This document shows positions 1 to 64,000 of a DNA stretch of 64,000 nucleotides, piece after piece (the stretch's first letter is position 1; each line of letters begins with the position of its first letter). The notes beneath the pieces were generated by a model. It was not told the origin of the DNA. It worked only from the letters and a program-made list of their open reading frames with translations, and did not search any database. The translations under genes were made by a program, and so were the position numbers. The DNA lies in assembly GCF_900215485.1 (NCBI RefSeq), contig NZ_OCMZ01000002.1, positions 1,364,001-1,428,000 on the forward strand. The letters run 5' to 3'. Source of the stretch: Nitrosovibrio sp. Nv4 (GTDB taxonomy: Bacteria > Pseudomonadota > Gammaproteobacteria > Burkholderiales > Nitrosomonadaceae).

Positions 1-1020
1 TTCCTGGGTAGCCAGCGCTTCGCGTACACGCGATTGGACCGCGAAACCCTGGAATAGCGGGAAGCTGAGCTGAACCCCTATTTCCTTTGAGGTCAGGTCG
101 ATTGGGCGACCGGTAATCGTACCGCCGACACCTTTCTGATCACTATATATTGCTACCAGGTCGAGGGTTGGATAATGCCCTGCCTTGGCTCGTTCCACGT
201 CTTTTTTTGCGATTTCATATACCGCCTGCTGGACTTTCAACGCAAGGTTGTTTTGTTCGGCTACATTGACCCAATCCTGCATGTTCGTATACTTCAGGGT
301 AAGCAGATCGGATGCAAGTTCATCCGGACGTACAAGATCGTCGGGCATGCGGCCGATAATCTGTTGCAGGGCGCGTTTTCGTATCTCCAGGTCGTTTTTG
401 GCGGCAATTTCCTGCGACGTCGTTAAATCGAAGCGAGCCTGGGCCTCATAAGTATCGACGATAGTCGCTGTACCCACCTGGAAGTTGCGCTTGGCCTGCT
501 CCAATTGCTCTCCAATCGCCTTTTTCTGCGCCTCCGCCACCTCTACATTCACCTCGGCGGCCAATATGTCAAAATATGCCTGCGCCACACGCAGTATCAG
601 ATCCTGAGCTGCAATGATGAATTGCGAATCCGCTTGCGCAACCTGAAGTTTGGATTGCTCATAAATAGCGAAATTTTCCTTGCGGTAAATCGGTTGTGTT
701 GCCGTGATAGTCAGGCTCTGGTTATCAATGATCACCTCGGACGGCCTGACCGCGATACCACCGAGGGGAAGTCCTCCAACGCGTTCTATATCTATATATT
801 GTCGCCGGCGCACGCCCGCGAGTGTGACGGTGGGGAGCAGCCCGGCTCGACCCTGCGGCAGTTTTTCCTGGGCTGCCTGGTTCGCGTAGCGCGCGGCGCT
901 ATACACTGCGTCCTGTTCCAGCGCTTCGCGATAAATTTCCATCAGGTCAGCCGCATGAAGCGGAGTATGCAAAGCCGCTCCGGCAATCAATATCGCATAA
1001 ATGTATTGCGGAATTTTCAC
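1..1020 (-). CDS. tolC: TolC-family outer-membrane efflux protein (C-terminus cut by window edge)
   Basis: Outer-membrane channel component of a type I secretion or RND efflux system. Only the N-terminal 340 residues or so lie in the window. The reading starts at GTG (1018-1020) with a signal peptide (MKIPQYIYAILIAGAALHTP, then LHAAD), followed at once by the TolC-style helix start DLMEIYREALEQDAVYSAA. An in-frame TGA lies upstream and there is no ATG between, so GTG is the likely start. Near the left edge the family motif GVQLSFPLFQGFAVQSRVRE is clear: the beta-strand entry plus helix that follows the conserved P-L-F-x-G. The neighbour pcm is on the same strand about 120 bp upstream, a pairing common in beta- and gammaproteobacteria. 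The family is sure; the symbol rests on the family only. Confidence 0.85.
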   Translation of the reverse strand, partial: MKIPQYIYAILIAGAALHTPLHAADLMEIYREALEQDAVYSAARYANQAAQEKLPQGRAGLLPTVTLAGVRRRQYIDIERVGGLPLGGIAVRPSEVIIDNQSLTITATQPIYRKENFAIYEQSKLQVAQADSQFIIAAQDLILRVAQAYFDILAAEVNVEVAEAQKKAIGEQLEQAKRNFQVGTATIVDTYEAQARFDLTTSQEIAAKNDLEIRKRALQQIIGRMPDDLVRPDELASDLLTLKYTNMQDWVNVAEQNNLALKVQQAVYEIAKKDVERAKAGHYPTLDLVAIYSDQKGVGGTITGRPIDLTSKEIGVQLSFPLFQGFAVQSRVREALATQE

Positions 1021-1141
1021 TTTGATTCCAGATTGCCTTACTCAGTCGGGCGAGAAATTATTGCCGATTTGAACCTGGCCTAAGCAATAGACGCAATAGA
1101 CCAGCCGGATTTGCTTGTAATTCGTGGGTTGATCCGGAAGA

Positions 1142-1813
1142 CTAAAATGTGAATCTCGCCGGCTGCTTTGCATTTTTGAGCGGCGTTATGCAGGTCTCGA
1201 ACAAGCCGACGGCATTATATGCCCCTGTTCCGTCTTCATCTTCCGGTTTCACGCAAGTGACGAGCACAGCCTGCATCACGGGCGCGTCGCCGACCACCGC
1301 GAACAGGCGCCCCCCCGCCCTGAGTGTATTCTGAAACGCCTCCGGTAAAACCGGAGTGGATCCCGTTAGTACGATTACGTCATAGGGTCCGTGCTGAGGC
1401 CAGCCATGGGCGGCATCTCCAGTTTCCAGCGTTACATTGGTGATGTCATGGGCATAAAGATTCTTTTCCGCCATGGCTTTCAGTTCCGGCACTATTTCTA
1501 CGCTGTAAACATACTCGCCCGTCTTGGCGAGCAATGCAGTCAGATAACCGCTGCCGCTGCCCACCTCCAGAATCCTGTCGGTTTTTTTTACCTGCACTTC
1601 CTGCAGAATGCGCGCTTCCAGCTTGGGGGCCAGCATGACTTCACCGTATCCCAGCGGGATTTCCATATCTACAAATGCAAGCGAACGGTAAGCCGCAGGG
1701 ACAAATTCCTCACGCCGCACCTCGAATAATAATTTGAGAATTTCCTGGTCCAGCACTTCCCATGTACGAATTTGCTGCTCCACCATGTTAAACCGGCTTT
1801 GTTCGAGATCCAT
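1142..1813 (-). CDS. pcm: Protein-L-isoaspartate O-methyltransferase
   Basis: Cytosolic SAM-dependent repair enzyme that methylates L-isoaspartyl residues of damaged proteins. The 223-residue product from ATG 1813 (MDLEQSRFNMVEQQIRTWEV) has the PCMT opening. It also has the SAM-binding loop EVGSGSGYLTALLA (about residues 80-93) and the downstream acidic strand YSVEIVPEL. The open frame extends 50 codons further upstream, but that stretch would run into the thiC riboswitch region and does not look like this family, so the internal ATG is preferred. It is divergent from thiC; the two genes share the roughly 480-bp region that holds the riboswitch and the inverted-repeat element. It probably shares a transcript with the downstream TolC-like gene. 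Confidence 0.9.
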   Translation of the reverse strand: MDLEQSRFNMVEQQIRTWEVLDQEILKLLFEVRREEFVPAAYRSLAFVDMEIPLGYGEVMLAPKLEARILQEVQVKKTDRILEVGSGSGYLTALLAKTGEYVYSVEIVPELKAMAEKNLYAHDITNVTLETGDAAHGWPQHGPYDVIVLTGSTPVLPEAFQNTLRAGGRLFAVVGDAPVMQAVLVTCVKPEDEDGTGAYNAVGLFETCITPLKNAKQPARFTF

Positions 1814-1889
1814 GTCCAGCCCATGCCCTATATGAAATGTCATAACAAACTTGCAATTATTCCACATTTCCGTTAGCTTCACAGCAGCA

Positions 1890-4205
<2,316 letters not shown>

Positions 4206-4212
4206 TTGCAAT

Positions 4213-4252
4213 CCCCCACAGCCGTCGCGCCAAATCGCGAGAGTCGGTGGGG
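4213..4252 (+). terminator. GC-rich hairpin after thiC
   Basis: CCCCAC (4214-4219) pairs with GTGGGG (4247-4252), with a second inner CCG/CGG and GCG/CGC pairing, just 8 bp after the thiC stop. There is no T-run, so it may be a weak terminator or an mRNA 3' end stabiliser. Confidence 0.35.
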
Positions 4253-4487
4253 ACAAATCATCGGAAACGATTGCTGTTGCCAGCGAGAAGATCCCTACAA
4301 TCTGGCGTTTATAAGTATCTTGAGCCTGAAGCGCAGTTCAGTGCGATAATGCCCGAAAAAATAAGCAGCCGGTTAATCGCGGCCTGTGTTTCGCCACTGG
4401 AAAAGTCCATTGCCTGGTACTATCTTCACTTCTCCCTGTTCATACATGCTTATCCGCCGCCAAATGCTTTCGGCCGGATAATCGCCT

Positions 4488-5315
4488 ATGGATTGGTTTC
4501 TGCTCTTTAAGGCCCTGATCCTCGGCATTGTCGAAGGGCTGACCGAATTTCTCCCGATTTCCTCTACCGGGCATCTGATCCTCGCAAGTGACTTGCTCGA
4601 CTTCAATGACGAAAAGGGAAAAGTATTCGCAATCGTCATTCAGTTGGGCGCAATTCTGGCCGTATGCTGGGAATATCGCGTCAAGATCGGACATGTAATC
4701 GGTGATATCGGTTCGCGGCAGGATGCGAACCGCTTTGTGTTAAACCTATTCATTGCTTTTCTGCCTGCCGCGATTCTGGGTTTATTGTTCATCAAGACCA
4801 TCAAGCAATATCTGTTTCATCCGGTGCCTGTGGCGATGGCATTTATCATCGGCGGGGTATTGATTCTGTGGGCGGAACGCAGGAATCACGTGGTGGATGT
4901 CGAGCGAGTGGAAGATATGGACTGGAGGCATGCACTGAAGGTGGGATTGATGCAGTGCCTGGCGCTGATACCTGGAACCTCACGCTCGGGCGCGACCATT
5001 ATTGGTGGCCTGTTTTTTGGTTTATCCCGTAAGGCCGCCACCGAGTTTTCTTTTTTTCTGGCCATCCCTATTATGTTCGCAGCGACCTTCTACGATATAT
5101 ACAAAAATCACAACATCCTTCATTTCGATGACATCGGCGTATTCGTTGTCGGCTTTGTCGCCTCGTTCATCAGCGCGCTATTGGCAGTACGCGGATTATT
5201 GCGTTTTATCAGTCACCATGATTTCACCGTGTTTGCATGGTATCGCATCGGATTCGGGATTATTGTGCTTATCACAGCCTACTCCGGCGTCGTCAAATGG
5301 TCAGCGGCGGTCTAG
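4488..5315 (+). CDS. uppP: Undecaprenyl-diphosphatase UppP (BacA)
   Basis: Integral membrane phosphatase that recycles the undecaprenyl lipid carrier for peptidoglycan and other cell-wall polymers; overexpression is known to give bacitracin resistance. The 275-residue product is typical of the family. The first catalytic motif is [20 protein letters not shown] (about residues 13-32) and the second is [20 protein letters not shown] (about 163-182); these carry the E-rich and PGxSRSG signatures. About seven hydrophobic segments follow the family pattern. No partner gene is adjacent. Confidence 0.96.
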
Positions 5316-5353
5316 CAATCTCCGATCCGCGCTTCTCATTCTGCCCTCCCAGA

Positions 5354-5806
5354 TCATCCCTGGACCCACGGCAAGCCTGCCGCCTTCCATCCGCCTTTCG
5401 TGCCGCGATGCCCGGTTGCATCTTTCTCGCCTTCAAAACCTTCTAGAATATTAAAGCAATTCGCATAACCCAATTCGGTGGCGGTAGCGGCAGCCTGATG
5501 CGAACGGCCGCCACTGCGGCAGATGAACATCACAAGTGATTCCTTGTCCACCTGGCTGGAAAGATAGTTGAGAAAATCCGCGTTGGGCCGCATGCCAGGA
5601 TAAGACTGCCATTCGATTTCGACCGCGCCCGGTATTCTCCCAACCCAATCCCATTCAGCCCGGGAGCGTACATCCACCAATTTTGCCTCAGGCGCTTCCT
5701 GCAGCAGAGTAAGTGCTTCAGTTGGCAGCAGTGCGCCTTCATAGGGTAAATCCATTTCCCGGGCGCGTTGTTGCGCCCTCTCAAGTATTGCAGTAATGGT
5801 TTCCAT
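5354..5806 (-). CDS. Rhodanese-domain sulfurtransferase-like protein
   Basis: Single-domain rhodanese of about 150 residues. The active-site loop is intact: Cys in CRSGGRSHQAA (about residue 106), preceded by the strand ESLVMFI. Upstream are the conserved KLVDVRSRAEWDWVGRIPGA and the CH2A-type region. Start chosen at ATG 5806 (METITAILERAQQ), with GGGAA 5 bases upstream; two more in-frame ATGs upstream give 4 or 17 extra residues of no family likeness. Such proteins carry persulfide sulfur in the cytosol; the acceptor here is not evident. It converges with uppP, the two stops about 40 bp apart. Confidence 0.85.
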   Translation of the reverse strand: METITAILERAQQRAREMDLPYEGALLPTEALTLLQEAPEAKLVDVRSRAEWDWVGRIPGAVEIEWQSYPGMRPNADFLNYLSSQVDKESLVMFICRSGGRSHQAAATATELGYANCFNILEGFEGEKDATGHRGTKGGWKAAGLPWVQG

Positions 5807-5962
5807 ATGGTTTCCCATAATATCGATTAAAAAATACAATGGTAATCCATTTTCCAACTGGCGTTTGCTTAAAACTTTTATCCGCCCTTATATCCGCAGC
5901 TTGGTAGGTCCCGCGTCATAACCTCGCTCTGGATGCTTCCCGGTATTTTCTTCTTGAAGAAA

Positions 5963-5978
5963 TGGCGGCGCTCCTGCT
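5963..5978 (+). promoter_or_regulatory. Candidate sigma-54 promoter of glnA
   Basis: TGGCGG-N5-CTGCT has the invariant GG and GC dinucleotides at the -24/-12 spacing (GG 5964-5965, GC 5976-5977), about 80 bp before the glnA ATG. A TATAAT (5981-5986) overlaps but has no matching -35 at 16-18 bp. NtrC/RpoN control of glnA is usual in proteobacteria; the match here is imperfect (GG for AC at -22/-21). Confidence 0.4.
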
Positions 5979-6056
5979 GATATAATGCTACGCTTTGTAA
6001 CTACTCCAGCAACTGGAGTATTTTCATACAACTGCAATTCCGGTTTGGAGAGAAAA

Positions 6057-7466
6057 ATGGCGGTAGCCGATGTTCTGAAAATGATTCAGGACAACGAAGT
6101 GAGATTCGTTGATCTACGATTTACCGATACCCGCGGTAAAGAACAGCATGTAACACTACCCGCTCATGCTGTTGATGCGGATAAGCTCGAAGACGGCCAT
6201 GCGTTTGATGGCTCTTCCATTGCCGGCTGGAAAGGGGTCCAGGCATCCGACATGTTGCTGATACCTGATCCCGACACCGCCAAAATGGATCCATTCATGG
6301 ACGAGGCGACGCTGTTCATCACGTGTGATGTGGTGGAGCCTTCCGATGGCAAGGGCTATGACCGCGACCCCCGCTCGCTGGCCAAGCGCGGCGAAGCTTA
6401 CCTGAGGTCGACGGGCATCGGTGACACCGCCTATTTTGGCCCTGAACCTGAATTCTTCGTTTTCGACTCTGTAACCTGGCATGCGGACATGTCGGGTTGT
6501 TCGGTGAAAATCGAGTCTGAGGAAGCAGCCTGGAGCTCGGCGGAGAAATACGAGGGAGGCAATATCGGGCACCGTCCCGGTATAAAAGGCGGATACTTTC
6601 CGGTTCCCCCGATTGATTCCCTGCATGACATCCGCTCCGCCATGTGTCTTGCACTGGAAGAAATGGGCATTGAAGTCGAAGTGCACCACCACGAAGTGGC
6701 GACTGCAGGCCAGTGTGAAATAGGTACCAGATACAATAGCCTCGTGAAGCGCGCCGACTGGACCCAGGCGTTCAAGTATGTGGTGCACAACATTGCGCAT
6801 TCGTACGGAAAAACAGCGACTTTCATGCCGAAACCCATTGTTGGCGACAACGGCTCAGGGATGCATGTGCACCAATCGATCTGGAAAGCCGGACAGAATT
6901 TATTTTCCGGAAACGGTTATGCAGGTCTTTCGGAAATGGCGCTGTACTATATAGGCGGAATTATCAAACATGCCAAAGCCCTGAATGCCATTACCAATCC
7001 GGGCACCAATTCCTACAAGCGCCTGGTTCCGGGTTTTGAAGCGCCCATCAACCTCGCTTACTCGGTTAGCAATCGTTCGGCGGCAGTCCGTATCCCCTAC
7101 GCCAATAGTCCCAAGGGACGACGCATTGAAGTGCGCTTTCCGGATCCCACCGCGAATCCCTATCTCGCCTTCACCGCCTTACTGATGGCCGGGCTGGACG
7201 GTATCCAGAACAAGATTCACCCAGGCGATCCCATGGACAAGAATCTTTATGACCTTCCGCCTGAAGAAGCCGCAAAGATTCCCAATCCCTGTGCTTCGCT
7301 GGACGAAGCGCTCGACAGCTTGGACAAGGACCGCAATTTCCTTACCCGTGGCGGCGTATTTTCGAATGATATGATCGATGGCTACATCGAGCTCAAGATG
7401 GAAGAGGTTACGCGATTTCGCATGACCACGCACCCCGTGGAGTTTGATATGTATTACAGCCTATGA
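6057..7466 (+). CDS. glnA: Type I glutamine synthetase
   Basis: Makes glutamine from glutamate, ammonia and ATP; the key ammonium-assimilation enzyme, a dodecamer in the cytosol. The 469-residue protein has the GSI-beta length. It shows the N-terminal [19 protein letters not shown], the substrate/metal motif PEPEFFVFD, the ATP-site motif [16 protein letters not shown], and the glutamate/ammonia region around [17 protein letters not shown]. The adenylylatable tyrosine is in NLYDLPPEE (about residue 397), so control by GlnE is expected. GGAGAG precedes ATG 6057, which is preferred over an in-frame ATG 24 codons upstream. A sigma-54 type site lies in the leader. Confidence 0.98.
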
Positions 7467-7539
7467 GATTGAGGCGACTCGTAGGGCAACCATACTGTTG
7501 AGTCAGCCTGGAAAAGAACATAACGGGACATAATACTCG

Positions 7540-8202
7540 ATGAATATCCTTATTGTGACACTGCTTGCGGCGCCCCTGATCATGCTCGCGGGTTGCGGCG
7601 AGAAAGCGCAGGAGAATGCCGCTAAAACCGAAGCGCAGACCAAGCTGCCAGATGAATTCACGTCCGAGAAAGAGATCCCGTCGGTATTGGAAAGCGAGTT
7701 AACGCCAGAAGAGAAGTCAGCGCTATTACAGGAAATCATGCCGGCAGGGCCGGAGAATGAAGCCACTCCGGAAGAAAAATTTCTGCAACTAAGGAAGGAT
7801 GCGGAAGCTGGAGATGCAAAAGCACAAAACGGCCTCGGTGTCCTGTTCTACACAGGCGAAGCGATATCCAAAGACTCTACAGGCAAAATCCTGAGTAATG
7901 ACCCAGTCACGGCGGCGGCGTGGTTTCACCGGTCGGCTGCACAAGGATATGCCGATGCCCAATTCAACCTCGGGTTGATGTATGCGAATGGTGAAGGTGT
8001 CGCCAAAGATCCGGCCAAAGCGGTAGAGTTATTTCAAAAAGCAGCCGATCAGGGCAACGTCGATGCGCAAAACAATCTCGGAGTGATGTATTACGCAGGT
8101 GAAGGCGTTCCCAGGGATGAGGCGAAGGCCAAAGAGTGGTTCAAGAAAGCCGCTGCACAAGGAAATGCTGATGCACAGGCCAACCTTGACGCTATGAAAT
8201 AA
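7540..8202 (+). CDS. Sel1-repeat lipoprotein
   Basis: Predicted lipoprotein of 220 residues. A signal peptide ends in the lipobox LAGC (Cys at about residue 19), then there is an acidic linker of about 60 residues. At least three Sel1-like repeats follow from about residue 90 (for example AQFNLGLMYANGEGVAKDPA and AQNNLGVMYYAGEGVPRDEA). Sel1 repeats are helical hairpins of 36 residues that bind partner proteins, often in envelope signalling or stress. It lies 73 bp after glnA on the same strand and may read through from it. The partner is unknown. Confidence 0.85.
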   Translation: MNILIVTLLAAPLIMLAGCGEKAQENAAKTEAQTKLPDEFTSEKEIPSVLESELTPEEKSALLQEIMPAGPENEATPEEKFLQLRKDAEAGDAKAQNGLGVLFYTGEAISKDSTGKILSNDPVTAAAWFHRSAAQGYADAQFNLGLMYANGEGVAKDPAKAVELFQKAADQGNVDAQNNLGVMYYAGEGVPRDEAKAKEWFKKAAAQGNADAQANLDAMK

Positions 8203-8237
8203 AATCCAACGCAGCTCAAGATTCAGGCGGAGTTATT

Positions 8238-8283
8238 TTTCAACTAACGGGCGAAAAACGCTGGCCCGCCCTAATAGTTGAAA
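8238..8283 (+). terminator. Long inverted repeat after the Sel1 gene
   Basis: TTTCAACTA (8238-8246) pairs with TAGTTGAAA (8275-8283), and inside it GGGCG (8249-8253) pairs with CGCCC (8267-8271). This two-tier stem sits 35 bp after the stop. There is no T-run beyond the outer arm; it may be a bidirectional terminator or REP-like element. Confidence 0.45.
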
Positions 8284-8451
8284 CGATAGGTTCGTCCGAA
8301 TTCCTCATCCTCACACCAAAAAATAGACGCGATCGCCATATACGTACAGTGAACCGCTGAGCATAAAGCCTGTCAGGGCTCCCTCCGAAGGCTCGAACAT
8401 GAATGTTCCCCGCAGCAACACCGACCAGATCAACGCATCTGCCGCAAACGA

Positions 8452-9708
8452 ATGAATCCCGCTCCCATCGAAATCATCGGCGCACTTCTGTTCGGCATCG
8501 CGCTAATTCACACTTTCTCGACAAAATATTTCGAGCAGATGGCGCATACACACCCCGCCCATGCGGGTATTTGGCACTTTCTGGGCGAAGTTGAGGTGGT
8601 TTTCGGCTTCTGGGCAATGATCCTTGTCATCATGATGCTGATTACAGACGGTAAGCATGCCGCCGTAAACTATCTCGATCAGCAGAGCTTTACCGAACCC
8701 ATGTTCGTGTTTGCGGTCATGGTAATCTCAGGCAGCCGCCCGATCCTGCAATTCGCCATGCTTTGCGTAAAAACGCTCGCCCGGCTCATTCCCTGGCGGG
8801 AGGGCAAAGCGTTTTACTTCGTAACATTATCGTTTGTGCCTTTGCTGGGCTCTTTTATCACCGAGCCGGCTGCGATGACCTTGGCCGGATTGATTCTGCT
8901 TGAGCGTTATTACTGCAGGGAAATTTCGGCCCGGCTCAAATATGTCACGCTCGGCGTGTTGTTCGTCAACATCTCGATTGGTGGAACGATGACATCCTTT
9001 GCCGCGCCGCCAGTTCTCATGGTGGCCGGCAAGTGGGGATGGGATACTGTTTTCATGTTCACCACATTCGGTTGGAAAGCCGCGATTGGCGTGCTGGTGA
9101 ATGCGCTTGCAGTCACTATCCTGTTTCAACGGGAATTGTCGGGACTGAAGAGCGAGGAATGTTCTACGCATGCCGGAGTTCCACCGCTCGTGGTGCTTGT
9201 ACACATAATGTTTCTGGTCGCGGTGGTAGTGTTTGCGCATCACCCAGTCGTCTTCATGGGTCTGCTGCTCTTCTTCCTCGGTTTTGCCCATGCATATGAA
9301 CGCTATCAGGACCGGCTGATCCTGCGGGAAGGATTATTGGTCGCTTTTTTCCTTGCCGGCCTGGTTGTTCTTGGGGGACAGCAGAAGTGGTGGTTGCAGC
9401 CCTTGCTGGTGGACATGGACAGCACGGTACTCTTTTTCGGCGCTACTCTGTTGACAGCAATAACGGACAATGCAGCCCTTACGTATCTTGGTTCTCTGCT
9501 GGATGGAACAAGCGCGGAGTTCCGGTATTCGCTGGTTGCCGGGGCCGTCACTGGCGGAGGCCTGACAGTTATTGCCAACGCGCCAAACCCCGCCGGTTTT
9601 TCCATACTCAAGGGTTCGTTCAAGGATGGAGCGATCCATCCTTTAGGTCTACTGGCCGCCGCGCTTCCGCCTACCCTTGTCGCCATTCTTGTGTTTCAGT
9701 TGCTTTAA
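8452..9708 (+). CDS. Putative Na+/H+ antiporter (Na_H_antiport_2 family)
   Basis: Polytopic inner-membrane protein of 418 residues with about 10-12 hydrophobic segments. It matches the family known as putative Na+/H+ antiporter by its opening (EIIGALLFGIALIHTFSTKY), the GEVEVVFGFWA segment, FITEPAAMTLAGLILLE, and the paired motif TDNAALTYLGSLLDG near the end. The acidic and Asn residues inside these membrane segments resemble the ion-site residues of the arsenite/NhaD-like transporter superfamily. Substrate is inferred from the family name only. It stands alone between the hairpin and the convergent LapA-like gene. Confidence 0.8.
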   Translation: MNPAPIEIIGALLFGIALIHTFSTKYFEQMAHTHPAHAGIWHFLGEVEVVFGFWAMILVIMMLITDGKHAAVNYLDQQSFTEPMFVFAVMVISGSRPILQFAMLCVKTLARLIPWREGKAFYFVTLSFVPLLGSFITEPAAMTLAGLILLERYYCREISARLKYVTLGVLFVNISIGGTMTSFAAPPVLMVAGKWGWDTVFMFTTFGWKAAIGVLVNALAVTILFQRELSGLKSEECSTHAGVPPLVVLVHIMFLVAVVVFAHHPVVFMGLLLFFLGFAHAYERYQDRLILREGLLVAFFLAGLVVLGGQQKWWLQPLLVDMDSTVLFFGATLLTAITDNAALTYLGSLLDGTSAEFRYSLVAGAVTGGGLTVIANAPNPAGFSILKGSFKDGAIHPLGLLAAALPPTLVAILVFQLL

Positions 9709-9792
9709 ATGGTCAAAGCGGTATCGCTGCCGCGATACTGTTAAAACCGGTTTGATATCCGTCAGTATCAGCCTGGCATCGAGGACGCGTCC

Positions 9793-10065
9793 TTATTTCA
9801 AAGCGCGCAAACTGTCATTCTCGGCCCGTAATGCATCCACCTGTTTATGCAGGCGGCTTGCCGAGATCCGCTCACGCAGCATCGTTGGAACCGTCACTAG
9901 CGCGCCGATAAGCGCACCGAGCCCAAAACATGCGGCAATCACCACGGCCAGCGATGCATCGAGCCGCCAAAGAAAAAATACGACGCTTACAGCAACGGCA
10001 TTCTGAACCGCGAACATGACAATCAGGAAAACAATGATGAGTGCGGCAATCAATTGCAATTGCAT
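9793..10065 (-). CDS. LapA-domain (DUF1049) small membrane protein
   Basis: A 90-residue protein with two membrane segments (about residues 3-22 and 38-60) and a cytosolic C-terminal coiled coil (ASRLHKQVDALRAENDSLRA). This is the layout of the LapA/YciS family, whose members in E. coli act with LapB in setting lipopolysaccharide levels. The segment FAVQNAVAVSVVFFLWRLDA has the family's conserved N and strand. GGAGG lies 5 bases before ATG 10065, deciding the start against an in-frame GTG two codons upstream. The usual partner lapB is not in the window. Confidence 0.8.
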   Translation of the reverse strand: MQLQLIAALIIVFLIVMFAVQNAVAVSVVFFLWRLDASLAVVIAACFGLGALIGALVTVPTMLRERISASRLHKQVDALRAENDSLRALK

Positions 10066-10327
10066 AAACACCTCCTTCCCGGGCGGTCGCCGCTTCCCGT
10101 CCAGCTGCAGGCCAATCTGTGCCTGTATAAAAGGTTAAAGCAGGCGATCGGAAAAATCGAGGTTTTTGCGATATTTGTTACCCGCCAGATGCAGCGGCAC
10201 GTAAAGAGAACAGGCGCGCAAGAGCTAAAAAAAGCACGGATAGCTGTTTCTTCCTGAACCCGGCCCGGAGAATTCCATGTTCAGGTTAAGCGGGATGCCA
10301 GTTGAGCAACCTGCTTCGAAAAATATA

Positions 10328-11158
10328 TTAACCGCGAACCTTGCGGGTGAAACCGATCTCCATCCATTTCTTGATGCGGTTAGCATCGCCGATACGGGAG
10401 TTCTTTCCCCAGGAATCAAGCAATACAATAATGATCTGCTTGCCTGTAATATTTGCCTGCATCACGAGACAGCGCCCCGCCTCGCTAAGAAAGCCTGTTT
10501 TTGAAATGCCAATATCCCAGCTACTGCTGCGTACCAGATGGTTTGTATTGACGAATTGCAAGCTGCGGTCATCATCCGTGAACGCCACCTCATGTGCGGC
10601 GGTCGTGGAAAATTCGCGAATGACATCGTAATCGTATGCGGCATTGACCATTTTAGCCAGATCGCGCGCAGTGGAAACATTGGCACTATTTAACCCGGTA
10701 GAATCAACAAAATAGCTGTTACCCATACCAAGCTCGAATGCCTTGCGGTTCATGGCCGCAACGAAGGCGCTGATGCCTCCGGGATACGAACGTCCCAGCG
10801 CGGCTGCAGCACGATTCTCGGAAGACATCAATGCCAGGCGGAGCAATTCCTGACGAGTAAGACTTCCCCCTACCCGCAAGCGGGAACGGGTATTCTTGAT
10901 AATATCGATGTCGGCCGCTTCTATGACGATCTCCTCATCCAGCGGCAATTCTGCATCGAGCACAACTATCGCCGTCATGAGCTTCGTGATGGACGCGATC
11001 GGCATCACATTATCCGGGTTCTTGTGGAAAAGGATGTTCCCGCGCTGAGCGTCCATAATCAATGCGGAATGCGATCTGAGATTCAACCCCCCTTGCTGCG
11101 CAAAAGCTCCGCTGGTAAGCGCAAACATGACGCAAATCACCAGGATAATTTTTTTCAT
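10328..11158 (-). CDS. pbpG: D-alanyl-D-alanine endopeptidase (PBP7-like)
   Basis: Periplasmic penicillin-binding protein that cuts D-Ala cross-links in peptidoglycan. It has 276 residues with a signal peptide ending at SGAFA-QQ. All three active-site motifs are present: S-x-x-K in ASITKLMTA (about residues 56-59), S-x-N in SSEN (about 113), and K-T-G in ISKTGFLSEAG (about 215). Length and the GLNLRSHSALIMDAQRGNIL opening fit PBP7/8 rather than the longer PBP5/6 carboxypeptidases, which carry an extra C-terminal anchor. Single gene; no operon partner. Confidence 0.92.
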   Translation of the reverse strand: MKKIILVICVMFALTSGAFAQQGGLNLRSHSALIMDAQRGNILFHKNPDNVMPIASITKLMTAIVVLDAELPLDEEIVIEAADIDIIKNTRSRLRVGGSLTRQELLRLALMSSENRAAAALGRSYPGGISAFVAAMNRKAFELGMGNSYFVDSTGLNSANVSTARDLAKMVNAAYDYDVIREFSTTAAHEVAFTDDDRSLQFVNTNHLVRSSSWDIGISKTGFLSEAGRCLVMQANITGKQIIIVLLDSWGKNSRIGDANRIKKWMEIGFTRKVRG

Positions 11159-11443
11159 TTGTCATTCTCTGTTAGAAAATTCATCCGCCCCCCGCGGATT
11201 GGGAATTTGCGGTAGCTAAAGTAACAAATATCATGAGATAGGGAAAGAGCTTTATCGCAATGCCAGTGCGTAAAGAGGCTCATCTTTAGGCAAAAGAGCA
11301 TCTTTGACAATGGAAGCGTTGTTTTTGAGGGAAATGATCGCGAATTAACGTGTACAGCGACTGGCTACCGGGTGGCCGGCAACAAGAATGGAACGCGGAC
11401 CACTGCATGGGTCGCATCGACGGTAGCGATGGGTATAGCGATC

Positions 11444-14400
11444 TCACTGATTCATCGCTGGAGCGCTCATCATCAACCGATAACCGTCGACAAGAGCCTG
11501 CGATGCGCATTCAAGGGGCAGGGGGTGTGAGAAATAATAACCTTGCATTTCGTCGCAACCGTTTTCAATCAGAAAATCCAGTTGCGCTCTGGTTTCAACG
11601 CCCTCGGCTACCACCTTCAGCCCCAGGCTGTGCGCGAGTTTGATCATTGCAACGGCAATGGTTGCATCATCCGGATCCGTAGTCACGTCACGGATAAATG
11701 CGCGGTCGATCTTGAGTACGTCAAGTGGAAACCGCTTGAGATAAGCGAGACTCGAATAGCCGGTACCAAAGTCATCCATTGATATTTGCACACCGAACGC
11801 CTTCAGGTTCTGCAGCGCATTGGCGGCTGTCTCAGCCTCTTTCATCAATACCGATTCGGTCAGTTCAAACTCGAGTAGACGTGGATCGATGCCGGTAACC
11901 TCCAGCGTTTTTCCGATTACTGAATCAAGATCCTGTTGCTGAAACTGCCGTGCCGACAGATTGACCGAGATCGGATGCAGAACCAGGCCCTGACTCTTCC
12001 ATGTTTTGATCTGCTCACAGACTGTTCGTACCACCCATTCACCCACTGACACAATCAGCCCGGTATCCTCAAGGACGGAGATGAATTGGAGCGGTGGCAC
12101 GAGCCCGTGCGCTGGATGCTGCCAGCGCAGCAGGGCCTCAAAACCCGTAATCTCACCGCTGGTTAAACTTGCTTTTGGCTGATAGTGAAGCACGAATTCG
12201 TGCCGCGCCAGCGCGCCGCGAAGCTGAGTCTCAATTTTTAGACGAGCTACCGCACGCTCATTCATCTGCGGCAGGTAAAACTGATAAATTGCAGGGCCCA
12301 GCTCCTTCGCCTGAAACATCGCAGTATCGGCATTCCTCAGCAGGCTATCCGCATCGATGCCATCTCCGGGATAGATACTGATCCCGAGGCTTGCCGAAAT
12401 ATAAATTTCCTGGCCGTCCAGTTCGAATACCAGCGAGAGCCCGGCGATCACCTTTTCCGCCACCACGGTTGCGTCCTCGGCCTGGGCCAGATTGGAAAGA
12501 ATGAATGCAAACTCATCCCCCCCAAGGCGAGCCACCGTATCGCACGAGCGCACGCACTGCTGTAGCCGTTGCGCAACCTGAACCAGCAATTTGTCGCCGA
12601 TGCTGTGACCCATCGTATCGTTGACGATCTTGAAACGGTCCAGATCGGCAAAGACAACGCCAACACGTCCGCGGTTGCGCTGCGCCTGCTCCATCGCTTG
12701 CCTTAAGCGATCAAGAAAAAGGCTACGGTTGGGCAGTTCCGTAAGAGGGTCGAACTGGGCCAGATAGGTGAGGCGTTCCTCGGTAGTTTTGCGGTCAATC
12801 GCGGTTGCGAGGATATTCGCGAGGCTCTGCAAAAAATTGATACTGCCCGGCGTGAAGCGGAACGCATCACGGGAGTATGCGCCGAGGACAGCATACGCGC
12901 CGCCGGCTCCGGAGATAAGCACATCGGCACAACTGCGTATCTCATGATCCCTGAGAATATTCGAGGGCTTGAAGCGCATCTCTGAGCGGAAATCTCCGAT
13001 GATCACTGCTTGATGACTGGCGAGAACAAACCGGTTCTGGCTGTTCTCATAGGTGAACGATATTTGACGGCCTATCCAGCCGTCCCGCCAGCCCAAGCCT
13101 GCCTTGAGTATAAAGGAACGCAAATCCGGGGTGAGCTGCAGAACCTTGCAGAAATCGACGTTGAGCCCGCGGGATGCAACCACGGCCACCTCGTTCCACA
13201 ACTCGTCAAGATCAGCGCTGGCGAGCGCCTGTTGTCCGAGCGCCGCAATAAGGCCCTGCTGCATGGCGTGCTCCTGAATCGCCAGTTCCGTCTGCTTGCG
13301 CTTGGTGATGTCAATGGCAGTGCCTACTATTTTCAATTCGTTGCCATTTCGTCCCCATTTCACCGTTTTCGCAATATGAAGATGACGTACCGTTTCGTGC
13401 CCGCGAATAATCCGGAAATCGAGCTGTTCCCGTCCATTCTCTGCGCCTATTCTTTCCAGCTGTATTTCCTGCTCTCGCAAATCATCGGGATGAGTATAGG
13501 ATTTCCAGATCTCGTAAGTGATTTTGCTCCCAGGCGGAGCACCATAAATTTCATACATACGGTCATCCCAGATAACCTCACCGGTAGCAGTATTCCATTC
13601 CCAGATGCCAATTGCGGCGGCTTCGGTGGCGAGGAAAAGGCGGGTCCTTTCTTCCAGCAAAACCCGTTCTCTCCGGGCCGACTCCGCCCTGAGCCAGACG
13701 TTTTCGATGACCGTGGGCAACCGCTGAAGATAGCCTGCGCCTTTTACGACATAATCGGCGGCGCCAAGTTTTAGAGACTGCCGCGCAATTTCTTCGTCAT
13801 CCTGTCCTATTACCAGAATGATCGGTAGATCGAGCCCGCGAACCTGGCAGAGTTCTTTCAGGATATCGGTGGCGGAAGCGCCGGGCAAACGATAATCGAG
13901 CAGCAGAACATCAATGCCCGCCTTTCCATCAGGTGCGGCAAAATGGTTAAAAACCTGCTCGGCGGACTGAAGCGATTCAATTTGCAGGTGCGGAGCAATG
14001 GAAGCGAGTGCCTGTCTTGTCAGGTAGATATCGTGAGCATTCGGCTCGACGTAAAGAATCCTGAGCGCAGCAGCGCGCGGATAGGTTTCCGTGTGGAATT
14101 TATCGAGTGCGGCACGCAACACCAGAGCCAGTGTTTCAAGGAAACCGTCACGTTTTATGACATAGTCGTCGGCCCCCGCGCGGAGTAATGCCAGCAATAT
14201 ATTTTCGCAACTCGAGCCGGTAAGAACTACTACAGGAAGCGGCAACTGCTGACTACGTACCCGGGCCAACAGCGCTTCACCGCTACCATCGGGAAGATGG
14301 AGGTCCGTCAGAACGAGATCATAGCGAGGAATCGTATCGATGCTGGCCCTGGCGATTGCTGGCGTTTCCAGACTCGTTCCATAACTCTCATGGAATCGGT

Positions 14401-14527
14401 CCACCCGTGCCAGCGCCTCGTTCAATGTACTGATAATATCCAGTTGAATGTCGGGTGCGCGTTTCTCCAACTCGATTCGCACCAGATCGGCATCCAGTGC
14501 ATTATCCTCCAGATAAAGAACTTTCAT
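11444..14527 (-). CDS. Composite response regulator REC-REC-PAS-GAF-GGDEF-EAL
   Basis: Cytosolic c-di-GMP enzyme of 1027 residues. In order: receiver 1 (MKVLYLEDNALDADLV; phospho-acceptor in DLVLTDLHLPDGSG, about residue 80), receiver 2 (DVLLLDYRLPGASATDI, about residue 210), PAS/PAC (about 310-430), GAF (about 450-610), GGDEF (RLGGDEFAFI, about 680-690) and EAL (FEALLRWQHP, about 810; DDFGTGYSSLAYL later). Both catalytic signatures are intact, so synthesis and breakdown of c-di-GMP are possible; which dominates cannot be told. ATG 14527 overlaps the stop of the upstream regulator by one base (TAATG), marking translational coupling in a kinase-regulator-effector operon. Confidence 0.92.
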   Translation of the reverse strand: MKVLYLEDNALDADLVRIELEKRAPDIQLDIISTLNEALARVDRFHESYGTSLETPAIARASIDTIPRYDLVLTDLHLPDGSGEALLARVRSQQLPLPVVVLTGSSCENILLALLRAGADDYVIKRDGFLETLALVLRAALDKFHTETYPRAAALRILYVEPNAHDIYLTRQALASIAPHLQIESLQSAEQVFNHFAAPDGKAGIDVLLLDYRLPGASATDILKELCQVRGLDLPIILVIGQDDEEIARQSLKLGAADYVVKGAGYLQRLPTVIENVWLRAESARRERVLLEERTRLFLATEAAAIGIWEWNTATGEVIWDDRMYEIYGAPPGSKITYEIWKSYTHPDDLREQEIQLERIGAENGREQLDFRIIRGHETVRHLHIAKTVKWGRNGNELKIVGTAIDITKRKQTELAIQEHAMQQGLIAALGQQALASADLDELWNEVAVVASRGLNVDFCKVLQLTPDLRSFILKAGLGWRDGWIGRQISFTYENSQNRFVLASHQAVIIGDFRSEMRFKPSNILRDHEIRSCADVLISGAGGAYAVLGAYSRDAFRFTPGSINFLQSLANILATAIDRKTTEERLTYLAQFDPLTELPNRSLFLDRLRQAMEQAQRNRGRVGVVFADLDRFKIVNDTMGHSIGDKLLVQVAQRLQQCVRSCDTVARLGGDEFAFILSNLAQAEDATVVAEKVIAGLSLVFELDGQEIYISASLGISIYPGDGIDADSLLRNADTAMFQAKELGPAIYQFYLPQMNERAVARLKIETQLRGALARHEFVLHYQPKASLTSGEITGFEALLRWQHPAHGLVPPLQFISVLEDTGLIVSVGEWVVRTVCEQIKTWKSQGLVLHPISVNLSARQFQQQDLDSVIGKTLEVTGIDPRLLEFELTESVLMKEAETAANALQNLKAFGVQISMDDFGTGYSSLAYLKRFPLDVLKIDRAFIRDVTTDPDDATIAVAMIKLAHSLGLKVVAEGVETRAQLDFLIENGCDEMQGYYFSHPLPLECASQALVDGYRLMMSAPAMNQ

Positions 14528-14961
14528 TAAACGCGCTTTGAAAAGCAGGGCATATTGAGAACTGTCCAATAGAGCTCAATTTGCCGGGCCACATCAATAA
14601 ATTTTTCGAAATCTACGGGCTTGACGATGTAGGAATTTGCCCCCAGCGTATAGGCTTCGTGAATATCATCATCTTCAGCGGAAGACGTCAGGACCACGAC
14701 GGGTACAGTGCCAAGATGGGGATGCGCTCGAATGTTTCGTAAAACCTCAAGTCCGCTGACTTTTGGCAGTTTCAAATCCAGCAATATCACTGACGGCGCA
14801 GGCTCTCCTGCTCTCCAACCGACGATAAAGTCGAGCGCTTCCTGTCCGTCGCGTAACACTTCGAGCGGATTGGCCAGGTTATGTCGAATAAAAGCACGCC
14901 GGGTCAGATCCACATCCATCGGATTGTCTTCAATGAGCAAAATCGGCAACGTAATATTCAT
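14527..14961 (-). CDS. Rcp1-type single-domain response regulator
   Basis: Receiver-only regulator of 144 residues from ATG 14961. It shows the acidic pair IEDN (about residues 10-13), the phospho-acceptor Asp in VILLDLKLPKVSG (about residue 62), the Thr/Ser LTSSAEDDD and the Lys in IVKPVDF. This class pairs with PAS or phytochrome-type kinases and passes phosphate on without binding DNA. It sits 16 bp after the kinase and is coupled to the GGDEF-EAL gene by a one-base overlap. The three genes likely form one phosphorelay that ends in c-di-GMP. Confidence 0.92.
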   Translation of the reverse strand: MNITLPILLIEDNPMDVDLTRRAFIRHNLANPLEVLRDGQEALDFIVGWRAGEPAPSVILLDLKLPKVSGLEVLRNIRAHPHLGTVPVVVLTSSAEDDDIHEAYTLGANSYIVKPVDFEKFIDVARQIELYWTVLNMPCFSKRV

Positions 14962-14977
14962 GAGTAAAATGCCGCGA

Positions 14978-16984
14978 CTAGGCGCTATTAATTGCCGGAG
15001 CAGCTGCTTCAGCCGTACCGGACAAAGGCAATTGCAGATAAAAAACGGCGCCGCCGCCCAATTTGCTCTCCGCCCACACGCGCCCACCCATCCGTTCCAT
15101 GGCCTTCTGTACCATGGCAAGTCCGATACCCGTGCCGGGATAGTCTTCGGCGCGATGAAGACGCTGGAATATTTCAAAAATTTTGTCGTAAAAACGCATG
15201 TCGAACCCGATTCCGTTGTCGCGTACAGAGAGAACGCAGTAGCCATCCGCAGCCCGCGCGAGAATTTCGATAGCCGGTTCAGGAGAATATCTGGAGAACT
15301 TGAGCGCGTTATCGATGAGATTGCGCAATGCGATAGCAAGCCCTTCCGGATCGGCTCTGATAGGGAAATCGTCAACGTTGACAATGACGCGCACATCCTT
15401 GGTGGCGCCCTGGAACTGGTCCAATAGCTTCGATATAAAGGTAGGAAGGCTGACGTCTGTTGTCGACAGCTTCCGCCGTTCGAGCTTTGAGTAAGAGAGC
15501 AGATCTTCAATTAAATCCGTCATATTTTTCGTCGCCAAACGCACATTTTTCAGAAAGCCCCGGCCCTCCTCATCAAGACATTCGTTATGGCTCTCCAGCA
15601 GGAGGCGCGTGTAGCCGGCAATGCCGCGAAGCGGCGCCCTGAGGTCATGCGACACTGAATAGCAGAAATTCTCCAGCTCCTTACTTTTGGCAACGAGCTG
15701 AGCAGTGCGCTGATTCACCTTGTACTCAAGGTTTATCTTCGCATCGCGTAGTGCTTCCTCGGCACATTTGCGCTCGGTAATGTCCTTAATGGTCAGAAAT
15801 GCCAGACCCTTGCCGTCGTCGTAATAAGAGACTGCGCCGGAATAACTGAAGATACGCAACCAATCCCTATCGACGCGTCTGATACGCAACTCCAGATCAT
15901 GCAGATGCTCATCTTGCAGGATGCGTGTCAAAGGCCACTGTTCGATCGGCAGAATCGCACCATCAATAGTCGATAACTCAAACATCTGCGCGAAGGTTTG
16001 AAGATCGCTCAGGAGTTCTTCCGCGTTACCGACATCGTGCATCTTCAACGCCGCGGGATTCCAGTGCAGCAGTTTGCGGCTAAAGTCAGAAACCACAAGG
16101 CCTTCGCTCATGTTCTCCATCACCACCTGAAGCTGTTTTTCGGTTTCGCGTCGAGCTTGCTCCCCCAGTCTTTGGTCGTTTACGTCTGTATTGGTACCGA
16201 ACCACTGCACTACACGGCCTTCCGCGTTCTTTAGCGGCTCTGCCCGCGTCAGGAATATCCGGTATTGTCCATCCGCTCCACGTAATCGAACGTCCATGTC
16301 GAACGCTTGCTCAGCGGCGAGAGCATCTTTCCAACGCTTGATTACTTTGGGCAGCAATTCCGGATCATGCACTTTATGCCAACCACAACCTTTCATTTCC
16401 TCCGGAGTTGTGCCTGTATAGTCGTACCAGCGCTGGTTGTGCCACGATTTCTTTCCATCGGGCTCCGCTATCCACGCGAGCTGCGGGATGGTGTTGACGA
16501 TGACGCGAAACCCTGCCTCGCTTTCCTGCAATGCCAGCTCAGCACTGCGGCGGGCCGTAATATCCAGAATAATTGCGAGAAATTCAGTTGGGCTCGGGTG
16601 CCCTACGCGTTGCAGATGGACTTCGACCGGGTAGTATGTGCCATCGGCCCGCAAATGCATCGTCTCGAAAACCAGGATCTCTTGTTCGCCCTTTACGAGC
16701 GGATCGACCAGTATCCGGAAAGACGCCTCGTCAAATTGCGGCTGGATGTCGAATAGCGTCATCATCCGCATCGAATCCAGGTTATGGCCCAGATTGCGTT
16801 GTGCACCATTGCTTATAAACTCGAAACGCAGGGTCTGGGCATTCACGAGGTAAATCTCGTTCAAACTCTGCTCCAGTATGACTGCAAGCCGCGCCTGCGC
16901 ATTCTCTGTCAAACCGGCCATGCTAGATGTGGTCCTGGAAAATCCCACAAGACTTCCTGCATGATTTTTGATTAGGGATATCAT
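14978..16984 (-). CDS. Multi-PAS sensor histidine kinase
   Basis: Soluble sensor kinase of up to 668 residues with no membrane segment. Three PAS/PAC units fill about residues 30-410 (for example PAC motifs ending in ILDITARRSAELALQESEAG and TIKDITERKCAEEALRDAK). The HisKA box CYSVSHDLRAPLRGIAGY (His near residue 445) and the ATPase motifs NLIDNALKFSRYSPE, VRDNGIGFD and GTGIGLAMVQKAMERMGG follow. The family resembles bacteriophytochrome-type kinases that drive Rcp1-like regulators. The start is uncertain: ATG 16984 gives the longest product, while ATG 16921 (MAGLTENAQ) has AGGA upstream. First gene of the three-gene signalling operon. Confidence 0.9.
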   Translation of the reverse strand: MISLIKNHAGSLVGFSRTTSSMAGLTENAQARLAVILEQSLNEIYLVNAQTLRFEFISNGAQRNLGHNLDSMRMMTLFDIQPQFDEASFRILVDPLVKGEQEILVFETMHLRADGTYYPVEVHLQRVGHPSPTEFLAIILDITARRSAELALQESEAGFRVIVNTIPQLAWIAEPDGKKSWHNQRWYDYTGTTPEEMKGCGWHKVHDPELLPKVIKRWKDALAAEQAFDMDVRLRGADGQYRIFLTRAEPLKNAEGRVVQWFGTNTDVNDQRLGEQARRETEKQLQVVMENMSEGLVVSDFSRKLLHWNPAALKMHDVGNAEELLSDLQTFAQMFELSTIDGAILPIEQWPLTRILQDEHLHDLELRIRRVDRDWLRIFSYSGAVSYYDDGKGLAFLTIKDITERKCAEEALRDAKINLEYKVNQRTAQLVAKSKELENFCYSVSHDLRAPLRGIAGYTRLLLESHNECLDEEGRGFLKNVRLATKNMTDLIEDLLSYSKLERRKLSTTDVSLPTFISKLLDQFQGATKDVRVIVNVDDFPIRADPEGLAIALRNLIDNALKFSRYSPEPAIEILARAADGYCVLSVRDNGIGFDMRFYDKIFEIFQRLHRAEDYPGTGIGLAMVQKAMERMGGRVWAESKLGGGAVFYLQLPLSGTAEAAAPAINSA

Positions 16985-17385
16985 TACGAAAAATCAAAAT
17001 TACCTGCAAGTTCGCTTGTTCCGACGAAAATAACAGAGCTATGAAACCCTAAAACGAGGTGTATGGATAGCTGTAAGATTTTACAGCTTGGCAGATCAAA
17101 ATTAGCCTCGATGAGGTTGAGCAAGCCCTTGCGCAGGGCGAGACTAATTCCCGTGGGATCCGGCATCGATAAAACTTTCTCACTACAATGAGCGAGAATC
17201 AGTGCTTTTGCACCCTGAGTGGGGTATAAGCAACAACCCATCGCGTCGGCTGGTCACGCATCGCAGTTGCATGGCCGCGTCAGCATCTTACTGAACCATC
17301 TTACCGAAAACCATATAGAAGCGTTAATTTATAATTAGTTTTTAGCCAATAAGGGCACCTATATCACCCCAGCTCGGAGATAAAC
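16985..17385. other. Intergenic region between divergent signalling and exbB operons
   Basis: No convincing gene. An 85-codon open frame on the minus strand (16984-17241) has no recognisable features and overlaps the kinase start. Both operons must have their promoters here; an AT-rich stretch at 17325-17345 is the only candidate and is weak. Confidence 0.4.
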
Positions 17386-18030
17386 ATGCAAGAACTGAAT
17401 GCAACCTGGACCGCGCTAAAAGTCGGCGGAATTATTATGTTCCCGCTGTCTTTGCTTGCGGTTATTGCTCTGGCGATCATGCTTGAGAAGGCCTTTATCT
17501 ATTGGCGTTATGCACGCCTTTCGCATGATCTGCTGAACCTCGTCGAGACGTATGGCTTCGGATGGCACGACCTGGAAAAGATACTCTCGGGGCTGGACGA
17601 GCGCCACTATTATAAGCGGTTTTTCGAGGTGGTGATCAGCAACCGGCACCGGCCTTCCTGGTGGACCGAGTCGCGCGCAGCGGATGAAGCCCAACTGATA
17701 GAAAAGTCTCTTTCCCGCAGGCTATGGGTGCTTGAAACCACGGTCACCGCAGCGCCCCTGCTCGGACTCGTGGGAACGGTTATCGGCATGATGCGTGCTT
17801 TCCAGATTATCGGTGGCGAGGGAATCGTCAATCCCACGGCGGTGACGGGGGGCGTGGCCGAAGCACTCATTGCAACTGTAGTTGGCCTGGTGATCGCACT
17901 GATTGCACTCTTCGGTTTCAATTATTTTTCGCGTTTGCAATCCCAAACCATGGATGAGATGGAGCGTCTTGGCACACGCCTGATCGATCATATCCGCCTG
18001 GATCAGGAGGACAGAGATGAAGCGGCGTAA
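17386..18030 (+). CDS. exbB: MotA/TolQ/ExbB proton channel protein
   Basis: Inner-membrane proton channel subunit of 214 residues that powers a TonB- or Tol-type envelope machine. There is a first membrane segment at about 15-37 and two more at about 115-140 and 160-182, with the conserved loop TAAPLLGLVGTVIGMMRAFQ between and GVAEALIATVVGLVIALIAL after. This pattern defines the family. It overlaps the exbD-like gene by 14 bases and is followed by a TonB-like gene, so this is a three-gene energy-transducing unit. Symbol given by family and context; it could serve as TolQ for another partner. Confidence 0.88.
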   Translation: MQELNATWTALKVGGIIMFPLSLLAVIALAIMLEKAFIYWRYARLSHDLLNLVETYGFGWHDLEKILSGLDERHYYKRFFEVVISNRHRPSWWTESRAADEAQLIEKSLSRRLWVLETTVTAAPLLGLVGTVIGMMRAFQIIGGEGIVNPTAVTGGVAEALIATVVGLVIALIALFGFNYFSRLQSQTMDEMERLGTRLIDHIRLDQEDRDEAA

Positions 18031-18418
18031 ACCAAGGGATTACCGCAGAGGAAAAATCGAAATCATCCCGCTGATCGACGTTATGTTTTTCCTGCTTGCG
18101 ACATTCATGCTGGCTTCATTGTCCATGCAGAATCTCGATTCCCTGCAGGTGAATCTGCCCCAGGGTCAAGCCGAGAAACTCAGCGCCAAAACGCCTGTCA
18201 CGCTGACGCTGACTAATGACAGCAAGATTTTTATCAATAAGACGCCTGTTACTCTTGAGACATTGGCCGACACGCTCAAGCCGTTACTCCAGGACTCAGA
18301 ACAGAAACTGGTCGTATCCGCTGATAATGACGCGCCGCAGGGCCTCGTCGTGCAGGCGATGCTGCGGGCCCGCACGGCCGGCGCGCAGCACTTTCTGATT
18401 GCGGTTAAACACCAGTAA
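18017..18418 (+). CDS. exbD: ExbD/TolR biopolymer transport protein
   Basis: Partner of ExbB: 133 residues, one membrane segment at about 19-40 preceded by the conserved IEIIPLIDVMFFLLATFML. The Asp in PLIDVMF is the proton-carrying residue of the family. The periplasmic domain (VTLTLTNDSKIFINKTPVTL and VQAMLRARTAGAQHFLIAV) is the ExbD fold. GGAGGA lies 6-7 bases before ATG 18017, inside the end of exbB, so the two are translationally coupled. Confidence 0.9.
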   Translation: MKRRKPRDYRRGKIEIIPLIDVMFFLLATFMLASLSMQNLDSLQVNLPQGQAEKLSAKTPVTLTLTNDSKIFINKTPVTLETLADTLKPLLQDSEQKLVVSADNDAPQGLVVQAMLRARTAGAQHFLIAVKHQ

Positions 18419-18428
18419 TTCCGTACGC

Positions 18429-19286
18429 ATGCTCAAGTCCAGATCGAAGGAAGATCGATTCTGGTGGCCGTTGCCACTGGCTGCCACCATTTGGCTGATC
18501 ATTATCTGGGCATTTGGATTTTTTCTCACATCTCCAGAGATAGAGACTGAAACTCCCGCACCAATCGAAGCAACTTTTGTGGAATTGCCTGAAGAAAAAC
18601 CAGAACAAAAATCATCACCGGCACCGAAAAAAAGTCCCAGGCTTGCGCCCCCCGTCAAGCCGCAACCGCCACCCAAGCCTCGGCCTCAGCCCCGCCTGAG
18701 CCCCGAAAAAACGCAACCGGCGAAACCCGCCCCCGAAAAAGGAACCGCCAGGAGCGATGCACGGGCAGACCGTTCATCAACTCAAAAATCAGCTCCGGAT
18801 ACCGCAGCTCCGAAAGATATGCTCGACTATATGAAGGAAGCGCGGGAGCGCCGCAGTGCAGGCGGAATCTTTGAGGATGAACCTGTAGAACCGGAAGCCA
18901 CCGAACGCGAGCCGTCCGCGGAAGAACTCAGAATGGCCAATGTCATGCGCAACCTGCGCGAGCCCGGCGCGAGCGGGATATTTCAAATCATCAGAATGGG
19001 ACCCCGCAGCGCACAGTTTTTGTTCCGTGCCTGGAAAAAGGACAGCAGTAACCCCAGACGGGAACTGATACAAGTCAATGCTCCGCCAGGCGTCGATATA
19101 GAACGTGCAGTCGTCCGCAAAATGATCGAACTGATCCGCGAATACCACAAAGGCGATTTCAACTGGGAGTCGTACCGCCTCGACCGCGTCGTAGTTCTTT
19201 CAGCACGCCTGGAAGACAGCAAAGGGCTTGAGGATTTTTTGATACGCGAGTTTTTCGGCGACATCGCCGCGCCGCTTCCGCGATAG
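18429..19286 (+). CDS. TonB-like protein with unusual C-terminus
   Basis: Likely energy-transducer of 285 residues following exbB-exbD by 10 bp. It has an N-terminal membrane anchor (about residues 18-38), then a long Pro/Lys-rich periplasmic stretch (PPVKPQPPPKPRPQPRLSPE, about 70-95) as in TonB. The C-terminal domain, about residues 160-285, does not show the TonB-C signature (YP..A...G..G.V). Instead it has FQIIRMGPRSAQFLFRAWKK and VDIERAVVRKMIELIREYHK. The role is inferred from place and architecture; the partner is unknown. ATG 18429 is preferred to an in-frame TTG ten codons upstream inside exbD. Confidence 0.75.
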   Translation: MLKSRSKEDRFWWPLPLAATIWLIIIWAFGFFLTSPEIETETPAPIEATFVELPEEKPEQKSSPAPKKSPRLAPPVKPQPPPKPRPQPRLSPEKTQPAKPAPEKGTARSDARADRSSTQKSAPDTAAPKDMLDYMKEARERRSAGGIFEDEPVEPEATEREPSAEELRMANVMRNLREPGASGIFQIIRMGPRSAQFLFRAWKKDSSNPRRELIQVNAPPGVDIERAVVRKMIELIREYHKGDFNWESYRLDRVVVLSARLEDSKGLEDFLIREFFGDIAAPLPR

Positions 19287-19434
19287 CACAGCAGTATTCT
19301 GAAGCCTCGCCCGACCGAGTGATAGATACTGACAGGTAGTACTGATAGTAGGTGGCCAATAAGCGAAGCGCATTGCGCCGTACGGAATCCGCCCGATATT
19401 ACGTCTGGGGGCTGGTTGAGAGGAGTGTATTCAC

Positions 19435-21306
19435 TTATTGCGCCCTACCTGTATCACTCGTTTTTCGTCTTTCGGCGCGTCGCCGCCCTTTCAGATACTT
19501 GTCCAGAAACTCCAGTATTCGCCTGTTGGCTTTGATCTGGTTCTTCTTTTTGGTGAAGCTGTGGCCTTCATCCGGGAAAACAATATACTCCACGGGAATA
19601 TTATGCTTCCTGACGGCTTCCACCATCTCATCGCTTTCAGCCTTGATGACGCGCGGATCGTTGGCGCCTTGGATCACCATTAAGGGTTTTCTTATTTCCT
19701 TGGCGTGAAAGAGCGGCGAAGTCGCGACGAGGATGTCTATGTCATTCACCGGATCTCCAATCTCATCGTAAATGGCTTTGCGCATCGATTCCCAGTAGAG
19801 AGGTATGCTCTCCAGCGTTCGCAGCCAGTTGCTGACGCCAAAAATGTCCACACCCACCTTGAACGCCTCGGGACGGAATGCCAGGGCTGACAACGTCATA
19901 TAGCCGCCATAGCTTGCGCCCATGATGCCAATGCGCTCATGGTCGATATGACCCCGGCTGGCGAGATAGGTCTTGGCCTCGATACAGTCCCACAGCGGCT
20001 CACGCCCATGCTTGCGATTGGCGGCGGCAAAAAAGGTCTTGCCGTAGCCGGAACTACCACGGTTATTGATTCCCAACACGGCATAGCCATGATTCACGAG
20101 ATATTGAATCTGAGCATTGTATCCACGCATGGTCTGGCCGCCCGGCCCGCCATGCACATAGATAATAGCCGGTACTTTGTTAGTGGCGGACGCTTCGTGC
20201 GGCCTGTAATAGATGGAAGGTATAACCATCCCGTCGAAAGACCTGAAGCGGACTACTTGCGCTTCCACCAGATCGGAAGAATCGATTTCCTTGCTCAGGC
20301 TCTGCGTAAGCTGTTTGAACTGGCCGGTATTGAAGTCATGGACAAACAGGTTATCCGGAGAGCGGTCGCCGTTCAGGTAGAAGGCCATGCGCGAGCTGCT
20401 CTGCGAAAAGACCACGCCGCGAATTTCCCCCTCCGGGAACGCGGGAAGTTTCACGGGTTTCTCGCCCTCCTCCCCCACAACCTCCATAACCTCCACAACG
20501 CGGATCACTATGCTGCCATCCTGGTTGATCCCGGTCACCCGGAATCGCCCATCCTTTGAAAAATAGGTATTGATTATGTCCCAATCGGCGCTTTCATGAT
20601 CAGTGACAGCACCACTGAACAAATCATAAGTACACAGGCGCTTGAACTCGCTTCCCTCATTGGTGAGAAAGAACAGTTTTCGAGACGCGGGACCAAAAGT
20701 CTCGGCATGGAAACTGATGGAGCCCTCGTGAGGAGTGAGGTGTTTTACCTCCTGCCTGGCGACATCAAACAGGTAAATATCACTGTCGGACGTGGTATTG
20801 ACCCTGTTCAGCGCAATCCAGCGCTCGTCTCGGCTGATGGGACCAAGGTCAAAACCTTGCTCATTCGTGTATATCAATGTTCGGGTGTAGGTCTGTGCAT
20901 CATAGCGATACAGATCGAAGAATCGGGGATCGCGCTCGTTACTGGAAACAAAAAAAGCGCTCCCATCCGGGCGCCAGCCCATGAATTGCGCCTTGAGCCC
21001 TTCTCCCGGAGTCAGGTCTTTTTCCACGCCATCCGGCGCAAGCAGAAAAAGATGATAATTCTCATCGCCCCCCTGATCCCGTGTAATAAGGACCCGATCA
21101 TCGTGCGGAAAGAAGCTGACGGAAAAAGTGCTATCGCTGGTAGAACAAGTCAGCGGCTCTGGCGTGCCGCCTTCCACCGGCAAGGTATAAGCGTTAAAAA
21201 TGCCAGGGGCATTGCTGCTGAAAAGGACTCGTCTTTCGTCAGCGCTGAACGAAGCTCCCAGAATGGAAGTCGTCGCCATGAATTGTTCTATCGTATAGCG
21301 CTTCAT
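19435..21306 (-). CDS. S9 family prolyl-oligopeptidase-like serine peptidase
   Basis: Cytosolic peptidase of 623 residues. The N-terminal beta-propeller has repeated strands such as LYRYDAQTYTRTLIYTNEQG and IYLFDVARQEVKHLTPHEG. The C-terminal alpha/beta hydrolase has the nucleophile Ser in GIMGASYGGYMTLSALA (about residue 467), the acid in VIQGANDPRV, and His in FPDEGHSFTKKKNQ (about 580). The oxyanion strand IIYVHGGPGG precedes them. It has no signal peptide, so an intracellular peptide-trimming role (acylaminoacyl- or dipeptidyl-peptidase type) is likely. Single gene; substrate unknown. Confidence 0.92.
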   Translation of the reverse strand: MKRYTIEQFMATTSILGASFSADERRVLFSSNAPGIFNAYTLPVEGGTPEPLTCSTSDSTFSVSFFPHDDRVLITRDQGGDENYHLFLLAPDGVEKDLTPGEGLKAQFMGWRPDGSAFFVSSNERDPRFFDLYRYDAQTYTRTLIYTNEQGFDLGPISRDERWIALNRVNTTSDSDIYLFDVARQEVKHLTPHEGSISFHAETFGPASRKLFFLTNEGSEFKRLCTYDLFSGAVTDHESADWDIINTYFSKDGRFRVTGINQDGSIVIRVVEVMEVVGEEGEKPVKLPAFPEGEIRGVVFSQSSSRMAFYLNGDRSPDNLFVHDFNTGQFKQLTQSLSKEIDSSDLVEAQVVRFRSFDGMVIPSIYYRPHEASATNKVPAIIYVHGGPGGQTMRGYNAQIQYLVNHGYAVLGINNRGSSGYGKTFFAAANRKHGREPLWDCIEAKTYLASRGHIDHERIGIMGASYGGYMTLSALAFRPEAFKVGVDIFGVSNWLRTLESIPLYWESMRKAIYDEIGDPVNDIDILVATSPLFHAKEIRKPLMVIQGANDPRVIKAESDEMVEAVRKHNIPVEYIVFPDEGHSFTKKKNQIKANRRILEFLDKYLKGRRRAERRKTSDTGRAQ

Positions 21307-21970
21307 ATAAAGTATGGATGGTTGGTGAGTGGGTGGGTAGGCGCTTTGGAAAATACTTAAGGGAGGATGAATTATTCATATGCTTCCACCCTTGCGCTTA
21401 GTTCGGCCTTGCGGGTCTTTATTGCCCCTGACCTGGCGCAAGTGCTCGCTGCCGCCCCCCGGACTCCTCTTTTTTTTATTTTGAGCAATCGGCTTCGAGA
21501 AAGCAATGGATGGCAGAGGACTATGTTACTGCAAAGGCGCCAACATTTAACTAAACTCCGATTAATGCTTCAAAAAATCCTATGTTTCCCCAATCCCTCC
21601 GTAATTTTCCATGCCTCCCGCGGAGCCTGGGACGCAGGGGTAGTTTATTGCAACAGCGAAGGTGGGTAGATGATGACAAGCAGGATTTCTGGCACGAATA
21701 GCTCAATACCGGACCAGGTTAGCCTGGAGGAGAGCCTGCCTGAAAGTATTCGGCCTGCATGATAGCCAAAGAGACTTGCCGCTACCATGGTCCCTCGTTG
21801 GCCACCGCTCCCGCCCACGGTGGCGCGGGCAGAGTGCCAGCGCGTTCTGTGTGTTTCCGAACTGCACTAAACGGGCGATTGTGCAATCATGTGCCCCATA
21901 CTGGGCGAAGAAGCTTAATCGGGGCACTCAAATTCTTTGAAGGCAAGCGTGATGCGAGTAGGAAGAACAT
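21307..21970. other. Intergenic region, no convincing gene
   Basis: Short open frames of 72-100 codons exist on both strands (21367-21669, 21703-21927, 21759-21977) but lack family likeness, coherent composition or spaced ribosome sites. The one at 21367 starts directly on its GGAGG without spacing. Nothing else stands out. Confidence 0.4.
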
Positions 21971-22558
21971 ATGCTGAATGATCCGTCAGTTCTCATACTG
22001 ATGTATTTCATCCTCCCCCTCTGGTTGTTGGCAGGATTTGCCGATTGGCTGTGCCATCGCGCCTCGCATATCGAAACGACGGCTGGCGCCAAGGAATCCA
22101 TATTTCACCTTGTCATGCTCGCCGAGATGGGCCTGCCGTTGCTTGCCGCGATCTTTCTCCAGATAAACGCGTGCATCATCGCCTTCATGATCGTTGCCTT
22201 TTTCCTTCATGAAGCTACGGCACTCTGGGACGTCAGTTATGCTGTCCGTAGGCGAAACGTGTCGCCGGTCGAACAACATGTGCACAGCTTCCAGGAGATG
22301 ATCCCTTTGATGGCGATCCTGTTCGTTATCTCACGGCATTGGGATCAGTTTCAGGCGCTGTTCGGCTTCGGACCCGAGATTGCCCGGTTCGACCTCATCT
22401 GGAAGGAGGAACCTTTGCCTGCGATTTATGTGCTTTCCATCATGACGGTCGCCCTCCTGTTTGAAATTATTCCTTATATAGAGGAATTTTTCCGCGGACT
22501 GCGAGCAAACCATGGCGCGATCGTGCCGCCAGGAGCCCGAGCGCATAAAAACCGTTGA
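21971..22558 (+). CDS. Unknown His-rich integral membrane protein
   Basis: Unrecognised 195-residue protein with about five hydrophobic segments (near residues 8-25, 48-64, 67-88, 113-128, 150-168). Histidines are grouped at membrane edges: CHRASHIE (about 29-36), FLHEATALWDVSYA (about 77-90) and VEQHVHSFQEMIP (about 98-110). The H-x3-H, HE and HVH grouping resembles metal-ligand sets of membrane di-iron or copper enzymes. No family signature is complete enough to name it. Strong hydrophobic pattern and codon use support a real gene. It is alone, divergent from the secreted EEP gene region. Confidence 0.7.
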   Translation: MLNDPSVLILMYFILPLWLLAGFADWLCHRASHIETTAGAKESIFHLVMLAEMGLPLLAAIFLQINACIIAFMIVAFFLHEATALWDVSYAVRRRNVSPVEQHVHSFQEMIPLMAILFVISRHWDQFQALFGFGPEIARFDLIWKEEPLPAIYVLSIMTVALLFEIIPYIEEFFRGLRANHGAIVPPGARAHKNR

Positions 22559-22628
22559 GCCGCATGCCGCTTTATGTGCCAAAGGGTGGGCATTACGATA
22601 CAGAGCCGTGACCGGAAATGCGTGCGCT

Positions 22629-22740
22629 ATTTGATTCCGATCACCATCAAGTTCGATTCACTGAAACGCTCTCTGCCCAGGGTTGAAAACTTCGTATCCT
22701 TCATCCATTCCGTGTAATCGAACCCCCTGGCTCTCAAATT
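22629..22740 (-). pseudogene. C-terminal stub of a second O-methyltransferase
   Basis: Read toward the minus strand, the last 34 codons give FDYTEWMKDTKFSTLGRE and end in LMVIGIK-stop. These line up with the end of the intact methyltransferase at 24594 ([19 protein letters not shown] and SMVIGIK-stop), and the terminal DNA (TATTTGATTCCGAT) is identical. No start or body is present: the homology breaks off at the end of the adjoining EEP gene. It is the 3' remnant of a lost paralogue. Confidence 0.75.
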
Positions 22741-22741
22741 A

Positions 22742-24091
22742 TCACAACTCAAGAACCGTAATTCTGGGACAGTGATCACTGGTCGGAATGGATTGACGGT
22801 TTTTCTTTACCACAGCAATCTTGCGCGACCGAAGGGCGCCAGCTTGTGCCAGCTTGATCGGATCACTGATAACAATATGGTCCAGTCCTTTAAAACCGGT
22901 GCAGCCTCGCTGTGTCGATGTCAGTGGCACCTGGTGCATTGAAGGGGATCCATCGGCAATCTCTTGCCACAGATAGCTGCTTTTGACCCGGCCCTGCTCA
23001 TCCTTTGTATTTGGTTCCGCCGGGTCGATGCCATCAGTGCGAACCTCGGTCTTTGAAACATGCGCCTTGGCCTCCTCGTCTATCCGGCGATTAAAGTCTC
23101 CAAGCAGGACGAATCGCGGGCTTTCCTTAACCACACGGTCGATCCAATCCTCGAGGAGGGGGATCTGGCGATTGAGGACCGCGCAGGCCGGCGCGAGATC
23201 GGTCAGCTTGTGACCGGGGAAGCCGCCCGCCGTTTTTACATTGGCGCAGCCGGACTTGAGGTGAATATTCAAAAAAGTCACCGGTGAGCCATTGATGACC
23301 AGTTCCAAGGCCAACCCTGGTCTGACGCGCCGTGCAAGTGATTCGTCCTCAGGCTGCTCCGTGATCGCAAGGGCCGGATTCGGTTCGCAGCCATACACGC
23401 CGGATGGAATTGTTTTATCCCAGGCAAATGCAACCGTTTGGAAGGTTGTATGCGGTGCGACACAAACATTGAATTGCTCCGCAAATTGACCGAGGACGTA
23501 CTCCAGGACCTCTTGCGACTTTACTTCCTGGAAGGCAATGACCCTGATTTTTTTGTTCCGGATCAGATTCTCGACCGTGGCTCGCAAACCGCTCAGCTTG
23601 ATATTGTAATTCTCCGCTGTTTCGACTCTGCCCGGATTCCGCCTTCTCCCATAGGCATTGCATGGAGCTATCATCATTGCCGCATCAGGGCTCCCTGCTG
23701 CCGCAGCCGTGGCTTCCTGACACCGCTTTGCCCGTTCTTCCTCTTCCGGAACCGCATTCAGCGCGCCCCGCGGCATCTTGACCCGGCTATCGCACCAGTC
23801 AACTTCCGGCGTACCGCAAACTTCGACATGACGTTTGAAGTCGTCAACGGTCCCGGCCCATGCCATGTTGAAGACTGCGATACCTGTTGGGGAAGCTTCT
23901 TTGCCCTGTACACCGGCTGGCAAGACCGATAACAGGATAGCCAGTAAGGACGTGATGCGGGAAAGAGGCGTGCAAACTCTCCTGATGAGGCAGCCAGCCG
24001 GTTTGCCAGCGATTATTGCGGCACACCAGCGAACTCCGCCGATACATCGGTTCTGGACTTGCTTCTTAATAGTCCCTGTCAGACGTCTCAT
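22742..24091 (-). CDS. Endonuclease/exonuclease/phosphatase (EEP) family protein, likely secreted
   Basis: 449-residue protein with the EEP (DNase I-like) fold. Motifs in order: IAVFNMAW opening strand (about residue 70), the metal ligand Glu in VIAFQEVKSQEVLEY (about 187), the catalytic His region TFLNIHLKSGC, DFN in RFVLLGDFNRRIDEE (about 335), and the final SDHCPRI (about 440). A hydrophobic segment ending PAGVQG-KEAS (about residues 44-64) reads as a signal peptide, so the real start may lie downstream of the long N-terminus. Several Cys pairs fit an exported protein. It could cut nucleic acid or a phosphoester lipid; not resolvable here. It lies between the methyltransferase stub and a small lipoprotein on the same strand. 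Confidence 0.82.
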   Translation of the reverse strand: MRRLTGTIKKQVQNRCIGGVRWCAAIIAGKPAGCLIRRVCTPLSRITSLLAILLSVLPAGVQGKEASPTGIAVFNMAWAGTVDDFKRHVEVCGTPEVDWCDSRVKMPRGALNAVPEEEERAKRCQEATAAAAGSPDAAMMIAPCNAYGRRRNPGRVETAENYNIKLSGLRATVENLIRNKKIRVIAFQEVKSQEVLEYVLGQFAEQFNVCVAPHTTFQTVAFAWDKTIPSGVYGCEPNPALAITEQPEDESLARRVRPGLALELVINGSPVTFLNIHLKSGCANVKTAGGFPGHKLTDLAPACAVLNRQIPLLEDWIDRVVKESPRFVLLGDFNRRIDEEAKAHVSKTEVRTDGIDPAEPNTKDEQGRVKSSYLWQEIADGSPSMHQVPLTSTQRGCTGFKGLDHIVISDPIKLAQAGALRSRKIAVVKKNRQSIPTSDHCPRITVLEL

Positions 24092-24174
24092 GTTACTTAC
24101 CGAACGCGTGTTGTTCGTCTTGTTCCGATATGGTCGGCAGTCCGTTCCACAAACTTGTCGGGTGTCGCTTCAAG

Positions 24175-24495
24175 TTAGGATTCAGGCCGATCGGCCTCCT
24201 TGCACTTGATTTGCCATAAAAGCTTGGTATCTTTAGGCGGGGGTCCCAAATGATCCAGAAGTACAGGCGCTTGCTCGCCAATGAGTACATATCCCGATTT
24301 ACAAATTTCATTAGCACGCTTCGCCAATGTTCGGGTTGCCCAATCCCGACTCGTCGGGCAAGGGCCCAATTTGGTTTTGATGAAATAATGCGTTGTCCCA
24401 TCATTTAATGTCTTGGAGGTCTGCTCATAATCGGGCGAGCCGGCACAAGCAGTCAGCAGCGGGATAGCCAATAATGCGATTGCAGCGGTTTTCAT
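24175..24495 (-). CDS. Small lipoprotein, unknown function
   Basis: 106 residues from ATG 24495, with AGGAAAACT just upstream. A signal peptide ends in the lipobox LLTACAG (Cys at about residue 17). The mature part (YEQTSKTLNDGTTHYFIKTK) has three further cysteines and no recognised domain. It sits between the methyltransferase and the EEP gene, all on the minus strand with gaps of about 85-100 bp. Confidence 0.7.
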   Translation of the reverse strand: MKTAAIALLAIPLLTACAGSPDYEQTSKTLNDGTTHYFIKTKLGPCPTSRDWATRTLAKRANEICKSGYVLIGEQAPVLLDHLGPPPKDTKLLWQIKCKEADRPES

Positions 24496-24593
24496 AGTTT
24501 TCCTGAGCGTGGGGGTGCAAGCTTCCTGATACAGGAACGGACATAAGGCCGGCGGAATGGAATTTCTTGACTGCGGTCCGAGACCGCTTCGAT

Positions 24594-25607
24594 CTATTTG
24601 ATTCCGATTACCATCGAATCCGCGCCAATCAATGGTTCTACATGTATGTCGGAGAAGCCGGTGCCTTTCATCCATCCCGCGCAGTCGGCACCCGTAAAAT
24701 CGAAACCTCCCGGCGTTTCTATCAGCATGTTCAGGCTCATCATTAACCCGAAAGCGTTCTTTGAACGGTCATCGTCAATGATGGACTCATAAACGATCAA
24801 AGCCCCGCCTGCGGGAATTGCGTCAAACGCCTTCCGGATGAGCATCTTCTTCGTGGGAAGATCCCAATCATGCAAAATATGCCCCATCAGCACAACATCT
24901 GCCTGTGGCAGCTCATCCTTGAAGAAATCGCCGGACACGAAATCGACCCTGTCGGCAACACCTGCGGTTTCCGCATACTGCCGGAAAACCGGCGCAACCT
25001 CTGGCCGGTCGAACCCTGACCCGCGCAAATGACGATTTGCAAGCGCAATCTGCACCGCCAAGTCTCCCTGGGCAGTGCCCACGTCGATAAACGTATGGTA
25101 ATCCTGCCAAGGAAAGGTGCGCGCAATGATTGTATTGGCTGCATGACTGACACCGGTCATCGCGGAGAGAAATTCCTTTAAGCTTGCGGGATCGGCGTAA
25201 ATGGTCTCGAAAAGATCCGCCTCACCGTCCTTGCATTCATTCTGCGGTTTGCCGGTGCGAAGCGCGTCGGTGAGATTGCTCCAAATTGGGTAGAGGCGGC
25301 GGTTTGCCATCTCAAGAATACCGCCAATGTAGGAGGGTTTATTACGGTCGAGAAACAGATCAGTCTCAGGCGTGTTGCTGTAGCGGCTCCCGTCGCGCTT
25401 CAGGAAGCCGAGCGCAACCAGCGCATCAAGAAAATCGAGTGCCCCGCGCGGGTGCAGCCCAACCCGCTCCCGGAGTGAATCCAGACTCGCCGGACCTTGC
25501 GCCAGTTCGGTAAAAACGCCCAACTCAACAGCGCAGAGCAGCGTTTTGGATGCCCAAAAGGCCATGCCGGTCTGCAAGATATTTTCGGGAGTAGGTTGGT
25601 TGCTCAT
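24594..25607 (-). CDS. SAM-dependent O-methyltransferase (Methyltransf_2 type)
   Basis: Small-molecule O-methyltransferase of 337 residues. The N-terminal winged-helix dimerisation domain (about residues 5-95; LREVG-type [20 protein letters not shown]) is followed by the catalytic domain. There the SAM loop [19 protein letters not shown] (about 176-194), the acidic residue after [11 protein letters not shown], and the catalytic-base region [10 protein letters not shown] (His-Asp, about 242-251) are seen. [20 protein letters not shown] and the C-terminus close the fold. This class includes acetylserotonin and hydroxyneurosporene methyltransferases. GGAG lies before ATG 25607. The substrate is unknown; a 3' stub of a paralogue lies about 2 kb downstream. 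Confidence 0.88.
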
Positions 25608-26450
25608 TTGTACTCCTGGCGGAAAAACGTCCGATTTAGATGGATCTCGAATATATATTCATGCCGGAATCATTCGTCTATTGTCGTGCTTCTGTACTTG
25701 GAACCGATACATACGAATAAACGCATCACGTCTTGAGTGACGAAACCCAGCCGAGGCCGCTCTGCAGTTGCCCAAACGTCTCAATTTAGCGGCAGGCAGC
25801 TATCCTCTTCAAGTCTCAACGGTATCAATTGGATGGCGCTGAGTATACCGTTTGCATCACAAAACAAAATTTGTGAACTTCGCCGGGGCGCTTCTCGATT
25901 GTAAGTTAGTTACCAACATGCCACAAGTTGGCGCATACACGGAAAAAAATGTTGTGCTGCAGGTAGGAATGGGTGTTTGGTAGAAAGGCTCGATTTTAAT
26001 TCCAGTCTGCTACCTGCTCTAAGAGTATCCGGGGTAAGTCAAAGCGAGGCGACGCAAGAACTTCAGGTTACGTGTCGGCCTCGGAGCCGAGGAGCCATCT
26101 GTCCTTGAGGATACCTGTCATTCCGGACATCCGCGCCACTGAATGCCTCATCACATCAGCTTGCCCCACAAGGCATTCGATGAGCTACGGTTCTTGCCTG
26201 AATTATATTTATGGTTTAAGAATAAATAGGAACAGGCACAACACCAAGAAGTTGGGCCAGGTAATAATTGGAGCGGGATGGCGGAGGCGGTCCGCCATCA
26301 AGGAATCCTGGGGGAAATCCCAGTTTCCCTGGAGATTCACGTTCAAGTTCGTGATACCCCTAAGCATGCTGTTCCTTATTCAGGATCCAGTGGATACATA
26401 ACCACCTGAGCAAAAGTGCCGGACGCTACTGGTCATATGGGAACCAAGCA
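25608..26450. other. Long intergenic region, no convincing gene
   Basis: About 840 bp with one 109-codon frame on the + strand (26072-26401) that has no recognisable domain, signal or ribosome site. The sequence is AT-richer than the genes on either side. Nothing else can be supported. Confidence 0.4.
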
Positions 26451-28289
26451 ATGACAAGAAACGCGAACCTCTATGATATCTGTGATCAGCCGATCCTTGA
26501 AGGAGAGTGCCTCACTCCTCCGGGACGCAATCTTCGGTTCATATACAGAAAAGTGGCCGGCCATACCGTCCTGAAGTATTTGATTCTCAAAGGCTGCCGA
26601 CACCCTGCTATAGGGGTTACGGAAATATCCCGTTATCAAGAGATGATGCGTAAAGCCATGCAGGCCAGCGCTGATAACTGGCAGGATCCGCTGTGGATCG
26701 AAACAACCTTCCATTCTTTGGCTCGACTTCTTGATAGCATCGAAAACCCCCGTTGGCAGCAGCGCGAAAAGGCTGAGCGGATCGACAGTGAACCGAGTCG
26801 AACAGACTTGCAGACGATAATCGATAACTGTCTGCAGGACATTTTACGGATCTGGGATCAGGATAAGAATGACCCCTGGTTTCCAGTTGCCGCACAGGTC
26901 GAGTTATCGGGCGATGACCATATGGATGGCAAGAATTTTATCAATGTATTACAGGGAGTTGGTTCCTTCGAATATAAAAATATCACAGTGTTGTTTGCGT
27001 TGATACGCTGCTTTCTGATGACGAACCCCGGCAAACTCCGGCTCATCCGAAAACCTTATCGCGGGATTTGCGAGCCCCTGTCCGTATCCTCTACGTTGAT
27101 CTGGCACAGAATAGCCTTTTCAGATATCAATTTTTTCGAACATCTGCTTGTATTTTTAGACTCGAATGCCTCGCGGCAGCATTATGCTCGTATCGTCCCC
27201 ATTCTGGAAAATTTGCTGCGCTACTGCGTATGCAGCAGTCGGGAGTGGCTTGAGACGCCGAATAACCACATTAAGCACCCCGCTATCACCTGCTTTCCGA
27301 ACGATGCGGAGGGAAGACCCTTGTGCCGGCTGTCCGAAGAAGCCATGCAAAAGAAACGGAGCCTGGGATTCGGTGATTACATTCCCGATACGGATACAAC
27401 CTTTCTCACTTTGGCGATGGCGAGAAAGTGGCTTGATTTTGTGCAGAGGGAGCAACTGACGGTGGACAAAGCGCTTCTGGAAGCCTGTGAGTCGTTGCTG
27501 GCTTATCCTTGGGTGGAAATTATCAGCGAATACCAGGTAGGAGGTAAATACAACTCAAATCCACCCACCATTCACATCACCAAGCCCTTGGATTACGAGG
27601 GCGCCGTGCCTATTTGGTTTGATAAAACGTTCAAGAACGCTGACGGCAGGATAATCAGGGAAATGTTGGGTAATGAGATTTGCCCAGGCCATAACATGGA
27701 CATCCTGGACGCCATTCTTGTTAACAGGAAGCAATGGAGTGCCTTGGAGGGTGAAAATCTGGCCTTTTTACAGCGGTTGCTTAATTTTCATTACCGAGCC
27801 TTTGTAAGCGGTAATTTCCGTCATGAAACGGCCCTCAAGTATTATTTACCGGAAATTTATGTCTATTATTTCGGGCGCCTGTACCAGACTTACGGAATGC
27901 TTACCGATATGGATAAACGTATCCTTGACCCTGAAGAAAAAATGGAAGACATGCGTCGGATTGCTCAGCAGTACTGCAAGGATGAGCTAATCGGGTATTC
28001 ACTCAATGCCTTCGATGCCGCCTTGGCGGTATCTGCGCTAGTGCTGCTGGCATATGAGCCAAGACATGACGGAGTAATTGCTGCTGGCCTCAACGTGCTT
28101 AGCCAGGCGATGGGGGAAGGCAGGGGCAGGCATCCTTACCGAGCCTACGAATGGAACCGCATGCGTCACCCTACCCGGATTCTGGTTGGCAGTGAGGTTG
28201 CAACTTCCCTGTTTGTGCTGAGAGCATGCAGCGAAGCCATGCGCTATCTTGAGTTAAGCGGGATGGATGCGTCCATGAGAACGGGGTGA
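26451..28289 (+). CDS. Unknown 612-residue helical protein
   Basis: Not recognised. A complete frame with even amino-acid use and no signal peptide or membrane segment. It is rich in Trp, Tyr and Leu in helical stretches, with a Cys pair CVCSSREWLETPNNHIKH (about 261-278) and the motif GFGDYIPDTDTTFLTLAMAR (about 304-323). The D-x-D-T-T region and long helix repeats recall alpha/alpha-toroid proteins such as terpene-cyclase or prenyltransferase-like folds, but no full signature is present. Another Asp-rich stretch is CPGHNMDILDAILVNRKQW (about 411-429). It stands alone, 226 bp before the ADP-ribosylglycohydrolase on the same strand. Confidence 0.75.
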   Translation: MTRNANLYDICDQPILEGECLTPPGRNLRFIYRKVAGHTVLKYLILKGCRHPAIGVTEISRYQEMMRKAMQASADNWQDPLWIETTFHSLARLLDSIENPRWQQREKAERIDSEPSRTDLQTIIDNCLQDILRIWDQDKNDPWFPVAAQVELSGDDHMDGKNFINVLQGVGSFEYKNITVLFALIRCFLMTNPGKLRLIRKPYRGICEPLSVSSTLIWHRIAFSDINFFEHLLVFLDSNASRQHYARIVPILENLLRYCVCSSREWLETPNNHIKHPAITCFPNDAEGRPLCRLSEEAMQKKRSLGFGDYIPDTDTTFLTLAMARKWLDFVQREQLTVDKALLEACESLLAYPWVEIISEYQVGGKYNSNPPTIHITKPLDYEGAVPIWFDKTFKNADGRIIREMLGNEICPGHNMDILDAILVNRKQWSALEGENLAFLQRLLNFHYRAFVSGNFRHETALKYYLPEIYVYYFGRLYQTYGMLTDMDKRILDPEEKMEDMRRIAQQYCKDELIGYSLNAFDAALAVSALVLLAYEPRHDGVIAAGLNVLSQAMGEGRGRHPYRAYEWNRMRHPTRILVGSEVATSLFVLRACSEAMRYLELSGMDASMRTG

Positions 28290-28515
28290 AACCCAGTTGG
28301 GGATTTGCCGGCGCCGAGTATGGCAAAACCATGAAGTGATCAACTCCGGCATTCCCGGATTAATGCATACAAGGCGCGCAGCACAGGCGCCGCTCCCTCT
28401 TTCGTATTTTTTTCCCCAATGCTCGAAAGACCACCAGAGACCCTACTAGAGACACCTACAAAACTGAAAAAAGATTTGTTTGGATAATTAGGTTAACCAA
28501 GAGGAGGATCAGAAC

Positions 28516-29610
28516 ATGTCCGACCCCGCCATACAGGACCGCGCCGCCGGCGCCATCATGGGCGCCTTTATAGGGGATGCATTAGGCCTCGGCCCCCACT
28601 GGTACTACGACCTGGCAGTGCTCCGCCGCGACTACGGCGACTGGATCACGACCTATGCCGACCCCAAGCCCGGCCGCTACCATAGCGAACTCAAGGCAGG
28701 CCAACTCTCCCAAGGGGGCATCATTCTCCGGCTCATGCTGCGCTCGCTCGTCGAGCGCGGCGGCTATGATGAAGCGGACTTCTGCCGGCGCATGGATGAG
28801 GAAATATTCCCGTTGCTCAATGGCATGCCGGTGCACGGACCGGGCGGATACACCCAGCAGTCGATCCGCGATGCCTGGCGCAAGCGTGTCCAGCAGAACC
28901 TGCCCTGGGGGCAAACGGGAGGCCAGGCCGATACCACCGAAGCGATAGGGCGCACGCTCGCCCTGGCGGTTCGCTACGCCTTCCAGCCACAGGAGCTGGC
29001 CGCCGCCATCTCCAGCAATACACGCCTCACCCAGATCGACGATACCGTCGTTACCCTGACTGTCGCGTACGGGGCAGTGCTGGGTCTTCTGGTGCAGGGA
29101 CACAAGCTCAACAGAAGCCTTTCCGGCAAGCTCATGCGTTTGGCAAGGGCGGGAAAACTGCCTTTCCATACCATGGCGCATACCGACCTGCAGCCGCCAC
29201 AGGAGGATCGTCCGCGAAAAAGCTGGCATTTCGTCTCGCCGGACGCCCTGCTCACGCCCTCATATGTCGCCGCGGCCGCGGTGGACCCCGATATCCGGAT
29301 AGAGCCCGCATGGAAAGTCTCCATCGTTTATGGCATGACCTGCGCCATCTATCACCAGCTTCCCGCAGCCTACCATCTCACTGCCCGCTTTCCGGACGAT
29401 TTCGAATCGGCTGTTCTCCACGCTGTGAATGGCGGTGGCGAAAACCAGGCTCGCGCCGTATTGACCGGCGCCCTGGTCGGAGCCCAAACGGGGCTATCGG
29501 GAATACCCCGGCGCTTCCTCGATGGCCTGGACGAAGCCGAAACACTCCGGCGATTTGCGACGGAACTGGCCACGAAAGTGGGCGCTTCAACCGCCGGCGG
29601 GGAGAGTTGA
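28516..29610 (+). CDS. ADP-ribosylglycohydrolase family protein
   Basis: Predicted hydrolase of 364 residues in the ARH/DraG superfamily, which removes ADP-ribose from proteins or nucleic acids or cuts related N-glycosides using two Mg ions. N-terminal motif RAAGAIMGAFIGDALGLGPH (about residues 9-28) carries the first metal Asp. GGQADTTEAIGRTLAL (about 135-150) and RLTQIDDTVVTLTVAYGA (about 171-188) supply the others. GGGENQARAVLTGALVGAQT near residue 310 is the C-terminal phosphate-binding loop. AGGAGG precedes ATG 28516. The Arg-specific target, as in DraG on nitrogenase reductase, cannot be assumed: no nif or draT gene is nearby. Confidence 0.88.
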   Translation: MSDPAIQDRAAGAIMGAFIGDALGLGPHWYYDLAVLRRDYGDWITTYADPKPGRYHSELKAGQLSQGGIILRLMLRSLVERGGYDEADFCRRMDEEIFPLLNGMPVHGPGGYTQQSIRDAWRKRVQQNLPWGQTGGQADTTEAIGRTLALAVRYAFQPQELAAAISSNTRLTQIDDTVVTLTVAYGAVLGLLVQGHKLNRSLSGKLMRLARAGKLPFHTMAHTDLQPPQEDRPRKSWHFVSPDALLTPSYVAAAAVDPDIRIEPAWKVSIVYGMTCAIYHQLPAAYHLTARFPDDFESAVLHAVNGGGENQARAVLTGALVGAQTGLSGIPRRFLDGLDEAETLRRFATELATKVGASTAGGES

Positions 29611-29997
29611 AAAACCCTGGAGAAACCCCCCATTGATGTGCTTATCTTAAACAGGAAAACATTGTCCGTTTATGGCGAGCGGCAGCAGGTTCTTGGCTCC
29701 TCCCGACCTCATGAATCGCCATGTACCTGTAAGATACTCCAGCTATTGAAAACTCTCCCTTTGTTATCTAATGGCGGTAATTAGAAACGGATTGAGTGGC
29801 CAGGTACAAACGAAGCTTGCAGCATATCAACTCCTTTAAGCGTCAACTACACATCCCGCCCCCGAATCTGCACAGCATTCGAATTAGACATCCGTTAAGA
29901 ACCCAGCCACATTTACCATTTAGCCGACAAGCTCATGTGCTGCTGGCAGGGTTAATTGGCGAGATTTCCGACGGGACAAACATACGGGAAGAGATTA
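29611..29997. other. Intergenic leader of the hybrid kinase operon
   Basis: 387 bp without a supported gene. A 103-codon frame (29796-30107) overlaps the kinase in another frame and is rejected. No clear promoter box is seen. Confidence 0.4.
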
Positions 29998-32900
29998 ATG
30001 ACAATTCGAAAAACGACTTATATTTTCTATCTGATGACGGCGGTACTTATTTCCCTGCTTACGCTGTTTATTGCGCTCCGTTTCCTGGAGCACCGGAAAC
30101 TGAGTGATGCCCAAGACCTGCGCTACGCCTCCTTCCTTGCAGCGGATGAGCTGCGCCAATCCTCCGATGATCTGACGCGCATGGCGCGTGCCTATGTCGC
30201 CACACGCGACCCGAAGTTTGAGCGAATCTACTCCAATATATTGGCGATCCGCAACGGCGACGAGGAGCGCCCGCTGCACTATGAGCGCGGTTACTGGGAT
30301 CTCATCGTCGCCGATGCAGACTTCCAGCCCGCACCGGGGCGCAGGATTTCCTTTAGATCGCGAATGAAAAAGCTCGGGCTTACGGCGGCAGAGCTTGCAA
30401 AACTTGCGAAAGCCGAAAGTCACTCAAACCAATTGGTGGAGCGGGAACGCAGCGCATTCAATGCAATGAAAGGGCTGTTTCAGGACTCGAACGGAAAGTT
30501 CAGCGTGAAGGGCACACCGGACACCGCGTTGGCCGGTAGCCTACTGCATGATGAGAGCTACCATATTACCAAGGCCGAGATCATGCGGTTGGTGAACGAG
30601 TTTTATGAGCTGCTCGAGGAGCGTACACTCAATACAATAGCTCTCGCTGAGGACCGCTCCAACCTCTACGTATCCGGCGTCTTTTTTACGCTCGCCTTTC
30701 TCATGGCTTGGCTCGCCCTTTCGTATCGCGTCGTGCGCCGGAAGGTACAAAATCTTGCATGGCTCGAAGATGAAACCAGGAATATCGGAAAGGTGGGCAG
30801 CACGCCTCGTTTCTACATTGACTCAAACGATGAGATAGGCAGTCTTTCCCGCGCCTTCACTACGGCTCAAACGGAACGCGATCGTTATTTTAATCAGTCC
30901 CTTAACTTTCTTGCGATTTCCGGTTTCGACAATCGTTTCAAGCGAGTGAATGCAGCTTGGACCAGGGTTTTCGGCTATTCGGCGGAAGAACTTCTGTCCA
31001 AGCATTTCATGGACCTCGTCTTCTCCGGTTCACGGGCAGATACTGTGCTAGAGCTGGACAAGCTCATCTTGGGTGTTCCTGTTTCCTTTGAAAGCCAGAT
31101 GCGCTGCAACGATGGCTCCTTTCGCTGGGTCTTATGGAATATAGCTCCGGCACAAGACACTCGTGAATTCTACTTTTCGGGCCAGGATATCACACCAAGG
31201 AAGAATATCGAGACAGAGCTGCATAAGGCCCGAAAAGTAGCGGAGGCTGCAAACCGGGCCAAAAGCGAGTTTCTGGCAAATATGAGCCATGAGATCCGCA
31301 CGCCCATGAACGGAGTACTTGGCGCGGTTGGGCTGCTTTTGAATACTTCATTAATCGCCTCGCAGCGCGAGTTGGCGGAACTGGCGAGAGCCAGCGGCGA
31401 GACCCTGCTCTCCATTATCAATGACATTCTCGATTTTTCCAAAATCGAAGCAGGTAAACTCGTTATTTCACCCGTTCCTTTTGATCTTCTTCAAACTGTT
31501 GAAGAGGTGGCGAGCATGATTGCCATGCAGCCGGCAAGAAAGAAAAATGTGAATGTAATAGTGCGTTACCTGCCGAATGTGCCGCGCTATGTATTCGGTG
31601 ATCTGGGCCGTATCCGTCAAATACTGACCAACTTGACTAACAATGCCATCAAGTTTACTGACAAGGGCCACGTACTCATCGATGTGGAAACCGATGCGGT
31701 TAGTAAAGATGAGGTGTCCCTCCGCATCAGCATTGAAGATAGCGGACTGGGAATCGCGGCAGATAAACTAGAAAACCTCTTCGACAAGTTTACGCAAGCA
31801 GATACCTCTACCACGCGGCGTTATGGGGGCGCCGGCTTGGGTCTGGCTATCAGCAAGCAACTGGCTAAATTGATGGGCGGCACCATTGGGGCGAAGAGCC
31901 GGGTTGGCGTTGGATCGACGTTCTGGTTTACCCTGCGCCTGGCCTTGCAGAAAGAAGCTCCGCGGGACGTGAGACCGAATGTGGATCTGGATCTGGCAGG
32001 TATTCGTGTGTTGATCGTGGACGATAACTCAGCTAATCGCCTGGTGCTGCAAGAGCAACTCCGCGGCTGGAGGATGCGCATCGGCAGTTGCGCGTCTGGT
32101 GCGGAAGCGTTACGGGCGCTTCAAGAGTCCCAAGCCGCCGGCGATCCCTACAAGATCGCGATCCTCGATCATCAAATGCCGGAGATGGATGGAGAAATAC
32201 TGGGCAAGGTTATCAAGGCCAACCCATTGCTCCACGATGTTCAACTGGTGATGCTCAGCTCACTGGGCCAAGAAGGTGATATCAGGCAGCGACTCAAGAA
32301 AGCTGGTTTTGCAGCCTATCTCGCCAAGCCGGCCCGGCAATCGGAACTATTGCTAACTCTGGTAAGCATACGGGATGCGCAACGCAACCGGCAGGCTATA
32401 AATCTCATGGATGTGCAGCCATCCCTACCAGAATCTCCTGCGCGACAGCTTGTTTATAACTCTCCATTTGCCGGAACCCGCGTCCTACTTGCTGAGGACA
32501 ACGTTACCAATCAGCTCGTTGGCGCCATGATGCTGCGGAATCTGGGCTGCCTGGTGGATGTCGCCGCCAATGGCCGGGAAGCAATGGAAATGGTGGGGGC
32601 ATTTCTCTACGATGCTGTATTCATGGATTGCGAGATGCCCGAGATGGACGGGTTTGAAGCTACTGCCGCAATTCGCCGCCGGGCGGACAGCAACTCGCGG
32701 CCACCCATCATCGCTGTTACGGCGCAGGCCATGCAGGGTGATCAGGAACGTTGCCTTCTCGCAGGCATGGACGATTACATTGGTAAGCCAGTAAAGCAGG
32801 AAGATTTTGCGGCAGCGTTAAAACGTTGGTTGCCGGATCACGAACGAGGGCAGAAGAGTGAGGCAAAACCCTGCCTGACAAGGCGTGAAGAGGTGGCCGG

Positions 32901-33330
32901 CACTATCTCAGACCAGTCCCTGCTACCAGTCTCTTTATCGCTTTCGACTTCATCTGCGCTGAACCCGAAAGTCATTGCGCGACTTCGGTCGCTCGCGGAA
33001 GCAACGAACCCATCCTTGATTACGCAGATATTTACATCGTTCCTGAGCGATGGGACTGAACGCATCAATACTATGCGGGAGGCGGTAGTTGGAAGCGATG
33101 CCGAACTCCTGGGGAAAGCCGCCCACGCCATCAAAGGCGCGAGCGCCAATATCGGCGCTCATTCCATGGCCGATATCGCACGAAAACTGGAACTTTTAGG
33201 CAAATCAGGCAGCATATACGGAGCGATTGTCTTGATAGAACAAATTGAAGTGGAGTTTGAACGTGTGAAGAGCGAAATAGGCCAGCTGAATGTCAGTGGT
33301 GTGCCGTTGTCCGATGCAGCGCAGCTATGA
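29998..33330 (+). CDS. Membrane hybrid histidine kinase (PAS-HisKA-HATPase-REC-REC-Hpt)
   Basis: Sensor of 1110 residues. One membrane segment is at about 8-27 and a second at about 222-243, enclosing a helical periplasmic sensor. A HAMP-like linker and a PAS unit (about 295-405) come next. Then HisKA (LANMSHEIRTPMNGVLGAVG, His near 431), HATPase (NLTNNAIKFTDKG; EDSGLGIA; GGAGLGLAISKQLAKLMGG), receiver 1 (ILDHQMPEMDGE, Asp near 723), receiver 2 (FMDCEMPEMDGFEAT, Asp near 877) and Hpt (AAHAIKGASANIGAH, His near 1042). The full BarA/ArcB-style phosphorelay is intact. ATG 29998 with GGGAAGAG upstream is preferred to an in-frame start 14 codons earlier. It overlaps the diguanylate cyclase by 4 bases. 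Confidence 0.94.
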   Translation: MTIRKTTYIFYLMTAVLISLLTLFIALRFLEHRKLSDAQDLRYASFLAADELRQSSDDLTRMARAYVATRDPKFERIYSNILAIRNGDEERPLHYERGYWDLIVADADFQPAPGRRISFRSRMKKLGLTAAELAKLAKAESHSNQLVERERSAFNAMKGLFQDSNGKFSVKGTPDTALAGSLLHDESYHITKAEIMRLVNEFYELLEERTLNTIALAEDRSNLYVSGVFFTLAFLMAWLALSYRVVRRKVQNLAWLEDETRNIGKVGSTPRFYIDSNDEIGSLSRAFTTAQTERDRYFNQSLNFLAISGFDNRFKRVNAAWTRVFGYSAEELLSKHFMDLVFSGSRADTVLELDKLILGVPVSFESQMRCNDGSFRWVLWNIAPAQDTREFYFSGQDITPRKNIETELHKARKVAEAANRAKSEFLANMSHEIRTPMNGVLGAVGLLLNTSLIASQRELAELARASGETLLSIINDILDFSKIEAGKLVISPVPFDLLQTVEEVASMIAMQPARKKNVNVIVRYLPNVPRYVFGDLGRIRQILTNLTNNAIKFTDKGHVLIDVETDAVSKDEVSLRISIEDSGLGIAADKLENLFDKFTQADTSTTRRYGGAGLGLAISKQLAKLMGGTIGAKSRVGVGSTFWFTLRLALQKEAPRDVRPNVDLDLAGIRVLIVDDNSANRLVLQEQLRGWRMRIGSCASGAEALRALQESQAAGDPYKIAILDHQMPEMDGEILGKVIKANPLLHDVQLVMLSSLGQEGDIRQRLKKAGFAAYLAKPARQSELLLTLVSIRDAQRNRQAINLMDVQPSLPESPARQLVYNSPFAGTRVLLAEDNVTNQLVGAMMLRNLGCLVDVAANGREAMEMVGAFLYDAVFMDCEMPEMDGFEATAAIRRRADSNSRPPIIAVTAQAMQGDQERCLLAGMDDYIGKPVKQEDFAAALKRWLPDHERGQKSEAKPCLTRREEVAGTISDQSLLPVSLSLSTSSALNPKVIARLRSLAEATNPSLITQIFTSFLSDGTERINTMREAVVGSDAELLGKAAHAIKGASANIGAHSMADIARKLELLGKSGSIYGAIVLIEQIEVEFERVKSEIGQLNVSGVPLSDAAQL

Positions 33331-34217
33331 AGATACTCATCGCAGAGGACGACGCTACCTCCCGCTTATTGTTTGCCGCCACGCTCAGGAAATTGGGACA
33401 TACCGTGACGGCAGTAGAGAACGGGCGCAAGGCTTGGGAAGCATGGCAAAAGGACGAGCATTTTCTGCTCATTTCTGACTGGATGATGCCAGATGTGGAT
33501 GGTTTGCAGTTGTGCAAAATGATCCGCGGGGAGCCCAACCTGCGATATACCTACATCATCCTTCTTACGGCGCTGGACAGCAAGGGTAGCTTTCTCGAAG
33601 GAATGGACGCAGGCGCAGATGATTTCATTACCAAACCGTTCGATGAAGAACAGCTGGCAACCCGGTTACGGGTCGCGGAACGAATTCTGGGGTTGCATCA
33701 AAAGCTACATATTCAGGCAACGCATGATCACCTCACAGGCGTATGGAATCGCGCCGCCATCATGGGTCATCTGCAAAAGGAGTTGGAGCGGGCAGCGCGT
33801 GAAGGTACCTGCACAAGCGTTATAGTAGCCGATCTCGATCACTTCAAGCGAGTCAACGATACCTACGGGCATCCCGTCGGCGATGAGGTATTGCAAGAGG
33901 CAGCCCGGCGCATGGGACTCGCATTGCGCGGTTATGACCGCATCGGGCGCTATGGAGGGGAGGAATTTCTTATCACAGCATCCGGTTGTGGCTGGAACGA
34001 GGCCATGGCTCTCGCCGAAAGAATCTGTAGTTCTCTCAGCAGGCAGCCTGTTAATAGCGGGGCAGGGCAAATTCCCATGACTGTAAGTTTAGGCGTTGCT
34101 GTTGGTTGCGGGCAAGGTAAAGATACAGGAGTGCTCATCGCAGCCGCCGATGAGGCGCTTTACCGGGCAAAAAAGTCTGGCCGTAATCGGATTGAATTGT
34201 CAAATCAGACGACGTAA
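33327..34217 (+). CDS. REC-GGDEF diguanylate cyclase response regulator
   Basis: Makes c-di-GMP when phosphorylated. 296 residues: a receiver (AEDDATSRLL; phospho-Asp in LLISDWMMPDVDGLQL, about residue 53; Lys in DFITKPFDEEQ) and a GGDEF domain (active-site GRYGGEEFLITASG, about 207-220; earlier LTGVWNRAAIMGHL and VIVADLDHFKRVNDTYG). The GGEEF variant is catalytically competent. There is no R-x-x-D inhibitory site immediately upstream, so product inhibition may be weak. It shares an ATGA overlap with the hybrid kinase, whose output it most likely is. Confidence 0.94.
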   Translation: MKILIAEDDATSRLLFAATLRKLGHTVTAVENGRKAWEAWQKDEHFLLISDWMMPDVDGLQLCKMIRGEPNLRYTYIILLTALDSKGSFLEGMDAGADDFITKPFDEEQLATRLRVAERILGLHQKLHIQATHDHLTGVWNRAAIMGHLQKELERAAREGTCTSVIVADLDHFKRVNDTYGHPVGDEVLQEAARRMGLALRGYDRIGRYGGEEFLITASGCGWNEAMALAERICSSLSRQPVNSGAGQIPMTVSLGVAVGCGQGKDTGVLIAAADEALYRAKKSGRNRIELSNQTT

Positions 34218-34608
34218 TCAAGGTCCGGAATATGGTGATGAAAAGTTACCACCCCCGTTCCTAACGATTTCGCGTAAAGGCGGTCGATATTGCCGGCTAT
34301 GGAAACATTCCCATTGAAACAAATTTGCCGCACGGCGTGCCAATCCTGCAAACCAGGCGGAGGATTATCTGGACGGCCGTGGCGGTGCAGGATCAGGACG
34401 ACATTTGGGTCTACAACGCCATTGACAATCCACGCGCGGCGGACGGAGGGAATGGATGAGGTTTTGCAGCAATGCAGTGTTTCGATTTGAGCCCTGGCCC
34501 ATCTAATCAATCAGCCCCAGGGCTTAAGAAATCTGTCTTCGTATAGTGACATGAAAAACTCTTACAGCTCAGGCGTTTGATGGAAGCGCTGAAATAAGCG
34601 TCTCCCAT

Positions 34609-34647
34609 AGGGGACGGAATTTCGGTTAAAACCGGAAAGTCTCCCCT
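34609..34647 (+). promoter_or_regulatory. Imperfect inverted repeat upstream of the sigma-54 site
   Basis: AGGGGAC (34609-34615) faces GTCTCCCCT (34639-34647), with an inner TTTCGG/CCGGAAA pairing. The arms lie about 30-65 bp upstream of a sigma-54 promoter, close for an activator site but possible; alternatively it is an RNA hairpin end for an upstream transcript. Confidence 0.4.
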
Positions 34648-34676
34648 AATCGATTGATTCCTTGTCAGATATCTTC

Positions 34677-34692
34677 TGGCATACAAATTGCT
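34677..34692 (+). promoter_or_regulatory. Sigma-54 promoter of the PEP-CTERM gene
   Basis: TGGCAT-N5-TTGCT, with GG at 34678-34679 and GC at 34690-34691, matches the -24/-12 consensus TGGCAC-N5-TTGCT at all but one position. It lies 100 bp before the PEP-CTERM start. Exosortase/PEP-CTERM genes are often tied to the PrsK/PrsR pair and RpoN, which fits. Confidence 0.7.
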
Positions 34693-34792
34693 TTTTCGCC
34701 TATAGCCGTGCTGTTGATGTGTTTGTTAGTGGCGCCATTTGGCCGGCTGTAGCTTCAATTTTTTGAAAAATAATATTAGGAGGATAAGCATT

Positions 34793-35536
34793 ATGAAAAA
34801 GAAAGAAGTTGTACTCGCCCTGGTTGCAATGTTTGGACTGGCGGCGGAATCGTCAGCATCTGGCGGCTTAGGAGTTTCTGCGGGATTAGGGGCACCTACG
34901 GAACTCGGCGTTTCCACAGACCCGGGAGCTTCTATCAACTCAGGCGCTTATGCCGGCTCGGGCGCTTCTACGAACTTAGGCACCTCTACAGGCTTAGGAA
35001 CTTCCGCCGACATAGGAGCTTCCACCGACATAGGAACTTCTACCGATATAGGAACTTCTACCGATATAGGAACTTCTACCGGCATAGGAACTTCTACCAA
35101 CTCAGACATAGACTTGGGGGTTTCTAATGACTTAGGGGTTTCTAATGACTTGGGAGTATCAACTGACTTGGGGATTTCCGCAGGAGTCGCTCCGAAGCTC
35201 AGCCTCACTGCTGATACAGATGCCTCAACCTCTACCGAGATCAGCGCGTTGACCGCCTCAGCAGCTGCAACCACCAATACCGGACTGCCTGCCGTGCTCG
35301 GTTCAGATATCGCAGATACAGGTGTTGATATAGCTAGTCAATCAACTAACACTTTTGATTTGAGCGCAGCAGTGGAGATGGAAAATATGCTTCCCCAACT
35401 GGCAGTAGCGGCCGATGCGGCCGATGCAGCGGTTTCCGCAGTTCCGGAAGCGGATGCGTATGCGATGCTTTTGGCCGGGCTCGGTCTGATGGGTCTCATG
35501 GTAAACCGCAGAAAAGGAAAGCGGATAGAAATATAG
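34793..35536 (+). CDS. PEP-CTERM protein with hexapeptide repeats
   Basis: Exported protein of 247 residues sorted by exosortase. Signal peptide about 1-22 (MKKKEVVLALVAMFGLAAES). Residues about 24-135 are made of some 18 hexapeptide units of pattern [LI]-G-[TVA]-S-[TA]-[DN] (for example LGVSTD, IGTSTD). The C-terminal sorting signal is PEADAYAMLLAGLGLMGLMV followed by NRRKGKR: a PEP-like start, one membrane helix and a basic tail. GGAGGA precedes ATG 34793. The repeat period suggests a beta-solenoid or adhesive surface stalk, comparable to biofilm matrix proteins; that is inference. A sigma-54 promoter lies upstream. Confidence 0.88.
   Translation: MKKKEVVLALVAMFGLAAESSASGGLGVSAGLGAPTELGVSTDPGASINSGAYAGSGASTNLGTSTGLGTSADIGASTDIGTSTDIGTSTDIGTSTGIGTSTNSDIDLGVSNDLGVSNDLGVSTDLGISAGVAPKLSLTADTDASTSTEISALTASAAATTNTGLPAVLGSDIADTGVDIASQSTNTFDLSAAVEMENMLPQLAVAADAADAAVSAVPEADAYAMLLAGLGLMGLMVNRRKGKRIEI
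34997..35104 (+). repeat. 18-bp tandem repeat inside the PEP-CTERM gene
   Basis: Six near-identical 18-bp units (GGAACTTCTACCGATATA and variants) code for I-G-T-S-T-D. At least two neighbouring units are identical, so repeat number could change by slippage or recombination without shifting frame. Confidence 0.85.
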
Positions 35537-35637
35537 AAAATCCTGCTGAGGTTTGCCTGGGTATTGGGTTTGGAAATATTGGTTCGGGGAAGAGCGCATC
35601 ATCGCATTGTGCGACTCTTCCTCCCAACAGACTCTTA

Positions 35638-35859
35638 CTAGGAGACGTACCCGAGCTGAAGCAGACCGCACAACCTTTCAGACGTAAGTAGCAGTCCTTC
35701 CTCTAGGCGCAAGCCATGCGATGCGCAAGAGAAATCAGGTAGGAAATCGTGGCTTATTTCTTTTGAGAATGCAGAAAATCGAGCCTGGTTATGCTCTTGT
35801 CCCTCTTGCCACACTTTGTCGTCAAAAGTTTCTCTCCGATCGAATCGTGCAAGCGGCAT
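35638..35859 (-). CDS. Small hypothetical protein
   Basis: Possible 73-residue protein (MPLARFDRRETFDDKVWQEG). GAGGAAATA stands right before ATG 35859, a usable ribosome site. The reading stays open about 26 codons further upstream with protein-like content (DRVRIRITHEE just before the Met), so it could be the tail of a longer gene that lost its start. Cysteines and acidic residues only; no known domain. Low certainty. Confidence 0.35.
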   Translation of the reverse strand: MPLARFDRRETFDDKVWQEGQEHNQARFSAFSKEISHDFLPDFSCASHGLRLEEGLLLTSERLCGLLQLGYVS

Positions 35860-36426
35860 TATTTCCTCATGTGTAATGCGGATACGAACCCTGTCTTTTG
35901 AACAGCTTACCGCGCCGATTTCGCTGCGTGTAGGGAGCTATTTTTTTCGGGCGGACTCGCCTATCGGTTTCAGCAACTCCTTCCTGTTGTTATTTGGATC
36001 AGCCCGATTCACGGCCCTGGCCGCTCTTCACCGTAAGAATAACCGGGGCAGACGACAATATTTGCGAGCTTAACGCGTAAATTTACTAAGAGGCGAGATT
36101 ACGTAATAATTGGGGCGAGATGGCGGGAGGGTGACATTCATATCTAAGCTTGAAACCCGTATCACTGCTATGTTTGACTCACAGCCTCAAGCAAGTTACC
36201 ACGTTTGTTACCACGGTTATTACCTCGGTACCCCGAAATCAGCACTGGAGATACTGCCCAATAGCCGATAAAACCATTTCTCGCTCCGTTGGTTCAACCA
36301 GATCCGATAGAATGAAGGGGTTACAAGACAATGCTTGCTACTCCTTTTTTGCTCACCGCGCACTTTCCCATCTGGTACCTCACGCCGCCGCACCTGCCTG
36401 TGGTGACACCTTAGGGGGCGTCGTGC
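35860..36426. other. Island border, no supported gene
   Basis: About 570 bp between the small frame and the hsdR remnant. The minus-strand frame of the hsdR C-terminus runs on to 36220 but its last 69 codons are unlike the family, marking the recombination border of the island. No other signal was seen. Confidence 0.4.
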
Positions 36427-37271
36427 CGGGTGGTAGGTGGAGTAAAAAACCATATCCGTCATCCAGCGCTTGAAGTTGTGGTTGTCGCTGTACTGCTTGA
36501 ACAGCTCTGTGTGATCAAATGAGCCAAGCACGACGCGATTCAGCGCCTTGTCGTGTTCCAGCTTTGCGTTTTGTTTGTCAGAGTTGGCCTGAGCATTCTG
36601 GTACGCCTTGTCCTGTACCACGCGGGCCGGAATCTCCTTGGTGATGACCTTGCGAATCTTGTCGCCGTCCTTCCACTCGATATTGCCGAACATATTGTTG
36701 GACGCCCTGATGATGTTCGACAGCTTGTCGATGTCCGGCCGCCACCACCGCCACCGCCTTGGGTGGGGGCGGCTCGATGAAGGCATCCGTGTCGTTCATC
36801 TATCGACGCAGCGTGGTCGTAGCTCTTGATGGTGCCGACAATCTGCGTATCTGGTGCGCGCCGGTCAGTGATAACGACGACAGAGTCGAACTGGGTCAAC
36901 ATGGCATCGGCGGCGCTTTTGAGCTCGACCAACTGGTGGGCCAGTTATGAGAGCGTGTTGCTCTTGCCGCTGCCTGCTGAACGTTGGATGAGATACCGCT
37001 TGCCATATTCGGCATCTGCAGACTTTACATCTATATCGAAACTCGCAGTGACGTCGTAAAATGATATTCTAGCGGTCTTCATTGTCCCAAGCTCCTTATG
37101 GGCTGCTACAAAATCTTTAGTATCTACGTTTGGTAGCCATCCCTTGATATTTGCTTCACGTGCAAGCACCCAGTGGTCTTCTGCCAACTCGGTTTCATTC
37201 ATCAGCGCCTCGAGTCCAGAAACATCAACCGATCCAGTCGCAAGACCTTTCGAATTACGTGAAGAGCACAT
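36427..37271 (-). pseudogene. hsdR: hsdR remnant (type I restriction subunit R), nonsense, deletion and frameshift
   Basis: Two ends of a type I restriction endonuclease subunit without its middle. 5' part 36800-37271: WVLAREANIKGWLPNVDTKD, KTARISFYDVTASFDIDVKS, then the Walker A GKRYLIQRSAGSGKSNTLS. An in-frame TAA (36945-36947) stands where family members have a Trp or Ile, after which the frame continues LAHQLVELKSAAD, then VVVITDRRAPDTQIVGTIKS. At about 36800 the text jumps to the Gly-rich linker and the C-terminal domain (DIDKLSNIIRASNNMFGNIE, then ANSDKQNAKLEHDKALNRVV), which needs a frameshift in the linker. Most of the helicase is gone, so it cannot work. hsdS and hsdM are absent. Confidence 0.85.
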
Positions 37272-37420
37272 AGCAACACATGGATCGTAGACCTAGCGGA
37301 ATGTGTGCGAACCTGGTAGTCTCCGGTCACCTGAGACAGAAGCTTCGCTCTCTGGATGCTTCGGACACTTCCGACTGATAGGAAAGCCGCGCAGCTGCGC
37401 CGGCGCTGACTGAAATAAAA

Positions 37421-38425
37421 ATGGCAACTTTCGTGGATTTGTTTTGTGGAGGCGGATTCGGGGCCAGGGGGGCGGTTCAAGGAGGAGGCGTTCCACTATT
37501 GGGATTGGATGCGTGGGATTTGGCCACTAAGACTTACGAGGCCAACTTTCCGTCGGCGGATGTAATCACTGATTTCATTGAAAACGTCGACGCCGCCGCG
37601 CTGGGTCGACGGTATCGTCCGGACGTGCTCGTGACGTCTCCCGAGTGCACCTCGCACTCAATTGCACGCGGCGCCAAGCCAGGGTTGGAAAGCAGTCGTG
37701 AAACTGCGATTGGCATTGTTCCGTGGGTGGAGTCGATGCACCCTCGATGGGTCATTGTCGAGAACGTCAACCGGATGAAAAAGTGGGACCGACACAACGA
37801 GCTCGTCGCGACGATTGAGGGGCTGGGCTATACGGTCAGTGATCTTTTCCTCAATGCTGCCGATTTCGGGGCCGCCCAAGCGCGGAAGCGCATGTTTCTT
37901 GTCTGTGACAAGCAAGGTTCAAAAGTTTCGCGGGAACAGCTATTGGCATTCGGAAGCGATCGGCCCCTGACGGCCAACGATATTATCGATTGGGAGACTC
38001 CGTATCCGTCCAGTCCACTACGCAAGCCGGGAAGAGCGAAGGCCACACTGGAGCGGGCGGACCGGGCTATCGCCGCATCGGGCCGGAATGTCCCATTCAT
38101 CATCGTCTATTACGGATCAGACTACGCTGGCGGCTGGCAAACGCTGGACGTTCCACTGCGCACCGTGACCACCGTAGATCGGTTCGGGCTTGTAACCTGG
38201 CGAAAGCGCGAGCCCTACTTGAGGATGCTTCAACCCAACGAATTGCTCAAGGCGATGGGCGGCGGCGACGAACATCTGTTACCTCATGGTACCCGCCGCG
38301 AAAAGGTCAAGCTTTGCGGAAATGGCGTTTGCTCGGAGGTCATGGCTGCCATCTTCAAGTGGATCAGCGTGGCTCAGACACATCCCCGAGGAAGGGCGAT
38401 GCGACAACGCCGACCCAATGATTGA
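37421..38425 (+). CDS. DNA (cytosine-5-)-methyltransferase
   Basis: Modification enzyme of 334 residues that makes 5-methylcytosine. Motif I MATFVDLFCGGGFGARGAV at the very start, motif IV with the catalytic Cys in VTSPECTSHSIARG (about residue 73; PEC in place of the usual PCQ), motif VI VIVENVNRM (about 113), and motif VIII GAAQARKRMFLV (about 145). Motifs IX-X follow at TVTTVDRFGLVT and PNELLKAMG. No strong Shine-Dalgarno precedes the ATG. It overlaps the AspBHI-like nuclease by 8 bases, so methylase and nuclease are made together. It converges with vsr, whose product repairs T:G mismatches at methylated cytosines. Confidence 0.92.
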   Translation: MATFVDLFCGGGFGARGAVQGGGVPLLGLDAWDLATKTYEANFPSADVITDFIENVDAAALGRRYRPDVLVTSPECTSHSIARGAKPGLESSRETAIGIVPWVESMHPRWVIVENVNRMKKWDRHNELVATIEGLGYTVSDLFLNAADFGAAQARKRMFLVCDKQGSKVSREQLLAFGSDRPLTANDIIDWETPYPSSPLRKPGRAKATLERADRAIAASGRNVPFIIVYYGSDYAGGWQTLDVPLRTVTTVDRFGLVTWRKREPYLRMLQPNELLKAMGGGDEHLLPHGTRREKVKLCGNGVCSEVMAAIFKWISVAQTHPRGRAMRQRRPND

Positions 38426-39575
38426 AAAGGATTTGGACTCGGCTGATCTTTGTGTGGATGAGGTGTACGGCGGCTCCCGGAGGGGCAACTCTTCCGACGA
38501 TCCGCTGCCAAAGTTGCTTGGCGTGGATAACGGAGCTGGGTTTCGGCACCTCGGGAAACGGCCGGCGGTGGCGACTCTCAGGCTCCTTGTCCTGAAAACC
38601 AGCTTTTCGGATGTGAACTGGCCTGACGCGCTCGACCGTGAGAATGGGATCTTTGTCTACTACGGAGACAAGCGCGGCCCCGGGGATCTTCACGCGACGC
38701 CGCGGCAAGGGAACCTGATGCTCCGGAATCTTTTCGACGAAGCTCACCAATGCCAGCGGAGCTCTTCCTTTCCTCCGATCCTTCTTTTCGGCAATACGGG
38801 CACATATCGAGACGTCCGGTTTCTCGGACTCGCGGTACCTAGCGCGACAGGCATGGGTGCAGACGATGACCTCGTGGCCATATGGCGGACGACAGAGGAT
38901 GGTGTTCGATTTCAGAACTACAAGGCGACGTTCACCATACTCGATATCCCGGTCGTCTCCAGGGCATGGATTAAGGACATCCAGAACGGTAACGCAGTGT
39001 CCTCGCTCCATGTGCCGAAGGCATGGCTCGACTGGGTCTGCGGCAGGAAGTACACGCCACTCAAGTCCGTTTCCGTAAACGCTGTGCGCTCAAAGCGGCA
39101 GCAGATTCCCGACACCCCCGAACTGGCTGCGTACGTGAGGACGGTCTACGAGCATTACAAGGAAGATCCATACGCATTCGAGCGGTGCGCTATGGAGTTG
39201 GCTCGGCTTTTCATGCCGGCAATTCAACACTGGGAGTTGACGCGGCCATGGAGAGATGGGGGAAGGGACGCCTTGGGCACCTATCGCATAGGATATGGGG
39301 CTGGCGCGATCGATGTGGAATTCGCGATGGAGGCCAAGTGCTACGGCCCGGATGTGGGGGTAGGAGTCAAGCCTCTGTCCAGACTGATATCGCGCCTGAG
39401 ACATCGTCAGTTTGGCATCTTGGTCACGACTTCCTATCTTGATTCGCAGGCATACATGGAGCTCGTGGACGACACCCATCCGGTCGTCGTCATATCGGCA
39501 AGGGACATGTCCGTGAAGCTCAGGGAGAGGTTCGGCAGCCTCGAGAACATCAAGCTCTGGCTGCAACGGATCTAG
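38418..39575 (+). CDS. Restriction endonuclease, AspBHI-like N-domain plus Mrr-like catalytic domain
   Basis: 385 residues from ATG 38418, overlapping the methylase stop. The N-terminal half (about 40-180) has the AspBHI-type motif DVNWPDALDRENGIFVYYGD followed by GDLHATPRQGNLMLRNLF, a fold related to SRA domains that read modified cytosine. The C-terminal half carries a PD-(D/E)XK centre of Mrr type: WRDGGRDALGTYRIGY (Asp near 300), FAMEAKCYGP (Glu-x-Lys near 320) and RLRHRQFGILVTTSYLDSQA. Known relatives cut methylated DNA; pairing with a 5mC methylase is therefore odd. Either it reads the unmodified site, or its site differs from the methylase's. Confidence 0.75.
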   Translation: MIEKDLDSADLCVDEVYGGSRRGNSSDDPLPKLLGVDNGAGFRHLGKRPAVATLRLLVLKTSFSDVNWPDALDRENGIFVYYGDKRGPGDLHATPRQGNLMLRNLFDEAHQCQRSSSFPPILLFGNTGTYRDVRFLGLAVPSATGMGADDDLVAIWRTTEDGVRFQNYKATFTILDIPVVSRAWIKDIQNGNAVSSLHVPKAWLDWVCGRKYTPLKSVSVNAVRSKRQQIPDTPELAAYVRTVYEHYKEDPYAFERCAMELARLFMPAIQHWELTRPWRDGGRDALGTYRIGYGAGAIDVEFAMEAKCYGPDVGVGVKPLSRLISRLRHRQFGILVTTSYLDSQAYMELVDDTHPVVVISARDMSVKLRERFGSLENIKLWLQRI

Positions 39576-39617
39576 CGACAGCATGCTCGCGAATGCCCGC
39601 CGCCTTGTCCTCACACC

Positions 39618-40082
39618 CTAATGGGGGAGAAGTTCCGGGATTTCGCCGAAGGGCGCATCGCCCTCAATCCATTCGGACAAAGATTGGGCGAGATCCGTGA
39701 CAGCCTCGGTCGACTTGCCTTTGGTGGCACATTCCCACACAACCAGAACGCGCCATCCCGCTTCCTTGAGTGCTTCGATAGCCCGTGTGTCACGCTCGAC
39801 ATTGCCGCTCAATTTGGCATGCCAGAACGCTGCGTTAGTCGTGGGCGATGTGGCGAAACCACAACCCGCGTGGCGGTGCCAGAAGCATCCATGGACGAAA
39901 ATCGCAACCTTGTGACCCGGCAGGACCACGTCGGGCACACCTGGAAGGTCGCGCCTGTGCAACCTGAAACGGTAGCTTGCAGCGAACAGAATTTTCCGCA
40001 CGAGCATTTCCGGCTTCGTGTTCTTCGCTCGGATGCCGGACATCATGCGTCGCCGGGTCTCTTTGTCGACAACGTCCACCAA
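39618..40082 (-). CDS. vsr: Very short patch repair endonuclease Vsr
   Basis: Nicks 5' of the T in T:G mismatches left by 5-methylcytosine deamination. 154 residues: DKETRRRMMSGIRAKNTKPE at the N-terminus, catalytic Asp in LPGVPDVVLPGHKVAIFVHG, the zinc/Cys-His set HGCFWHRHAGC, and WRVLVVWECA. Start is TTG 40082 or GTG 40079; AAGGAG lies 7-10 bases upstream. It is the last gene of the six-gene island operon, 11 bp after the AIPR gene, and converges with the methylase-nuclease pair it is expected to serve. Confidence 0.95.
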   Translation of the reverse strand: MVDVVDKETRRRMMSGIRAKNTKPEMLVRKILFAASYRFRLHRRDLPGVPDVVLPGHKVAIFVHGCFWHRHAGCGFATSPTTNAAFWHAKLSGNVERDTRAIEALKEAGWRVLVVWECATKGKSTEAVTDLAQSLSEWIEGDAPFGEIPELLPH

Positions 40083-40093
40083 GAATATTCTCC

Positions 40094-41863
40094 TTAGAGC
40101 AGCTCGGGGAGATCGTCGGCCGGCATTGTGAAGGATGCCCCAAGGACAGAGTCACGGCATTCCGGCTTCTTCGCCCATTCCGATACCATTCGGCCTCCGG
40201 CCGTCTGGTGCAGGACATTGCTGACCTCTTTTGCCCAACGAGCAATCTGCGCGCAGAATTCCGGGGAGAGAGCCTGCCGCGACCAAATCCGGTCGAATTC
40301 GATTCGCTCGCCAAGCCTGTCGGCGAGCACGGCCACGACATAGGCGGCAATGTTCGCCTGGAATGCTTGAAACATTGGCCGGACAATTTTCTGAGCCCCC
40401 TTGAAGATAATCGCCTTGGCGATCATCGCCTTGTACCAAGTTACATCCGGAAGCATTGCTGTTTCTCCGTCAGGGGTCGACAGCATAGCCATGAAGCGTT
40501 CGAAGTTCTTTTGCGAGCCCAGGCTTACCAAGTCCGGTCTGCGATCCCATGCGTTGATATACTTCGCCAAGTCCGTCTTCGTGATCTTCCTCGCCGGAGG
40601 CATTGCGTCTTTGAGTTTACGCAGCTTTGCGGGTGTCGTTCCTTCACGGGCAAGCATGGTGCTGTAGCTGCCCGATGCCCGTTCATAAAACCATCCGCTG
40701 ACTCCGTCGGGACAATAAACGGTCAACGACAGTTTTTCCACATCTACGTGGAAGGGCTTGTTTGCCGACAAATCAGATTGCTTAATCGCGTTTTGCGTAT
40801 TGGCGAAGCGCGAGATGTCCGAAACCAGCGCCTCCTCTTTGGCTGAGTCCTGCACTCGCATGACGATGATCTTGGCGGGCACCCTGACGGGTCCCAAGTC
40901 CACTTCAGGGAACTTCTTCTTGGTGAAGTACATAGATGCGGTCGTCTGGCCACCATTGACGATTTGCAGTCCCTTGAGCCACGCGATCCCCACCGAGCCA
41001 TCTCCTGGTTTACCCAGACGCATTTCGTCGGCCACGATCACGATTCCATTATTGTAGGCCATGAATCGCTCAGGCGCCGATCGCAAGGTGGTTTGAATGC
41101 CGGCATTAATCCCCTTGCCCTTGACGCTAAGGAAGGAGCGGACGTTGGCTTCCAAAAGCCGCGCACCGAACTTCTCGTAGAGCAGCCGCAGCGCCTCGCC
41201 GGGTATGGCTGTCAGCGCGTAGTCGTAATCGTCGCTTTCGCCCGGCACAAAGACGCAGGGCAAGGGACCGCCGGAGACCTCGTTGAAATCGACGACTACT
41301 TCGTCGCGCGGCTTGCCCTCGGACCAATGCCGATGAAGCCGCTCGATGTCCATGACTTCGAGGCGCACGGCCTTGCCGCCGATGTCCCGTGTCTTGAAGC
41401 TCTTGGACTTGGCGACCTTGTCAGTGATGACATAGACGCGGATTTGCTCCAAGTCGTTGTAGATGCCTTGCAGCGTTTCCGCCAGCGAGCGTACGTCGCT
41501 CGAAGGATCGAGCTTCGGCGCCATCTTGCCTTCCGCACAAAGTGTCAGAAAGCGTAGGCACTGCTCCACCGCGGTCTTGGTTTCCGAGTCGGGAACGGGC
41601 GTCGGAACATTGACGCCCTCGTAAAGGCTGACGAACAAATCGAGCTGGTCACTCTCATCGGATACGGAATAGCCGCTGAGTCTCAGATTTGCGTTGCCTA
41701 CCTTGCCCTCGAAATGGCATTCGACCGGCTCGAACGTCATGCCGATCTCCGACATGTGCTCCATCACTATCCCGGCGAACACCAATTCTTCATAGAGCGC
41801 GCCCTCTCTCATTTGCGACCGCACGGCGGTCTGCGTTTCGCGCAGGAATTCTGGCAAGTCCAT
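40094..41863 (-). CDS. AIPR family protein (abortive-infection phage resistance)
   Basis: 589-residue protein of the AIPR family, named after lactococcal abortive-infection proteins and often found in restriction-linked operons. The family core is seen at about residues 255-370: VRSFLSVKGKGINAGIQTTL, FMAYNNGIVIVADEM, LKGLQIVNGGQTTASMYFTK, and SDISRFANTQNAIKQSDLSA. An N-terminal domain (about 10-200) with VRVYVITDKVAKSK-like strands resembles nuclease-fold regions, but no catalytic set can be claimed. It begins 3 bp after the PD-(D/E)XK gene and is followed by vsr. Its biochemical role is unknown. Confidence 0.9.
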   Translation of the reverse strand: MDLPEFLRETQTAVRSQMREGALYEELVFAGIVMEHMSEIGMTFEPVECHFEGKVGNANLRLSGYSVSDESDQLDLFVSLYEGVNVPTPVPDSETKTAVEQCLRFLTLCAEGKMAPKLDPSSDVRSLAETLQGIYNDLEQIRVYVITDKVAKSKSFKTRDIGGKAVRLEVMDIERLHRHWSEGKPRDEVVVDFNEVSGGPLPCVFVPGESDDYDYALTAIPGEALRLLYEKFGARLLEANVRSFLSVKGKGINAGIQTTLRSAPERFMAYNNGIVIVADEMRLGKPGDGSVGIAWLKGLQIVNGGQTTASMYFTKKKFPEVDLGPVRVPAKIIVMRVQDSAKEEALVSDISRFANTQNAIKQSDLSANKPFHVDVEKLSLTVYCPDGVSGWFYERASGSYSTMLAREGTTPAKLRKLKDAMPPARKITKTDLAKYINAWDRRPDLVSLGSQKNFERFMAMLSTPDGETAMLPDVTWYKAMIAKAIIFKGAQKIVRPMFQAFQANIAAYVVAVLADRLGERIEFDRIWSRQALSPEFCAQIARWAKEVSNVLHQTAGGRMVSEWAKKPECRDSVLGASFTMPADDLPELL

Positions 41864-41866
41864 ACT

Positions 41867-42877
41867 TTATATCACTCCCGTTTTTTTCAATGCTGTAGCC
41901 ACGTCGACGCGGTGGCCAACGACCTTGTCAAGATCGATGCCATACGCAGCCCCTGTGATGCCGAAAGGAACACCGCCGACGGTGAAGCGCGGGAATCCAT
42001 CGCCGACCTCGATCACGAGCGTGTCCACTAACGCGAAGCGTCGAGGATAGTGGTTGGCGTGGGCGTCGAAATATCCAGCGGCCACCAAACGGTCGTCGAG
42101 CGCGCTAGCGGCCCCAGGATCGGCCTTGGCTGCAAGCCTCGCGGCATCGACAAAGTCGGGCAGGCCCAGTCCGCTTTCGGTCTGGCGCAATCGCACGCCG
42201 ACGACAAAGAGCGGTTGGCGGACAGAGTCGTCGAGCTGCTCAAGCGACCCGATGCGCGCGGGGAAACCCGCGGACGACAGCGTCGATTTGACTTCGAGCG
42301 CGCCAGTCCCGAGCTCGAAGTCTTGGGCGCCATCCAAGGGGCCGAGCCACCCTTCGGTGGCTGCCGTTGCGGAAATACCCGCTTCGATAATTTGCAGAAG
42401 CGTCGCTAGCTCTCCAACCAAACCGATCTCGGCTTCGGGACTCAATATTTGGCTTCCTTTGCGCATGAACTCCTGCCAAGCCCCCACGCGCCCGACGAAA
42501 ACCCGTAGCAGCTTGGCGACATCGGCCCCTGCCGCCACGGCGCCGTCCAACGCGCCCGTCACGTTGCAGACCATATCCGTGAACAGCTCAGCGTTTCCTG
42601 CGGCCTTGCGTGTCAAGGCGAGCCAAAGCATGCCCCTGTCTTCGGGATTCGCGCGTTCTATGGCGAAGCCTTGCCCCTCCGGCAGCTTGTCGGCGGCCGC
42701 CAAGCGCTCCGCCGGGAATCCCACCAACACCGCCTCGGCATTGTCGGGGGCACGCCGGCCCGCGCACAATTCGAGCGGACCTGTGGGCGTCACTGAGATG
42801 GTTTGCCAGCCCATGTCCGGGCCGTCGCCGGATAGCGACGACCATGCCATCAAAAACTCATCACTCAGTCGGGCCAT
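41867..42877 (-). CDS. PD-(D/E)XK motif protein (DUF4420-like)
   Basis: Predicted nuclease subunit of 336 residues. The nuclease core is in the middle: EIGLVGELATLLQIIEAG (about residues 150-167), then GWLGPLDGAQDFELGTGALE, where Asp and the Glu-Val-Lys of GALEVKSTLSS form the D-ExK site, at about 185-205. The family always travels with Z1 and MORC-type ATPases. ATG 42877 has AGGA close by; an in-frame ATG at 42901 would add 8 residues. Both starts lie inside the Z1 gene, so translation is coupled. Confidence 0.85.
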   Translation of the reverse strand: MARLSDEFLMAWSSLSGDGPDMGWQTISVTPTGPLELCAGRRAPDNAEAVLVGFPAERLAAADKLPEGQGFAIERANPEDRGMLWLALTRKAAGNAELFTDMVCNVTGALDGAVAAGADVAKLLRVFVGRVGAWQEFMRKGSQILSPEAEIGLVGELATLLQIIEAGISATAATEGWLGPLDGAQDFELGTGALEVKSTLSSAGFPARIGSLEQLDDSVRQPLFVVGVRLRQTESGLGLPDFVDAARLAAKADPGAASALDDRLVAAGYFDAHANHYPRRFALVDTLVIEVGDGFPRFTVGGVPFGITGAAYGIDLDKVVGHRVDVATALKKTGVI

Positions 42878-45755
42878 ATTCCTGAGTCCAGTAGAGGACA
42901 TTCACTTCATATTCCACGCTAATTCCGCTGTTGCTGGCTGGAAAGGCGATGGCGAAGGCCATGATGGGCTTGTCCCACCCAGACACGATTTGTGACTTCG
43001 GCTTGCCTGCATATGGGGCGAGTGGATAAAGAAGCAGCAAACCGCGATCCACCGCGCCGCCAAGCTCGCCGCGGGCCATGCGCATACCTTTTCCGCTTGG
43101 CACCGATGGCATGGTGACGCGTCCTCGTGCCGGGTCGGGTTTCCAGGCCGCTTGGGTGATTTCGAGAGCCTCGCGCCACGCATCGTCATCTAAATCGATC
43201 CCCTCGTCGGCGGGATCGGTCAGCACTCCGATGGCGAAACTAGCCGGGTCTCTCTGAGCAGGTGATTCGTGATCGTCGGGCGTGCGCATCGGGAAGGACT
43301 CGATGCGGACGCCTCCCGTGAATTCATAAGGATTGCTCTCGTCGCTGCCTTCGGCCAACAGGGACACGCTCCAAAGATCCAACTGACCTATCTCGTTCAT
43401 CTTGCGGATGAATTCCGCGAGCACCGGAGCTTTGGTGCTGGTCGCGTTGGGGTGAGTCGCATAGGCGCCCAAGAATGCAAGCACCTTCGAAGCGTCTACA
43501 TCTGTCCACAGCCGCGAACGCGGCCATGAGTCGGCTTTGCCGTTACGCTCGAATCTTTGGCCGTGGACCGTAGGTTGTCCAAGGGATGCGATCAGATCGT
43601 CCGTCGCAGAGAGGTTCGCTTCTTGCGTCCTGGCGTCGCGGTGGAACAGGATAGTTTGGGGGCGCGTTCCGCTGTAGGTCAAGGACAGGGTATGCGCGTT
43701 GCGCATCTTCAAGGGCGACGTGACCGTAAGCACCTCGTGCGATATCACCTTGAGGCCATAATCTTCTGGCGTAAGATTCGCGCTGGCCATGTAGTCAAAT
43801 TCCTCCCGCAGTTCCTCGGAAGCGTCAGCGATGTGGCCGAACCAACGCACCAAGTCGGGCGAGGTGTAGAGGCGACAGATATCCAGATATCCGGGGCGAT
43901 AGCCGAACCATCGGCCCATTTGCATCAGCGTGTCGTACATCTTCGTGGTGCGTACAAAGTAGCTCACGCAGAGCCCTTCGAGCGTCAGCCCCCGCGCCAG
44001 CTTGTCGCCACCGATGGCGATGACCTTGAGTGTCGAGCCTGGGGTAGCGTAGTCCAAAGCGTCCTTGGCCGTGCCATTGATCGAACGCACCTCGATGTCT
44101 TCGAGGACATCGGGAAGCGCCGCCTGCACCTCATCCCATGTCGGCAATGCTGCAGGCCGCTCTTCGTCGGGAGACAGCTCAGAGACCTTGGCGCTGGTCG
44201 GAGCGAAGTCCAGCTCCCATAGCTCTTTCATCTGAGTCAGCAGACCGTCGGCTTCGATGCCTCTGCAGATTTTCTGGCGCATGCTGCGCACCGAATCCTC
44301 GACCTGGAGCCGTACATGGTCCTGCACTGCCACCAAGCGGGTGACGTGGATCAGCATCGAGCTGTGCGCTGCCCCTTGGCCGCGTAGTTCACGCACCGCG
44401 CAAGCAAGGACGAAGGCGCAGATCGCCTCGCGCAAAGAGGGCGGTGCCATCTCCTGCCCGTTGTAGACCGGAATGTGCGTCTTTTTGTGCTTTGGCGGCA
44501 TCCAACCTGAGTCGGTCTTGGGATCGTATTGATCGCTAATGGGGCGAGAAAGGGGAAGTTCGCCCTTTCGGCCATCCTTGGTCATCCTTCCAAAGAGGCG
44601 GGCAGGGCCGACATAGTTCGACGGCGCGCCTAGGTTGATGATGAAGGAGCGCGGGAAGAGGTCAGGGCCCTCCTTCGTGGTGGTTCCCTTATGGTGGATG
44701 AAGATATTGGCAAAGGGCGTGGCGGTGTACCCTACATACGCCTTTCGAGTGAATGCATGCAGGAGCTGTCGAATGAGGCTGTTGATTGTTTTGGGTTGGT
44801 GCTCCTCGTCGGGAGCGCCGTCCTCATCGAACAGTTGCTCACCGGTGTCGACGGAGGCGTTGTCCGCCTCGTCGTCGATCATCAGTAACGGCAGCTTGGT
44901 GACGACCTTCCGGCCATCTTCGGTGGCATCGAACACGCGCGACTGAATCCAATGCAGGAGGGCGGTAAGCACCGTTTTTTGCTTCTTGACCACGAAGAGC
45001 CATGGGCGTTCTTCTGGCGAAATGCCGTGGAAATGCTTGGCGATGGCCTTGTTGAAGTCGCCGTTGTCCGCGCGCGTGGTTGCGGAGTTCGTTTTCAGGT
45101 CCTCGCCGAACTCGGCCACTCCGATGGGCAAGCCAGGGTCGCGGTTCGCCGTTGTTTCATAGCCCAAGAAGCCCTCTTCGAGGCGCATTTGAGTTTGGGA
45201 GCGCAGATTGTTGTGCGTGCCTGCCAGCACGATGATGATCTTGTAGCCGGCATCCGCCGCCTTGCAGATCAGGCCCGAGTAGTTGCTGGTCTTGCCTGAT
45301 TGGACATGGCCGACGACGAGCCCTCGGCGATCCCATGGGTCTGTCCGATGCGGGTCTTCGAGCAGCGCCAAGATGTTGTCAGTTGCGTCGTCGAGGCCAT
45401 CCACGACCTTATCGGAAAGCTTGGCTTCGAGGTAGTCGCGGTAGCGACGCCAATAGTGCCAATCTTTCTTGCGAGCGGCATTGAGCCAATGGATATGGCC
45501 GGCATCGTCTTTGAGCGTCGTGGCCTTGCCGATCCAGTGACTGAATCGCTGAATGAGCGTGGAAACCGCCAACGGCTGGTCCACGGTGGAGGTGGCGTCG
45601 GTCTCGAACATCTCCGCGGCTCGTGCCACTTTCTCGGCGATGTAGGCGGCCGTAACTTTCGACTTTTCCTTCTCCGCTTTCACCAACCGCTGTGCGGTGG
45701 CGATCACGTTCTCGAGCAGTTCCAATTGGGCTGCCGCAGTTTCTGTGGGGATCAC
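42861..45755 (-). CDS. Z1-domain superfamily-II ATPase/helicase
   Basis: 964 residues starting at GTG 45755 in a GTGA overlap with the MORC-like gene. Walker A VVGHVQSGKTSNYSG (149-156 core), Walker B LLMIDDEADNAS (about 305), the TAT motif VGYTATPFANIFI (about 355), and the helicase C-half motifs GGDKLARGLTLEGL and MGRWFGYRPGYLDICRLYT (about 610-650). This is the Z1 family of restriction-linked SF-II ATPases. It probably moves along or remodels DNA for the neighbouring nuclease. The C-terminal third (about 720-964) has no recognised domain. Confidence 0.92.
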   Translation of the reverse strand: MIPTETAAAQLELLENVIATAQRLVKAEKEKSKVTAAYIAEKVARAAEMFETDATSTVDQPLAVSTLIQRFSHWIGKATTLKDDAGHIHWLNAARKKDWHYWRRYRDYLEAKLSDKVVDGLDDATDNILALLEDPHRTDPWDRRGLVVGHVQSGKTSNYSGLICKAADAGYKIIIVLAGTHNNLRSQTQMRLEEGFLGYETTANRDPGLPIGVAEFGEDLKTNSATTRADNGDFNKAIAKHFHGISPEERPWLFVVKKQKTVLTALLHWIQSRVFDATEDGRKVVTKLPLLMIDDEADNASVDTGEQLFDEDGAPDEEHQPKTINSLIRQLLHAFTRKAYVGYTATPFANIFIHHKGTTTKEGPDLFPRSFIINLGAPSNYVGPARLFGRMTKDGRKGELPLSRPISDQYDPKTDSGWMPPKHKKTHIPVYNGQEMAPPSLREAICAFVLACAVRELRGQGAAHSSMLIHVTRLVAVQDHVRLQVEDSVRSMRQKICRGIEADGLLTQMKELWELDFAPTSAKVSELSPDEERPAALPTWDEVQAALPDVLEDIEVRSINGTAKDALDYATPGSTLKVIAIGGDKLARGLTLEGLCVSYFVRTTKMYDTLMQMGRWFGYRPGYLDICRLYTSPDLVRWFGHIADASEELREEFDYMASANLTPEDYGLKVISHEVLTVTSPLKMRNAHTLSLTYSGTRPQTILFHRDARTQEANLSATDDLIASLGQPTVHGQRFERNGKADSWPRSRLWTDVDASKVLAFLGAYATHPNATSTKAPVLAEFIRKMNEIGQLDLWSVSLLAEGSDESNPYEFTGGVRIESFPMRTPDDHESPAQRDPASFAIGVLTDPADEGIDLDDDAWREALEITQAAWKPDPARGRVTMPSVPSGKGMRMARGELGGAVDRGLLLLYPLAPYAGKPKSQIVSGWDKPIMAFAIAFPASNSGISVEYEVNVLYWTQEYGPTE

Positions 45756-47245
45756 GGTTTGCTCCCAAGCCGCGCCACGAGCGCGGGAAATTTGTGAAAG
45801 GGTTCGGTACGCAGTAGTGCCTTGCGGGCCTCGTCTACGCTTAGATTCTTTCGCTGGATTAGGTCATCGAAGAGAACGGTCGCGATCTCAATCACCGCCT
45901 CGTTGGGCTCACCGTCGAAACCGGTGCGCGGCGTCTCCTTGTTCTCCGCGGTGTCGAGCCAGATGCGCTGGACCGGGACCGTCTCCTCGATCACCCGAAT
46001 CATTGCTTTGATCAAGGGTTGGAGATCGCCTGCGTTGTCGAGGACGGCTGCGACGGAGGGATGTTTCTCTTCGATCCGATACCGCATACCGGCCTTGATC
46101 CGCTCTACACGCCAAGCTTGTTCAACGGGCCTGTCGCCTTGGCTCGGCATCGGGGTTGCGCGATAGGCGAACACCCGGCGAGCGCGCTCGCGCGTGTTTT
46201 CGGCGAACTGGGTGAGCCAGGGTTTGAGCGACACCGGGGACCGCGCCGTGGACTTCCTGACGTCGATCTTCCACTCGGCGTCGGCCGTGTTGGGGATGTC
46301 GATGCGGATGCGCGCCAAGCGATGCGCTTCTTCTCGATTCCATACGCGCGAATTGCCCAGACCGAGCCAGCCTCCTGCGACCAAGAGCCTCTCGTTGCGG
46401 TAGACGTAAAAACCCTGCTGGGCAGTCCATCCCGCTGGGCCTCCGTTGGCGTCGAACTCAGCCGCCGTCAGCTTATCGCGGTGTGGCAAGACATGGCATT
46501 GGATCTCGACGGTTCCATATTCGGCATGGTGCTTCGCGATCGGAGGCGCCCATGCCTTGGCTATGTGCCCTGTCATGAACGGGTCCCAAGGCTTGAGGGC
46601 GCGACCGTTCAAAAACAGTTTCAGGCGCGCTAGCGGACCTTGGAGAAAGCGATGGAAGACCATCGCCAAATGCGCTTCGACATCGTCGATCAAAGCCAAG
46701 AAGTCGTCCGACTTGTAGCCATCAGTAACAATGCGGTCGAGTGTCTCCCACAACACGAGAGTCCCTGCCTTCTTACCCTTCAAGTTCGAGATAAACGACT
46801 TTGAGCCAGGGGCAGTGCCTTCGAAGAGAAGCCATCCACTGTCTGGGTTGGCGGCCAGTTCGGTCAAGTCCCACCGCAGGCAGCTTTGGACCTCGTCCTT
46901 GACGGTGGCTACCGTGAGGCGGCGGCATTGCGAGAAGGATGCGGTTTTGAGCCCCATGCAGAAGCGCCCTAGGTCGTGCGCTTCGCGGGCGACCAGCGGG
47001 TTCTTGTCGCCAAGCCGCATCGCGCTTTCAAGCTCGGCGTCGCTCATGCCGCGCCCGTTATCGAGGACCGAAATGCGGCTATTCTGCCCAGCCCAGGAAA
47101 AATCGATACTAACTTCGGTCGCGCCAGCGGAAATGCTGTTGTCCACGATATCAGCGAGCGCCGTTGCGGTGGAATAGCCGAGGCCGCGAAGCGATTCAAG
47201 CATCGACACGGCCCGCGGAGGCGCGTTTCGCGTCTTTGGGGTCAT
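45752..47245 (-). CDS. MORC/MutL-type GHKL ATPase
   Basis: 497 residues with a GHKL ATP-binding module: N-box TATALADIVDNSISAGATEV (Asp-x2-Asn, about residues 29-48), G1 ISVLDNGRGMSDAELE (about 58-73), G2 DLGRFCMGLKTASFSQCRRL (about 92-111), then an S5-like second half with DVRKSTARSPVSLK. Prokaryotic MORC and paraMORC proteins of this build are known to group with Z1 ATPases and nucleases in restriction systems. ATG 47245 overlaps the stop of the ankyrin-sigma gene (ATGA). It likely clamps or loops DNA as a dimer. Confidence 0.9.
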   Translation of the reverse strand: MTPKTRNAPPRAVSMLESLRGLGYSTATALADIVDNSISAGATEVSIDFSWAGQNSRISVLDNGRGMSDAELESAMRLGDKNPLVAREAHDLGRFCMGLKTASFSQCRRLTVATVKDEVQSCLRWDLTELAANPDSGWLLFEGTAPGSKSFISNLKGKKAGTLVLWETLDRIVTDGYKSDDFLALIDDVEAHLAMVFHRFLQGPLARLKLFLNGRALKPWDPFMTGHIAKAWAPPIAKHHAEYGTVEIQCHVLPHRDKLTAAEFDANGGPAGWTAQQGFYVYRNERLLVAGGWLGLGNSRVWNREEAHRLARIRIDIPNTADAEWKIDVRKSTARSPVSLKPWLTQFAENTRERARRVFAYRATPMPSQGDRPVEQAWRVERIKAGMRYRIEEKHPSVAAVLDNAGDLQPLIKAMIRVIEETVPVQRIWLDTAENKETPRTGFDGEPNEAVIEIATVLFDDLIQRKNLSVDEARKALLRTEPFHKFPALVARLGSKP

Positions 47246-49815
47246 CTCCAATAGCCCTTCCCTAGCGAGAACTCGAACCCCAACGCAAGCAGTTTGTGGA
47301 CCAATTTGCGGTAACGTCTATCCGGCGCGTTGGTGAGGTTAACCCATATTCTCCCCGAAGGCCCGTCGCGGTCGTCGTCGACGGGAATGCCCCAGTCTGC
47401 GACTTCTGACAGGAGCCTGTCGGTGCCCGACGATCGCGCGGGTGGTGGGGCGCTCAGGCTCGAGGGAGCCGTCTTGGTCGCGGCAGGCCGCCGCATCATT
47501 TTAGCTTCCGATGGTTGCTCAGCGCTGTCTTCTTCCTCTTTGCCTTCTGGGTAAAGCGGGCCACCGAAGACTGCGCGCGCGAACGCATCCATTCGACTTG
47601 GGTGCTTTAATTTTCGGAGCGCGGCGGCCTCTATCTGGCGAACGCGCTCCCTCGTGACTCCGTATTGGCAGCCAATTTCGTCGAGCGTCAACGCCTCTTC
47701 GACGCCGATGCCGAAGCGCAGACGAAGAGTCTGCTCTTCCCTGGGCTTTAGCGTGGACAGTAGCTTGTCAATTGTCTCGAGTAATTCGGACTTGAACGCG
47801 ACGTCCATGGGATCTGTCGAGGCGAAATCGGATCGGACCTCGACGGCGATCAGCTCGTCGATGGGCAGTTCATGGATCGGCAATGGCTCAGGAGTGACGC
47901 GTTGAAGCTCGGCCACTTTGTGGACGGCCATGTTCAAACGAGCCGCGATCTCATGGAGCTCGGGCGGACACCCTGTCTCCGATTCAAACGCCTGAGTTTC
48001 TCGGGAAAGGCGCTGGGTCTTTTCATAGACATGGACCGGAACACGAACCGTCCTACATTTGTCGGCGAGGTACCGTCCAATTTGCTGTCGTATCCACCAA
48101 GTGGCGTAGGTGGAGAACTTGAAACCGCGGCGCCAATCGAAGCGTTCGACGGCCTTCAGCAGGCCGATGTTTCCTTCTTGTGCCAAGTCGTCCAAAGGTT
48201 CGCCGCTGTATAGATACTTTTTGGCGAGATGGAAAACGAGCTTTAGGTTGGCGACGGCCATTCGTTCGCGGGCGCGCTGGTGGGCCTTCATGGCGCTCGC
48301 GTATTGATTGGCCGAGCCGGTGTTGCCGTGGTCTTCGATATCGGCCAGCTCCAGAAGGAAGCGCCGATTCAGTCGAAGCGACGACAGCGTTTCACGGATG
48401 GCTCGCCATCCCGCTCCCTGCTGGACAGAGCCAACCGGAAGGCTCGCGAGCTGGTCCAGCGCATCCAAGAAGTCCGAGGCTTGGTCGCCAAGCGGGCGAG
48501 TCTCGAATTGGAGGGCTGGATCGTGCTCTGCTGCTTCGTCAGGCGAGTCCGATGCGGCGGTGTCGGCATCGTTTTCGCCTTCGAGAGTGGGTTCAAGCTT
48601 TGGCTGGACGTCGGCGGGGCCAAGCGACAACCAACTCAAAGGCTGTTGTCCGGCCCTAACCAAGTGCCCAGCGGCCAACGTAAGGTCGATGCCACGCGGC
48701 CAAGTCGCCAAAGCGTCGAGTGCTCTTTCCAACTCGCTTTCCATGGCTTGGCTCAGCGCGACCTCTTCTTCCGCGGAAATGAGCCTTTCTTGCTGGAATT
48801 CTTTTTGGTAAATGCGCAGAGGCTCTGTTCGATTGGAGACGAGGCTGTCGATGGAGGCCAAGGCATTGGCCACGATCTCTTCTTCGTCCGGCGATTCCTC
48901 TGGTTTGACGTAGACCTCGAAGTTTTCGGTGGCGCTGGCACCGACGTATTCGAATCGTTCATCGACTTCGGCGCCGAGGTCGTTGATTATCATGCTCAGC
49001 TGCGCTTCGGCCTCGGGGTTTGCGGATCGGTCATCGTTGACCGACAGCGCCTCGACCCACATGTACGGCACGCTGCCTTCGCGGACGGCTCGAAGCATTA
49101 GCAGGCGGAGCCGTCCTAGAACTTCGGCGTCGTCTGTGCGCGCCAAGGGCTGCGATCTTTCTGGCAGGTAAGCGTCGATATCATCCCAGTCAGCTGAAGA
49201 GTCGACGGGTTCATATTCCGTGATGGCTGCCTGAATTGCGCTGACGGCTTGGGCGATCGACGAATCGGCATCGGGCGGAGGCCGGTCTTCCTCGGGCTCC
49301 CAACTGAACAAGTCAAAGTTTGGCGTGTTTTCTGGTTCGGTCGTTTCATCGACCGTGATTGGGGCCGCAGGGCGCGCCATGTCTGCTTCAGTCTCGCTTG
49401 CGCCGATCAGATACGCGGGGTGTTCCGAGGCTTGAACGCCCAAAGGTTCGATGGGTCCATCGGACAGTGGGGGCATGCCAAGGGCTTGGTGGCCCCAAGC
49501 TCCTATCGAGACTTTGACTGACTCGAGGATGGCGGCGGCCTCGTGTGCGCCTGCGGCAACCGCAATGGCAAGGGCCGTTTTTCCAGAGGGATCGAGCAGA
49601 CCGTCGTCAATTCCTGCATCGAGCAGCAGTTTGCAGATGACGGGCTTGTTTCGAGCTGCCGACAACATTAGAGGCGTCAAACCGTTTCGGTCGCGGGCGT
49701 TGAGATCGTCGCCTCGATCGATGTGAATCTGAATCGCGCTCTCGATCCCAGCCATGACGGCCATTCTTAAAAACCGGCTGAGAGGCAGCATGCCCGCGAC
49801 GCTCGTGTCGTTCAC
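47242..49815 (-). CDS. Ankyrin-repeat protein fused to a complete RpoD-like sigma factor
   Basis: 857 residues, first gene of the island operon, start GTG 49815 with GGGGGAG upstream. Residues 15-100 hold two or three ankyrin repeats (ARDRNGLTPLMLSAARNKPV; DPSGKTALAIAVAAGAHEAA). Residues 230-330 read as sigma region 1.1, 329-365 as 1.2 (TEPLRIYQKEFQQERLISAE), and 370-510 as a low-complexity non-conserved region. 514-600 are regions 2.1-2.4 and 3.0 (DDLAQEGNIGLLKAVERFDW; STYATWWIRQQIGRYLADKC), 610-665 region 3, and 682-745 region 4 (VTRERVRQIEAAALRKLKHP). In region 2.4 the -10 contact Gln is kept but the Thr (440 in E. coli) is Gly; the region 4.2 helix is almost unchanged. A novel tail (800-857) ends LLALGFEFSLGKGYWR. 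Either a true alternative sigma or a sigma-like promoter binder. Confidence 0.93.
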   Translation of the reverse strand: MNDTSVAGMLPLSRFLRMAVMAGIESAIQIHIDRGDDLNARDRNGLTPLMLSAARNKPVICKLLLDAGIDDGLLDPSGKTALAIAVAAGAHEAAAILESVKVSIGAWGHQALGMPPLSDGPIEPLGVQASEHPAYLIGASETEADMARPAAPITVDETTEPENTPNFDLFSWEPEEDRPPPDADSSIAQAVSAIQAAITEYEPVDSSADWDDIDAYLPERSQPLARTDDAEVLGRLRLLMLRAVREGSVPYMWVEALSVNDDRSANPEAEAQLSMIINDLGAEVDERFEYVGASATENFEVYVKPEESPDEEEIVANALASIDSLVSNRTEPLRIYQKEFQQERLISAEEEVALSQAMESELERALDALATWPRGIDLTLAAGHLVRAGQQPLSWLSLGPADVQPKLEPTLEGENDADTAASDSPDEAAEHDPALQFETRPLGDQASDFLDALDQLASLPVGSVQQGAGWRAIRETLSSLRLNRRFLLELADIEDHGNTGSANQYASAMKAHQRARERMAVANLKLVFHLAKKYLYSGEPLDDLAQEGNIGLLKAVERFDWRRGFKFSTYATWWIRQQIGRYLADKCRTVRVPVHVYEKTQRLSRETQAFESETGCPPELHEIAARLNMAVHKVAELQRVTPEPLPIHELPIDELIAVEVRSDFASTDPMDVAFKSELLETIDKLLSTLKPREEQTLRLRFGIGVEEALTLDEIGCQYGVTRERVRQIEAAALRKLKHPSRMDAFARAVFGGPLYPEGKEEEDSAEQPSEAKMMRRPAATKTAPSSLSAPPPARSSGTDRLLSEVADWGIPVDDDRDGPSGRIWVNLTNAPDRRYRKLVHKLLALGFEFSLGKGYWR

Positions 49816-49882
49816 GCGCCCGTCTCCCCCTGGGCCGCTGCGTTGACAGCCTCTCCCAGCTGCCGGAGGCGCACCCCGAAAA

Positions 49883-49968
49883 TTTTTATCGTTGTTAGGC
49901 GGTGGTCGTGGCTAGACAGCTCTGATGTCCCTTTGGCCATATTGGTTCTGTCGAGTTTTTATCGTTGT
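49883..49968 (-). repeat. Direct repeat ACAACGATAAAAA upstream of the ankyrin-sigma operon
   Basis: The 13-mer TTTTTATCGTTGT occurs at 49883-49895 and again at 49956-49968, 73 bp apart and 68-153 bp before the operon start. Read with the operon it is ACAACGATAAAAA. It could be a paired activator/operator site, a promoter element for the encoded sigma, or a recombination core. Confidence 0.55.
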
Positions 49969-50005
49969 AGCCACGGGATTTTATCAAACTCAGCAGTATT
50001 TACCA

Positions 50006-50021
50006 GTGTACTGAGGTACAC
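50006..50021. promoter_or_regulatory. Palindrome GTGTAC-TGAG-GTACAC
   Basis: Perfect 6-bp arms (50006-50011, 50016-50021) in the region between the divergent operon and recombinase. Size and symmetry fit an operator for a dimeric regulator; the protein is unknown. Confidence 0.4.
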
Positions 50022-50298
50022 CAGAGAATCAGTGTGGGTATTTAGGATTTGACGAAGAGGAGTCGCTACTTGAGGCAATAGATACCTAGGGCTGCTTCAG
50101 GTAAGAACTTAAAGTCGAATGCAAAAAGAGGTCTTTGAAATATATGATAGACGGTTTATTGTTACTTCTCCATGAGTCCGTTCGTAACCCTGCTGCGACT
50201 TGGCTCTTCAAAACGGTCGTTTGTCGGAGATGAGTAGCGGAAAGGAAAAATACCTATTATTGCCGTGTTTATTCCTCCCACAACTATATCTTGAAATA

Positions 50299-50360
50299 CC
50301 ACCTCCGATAAGTTAAGATATTGATGAGTTTCAGGAGAATAACAACTTTGTAGGGGGTGG
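50299..50360 (+). promoter_or_regulatory. Possible masking of the recombinase ribosome site
   Basis: CCACCTCC (50299-50306) can pair with GGGGGTGG (50353-50360) at seven of eight positions plus one T-G wobble. The latter is the ribosome site one base before the recombinase ATG. Folding would hide it. Confidence 0.35.
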
Positions 50361-50361
50361 A

Positions 50362-50964
50362 ATGAAAATCGGTTATGCGCGGGTAAGTACTCAAGAGCAG
50401 GATTTGGCTCTACAGCTCGATGCCTTGACTAAGGAAGGGTGCGAGAAAATATTTCAGGAAAAGGCTTCAGGAGCACAGCGGGACAGACCAGAGCTGAAAG
50501 CCGCCCTTTCCTACATGCGGAAAGGCGATACATTGGTCGTCTGGAAACTTGATCGGCTTGCCCGCTCCATGAAACAGCTTATTGAAACAATTGAATCGTT
50601 CCAGGACGAGGGTATAGGGTTGAAATCCATACAGGACCCCATCGATACCAGTTCGCCGAGCGGAAGACTCGTCTTCCATATTTTCGCGGCATTGGCCGAA
50701 TTTGAACGTGGCGTTATTCGTGAGCGAACGACTGCAGGGTTAAGAGCCGCCCGGGAACGTGGACGGGTTGGTGGCAGACCTCCCTCACTTTCAGCCAAAG
50801 ACCTCCAAGTAGCGAAGGCTATGCTGAAAGATTCCAATATCACTGTGGCTACGGTTGCCAGTCGATTAAACGTGGCCGCATCCACGTTATACCGCCATAT
50901 TCCCCATGCGAGAAGTGCAAGTCTAGAGGCAGAGGAAGGCAGGGTTATTGTAACGACAGAATGA
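50362..50964 (+). CDS. Serine recombinase (resolvase/invertase)
   Basis: 200-residue small serine recombinase. The catalytic Ser is in GYARVSTQEQDLALQLDAL (residue 9), with the partner Arg residues in KLDRLARSMKQL (about 65-76) and AALAEFERGVIRERTTAGL (about 112-130). A C-terminal helix-turn-helix (VATVASRLNVAASTLYRHIP) binds DNA. Complete and likely active. It is divergent from the ankyrin-sigma operon and may have moved the island or act on inverted or direct sites near 49.9-50.3 kb, though no certain crossover site is seen. Confidence 0.93.
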   Translation: MKIGYARVSTQEQDLALQLDALTKEGCEKIFQEKASGAQRDRPELKAALSYMRKGDTLVVWKLDRLARSMKQLIETIESFQDEGIGLKSIQDPIDTSSPSGRLVFHIFAALAEFERGVIRERTTAGLRAARERGRVGGRPPSLSAKDLQVAKAMLKDSNITVATVASRLNVAASTLYRHIPHARSASLEAEEGRVIVTTE

Positions 50965-51129
50965 TGAGAATCGGCGAGACAGACGGGAAACCGGGTTATC
51001 GGTGTGAGCGGACACCGATTCACTCGGGCGAAGTATGGAGCGTCGAAGCAAAAATAACTCTCATTATTTAGGCGTCCCATCGTAAAAACACCTGCCTATC
51101 GGAAACGCTTTTACCGCAGCATAAACAAA

Positions 51130-52146
51130 ATGGAAAATGAAGATGGCAGGCTCTCCCTTGACCTCGATCTGACGTGTCTGGGGTACCGGGGCGAAACGCT
51201 TCCGTTTCGAATCAGCCTTCGTGCCGATGCGCTACCGCAACTGATCGATGCCGCTGCTCATGGCGACCGTATCTACGAGCTTTTTTCGATATGCAGGCAC
51301 GGCGATATCAAACGACACCTTTGGGTACGGACTATAGAAGCAGCTGAGAGGATAACCCGTCGTTACCAATGGATAAGCGAAGAAGCTGGGTGGCCGAAAA
51401 ACGAATGCCACTACCCCAAATGGGATAATGCCTTCTGTTTAACCTGGGACGAACAACCAGAGGAATGTGCCTGGCATTGGGGGAAACAGCGGCCGGAAAT
51501 CAAGGAATTCGTTGACTATTGGTTTGATCGCGTTCTGGCAGCAAAAAAATTATTGCGACAGTCGGAAGATATATTTACTCAGCGCGAAATCAGCCTCATA
51601 GACAGCGGCAAGCACGACTACGAATACGAAACAGAGACGCCCTTTGTTCTAACGCCACCGGGGACCCGATATATCCCGGTAAAGGATCAATATCCTGAAT
51701 GGTTTTATGAAGATTTGGCTCACATGCTGGGGCAGTATGAGATCGGCTCCGTATCCTATCGCTCAACGGATCTCAGAACGTTTCGCCTTATGTGTGCAGA
51801 ACAATTAAAGCGATGCGCCGACACGAACCAAGACCCGAAAACGGTATTTCCGGTAAGCGTTATGAACCTCATAATGTCAAATAAGGACTACTTTCCGCGA
51901 GCGAGCCGTTGGGGTGGATACGCGCTTTATTCGGAGGAAGGGCTGGGTTATGGAGATTTGTTAATCGACATGGATCGGCAGGTCGGTCGTTCACCCAAGG
52001 TTTTGTATGAGCAGTATTATCGCTGCTTCCCTGATCAGTGGCCTCTTTACATCCTGACCGACGAGGAGATGGGGGAAATCAGGGGTTACAAACGTAAGGT
52101 CCTGAGGGAAGCATATCTGTTTCTATATAAAAAGCTGCCCCGATAA
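51130..52146 (+). CDS. Hypothetical protein, 338 residues
   Basis: Not recognised. Soluble, rich in Trp, Tyr, Glu and Arg, no signal peptide. Features: DLDLTCLGYRGETLPFRISL at the start, repeated aromatic stretches (WPKNECHYPKWDNAFCLTWD, about 88-107), VLTPPGTRYIPVKDQYPEWF (about 174) and a basic C-terminus. A coherent frame of this length with even composition supports a gene. It follows the recombinase on the same strand and precedes another unknown gene; it may be part of the same mobile cargo. Confidence 0.65.
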   Translation: MENEDGRLSLDLDLTCLGYRGETLPFRISLRADALPQLIDAAAHGDRIYELFSICRHGDIKRHLWVRTIEAAERITRRYQWISEEAGWPKNECHYPKWDNAFCLTWDEQPEECAWHWGKQRPEIKEFVDYWFDRVLAAKKLLRQSEDIFTQREISLIDSGKHDYEYETETPFVLTPPGTRYIPVKDQYPEWFYEDLAHMLGQYEIGSVSYRSTDLRTFRLMCAEQLKRCADTNQDPKTVFPVSVMNLIMSNKDYFPRASRWGGYALYSEEGLGYGDLLIDMDRQVGRSPKVLYEQYYRCFPDQWPLYILTDEEMGEIRGYKRKVLREAYLFLYKKLPR

Positions 52147-52288
52147 TCACCCCTATAGGGCTACACAACCCGGCCTGGTGAAAAACCGTACAAGACTTGT
52201 AACGTTGGATTTGCATGTCGGTGATTTGGACCGGCTGGAGTTAGCCAAACAAGTATTTCAGTAACAGCTGATAGAAACGAGACTATTA

Positions 52289-52450
52289 ATGAGAAAACGA
52301 GCGCTAAACCGTCTTTTCCGTTTCACCCCATTTGCAGAATTGCCGCGACGGCGACGGCGGGACCTCTACGTCAGCCTTCGCTGGAAGATCACGCAAGACG
52401 CCGGTGAGTATGGTGGGAAATTAATTCACGACGCACCTCGTGCTCGATGA
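52289..52450 (+). pseudogene. Possible 5' part of the frameshifted downstream gene
   Basis: A 53-codon reading from ATG 52289 (MRKRALNRLFRFTPFAELPR, ending GGKLIHDAPRAR) runs into a TGA at 52448. The next frame picks up LDEPGRPKLYKQSFDVYFLG at once. The amino-acid texture flows across the junction, which suggests one gene broken by a single-base indel near 52440. Confidence 0.45.
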
Positions 52451-53009
52451 GCCAGGCCGGCCTAAGCTATATAAGCAATCGTTCGACGTCTATTTTCTTG
52501 GAACCGATGAGGTCACCATCTGGAATGCCACGATCTTTACCACGAATTGCGAATTCTGGAACAAAACGAGGAGCATGGCCTCTGAGCGCGCTATTTCACT
52601 TCTCACGGAAGAGCAGCGAGAACAAGAGTGCGGATTGAAATTTGAAGGGCCATTTCACAAAGACGGCGAAAAATACTACAGAATGGCGGAACGAGAGCCG
52701 CGTCGCTATGACTGTTTCGGCGGGTTAATGCTGCGCGAATATCAAAGCAAAAGAGAGATGGAAATTATAGAAAATGAGCCGCCGGCAATTTATGAATCAT
52801 TCAAGACGGATCCCAGTTATGAATATGGGACCGGCTTGCGGGCGGTTGTCCTCGCGGACGAAATCAATCGGGAAGTGATCGATGCCACCATCGACAGATT
52901 TCGCGAAGTCGGCGAAGCGGACTGGCAAAGCGAACAACCGGTCCCAAGAGAAGTATTGCCGTTTGAAACCCAGGAAACGGCGCTGTCCAAAGTTAAATAT
53001 ACCATCTAG
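52440..53009 (+). CDS. Hypothetical protein, likely 3' part of a frameshifted gene
   Basis: 189 codons from GTG 52440. No domain recognised. Strands such as QSFDVYFLGTDEVTIWNATI, an acidic mid-part and ALADE-like VLADEINREVIDATIDRFRE are seen. The lack of a good start and the matching open text in the preceding frame (52289-52450) suggest the original product was about 240 residues. It lies about 290 bp after the other hypothetical gene on the same strand. Confidence 0.5.
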   Translation: MLDEPGRPKLYKQSFDVYFLGTDEVTIWNATIFTTNCEFWNKTRSMASERAISLLTEEQREQECGLKFEGPFHKDGEKYYRMAEREPRRYDCFGGLMLREYQSKREMEIIENEPPAIYESFKTDPSYEYGTGLRAVVLADEINREVIDATIDRFREVGEADWQSEQPVPREVLPFETQETALSKVKYTI

Positions 53010-53344
53010 GCGCATGCGCCATGGCAATAGACCAGCGGTCTTTGAGCGCCAGTAGGACTTGATGCAGCTACGTCTTCCGTGCCAAAAGCTCGGGTGATCA
53101 TAGGTTACCTGAAAAAATAATCGGTACCGCCACCTCATATATTTGATTCACTTTAGTCGCGAGCATGGGGTCTCCTGACTGGACCTTGTTTCAGGATTGG
53201 CAGCGTATGCGGGCTGTTGGCCAATGACAGTGAGTGCGGGTTCGCTCCCACTCTAAAGTACCTGAACACAACCTGTCTGCTGCCGTTCTTCTCCTTCCCA
53301 TGTTCCAGCGCACCACCTTGGCAATCGCAAAACTCGCGCATTAG
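53010..53344. other. Intergenic region before truncated nirK
   Basis: No supported gene. A 62-codon minus-strand frame (53153-53341) has no likeness. The missing nirK 5' end is not found in any frame here, so a recombination junction must lie near 53345. Confidence 0.4.
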
Positions 53345-54151
53345 GAGTCAAGCAATCTTGTCGTCCGGCAAAGCTCATGGAATCAACCGCGCGTAGGCGA
53401 TACGATTACTGTTAATCTGAGTAATGCTCAAAACAGCGCCCACATTCATTCGATTGACTTCCACGCGGTTACTGGCCCGGGCGGTGGCGCAGCGGTAACT
53501 CAGGCAGCCCCTGGCCAAACCAAGAGCTTCACCTTTAAAGCGCTCCATCCGGGGCTGTTCGTTTACCATTGCGCAACTCCGATGGTCGCTCAGCACATCA
53601 CAAATGGAATGTACGGATTGATTCTGGTTGAGCCGGAAGGCGGCATGCCGAAGGTCGAAAGGGAATTCTATGTGATGCAGGGCGAGCTCTACACCGCGCA
53701 GCGGCATGGTGCACTTGGCTTGCAGGAGTTCTCGCTTGAAAAGCTACTTGCCGAGAATCCGGAGCACATCATGTTCAATGGCACCATGGATGCGCTCACC
53801 AAAACCTACAAGATGGAAGCCAACCTGGGAGAAAACATACGTATCTACTTCGGTGTGGGTGGCCCGAATCTCACCTCCAGCTTTCACGTCATTGGCGAGG
53901 TGTTCGATAAGGTTTATGATCAGGCTTCGCTCACCAGTCCACCGCTAACTGATGTGCAAACCACGCTTGTCCCACCCGGCGGTGCTACCATAGTAGAGTT
54001 CAAGGTCGATTACCCGGGACGTTATATTCTGGTCGACCATGCTCTGTCACGCATGGAAAAAGGGTTGGCAGGTGTCCTCACCGTCAATGGCAAGGCAAAC
54101 CCGGCAATATTCAACAGCAGTGAAAAAATCGACACCACACCCGGGCATTAA
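53345..54151 (+). pseudogene. nirK: Copper nitrite reductase, 5'-truncated
   Basis: Reduces nitrite to NO in the periplasm when whole. The reading is open from 53345 after a TAG, with no start codon before the conserved RVGDTITVNLSNAQ. All copper ligands are present: His in NSAHIHSIDFH (type 1 and type 2), Cys and His in VYHCATPMVAQHITNGM, and His in SSFHVIGEV. The AniA-like text VEREFYVMQGELYTAQ and the C-terminus are complete. About 90-100 N-terminal residues, including the signal peptide and first strands, are missing. The ATG at 53582 would start beyond half of the ligands, so no functional product is expected. Confidence 0.8.
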
Positions 54152-54450
54152 AAGCATCTTGGAGCTAGACAGAGGTGTGTAGAAGCGTTATCCGTACTCG
54201 TCAATTCTATTGAACCTGTGAAGCAATCAGCGGCAATGCTGGGCTGACGGTATTGCGCAATTGTTATTGTCCAGCCCACTCTATAAGGGTTGGTTGCTGC
54301 AGTCCTTATCCAGCGCTATTGCCTCTTTTATACTTGCGGTTAAATGCAGTATCAGATTGATAAGTAAGCGGCCCCCGAATTCAGCTGAGATTTTTGACGT
54401 CGAGCTTCCTCTGCTAGGTAGCAGGGTGGGAATCCAAGCAAGGAAATTGC

Positions 54451-55461
54451 ATGAGAGTAGCTGTTTGCAGCGCACAGTCCTATGACCGTCAATTCTTGAC
54501 GGAAGCTAATCATGACATTGGGCATGAGCTCGTGTTTTTCGAATCGCACCTGCGCGACGAGACGCGGCAGATGGTTGCAGGCTTTCCTGCTGTGTGTGTT
54601 TTCGTCAATGACACGCTCGACGCTCGAGTGCTTGAAACTCTGGCCTTACAGGGCACGCGACTGATCGCGCTACGCTGTGCCGGCTTCAACAATGTGGATA
54701 TTCAGTCGGCCAGCAGACTTGGGCTACGTATCGTGAGAGTTCCGGCTTATTCGCCCCACTCGGTAGCAGAGCACAGCGTGGGACTGATGCTCGTGCTAAA
54801 CCGGCACCTTCACCATGCATATAACCGGGTGCGTAACGGTAATTTCGCTTTGCAGGGGTTGCTAGGGTTTGAGCTGCGCGGTAAAACCGTCGGTACCGTC
54901 GGCACTGGCCGTATTGGCGAGGCAGTCACGCAAATACTGCGCGGATTCGGTTGTCGCCTGATCGCCCATGATCCCCAGGAAAGCCTTGAATGCATCAGCC
55001 TGGGCGTGGAGTATGTAGCGCTCGACAAACTTTATGCCGAGAGTGACATCATCACGTTGCATTGCCCATTGAACCCTCAAACACATCGTTTAATCGACAG
55101 GGCTGCGATCAGCCAAATGAAACACGGCGTGATGCTAATCAACACCAGTCGCGGCGCAGTCATTGATACGCAAGCGGTAATTGAAGGACTGAAGTCCGCA
55201 AAAATCGGCTCCCTTGGACTTGATGTGTATGAACAGGAAGGCGATCTGTTCTTCCAGGATTTATCTGATCAGGTGATACAGGATGATGTGTTTGGACGCT
55301 TGCTGACTTTTCCAAACGTGCTGGTTACCGGTCATCAGGGGTTCTTCACTGCCGAAGCGCTTTCGAGCATCGCACAAACCACCCTGCGAAATATCACCGT
55401 TTTCGAGCGAGACGGAATATGCCAGAATGAAGTAAAGGTTGATTTGCTCATAGCAGATTAG
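54451..55461 (+). CDS. ldhA: D-2-hydroxyacid dehydrogenase (D-lactate dehydrogenase-like)
   Basis: NAD-dependent oxidoreductase of 336 residues. NAD loop [17 protein letters not shown] (about residues 145-161), catalytic Arg in [11 protein letters not shown] (about 234), Glu in [14 protein letters not shown] (about 263) and His in [14 protein letters not shown] (about 294). The substrate-binding [15 protein letters not shown] and the YEQE stretch fit the LdhA subgroup, which reduces pyruvate to D-lactate. Single gene after the truncated nirK. Fermentative or redox-balancing role is inferred from the family. Confidence 0.9.
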
Positions 55462-55793
55462 CTCATCATTTTTTTCACAACAGTTCATTCCAAATGTGGC
55501 CTCTGGAAGATATATAGCGCCCCTCTGCTACCGCCGCAATCTGGGCAGCCCGTTCCGGACTTTTGCGCGGCAAGCGGTCAAGCCGCTTCTGTCGCTTTGA
55601 GGGTAACAACCTGTTCCTTCAGGGTGTAGCCATATGATGCGGTTGTGATGTACGGAAAGGCCGGAAGGATCATGTACAGGGTCACCAAGACGTGGCGGCA
55701 TGTTCGCTGCATGTCGCTTGAGCCGGACAATTCGAAGACTGCGCTAGGAAGATTATTTATTTGTCCAAGTCGCGGCGTCATCCGGAATTGGCG
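55462..55793. other. Intergenic region
   Basis: No supported gene; a 67-codon minus-strand frame (55578-55781) has no ribosome site or likeness. No terminator was found. Confidence 0.4.
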
Positions 55794-58250
55794 TCAGCTT
55801 TCGTCATCATCCTCATGATCGTGACTCTCATCATCGCAACAGGCGTCAACACTCTGCGCACTACAAGATTCGTCATGGTGCTTCTCGCAACACCCCTTAC
55901 GGCAATCGTCACAATTTCTGCACCCGCAATCGCTCCAGATCGTGTAGGCCATAACATCGAGAGTTTTCACGGGGGTCTCTGGATCATCGCTTGTAATAAT
56001 CAGCTCGGAAGACCTCGGGCACTTTTCAGTCGCCTTGTACCGAATCAAGACGCTCAGGCACGAGCCAGGCACTAGCGTCGCCGGGAAGGGATTGTTGATC
56101 AGCTTCCAGTGCTTGCTTTTGCGCTTGAATGCAACGCTTGTCACGTATAGTTTGCAGTCGCCCATGTTGCAGATGGAGATGGTACGCTCGCCGAGGCAAC
56201 ATGCCTTTACGCCACCAATGCATGTGGAGCCTGTGACGACGAGCTTGCCGGAAGGCGCATTCCCGGAAACTGCGACGACCTTTGCACCTGTCGGATCGTC
56301 ACTTATGATCGTGATCATGCCCGCCTTTGGACCGAAGCCAGTCGGTTCAAACCGAATAGGCACCTGCAAGGAGCCGCCAGCTGCTATGGCAATTGGATAT
56401 GCCAGAACGTTGGGGGCAAGGAACTCGGCGGAAGACGAAGTGATGCTGGTTATTGTGAGTGTGCAACCACCACTATTGCTTAAGGTTATCATCTGATCTA
56501 CAAAGGATCCGATGCAGGCGTTACCAAAATTGCCTGCATTCGCGATTATCGCAACCAACCTTGGTGCCCTTACTGTTCCTGATACTTCCACCAATTTCGG
56601 ACCGCCTGGATCGTTGCTGAACACGGTAATGGTTTCCGCCTTTGGCCCGAGACTGTCTGGCTGGAATCGGATCGGTACTTCAATAGCATTTCCTGCTTCG
56701 ATGGTGACGGGATATGACAAAACGCTCGGAACAAGAAACTCAGCAGCATCAGAGGAGGTAATGTTGGTTACAGCAAGCATGTCGCCGCCGCTGTTGCTCA
56801 GGTTCAGCATCATGTCCTTAAAGGATCCGGTGCATAGTTCGCCAAAGTTGCCGTCATCTGCGATCACAGTAACCAGTCTCGGTAGAAGAGTTTCAATTAT
56901 CGAACGCAAGTCTGGCATCACACCGATGTTGCCAGGTACACCTCCGCCTTGAGCAGTACCTGTAGCTGGATCGGACAACAGCGCGCGCATCTCGAGAGGC
57001 GATAGCGAATAGCCATTGTTTGCCTCATACATGCCCTGGACAATGAGCGCCGCCCCAGAAATAATAGGCGATGCTGAGCTAGTGCCATTAAAGGTGCTGG
57101 TATACGTCCTAGTGTTATCACCACCACCATTGTCGAGGTTTCCATAACCTGCAGTTACAACATTTTCACCCCAGGCATAACAGTCGACGCGACTACCAAA
57201 ATTCGAGAAACCTGCGCGATTGTGAGGTAAAGGTGAAAGAGCGGCGCCCACCACAATTGCCCCTGATTCCTTGAAATCGCCGCTCCCTCGATTAAGTACG
57301 AAATTGCCGCCCCCATCTGTATAGCTGTCTAGATCAAAAGAACCATTTCCCGCTGCTTCCACTACAACGATTCCGAGAGCGACGGCGAGCCGTATCGCGT
57401 CAAAATCTGCGGCATCGGTTTCAGTAGGTAAAAGGCCTTTCTGAATCTCTAGCAATAATACGTCACCGACCTGTAGTGTTGGCAGAGCGCCTGCAATCGC
57501 GTCAGCCACGTTCCCTGATGAGCTGCTGGCGGTATCCCAGTGACTTGTCACATTAACCGACGATACCGATGGCGCGATTCCGACAACACCAACCGTATTA
57601 TCGTCAGCAATAACTTCGCCAAGAACCGCAGTTCCGTGATTACCAACATATCCATCAATGCCGTCGCGGTTGTCACCGTACAGAAGTGCCGGTGATTTAC
57701 TTGCGAAATCTTCGTGATCCAAAAACCAGCCTTGTTCCAAATCAACAAATCCAACACCCGCGCCTTCGCCGTTCGGTTGCGTCCAAGCCCAGCGTGCATC
57801 TATTCCAATGGGAGCTGCGTCCTGGTAGTTTTGATTAGCGTTATAGGGATCGTCAGCCGGGTTAACCGCAGGATCCGTAGCTTCCAATTCGCGATATGCA
57901 ACGTCCACTTCATCGAGGGCACTGAAACGTTTTACGATTTCTTCTGTTTTTTCAGGAGAATGACGAACATCGAGTTTCCAGTAGGACGTGAGGCTATGTA
58001 ACGGCGGCAGTTCGGTTTGAGCCGCCTGTTTTTCAAGTTCACGTATCTTTTCCGGTGGCAACGCACGTATCACTGGCCGTGTTTCTTTGATTTCGTACGA
58101 ATCAAGCAGTTTCTCGATACCATGCAATTTGCACTCAGCGGCAAACGATCGTAATGATTTCATCGACTCGCTCGCAGGAGCGGTTCCCTGTGCGATTCGA
58201 ATGACGATAAAACCGCTATAGCGGGGGGGATAGACCTTTCCTGTTTCCAT
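55794..58250 (-). CDS. S8 serine peptidase with choice-of-anchor-D repeats and Cys/His-rich tail
   Basis: Subtilisin-like protein of 818 residues. Catalytic Asp in AGVGFVDLEQGWFLDHEDF (170), His in GNHGTAVLGEV (205) and Ser in STFNGTSSASPIISGAALIV (near 395). Residues about 470-690 hold two ASH/choice-of-anchor-D repeats (both with RLV-[TA]-[VI]-I-A-[DN]-[DA]-GNFG starts and VPIRF-[QE]-P ends), and a third more divergent unit follows. The tail (about 765-818) is packed with Cys, His and Asp: CGCRNCDDCRKGCCEKHH, then DESCSAQSVDACCDD. There is no signal peptide, unusual for this class. AAGGAG lies 6 bases before ATG 58250. Confidence 0.88.
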   Translation of the reverse strand: METGKVYPPRYSGFIVIRIAQGTAPASESMKSLRSFAAECKLHGIEKLLDSYEIKETRPVIRALPPEKIRELEKQAAQTELPPLHSLTSYWKLDVRHSPEKTEEIVKRFSALDEVDVAYRELEATDPAVNPADDPYNANQNYQDAAPIGIDARWAWTQPNGEGAGVGFVDLEQGWFLDHEDFASKSPALLYGDNRDGIDGYVGNHGTAVLGEVIADDNTVGVVGIAPSVSSVNVTSHWDTASSSSGNVADAIAGALPTLQVGDVLLLEIQKGLLPTETDAADFDAIRLAVALGIVVVEAAGNGSFDLDSYTDGGGNFVLNRGSGDFKESGAIVVGAALSPLPHNRAGFSNFGSRVDCYAWGENVVTAGYGNLDNGGGDNTRTYTSTFNGTSSASPIISGAALIVQGMYEANNGYSLSPLEMRALLSDPATGTAQGGGVPGNIGVMPDLRSIIETLLPRLVTVIADDGNFGELCTGSFKDMMLNLSNSGGDMLAVTNITSSDAAEFLVPSVLSYPVTIEAGNAIEVPIRFQPDSLGPKAETITVFSNDPGGPKLVEVSGTVRAPRLVAIIANAGNFGNACIGSFVDQMITLSNSGGCTLTITSITSSSAEFLAPNVLAYPIAIAAGGSLQVPIRFEPTGFGPKAGMITIISDDPTGAKVVAVSGNAPSGKLVVTGSTCIGGVKACCLGERTISICNMGDCKLYVTSVAFKRKSKHWKLINNPFPATLVPGSCLSVLIRYKATEKCPRSSELIITSDDPETPVKTLDVMAYTIWSDCGCRNCDDCRKGCCEKHHDESCSAQSVDACCDDESHDHEDDDES

Positions 58251-58314
58251 GCCAATCTCCTTTTAGGGATTCTGCAATCCAGCGGAACGAAAACGCTGAA
58301 GAGTTCCTCATCTC

Positions 58315-58342
58315 AAATTAGATCATCAATATAAATTGTCAA
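58315..58342 (-). promoter_or_regulatory. Sigma-70-type promoter of the S8 peptidase
   Basis: On the minus strand TTGACA (58337-58342) is followed after 16 bp by TAATTT (58315-58320), about 65 bp before the ATG. The -35 is perfect, the -10 weak. Confidence 0.5.
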
Positions 58343-58515
58343 CCCAGCGCATCTATACATCAGGTTATGGTCGAACTGACAGGAGACAGGTACTTTTTGA
58401 CGGGCTTGTCGTTTAGCGTGGTGAAATGATCGGCAGATGAGGTAATGGAAAACAGAGATTTTCCAGATATACAGGGTACGAGGCCAGGGCAGGAGATGAG
58501 ACGCGCTCTCCTCCG

Positions 58516-58746
58516 TCAGATAACGATCCGCTCAACCTCATCCAGGGAGACTAGGTCGTTACGCCGACCATAAAGTCCAGTCGTGCGTGCGCTCTCGTGG
58601 GCGGCCATTTGTTGCACCACCTCAAGCTTTCCGCCATTACGTAACGTAAGTATTCCATGATACCTGGTAGCGCGAAAGGAGCGATTGCCGATACGGGTGA
58701 GGATATCTGCATCCGTGGCTCTTCGGCGGATCATGCGGTTTGCATC
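58516..58746 (-). pseudogene. Tyrosine recombinase (integrase) C-terminal remnant
   Basis: The reading DANRMIRRRATDADILTRIG, NRSFRAT and then NGGKLEVVQQMAAHESARTT, GLYGRRNDLVSLDEVERI is the last third of a site-specific integrase, with the Arg of RAT, the His-x2-Arg of HESARTT and the Tyr nucleophile in GLY. Between RAT and NGGK the expected text is scrambled by an inserted base and a TTACG duplication that together restore frame. No N-terminal part is present. Confidence 0.75.
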
Positions 58747-58818
58747 GACGCGGTAGCTAATGGATGAACCGGAGCACTTGAGAGAATTTGCTAACCATAG
58801 GTGTTTTTTTCGAAGCAT

Positions 58819-59162
58819 AGGGTGGCGCCGACTCCGACTCGCTCAAAGAGAATGAATTCACTTTCTATGCTCGGTAATCCAAGGAGTACGAAAGATTGCT
58901 TTTCAGTTCTATTCGAAGCTTGGTACAACCTGGGCGTCGCCTTCCTGCAGTCTGGCAGGATGGAATGTAAAGCACCGGGACTGAAACTCGTCCTGGAAGA
59001 CTTGATAGAGGAAGCTAGAATCCAAGATGAAGCTCGGCTTGGGAATAAGCCACAAGCCCGGCAATGCGCAGCATCGGAAATCGCTTACCCCAACTAGTGG
59101 TTGGACTTAACTTGGCCAGGGGAGATGCATCCTGGCTCGCAGGGCATCTCCATTGAACCGGC
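58819..59162. other. Intergenic region
   Basis: A 98-codon + strand frame (58801-59097) overlaps the integrase remnant and has no family likeness. No other signal. Confidence 0.35.
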
Positions 59163-59492
59163 TTACTGTTGCGCAGTACCCTTTATTTGTTCCAGCACGA
59201 TTTGATTCAGAGCGCTGGAAGTGCTTTGCGCTGTACAGCTTCCACTTCCGCTGGCAACTTGGGCTCCTAAAACATCCGCGGCGACGTTACATACGGTAGC
59301 GGCGACCGAAACAGGCGCCTGCACTGTCACGGGAATCTGACTCACGTCGACGTTGATGTTCTTGGCAATATTATTCGCCACATTGCTAATATCAACGTTA
59401 ACTAATCCCGACTGCTGAGCAAAGGCTGCTGGTGCCATGCTTAATACAACGGCCGAGCCGATTGCAGCTAATATCGTTTTTATATTTTTCAT
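59163..59492 (-). CDS. Small secreted protein, unknown function
   Basis: 109 residues from ATG 59492 with AGGAG 7 bases upstream; an ATG two codons earlier stands too close to the ribosome site. Signal peptide about 1-25 ending APAAFA-QQ. The mature part is Val/Asn/Ala-rich with regular alternation (VDISNVANNIAKNINVDVSQ), two Cys and no domain known. Likely a small periplasmic or surface protein. Confidence 0.7.
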   Translation of the reverse strand: MKNIKTILAAIGSAVVLSMAPAAFAQQSGLVNVDISNVANNIAKNINVDVSQIPVTVQAPVSVAATVCNVAADVLGAQVASGSGSCTAQSTSSALNQIVLEQIKGTAQQ

Positions 59493-59702
59493 TTTCATAC
59501 TCCTTTAATTGGATTTAAGGGGCAAGTTACATGAGCTGATTGCGAGGTTCCCTTTTATTTGAAACGGCCGGAGTGGTCTGTACGCTGGCAAACATTGCTA
59601 AAGCCCAACAACGGGCAGAAAAAGAGGGCTTAGAGAAAGGAAGAGATGGGGCCAATAAACAAAAAAAAGGCTCAACTCTCCCTGCCGCTATTCCTAATTT
59701 AT

Positions 59703-59814
59703 TTCCAACGGATACGCCGAGGTTCTCAGCCACGTCCCGTGGCGGTACGCCATTAGGTAGCAGTTTTTTTGCAGAAGAGGAAGTTTTTCTCCCGCCATTT
59801 ACAGTTGATAACAT
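59703..59814 (-). pseudogene. Resolvase HTH fragment
   Basis: AKKLLPNGVPPRDVAENLGVSV is the C-terminal helix-turn-helix of a serine recombinase of the GVPPRDVAENLGVSVPTLYR type; the expected end is lost after GVSV. No catalytic part is nearby on this strand. Confidence 0.6.
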
Positions 59815-59946
59815 ATTTTATCAACTGCTTCCAACCCCCCATTTTTGTAGTCTCCCGACTACAGCTAGCTCTAGCTTGACTCGGGAACTGGAGAGTCCGA
59901 GACAAATGGAAGATTGATCGCGTGCCTACGTCAATCTGGAATACGG

Positions 59947-60144
59947 TCGCTCATCAGGGAAAGGCAGCGGGAGGGAATAGCCCTGGCAAAAGCCAAGGGG
60001 ACGGTCTACAAGGGCAGGAAGCCAGCGCTCAATGCGGAACGAATCGCTCAACTGCGAGAACAGGCCGCAGCAGGAGCAAACCGGACAAAGCTGGCAAAAG
60101 AGTTTGGCATCAGTCGGGAGACCCTGTACCAATACATTCGGTAA
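59947..60144 (+). pseudogene. Serine recombinase C-terminal fragment
   Basis: SLIRERQREGIALAKAKG, followed by GRKPALNAERIAQLREQAAA and a helix-turn-helix (LAKEFGISRETLYQYIR-stop), is the last third of a Tn3-type resolvase or invertase. The catalytic N-terminal domain is missing. It is a different recombinase from the fragment at 59703 and from the intact gene at 50362. Confidence 0.75.
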
Positions 60145-60167
60145 ACCGTGGGAGCAGCTGCGTTTGT

Positions 60168-60638
60168 CTAGAATTTCTCCTGATCCCTTCCATACTCCAG
60201 ATGATAAGGGCCTGCTGGCAGCCCTTTTGGCGGTAGAAATACCTGCTTGTTCGCCTGCCGCGCCAGCGGCTGATAATCGGTCGCCATTGCGTTCACCGCT
60301 GCTGCGATCGCCATGCCTATCAATCCCCCTCCGGCGCCTCCTGAACTCTGCACCACTTTTTCATTGGCCTGCCACAGGACCATGCCAGTGCGCGTATCTC
60401 TCAGCTCATAGTCCATCTCAACAGCAACGGTCGAGGCAAGAAGAATGTATTTGCTGCTCCAGTCCTTGATGGTGATGTACAGTGCGGCATCAGCGCCAAA
60501 CAGTTCATGCAAGCGCTGTGTGGCGAGCAAATGAATGTGTCCCGCCTCCGCCAGTCCGAAATCTTTCAGGACGAGGTCCGTCAGATAGACGGGAAATACG
60601 TAATAGCCGCGTTCGGCCAACGGCCTCGTTACGGTAGG
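60168..60638 (-). pseudogene. GNA1162/DUF799-like lipoprotein, 5'-truncated
   Basis: TVTRPLAERGYYVFPVYLTD, then HLLATQRLHELFGADAALYI and VEMDYELRDTRTGMVLWQAN, match the DUF799/GNA1162 outer-membrane lipoprotein family over its last 150 residues. The signal peptide, lipobox and first domain (the usual ...VLPPLNE... text) are missing; upstream codons are unlike the family and the breakpoint lies near 60638. The C-terminal part is intact to the stop. Neighbour genes of the usual three-gene DUF799 cluster are absent. Confidence 0.65.
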
Positions 60639-61029
60639 GGTATTCCTGCAATTGGGAGAATGGCATACAATTGGAATCGTCAAGGGTCGCATGGGCTTGC
60701 GTGCGACGGGGATTATACCCGCCACTGTCAGCAAGCCATTTGCGGCCTTTGCGTTTCTTGGAAGCACCGTAGAACTCCGCGCGTTAGGGATAATGGCCGC
60801 TTCATGCTGCGCGACAACATGCGTAAGAATGGTCGTCTTCCCGGTGGGAGACCATCGCCCGTTTATTCTCGCGGCCCCGGATATTGAAGTCCTGACCGAT
60901 GGGGTGGGCGATATTTCCGCTCACTCGCCCCCGATCCTGGGGGAAATAGTGCTCGTATTTCTCATTACAGGGCGAAATCGTCGTAGGGGCCTCTAATCCG
61001 CCCTCTGTGATGATTTCCCTCGTTTTGGC
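60639..61029. other. Unassigned stretch
   Basis: Open frames on both strands (for example 60652-60996 on +) without recognised family. Probably debris of mobile DNA between two pseudogenes. Confidence 0.35.
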
Positions 61030-62167
61030 GGGTTACCCCATCAACCAGCGCCGATACGCGTTCCTGCGCCTTGTCACGGCCTCATTTTTTGGCATCGCTG
61101 ATGAACTTGACGGACTCGGCGTTACTCATGCCTGACAGTGCCGTATTGTCGCCCTCGAACGGCTTCACACCCTACAATGCGCGCAGTTTTTCCGCCGCGC
61201 GAACGTCATCCTTCACGGTCGGGTCTGGCGCAGCTTGGCTATTTCCTGTTTCAACACCCGGCCAAGCGATTCATCGGCAATGCCGTCCTCGATGTCGGCC
61301 TCGGCATCGCGCAGCTCGCGCCGCGTCCTGACGTACGCCTGAACGTCGGCGTCGCCGGCCAGCTTGTCGCGCTGCGCGGTCAGCGCCTCGGTTTTGTCTT
61401 TAAGTTCCTGTTTCGGTCGGATTGATTTTGCGCATGGCATGCGCGATGGGCATGGCGCGCATGCAGGTAGTCCTCGACCTCCTCATATTCCAGCTTATCA
61501 TCATGGGTCGCCTTGATGAGCGGATCGCGCATGTCCTGCTCGAAGTCGTCGGTGCGCGCCCGCACCATACCCGAGTACCGTTCCTCGGCCAGTACCGCAT
61601 CCCGGCCTCGGGTACCAGCGCGGCGCGCTTCTGGATATCGCGCGGCGGCTTGAAGCGGTCCTGAAAATTGTAGATGAGGGTATCCGCGATGCGGTCCATG
61701 CGGTCGTGGAAGGGTGTCGCGCCATTAGCAGGATTAGCAGCGGTTGCCGTAGTGGCGCGAGAAAAAGCGTGACCACAACCGTCGGGCCTGACTTCGCCCT
61801 TGACAATCTGGACCATTTGCGCGAATCTGGGTGTAGCGCCAGCGGGCGGAATACTGGTCAGGTTTGGGGAACCAAGCCTCTCCGCTATCCTTTTAGACGC
61901 TGGCGTTGCTATTTCCACCGCTTGCAACGTGTATATCCGGTTGCCGCCACGTTCCGGGTGCTGCGTGAATTCCTTCACCAGCATTTCCACATGCAGGATC
62001 TCGCCCTTGAACGGCATGGGCACATCGAAATGATGAATGGCCGCAATGGTCATCGCGTCCGTTTCCTTTGTGCCGGGTCTGCTATCTCCTTTCGTTGCCA
62101 GCCGGAATAGCTTGTCTATGTTGGCTATTGCCTCATAGTGGGCAGCTCGTGAAACAGAATGGTCCAT
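61030..62167 (-). pseudogene. Large phage/plasmid polyvalent protein, multiply broken
   Basis: A single protein can be followed through several frames on the minus strand. It runs AAHYEAIANIDKLFRLATKG and MPFKGEILHVEMLVKEFTQH (62167-61950), then FHDRMDRIADTLIYNFQDRF (near 61680). After a frameshift come ARTDDFEQDMRDPLIKATHD and YEEVEDYLHARHA (near 61500), and TEALTAQRDKLAGDADVQAY and LRDAEADIEDGIADESLGRV (near 61330). Then, past a TAG, FEGDNTALSGMSNAESVKFI (near 61120) and, past a TGA, the end. The order and text are those of the giant polyvalent proteins of phages and plasmids (BECR-nuclease-like and LPD modules). At least two stops and two frameshifts make it dead. Confidence 0.7.
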
Positions 62168-62279
62168 CGCGAATAGTCGCACTCGGGCAATTGGACCGAA
62201 TTTTCCCCTCTGTTTTCCAAAATCAGCTCTGCAAAAGATATGTAGCATTCGAATTACTTTCCACAGTGCCAACGAATGT

Positions 62280-62660
62280 ATGAGATTACTTAAAATTCAT
62301 CTCCGCAAAAATAGTTGCCGGCCATTTCTGACGCTGCTAAATAAGCACAGCCTGCATTACTTACTGGGTGAACAAAAGGTAAGCATGAGGATGGATGCGC
62401 CTTTCGTAAACATTCTTCAGTCAGCAGAAACCTGGGACAAGCTTCCAACGGTAATCATTGAGTTCCTGGATCGGCCCAACCGAAAAGTTTTGATTACAGC
62501 CAAAGACGGTCGAAGGATTAATGCAGGGGGCCTTGCCTATAAAGAACTTGAGTGGCTTGTTGCAAGCGCCAAAGGTATTGAGCCATTTGAGGCGGCGCTA
62601 GACCAAACGCAATTCTGGTCGCCAGAAAATACGCCACGTCCAATGAGAACATCCAACTAA
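62280..62660 (+). CDS. Hypothetical protein, 126 residues
   Basis: Coherent frame (MRLLKIHLRKNSCRPFLTLL; EQKVSMRMDAPFVNILQSAE; RKVLITAKDGRRINAGGLAY), no signal peptide or membrane helix. Not a family I can name. The start could also be ATG 62385 (MRMDAPFV). It sits between the polyvalent-protein remnant and a secreted small gene and may be mobile-element cargo. Confidence 0.55.
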   Translation: MRLLKIHLRKNSCRPFLTLLNKHSLHYLLGEQKVSMRMDAPFVNILQSAETWDKLPTVIIEFLDRPNRKVLITAKDGRRINAGGLAYKELEWLVASAKGIEPFEAALDQTQFWSPENTPRPMRTSN

Positions 62661-62904
62661 ACCTAATTGCTTACGGTCAATGAAGTCATGGCTTCAAAAT
62701 TGCCAAGCGGGGGAAAGGAGTTCACGTGATTGAAAAGCTGTCCGACGTCCATCGGTCATTAATACCAGATTGCGTTTTATTTATAGCAGAGCCCGGTCGA
62801 TAGAAGGTAAAAAGGCTCAAACCGGAAAGGAGACAGCGGCCCGCATATGCATATATCAGGCAGCTGCACTTTAATCACAAACAATAGATGAGGGGAAGGG
62901 GATA

Positions 62905-63153
62905 ATGAATAAAATAGGTTTGACGTTTGTCGCCGGGTTTCTTCTCGGCCTCGCACTGGATACGTCAGCTGGCTCCCCCGTTCTCGTTGACAAGAAAACC
63001 GTCAAGTATCTCGGCAACCTGAGCAGCAATCCATACGATCCCGACAGTACCAGCAATCCATATGGCCGCTATGGAAGTGAGTATTCGCAGGATAGTATCA
63101 ACAACCCATACGGACAGTACGGCTCCCCCTACAGCCAGGATAAGTGCGAATAA
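62905..63153 (+). CDS. Small secreted protein with NPYGxYGS repeats
   Basis: 82 residues with a signal peptide (MNKIGLTFVAGFLLGLALDT, cut near SAG-SP). The mature part begins VKYLGNLSSNPYDPDS and carries repeats SNPYGRYGSEYSQDS and NNPYGQYGSPYSQDK. This Tyr/Gly/Asn/Pro pattern is known from small periplasmic proteins found in genomic islands; function unknown. GGGGAAGGGGATA precedes ATG 62905, a strong ribosome site. Confidence 0.75.
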   Translation: MNKIGLTFVAGFLLGLALDTSAGSPVLVDKKTVKYLGNLSSNPYDPDSTSNPYGRYGSEYSQDSINNPYGQYGSPYSQDKCE

Positions 63154-63401
63154 TCCCTATGCAACCAACCCTCCTGCAATAGAGTCGCAGCCAACACCCG
63201 GCCTCGGCATGGAACCGTTGCAGAGGTTCTAATCCTTGGCAACGGAACATTCCGTTCGGCTAAATGTCCTGTTACGAGCAATTCGAGGCGAGACAACATC
63301 TCGGCAGGATGGCCATAATTTCACAGGTTGCAAAACTCGCGGCATCTGGCAAATCGTCCGGTTGAAAAACGGCGGGGAGTAAAAAGGCTCTTGAAGCCTG
63401 T
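63154..63401. other. Gap downstream of terminase small subunit
   Basis: Where a terminase large-subunit gene would be expected on the minus strand there is none; no supported gene in these 248 bp. Confidence 0.4.
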
Positions 63402-63974
63402 TTAACCCTGACGAGGTTTTCTGATATCAGATACGCCCATTACCTCGCCGTCTGGCGAAACGAAGGAAACGGCAATACCTTTAAGAGCAAGCGCCCCCTG
63501 GCTGTTGTCCTTATCGAATAGCCGAAGATGCTTGAACAGGCGCTCCTGAGCGCTGTTCTTGTCCCATAGCTTGATCTTGCACATCCGACCGATTACTTTG
63601 CCTTCCGACATCATCTGGCCCACCTCAATTGATTTGATGGCCGCAGCTGTTGCATCATCGAGTTCATGGATCGACTTGGGTGATCCATCCGTATTGAACA
63701 GCTTGCGTATATCCGAGAACGCAAGTGCGGATGCCTCGCGTAACACGTTCTCTGTGTTTACTTCACATCGGCTGGCGGATATTTTCTCCTTCTGCTGTAT
63801 AGCCTGCTGCACCTTAACGTTGCTTAGCAGTCGGGACGCACACGCCTCAGCTGCATTGCCCCGCGCGTTATAGCCGGCGCGTCTATATGCAGCAGTGGCA
63901 TTCAGGTCAACGCAATACTCGTTCGCAAATCTCTGCTGTTTTAGCGTCAGCTCAGTTCGATTTGGTTTCTTCAT
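63402..63974 (-). CDS. Phage terminase small subunit
   Basis: DNA-recognition subunit of a phage packaging enzyme, 190 residues. The terminase_2-type opening KPNRTELTLKQQRFANEYCV and then NATAAYRRAGYNARGNAAEA form the N-terminal helix-turn-helix. Next come CASRLLSNVKVQQAIQQKEK, the oligomerisation helices and a C-terminal tail. GTG 63977 directly precedes ATG 63974; GGGCGGGG is upstream. No large subunit, portal or capsid gene follows on its strand in the window, so it is a lone remnant or the head lies beyond the right edge. Confidence 0.88.
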   Translation of the reverse strand: MKKPNRTELTLKQQRFANEYCVDLNATAAYRRAGYNARGNAAEACASRLLSNVKVQQAIQQKEKISASRCEVNTENVLREASALAFSDIRKLFNTDGSPKSIHELDDATAAAIKSIEVGQMMSEGKVIGRMCKIKLWDKNSAQERLFKHLRLFDKDNSQGALALKGIAVSFVSPDGEVMGVSDIRKPRQG

Positions 63975-64000
63975 CACCCCGCCCTTTTCCAGAAAGTCAG

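What the first reader, a model, noticed from the sequence alone, without database searches (positions are those of the whole stretch)
47242..49815. Ankyrin repeats fused to a full RpoD-like sigma factor at the head of a defence operon
Seen: ankyrin repeats (15-100), a region resembling sigma 1.1, then 1.2, 2.1-2.4, 3 and 4 in order, and a new C-terminal tail. The -35 helix of region 4.2 is nearly that of RpoD; in region 2.4 the Thr that reads the -12 pair is Gly. Known: sigma factors are not a standard part of restriction systems. Inference: the protein may restart host or defence transcription when a phage takes over sigma-70, act as a decoy for phage anti-sigma proteins, or guide the ATPase-nuclease set to promoters.
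Basis: partly seen in the sequence, partly recalled or inferred. Interest (0 to 1): 0.95.

Follow-up and report, generated by a model that had tools for sequence, protein, structure and literature searches.

The report
Defence-operon sigma factor with swappable body
The gene is the sigma-factor subunit (MzaA) of a known kind of bacterial anti-phage operon, and in several relatives the main part of this subunit has been re-copied from a housekeeping sigma factor, which suggests that the defence has to work on the cell's ordinary transcription machinery.

Summary

Across 75 MzaA proteins the core-clamp, melting and -35-reading residues are nearly invariant, so it should be a real sigma reading ordinary promoters. 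The Thr440-to-Gly site is variable (T32, S18, G16 of 75).

New here: MzaA is a chimera with an exchangeable body. In five independent groups regions 1.2-4.2 came from a housekeeping RpoD (four beside the RpoD of a host genus), under a constant Ank-linker-1.1 module that stays with the operon. A C5 methyltransferase accompanies 43 of 45 MzaA loci with enough flank.

Best mechanism (inferred, 0.4): MzaA holoenzyme carries the restriction machine to promoters, methylation marking self. Rivals: stand-in sigma; RNA-polymerase guard.

The parts
47242..49815 (-). MzaA: Ank repeats + linker + sigma 1.1-4.2 + ZorC1-like tail, 857 aa
   Evidence: PADLOC MzaA 6.6e-73; NCBIfam MzaA 488 bits, cut-off 800; Pfam
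49525..49767 (-). Ankyrin repeats (residues 17-97)
   Evidence: Pfam Ank_2 7.5e-11
49156..49323 (-). MzaA linker (about residues 165-220) with near-invariant W172, D205, W210, L217, P218
   Evidence: column counts in 75 MzaA
48916..49128 (-). sigma region 1.1-like domain (about residues 230-300)
   Evidence: alignment with own RpoD, model; approximate borders
48733..48822 (-). sigma region 1.2 (residues 332-361); start of the part that is swapped in relatives
   Evidence: Pfam; breakpoint in relatives
48058..48252 (-). sigma region 2 (residues 522-586), with the Thr440-equivalent Gly580 at 48076-48078
   Evidence: Pfam 4.2e-21
47602..47763 (-). sigma region 4 (residues 685-738) with the -35 helix
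   Evidence: Pfam 9.8e-17
47245..47445 (-). ZorC1-like C-terminal domain (residues 791-857)
45752..47251 (-). MzaB, GHKL (MORC/MutL-type) ATPase; true start may lie 16 codons inside the ORF
   Evidence: PADLOC 1.4e-197; HATPase_c_3 5.7e-31; NCBIfam match starts at residue 17
41867..42901 (-). MzaD, DUF4420 PD-(D/E)XK protein
   Evidence: PADLOC 1.3e-53; DUF4420 6e-67
40094..41863 (-). MzaE, AIPR protein
   Evidence: PADLOC 6.2e-219; AIPR 1.3e-89
39618..40082 (-). Vsr-type endonuclease, last gene of the minus-strand run
   Evidence: Pfam Vsr 1e-28
38286..39575 (+). AspBHI-N/Mrr-type restriction endonuclease
   Evidence: RE_AspBHI_N 1.4e-60, Mrr_cat 4.1e-7
37421..38425 (+). Cytosine-5 DNA methyltransferase, presumed self mark
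   Evidence: Pfam 1.5e-28; linkage in relatives

Best explanation
MzaA is a working sigma-70-type subunit that joins core RNA polymerase and reads ordinary housekeeping promoters. Its N-terminal module (Ank repeats, conserved linker, its own 1.1-like domain) ties that holoenzyme to the MzaBCDE machine (GHKL clamp ATPase, SF2-type helicase, PD-(D/E)XK protein, AIPR protein). The machine is thereby brought to promoters that are being opened, such as the strong early promoters of incoming phage DNA, and acts on DNA that lacks the mark of the linked C5 methyltransferase. Shown: chimera anatomy, conservation of sigma residues, repeated capture of the sigma body from housekeeping RpoD, linkage to methyltransferase and Vsr. 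Inferred: polymerase binding, a physical link of the N-module to MzaB-E, promoter targeting, methylation as the self mark.
For: Clamp, melting, -10 and -35 contact residues near-invariant in 75 MzaA; 4.2 HTH and region 2.3 are the best-kept parts in 67 older MzaA (0.75 and 0.73 of RpoD-invariant sites). Five independent captures of the body from RpoD. N-module identity follows MzaE (rho 0.85) and MzaB (0.80) while the captured bodies do not (-0.24, -0.13). C5 methyltransferase in 43 of 45 and Vsr in 41 of 45 MzaA loci with enough flank, against 51 methyltransferase places in 28 genomes of about 145 Mb. Some loci with the same core lack MzaA, so the sigma looks like an added targeting part (19 of 97).
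Against: No contact between MzaA and MzaB-E or polymerase was tested. The N-module follows MzaC only weakly (rho 0.48), and MzaB less well for captured-versus-other pairs (0.55). 67 of 75 bodies are old, so host matching is not constantly renewed, and L056 sits in a host whose RpoD is not its nearest. Methylation as self mark rests on linkage alone. The sigma finger is poorly kept (0.17), though the host's RpoS is also low there (0.26).
Confidence: 0.4

Rival explanations
1. Stand-in sigma: MzaA keeps the defence operon and host genes transcribed when a phage disables or appropriates RpoD; the body stays RpoD-like so that it serves the same promoters, while surfaces seen by anti-sigma proteins may drift.
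For: Same promoter-reading residues as RpoD. After capture, changes are frequent in 1.2 (51 of 161 positions against 5 of 128 between RpoDs) and 4.1 (43 of 155 against 8 of 124), rare in 2.1-2.4 (27 of 390 against 1 of 312) and 4.2 HTH (9 of 110 against 0 of 88). That anti-sigma proteins such as T4 AsiA bind region 4 is recalled.
Against: Many of the 4.1 changes seen are mild. It gives no reason for the Ank-linker module to evolve with MzaE and MzaB, nor for the tight operon.
Confidence: 0.28
2. Guard or integrated decoy: MzaA sits in real holoenzyme and senses phage proteins that attack sigma or polymerase; tampering releases MzaB-E. The body is refreshed from RpoD so that it keeps looking like the true target.
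For: Repeated re-copying of the body from RpoD under a constant N-module is what an integrated decoy predicts; a guard inside holoenzyme also keeps the DNA-reading residues.
Against: Region 4.1, expected to be a target surface, changes faster than in RpoD after capture; a free decoy would not need the invariant DNA readers. No triggering phage protein is known to me.
Confidence: 0.2
3. Ordinary regulator: MzaA is an alternative sigma with a private regulon that includes its own operon.
For: It is the first gene of the operon and belongs to the sigma-70 family.
Against: -35 readers are RpoD's in 75 of 75, Q437 75 of 75, H455 72 of 75: no private specificity is visible, and replacement by RpoD bodies would erase one. 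No strong promoter was seen upstream (9 of 12 matches at best on either strand).
Confidence: 0.08

Closest known systems
MZA (mzaABCDE) anti-phage system (Gao et al. 2020, recalled, not held; PADLOC and NCBIfam models)
   Same: Five genes in the same order, each matching its MZA model; Ank + sigma-70 MzaA.
   Different: All five fall below NCBIfam's equivalog cut-offs; a ZorC1-like tail on MzaA; Vsr, C5 methyltransferase and AspBHI-like endonuclease alongside.
MORC-type restriction-modification operons, third type (Iyer et al. 2008, PMC2292703, passages)
   Same: MORC ATPase, SF2 helicase with the DThhQXuRhFG motif (window MzaC: DTLMQMGRWFG), RE-fold protein, AIPR, cytosine methylase, Vsr.
   Different: The word sigma does not occur in that paper's text.
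Type II mza-like systems of Miller et al. 2022 (PMC9523054, passage)
   Same: AIPR and MORC-type proteins, mza-like architecture.
   Different: About 20% identity to mzaBCDE by that paper; mzaA in only a few of them.
Zorya ZorC1 C-terminus
   Same: Short C-terminal domain shared with the MzaA tail (window: profile positions 517-568 of 570, E 8.1e-5).
   Different: The rest of ZorC is absent; modest E-values; no solved fold match.
Plant NLR immune receptors with integrated decoys (recalled)
   Same: A defence protein carrying a copy of a host protein that pathogens target; analogy only.
   Different: No homology; whether MzaA senses anything is untested.

Membership tests
MZA system | Five genes A-B-C-D-E in order, each matching its model | tested here: met
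   (PADLOC 6.6e-73 to 2.3e-303)
MZA system | NCBIfam equivalog cut-offs for MzaA-E | tested here: not met
   488/800, 757/850, 1149/1500, 350/420, 936/1050 bits; hence MZA-type, outside NCBI's narrow group
MZA system | Protects against phages | not testable with these tools
   Recalled for another MZA operon only
Sigma-70 family factor | Regions 2, 3 and 4 with core and promoter contacts | tested here: met
Sigma-70 family factor | Binds core polymerase and starts transcription | not testable with these tools
   Inferred from residues only
RpoD (housekeeping sigma) | RpoD equivalog cut-off (NF004208, 555 bits) | tested here: not met
   321.6 bits; the host has a separate RpoD, L002. Some captured relatives do pass it (e.g. 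L045 614.7 bits)
MORC-type RM operon (Iyer 2008, third type) | MORC + SF2 helicase with DThhQXuRhFG + RE-fold protein | tested here: met
   the RE-fold catalytic residues of MzaD were not checked
MORC-type RM operon (Iyer 2008, third type) | Methylase and Vsr nearby (frequent, not constant) | tested here: met
   relatives
Restriction-modification system | Methylation protects self from the operon | not testable with these tools
   Only linkage shown
Integrated decoy / guard | Phage protein that acts on the sigma or polymerase part triggers the defence | not testable with these tools
   Only the repeated capture of the body is shown

The most novel reading that the evidence does not exclude
MzaA is a bacterial counterpart of the integrated-decoy immune receptors of plants: a constant sensor-adaptor (Ank, linker, 1.1-like domain) onto which the body of a housekeeping sigma factor is grafted again and again, so that the defence sits in real RNA polymerase at real promoters and fires when a phage tampers with sigma or polymerase.
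Probability: 0.2. Interest if true: 0.9.

Novelty: new member of a known kind. Interest (0 to 1): 0.62.

Why it matters
The papers I could search do not explain what the sigma factor of MZA does. The repeated replacement of its body by a housekeeping RpoD, while the Ank-linker module stays with the operon, is a strong and testable clue: the subunit seems to need a body that matches real transcription machinery. It points to a defence that acts through RNA polymerase at ordinary promoters and offers a clean domain-swap experiment (same N-module, different sigma bodies). It also ties MZA to a cytosine methyltransferase and Vsr, so that it looks like a transcription-linked restriction-modification system.

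Tried and rejected
Thr440-to-Gly as a new -12 specificity of the family: rejected; the site is T32, S18, G16, A5, L2, H1, N1 of 75.

Eroded sigma finger as a sign of lost initiation: dropped, because the host's RpoS keeps only 0.26 of the same sites.

RpoD paralogues of Burkholderiales as donors of the Cupriavidus body: five were added; L077 and L068 still group with the Cupriavidus housekeeping RpoDs (98/100).

Swap tests on regions 2.1-4.2 only: too little signal. L077 and L095 rejected RpoD monophyly at p 0.033 and 0.017; L057 did not (0.44); for the other six groups tried, RpoD came out as one side of a branch, which is against nesting on those columns. With regions 1.2-4.2 including the non-conserved region all five groups rejected it. 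The groups were named after the first tree had been seen, so the p-values are optimistic; these trees were quick ones with four outgroup rows.

Tail domain: no solved relative by sequence (best E 0.31) or fold (no match with E <= 0.001). Linker region: nothing convincing in PDB sequences (best E 0.23), no match in plasmids. MzaA in phage records: 84 records match, none over 80% of the query; the 15 listed cover only the sigma part.

Limits of the sample: the genome scan kept the best 80 of 357 relatives, and 8 of 31 plasmid hits were fetched. Linkage was measured outwards from MzaB; MzaA-like N-modules elsewhere were sought only in the own genome and in plasmids. An even draw of 369 genomes of the class had MzaB in 3, the window's own included.

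Rows dropped: L070 and ORFs under 600 aa were left out of the 75 MzaA; 30 of the 75 MzaA loci were left out of the methyltransferase count for lack of flank; L057's host genome is not held; two N-modules were too short for the N-module comparison (73 rows). L097 and L075 have the same coordinates and contig length and are probably one contig.
Full report
What is there. The gene named in the finding runs on the minus strand from 49815 to 47242 and encodes 857 residues. It starts a compact minus-strand run: 47242-49815, 45752-47251, 42861-45755, 41867-42901, 40094-41863 and 39618-40082. PADLOC gives MzaA 6.6e-73, MzaB 1.4e-197, MzaC 2.3e-303, MzaD 1.3e-53, MzaE 6.2e-219. The sixth gene is a Vsr-type endonuclease (1e-28). 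Convergent to it lie a cytosine-5 methyltransferase (37421-38425) and an AspBHI-N/Mrr endonuclease (38286-39575). This is an operon of the MZA kind, but all five Mza proteins fall below NCBIfam's equivalog cut-offs: a divergent relative.

Is the sigma fusion new? No. NCBIfam's MzaA model already spans the Ank part (protein 12-761 against profile 2-724 of 726), and PMC9523054 calls mzaA a sigma factor (passage). MORC operons with a helicase, RE-fold nuclease, AIPR, cytosine methylase and Vsr were described in 2008 (PMC2292703, passages); the word sigma does not occur in that text. Two further papers only list mza among detected systems (PMC10740426, PMC12479173; passages). My searches (listings) showed no study of how MzaA works and none of the swap described below; bioRxiv and most subscription papers are not held. 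Gao et al. 2020, the source of MZA, is not held and is recalled.

Relatives. A scan with a MzaB alignment gave 80 genome loci, the best of 357, and 9 viral-contig loci; 8 plasmid loci were fetched. Of these 97, 75 have MzaA directly upstream of MzaB, 19 do not, and 3 are cut by an edge. For sequence work I used 75 MzaA: 74 loci with an ORF of at least 600 aa, plus the window.

Anatomy. Pfam finds Ank_2 in 71 of 75, sigma regions 2 and 4 in 75 of 75, region 3 in 63, region 1.2 in 54 and the non-conserved region of RpoD in 18. Between Ank and sigma lies a linker with W172 in 74 of 74 rows, W210 74/74, D205 73/74, L217 74/75 and P218 75/75. A C-terminal domain is present in 37 of 75 by a pattern rule and matches the end of ZorC1 in 14 of 15 tails scanned. 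AlphaFold models the domains well but not their arrangement (pLDDT 80, pTM 0.54); the best PDB matches are sigma chains of RNA polymerase, with low whole-chain TM-scores as expected for a loosely arranged model.

It should be a working, promoter-reading sigma. In E. coli numbering, mapped through the host's own RpoD: clamp contacts D403 74/75, Q406 75/75, E407 72/75, N409 72/75; melting residues F427 75/75, Y430 65/75, W433 74/75, W434 75/75; Q437 75/75; R451 and P453 75/75; H455 72/75, E458 62/75; -35 readers R584, E585, R588, Q589 each 75/75. Which residue does which job is recalled. T440 is variable (T32, S18, G16, A5, L2, H1, N1); the window has G. Of sites invariant in 29 RpoDs (at most one exception), the 67 older MzaA keep 0.75 in the 4.2 HTH, 0.73 in 2.3, 0.66 in 2.2, 0.63 in 2.4, 0.52 in 4.1, 0.40 in 1.2 and 0.17 in the 3.2 finger. 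The finger loss is not special: the host's RpoS keeps 0.26 there, and 0.50 in the 4.2 HTH.

The sigma body is exchangeable. A tree of regions 2.1-4.2 of 75 MzaA, 29 RpoD and one RpoS puts the RpoDs inside the MzaAs, and MzaA as one clade is rejected (151 log units, p-AU 3e-54). Compared with the host's own RpoD in 40-residue windows, MzaA of L077 (Cupriavidus), L095 (Nitrosospira), L052 (Limnohabitans) and L045 (Rhodanobacter) stays at 0-25% through the N-module, reaches 20-47% in the window before the junction, and 70-92% in the first window of region 1.2; beyond that it varies by region. On 518 columns of regions 1.2-4.2, L045 is sister to its own host's RpoD (99/94), L095 groups with the two Nitrosospira-type RpoDs (100/100), L077 and L068 with the Cupriavidus RpoDs (100/99), and L052, L056 and L098 with Limnohabitans RpoD (100/97); L057 (Azonexaceae, host genome not held) lies among betaproteobacterial RpoDs without a sure sister. 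For each group, holding the RpoDs together without it is rejected: p-AU 0.011 (L045), 5.5e-6 (L095), 4e-4 (L077+L068), 3e-4 (L052 group), 0.0013 (L057). On regions 2.1-4.2 alone the same test is weak or negative. Adding Burkholderiales RpoD paralogues does not change the Cupriavidus result.

The swaps are independent and leave the rest in place. In the N-module tree (73 rows) and the MzaB tree (74 rows) the captured label needs at least five changes, and one captured clade is rejected (p 1.4e-6 and 2.5e-125). Over all pairs, N-module identity follows MzaE (rho 0.85), MzaB (0.80) and MzaC (0.48). For captured-versus-other pairs the N-module still follows MzaE (0.85) and, less well, MzaB (0.55) and MzaC (0.25), while the sigma body follows none (MzaE -0.24, MzaB -0.13, MzaC -0.01). 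L095 is a clear example: its N-module is nearest those of L028, L065 and L064, its MzaB nearest L064, L065 and L090, but its body lies with Nitrosospira RpoD. The youngest capture seen, L077, is 87% identical to its host's rpoD in DNA over the body, with 57 of 212 four-fold sites different; it has no amino-acid change in the 186 positions counted in regions 2.1-3.2 and 4.2, but 10 of 33 in 1.2, 6 of 31 in 4.1 and 59 of 250 in the non-conserved region. Against simple host matching: 67 of 75 bodies are old, and L056 sits in a host (Limnobacter) whose RpoD is not its nearest.

Methylation partner. Among the 45 MzaA loci with enough flank, 43 have a C5 methyltransferase, 41 a Vsr and 40 both. In 28 host genomes there are 51 C5-methyltransferase places (some are pieces of one gene) in about 145 Mb by rounded sizes; in 11 of the 12 genomes with a single place, it lies within 10 kb of the MzaA match listed. 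In 5 of the 19 loci without MzaA the methyltransferase lies directly upstream of MzaB.

Interpretation. Three facts must be explained together: promoter-reading residues under strict constraint, repeated renewal of the body from a housekeeping RpoD, and a private N-module that evolves with the operon. A private-regulon sigma goes against the first two, a free decoy against the first. I favour a sigma that brings the Mza machine to promoters in real holoenzyme, with methylation as the self mark (0.40); a stand-in sigma (0.28) and a guard or integrated decoy inside holoenzyme (0.20) are close. That MzaA acts as a true sigma in holoenzyme, common to these three, I put at about 0.8; that the five groups of bodies were captured from RpoD, at about 0.9.

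Host. The window's own RpoD lies with that of Nitrosospira multiformis, so the genome (3.27 Mb, 3 contigs) is probably a Nitrosospira relative. Its MzaA is of the older, non-captured type, nearest that of Burkholderia peredens (84% over the sigma part).

Noticed in passing
window 37421-39575 (+): A C5 methyltransferase overlaps an endonuclease with an AspBHI-type N-domain; PADLOC calls the latter methyl-directed, an odd partner for a methyltransferase. The same pair recurs beside Mza operons in L009, L017, L046, L091 and L095.
   Followed up: partly
L067, L074, L079, L081, L087, L089 (Pseudomonas): Mza-like cores without MzaA have the C5 methyltransferase gene just upstream of MzaB, the place that MzaA holds elsewhere (5 of 19 by the strict distance rule).
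   Followed up: partly
L011 6546-8255; L013 5996-6799: Other genes hold the first place: a 569-aa protein that looks CHAT/caspase-like from its sequence (impression only) and a DUF3883 protein (annotation).
   Followed up: no
window 47245-47445 (-) and tails of 37 MzaA: A small C-terminal domain shared with ZorC1 of Zorya, predicted helix-strand-strand-helix-strand-strand, without a solved relative.
   Followed up: partly
L017 15388-17157: MzaE of the nearest relative (B. peredens) is split into two ORFs, so that copy may be broken.
   Followed up: no
window 50362-50964 (+): A resolvase-type serine recombinase stands just upstream of the operon; recombinase genes also lie near some relatives, e.g. 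L009 3585-4844.
   Followed up: no
window 53582-54151 (+): A 189-aa ORF that looks like the C-terminal half of a copper nitrite reductase (impression from the sequence, not tested).
   Followed up: no
window 26451-28289, 51130-52146, 52440-53009 (+): Three ORFs (612, 338, 189 aa) near the operon have no Pfam match at the thresholds used.
   Followed up: no
G016 (host of L077), G001, G003, G006: Several Burkholderiales hosts carry extra full-length RpoD-like genes apart from MzaA.
   Followed up: partly
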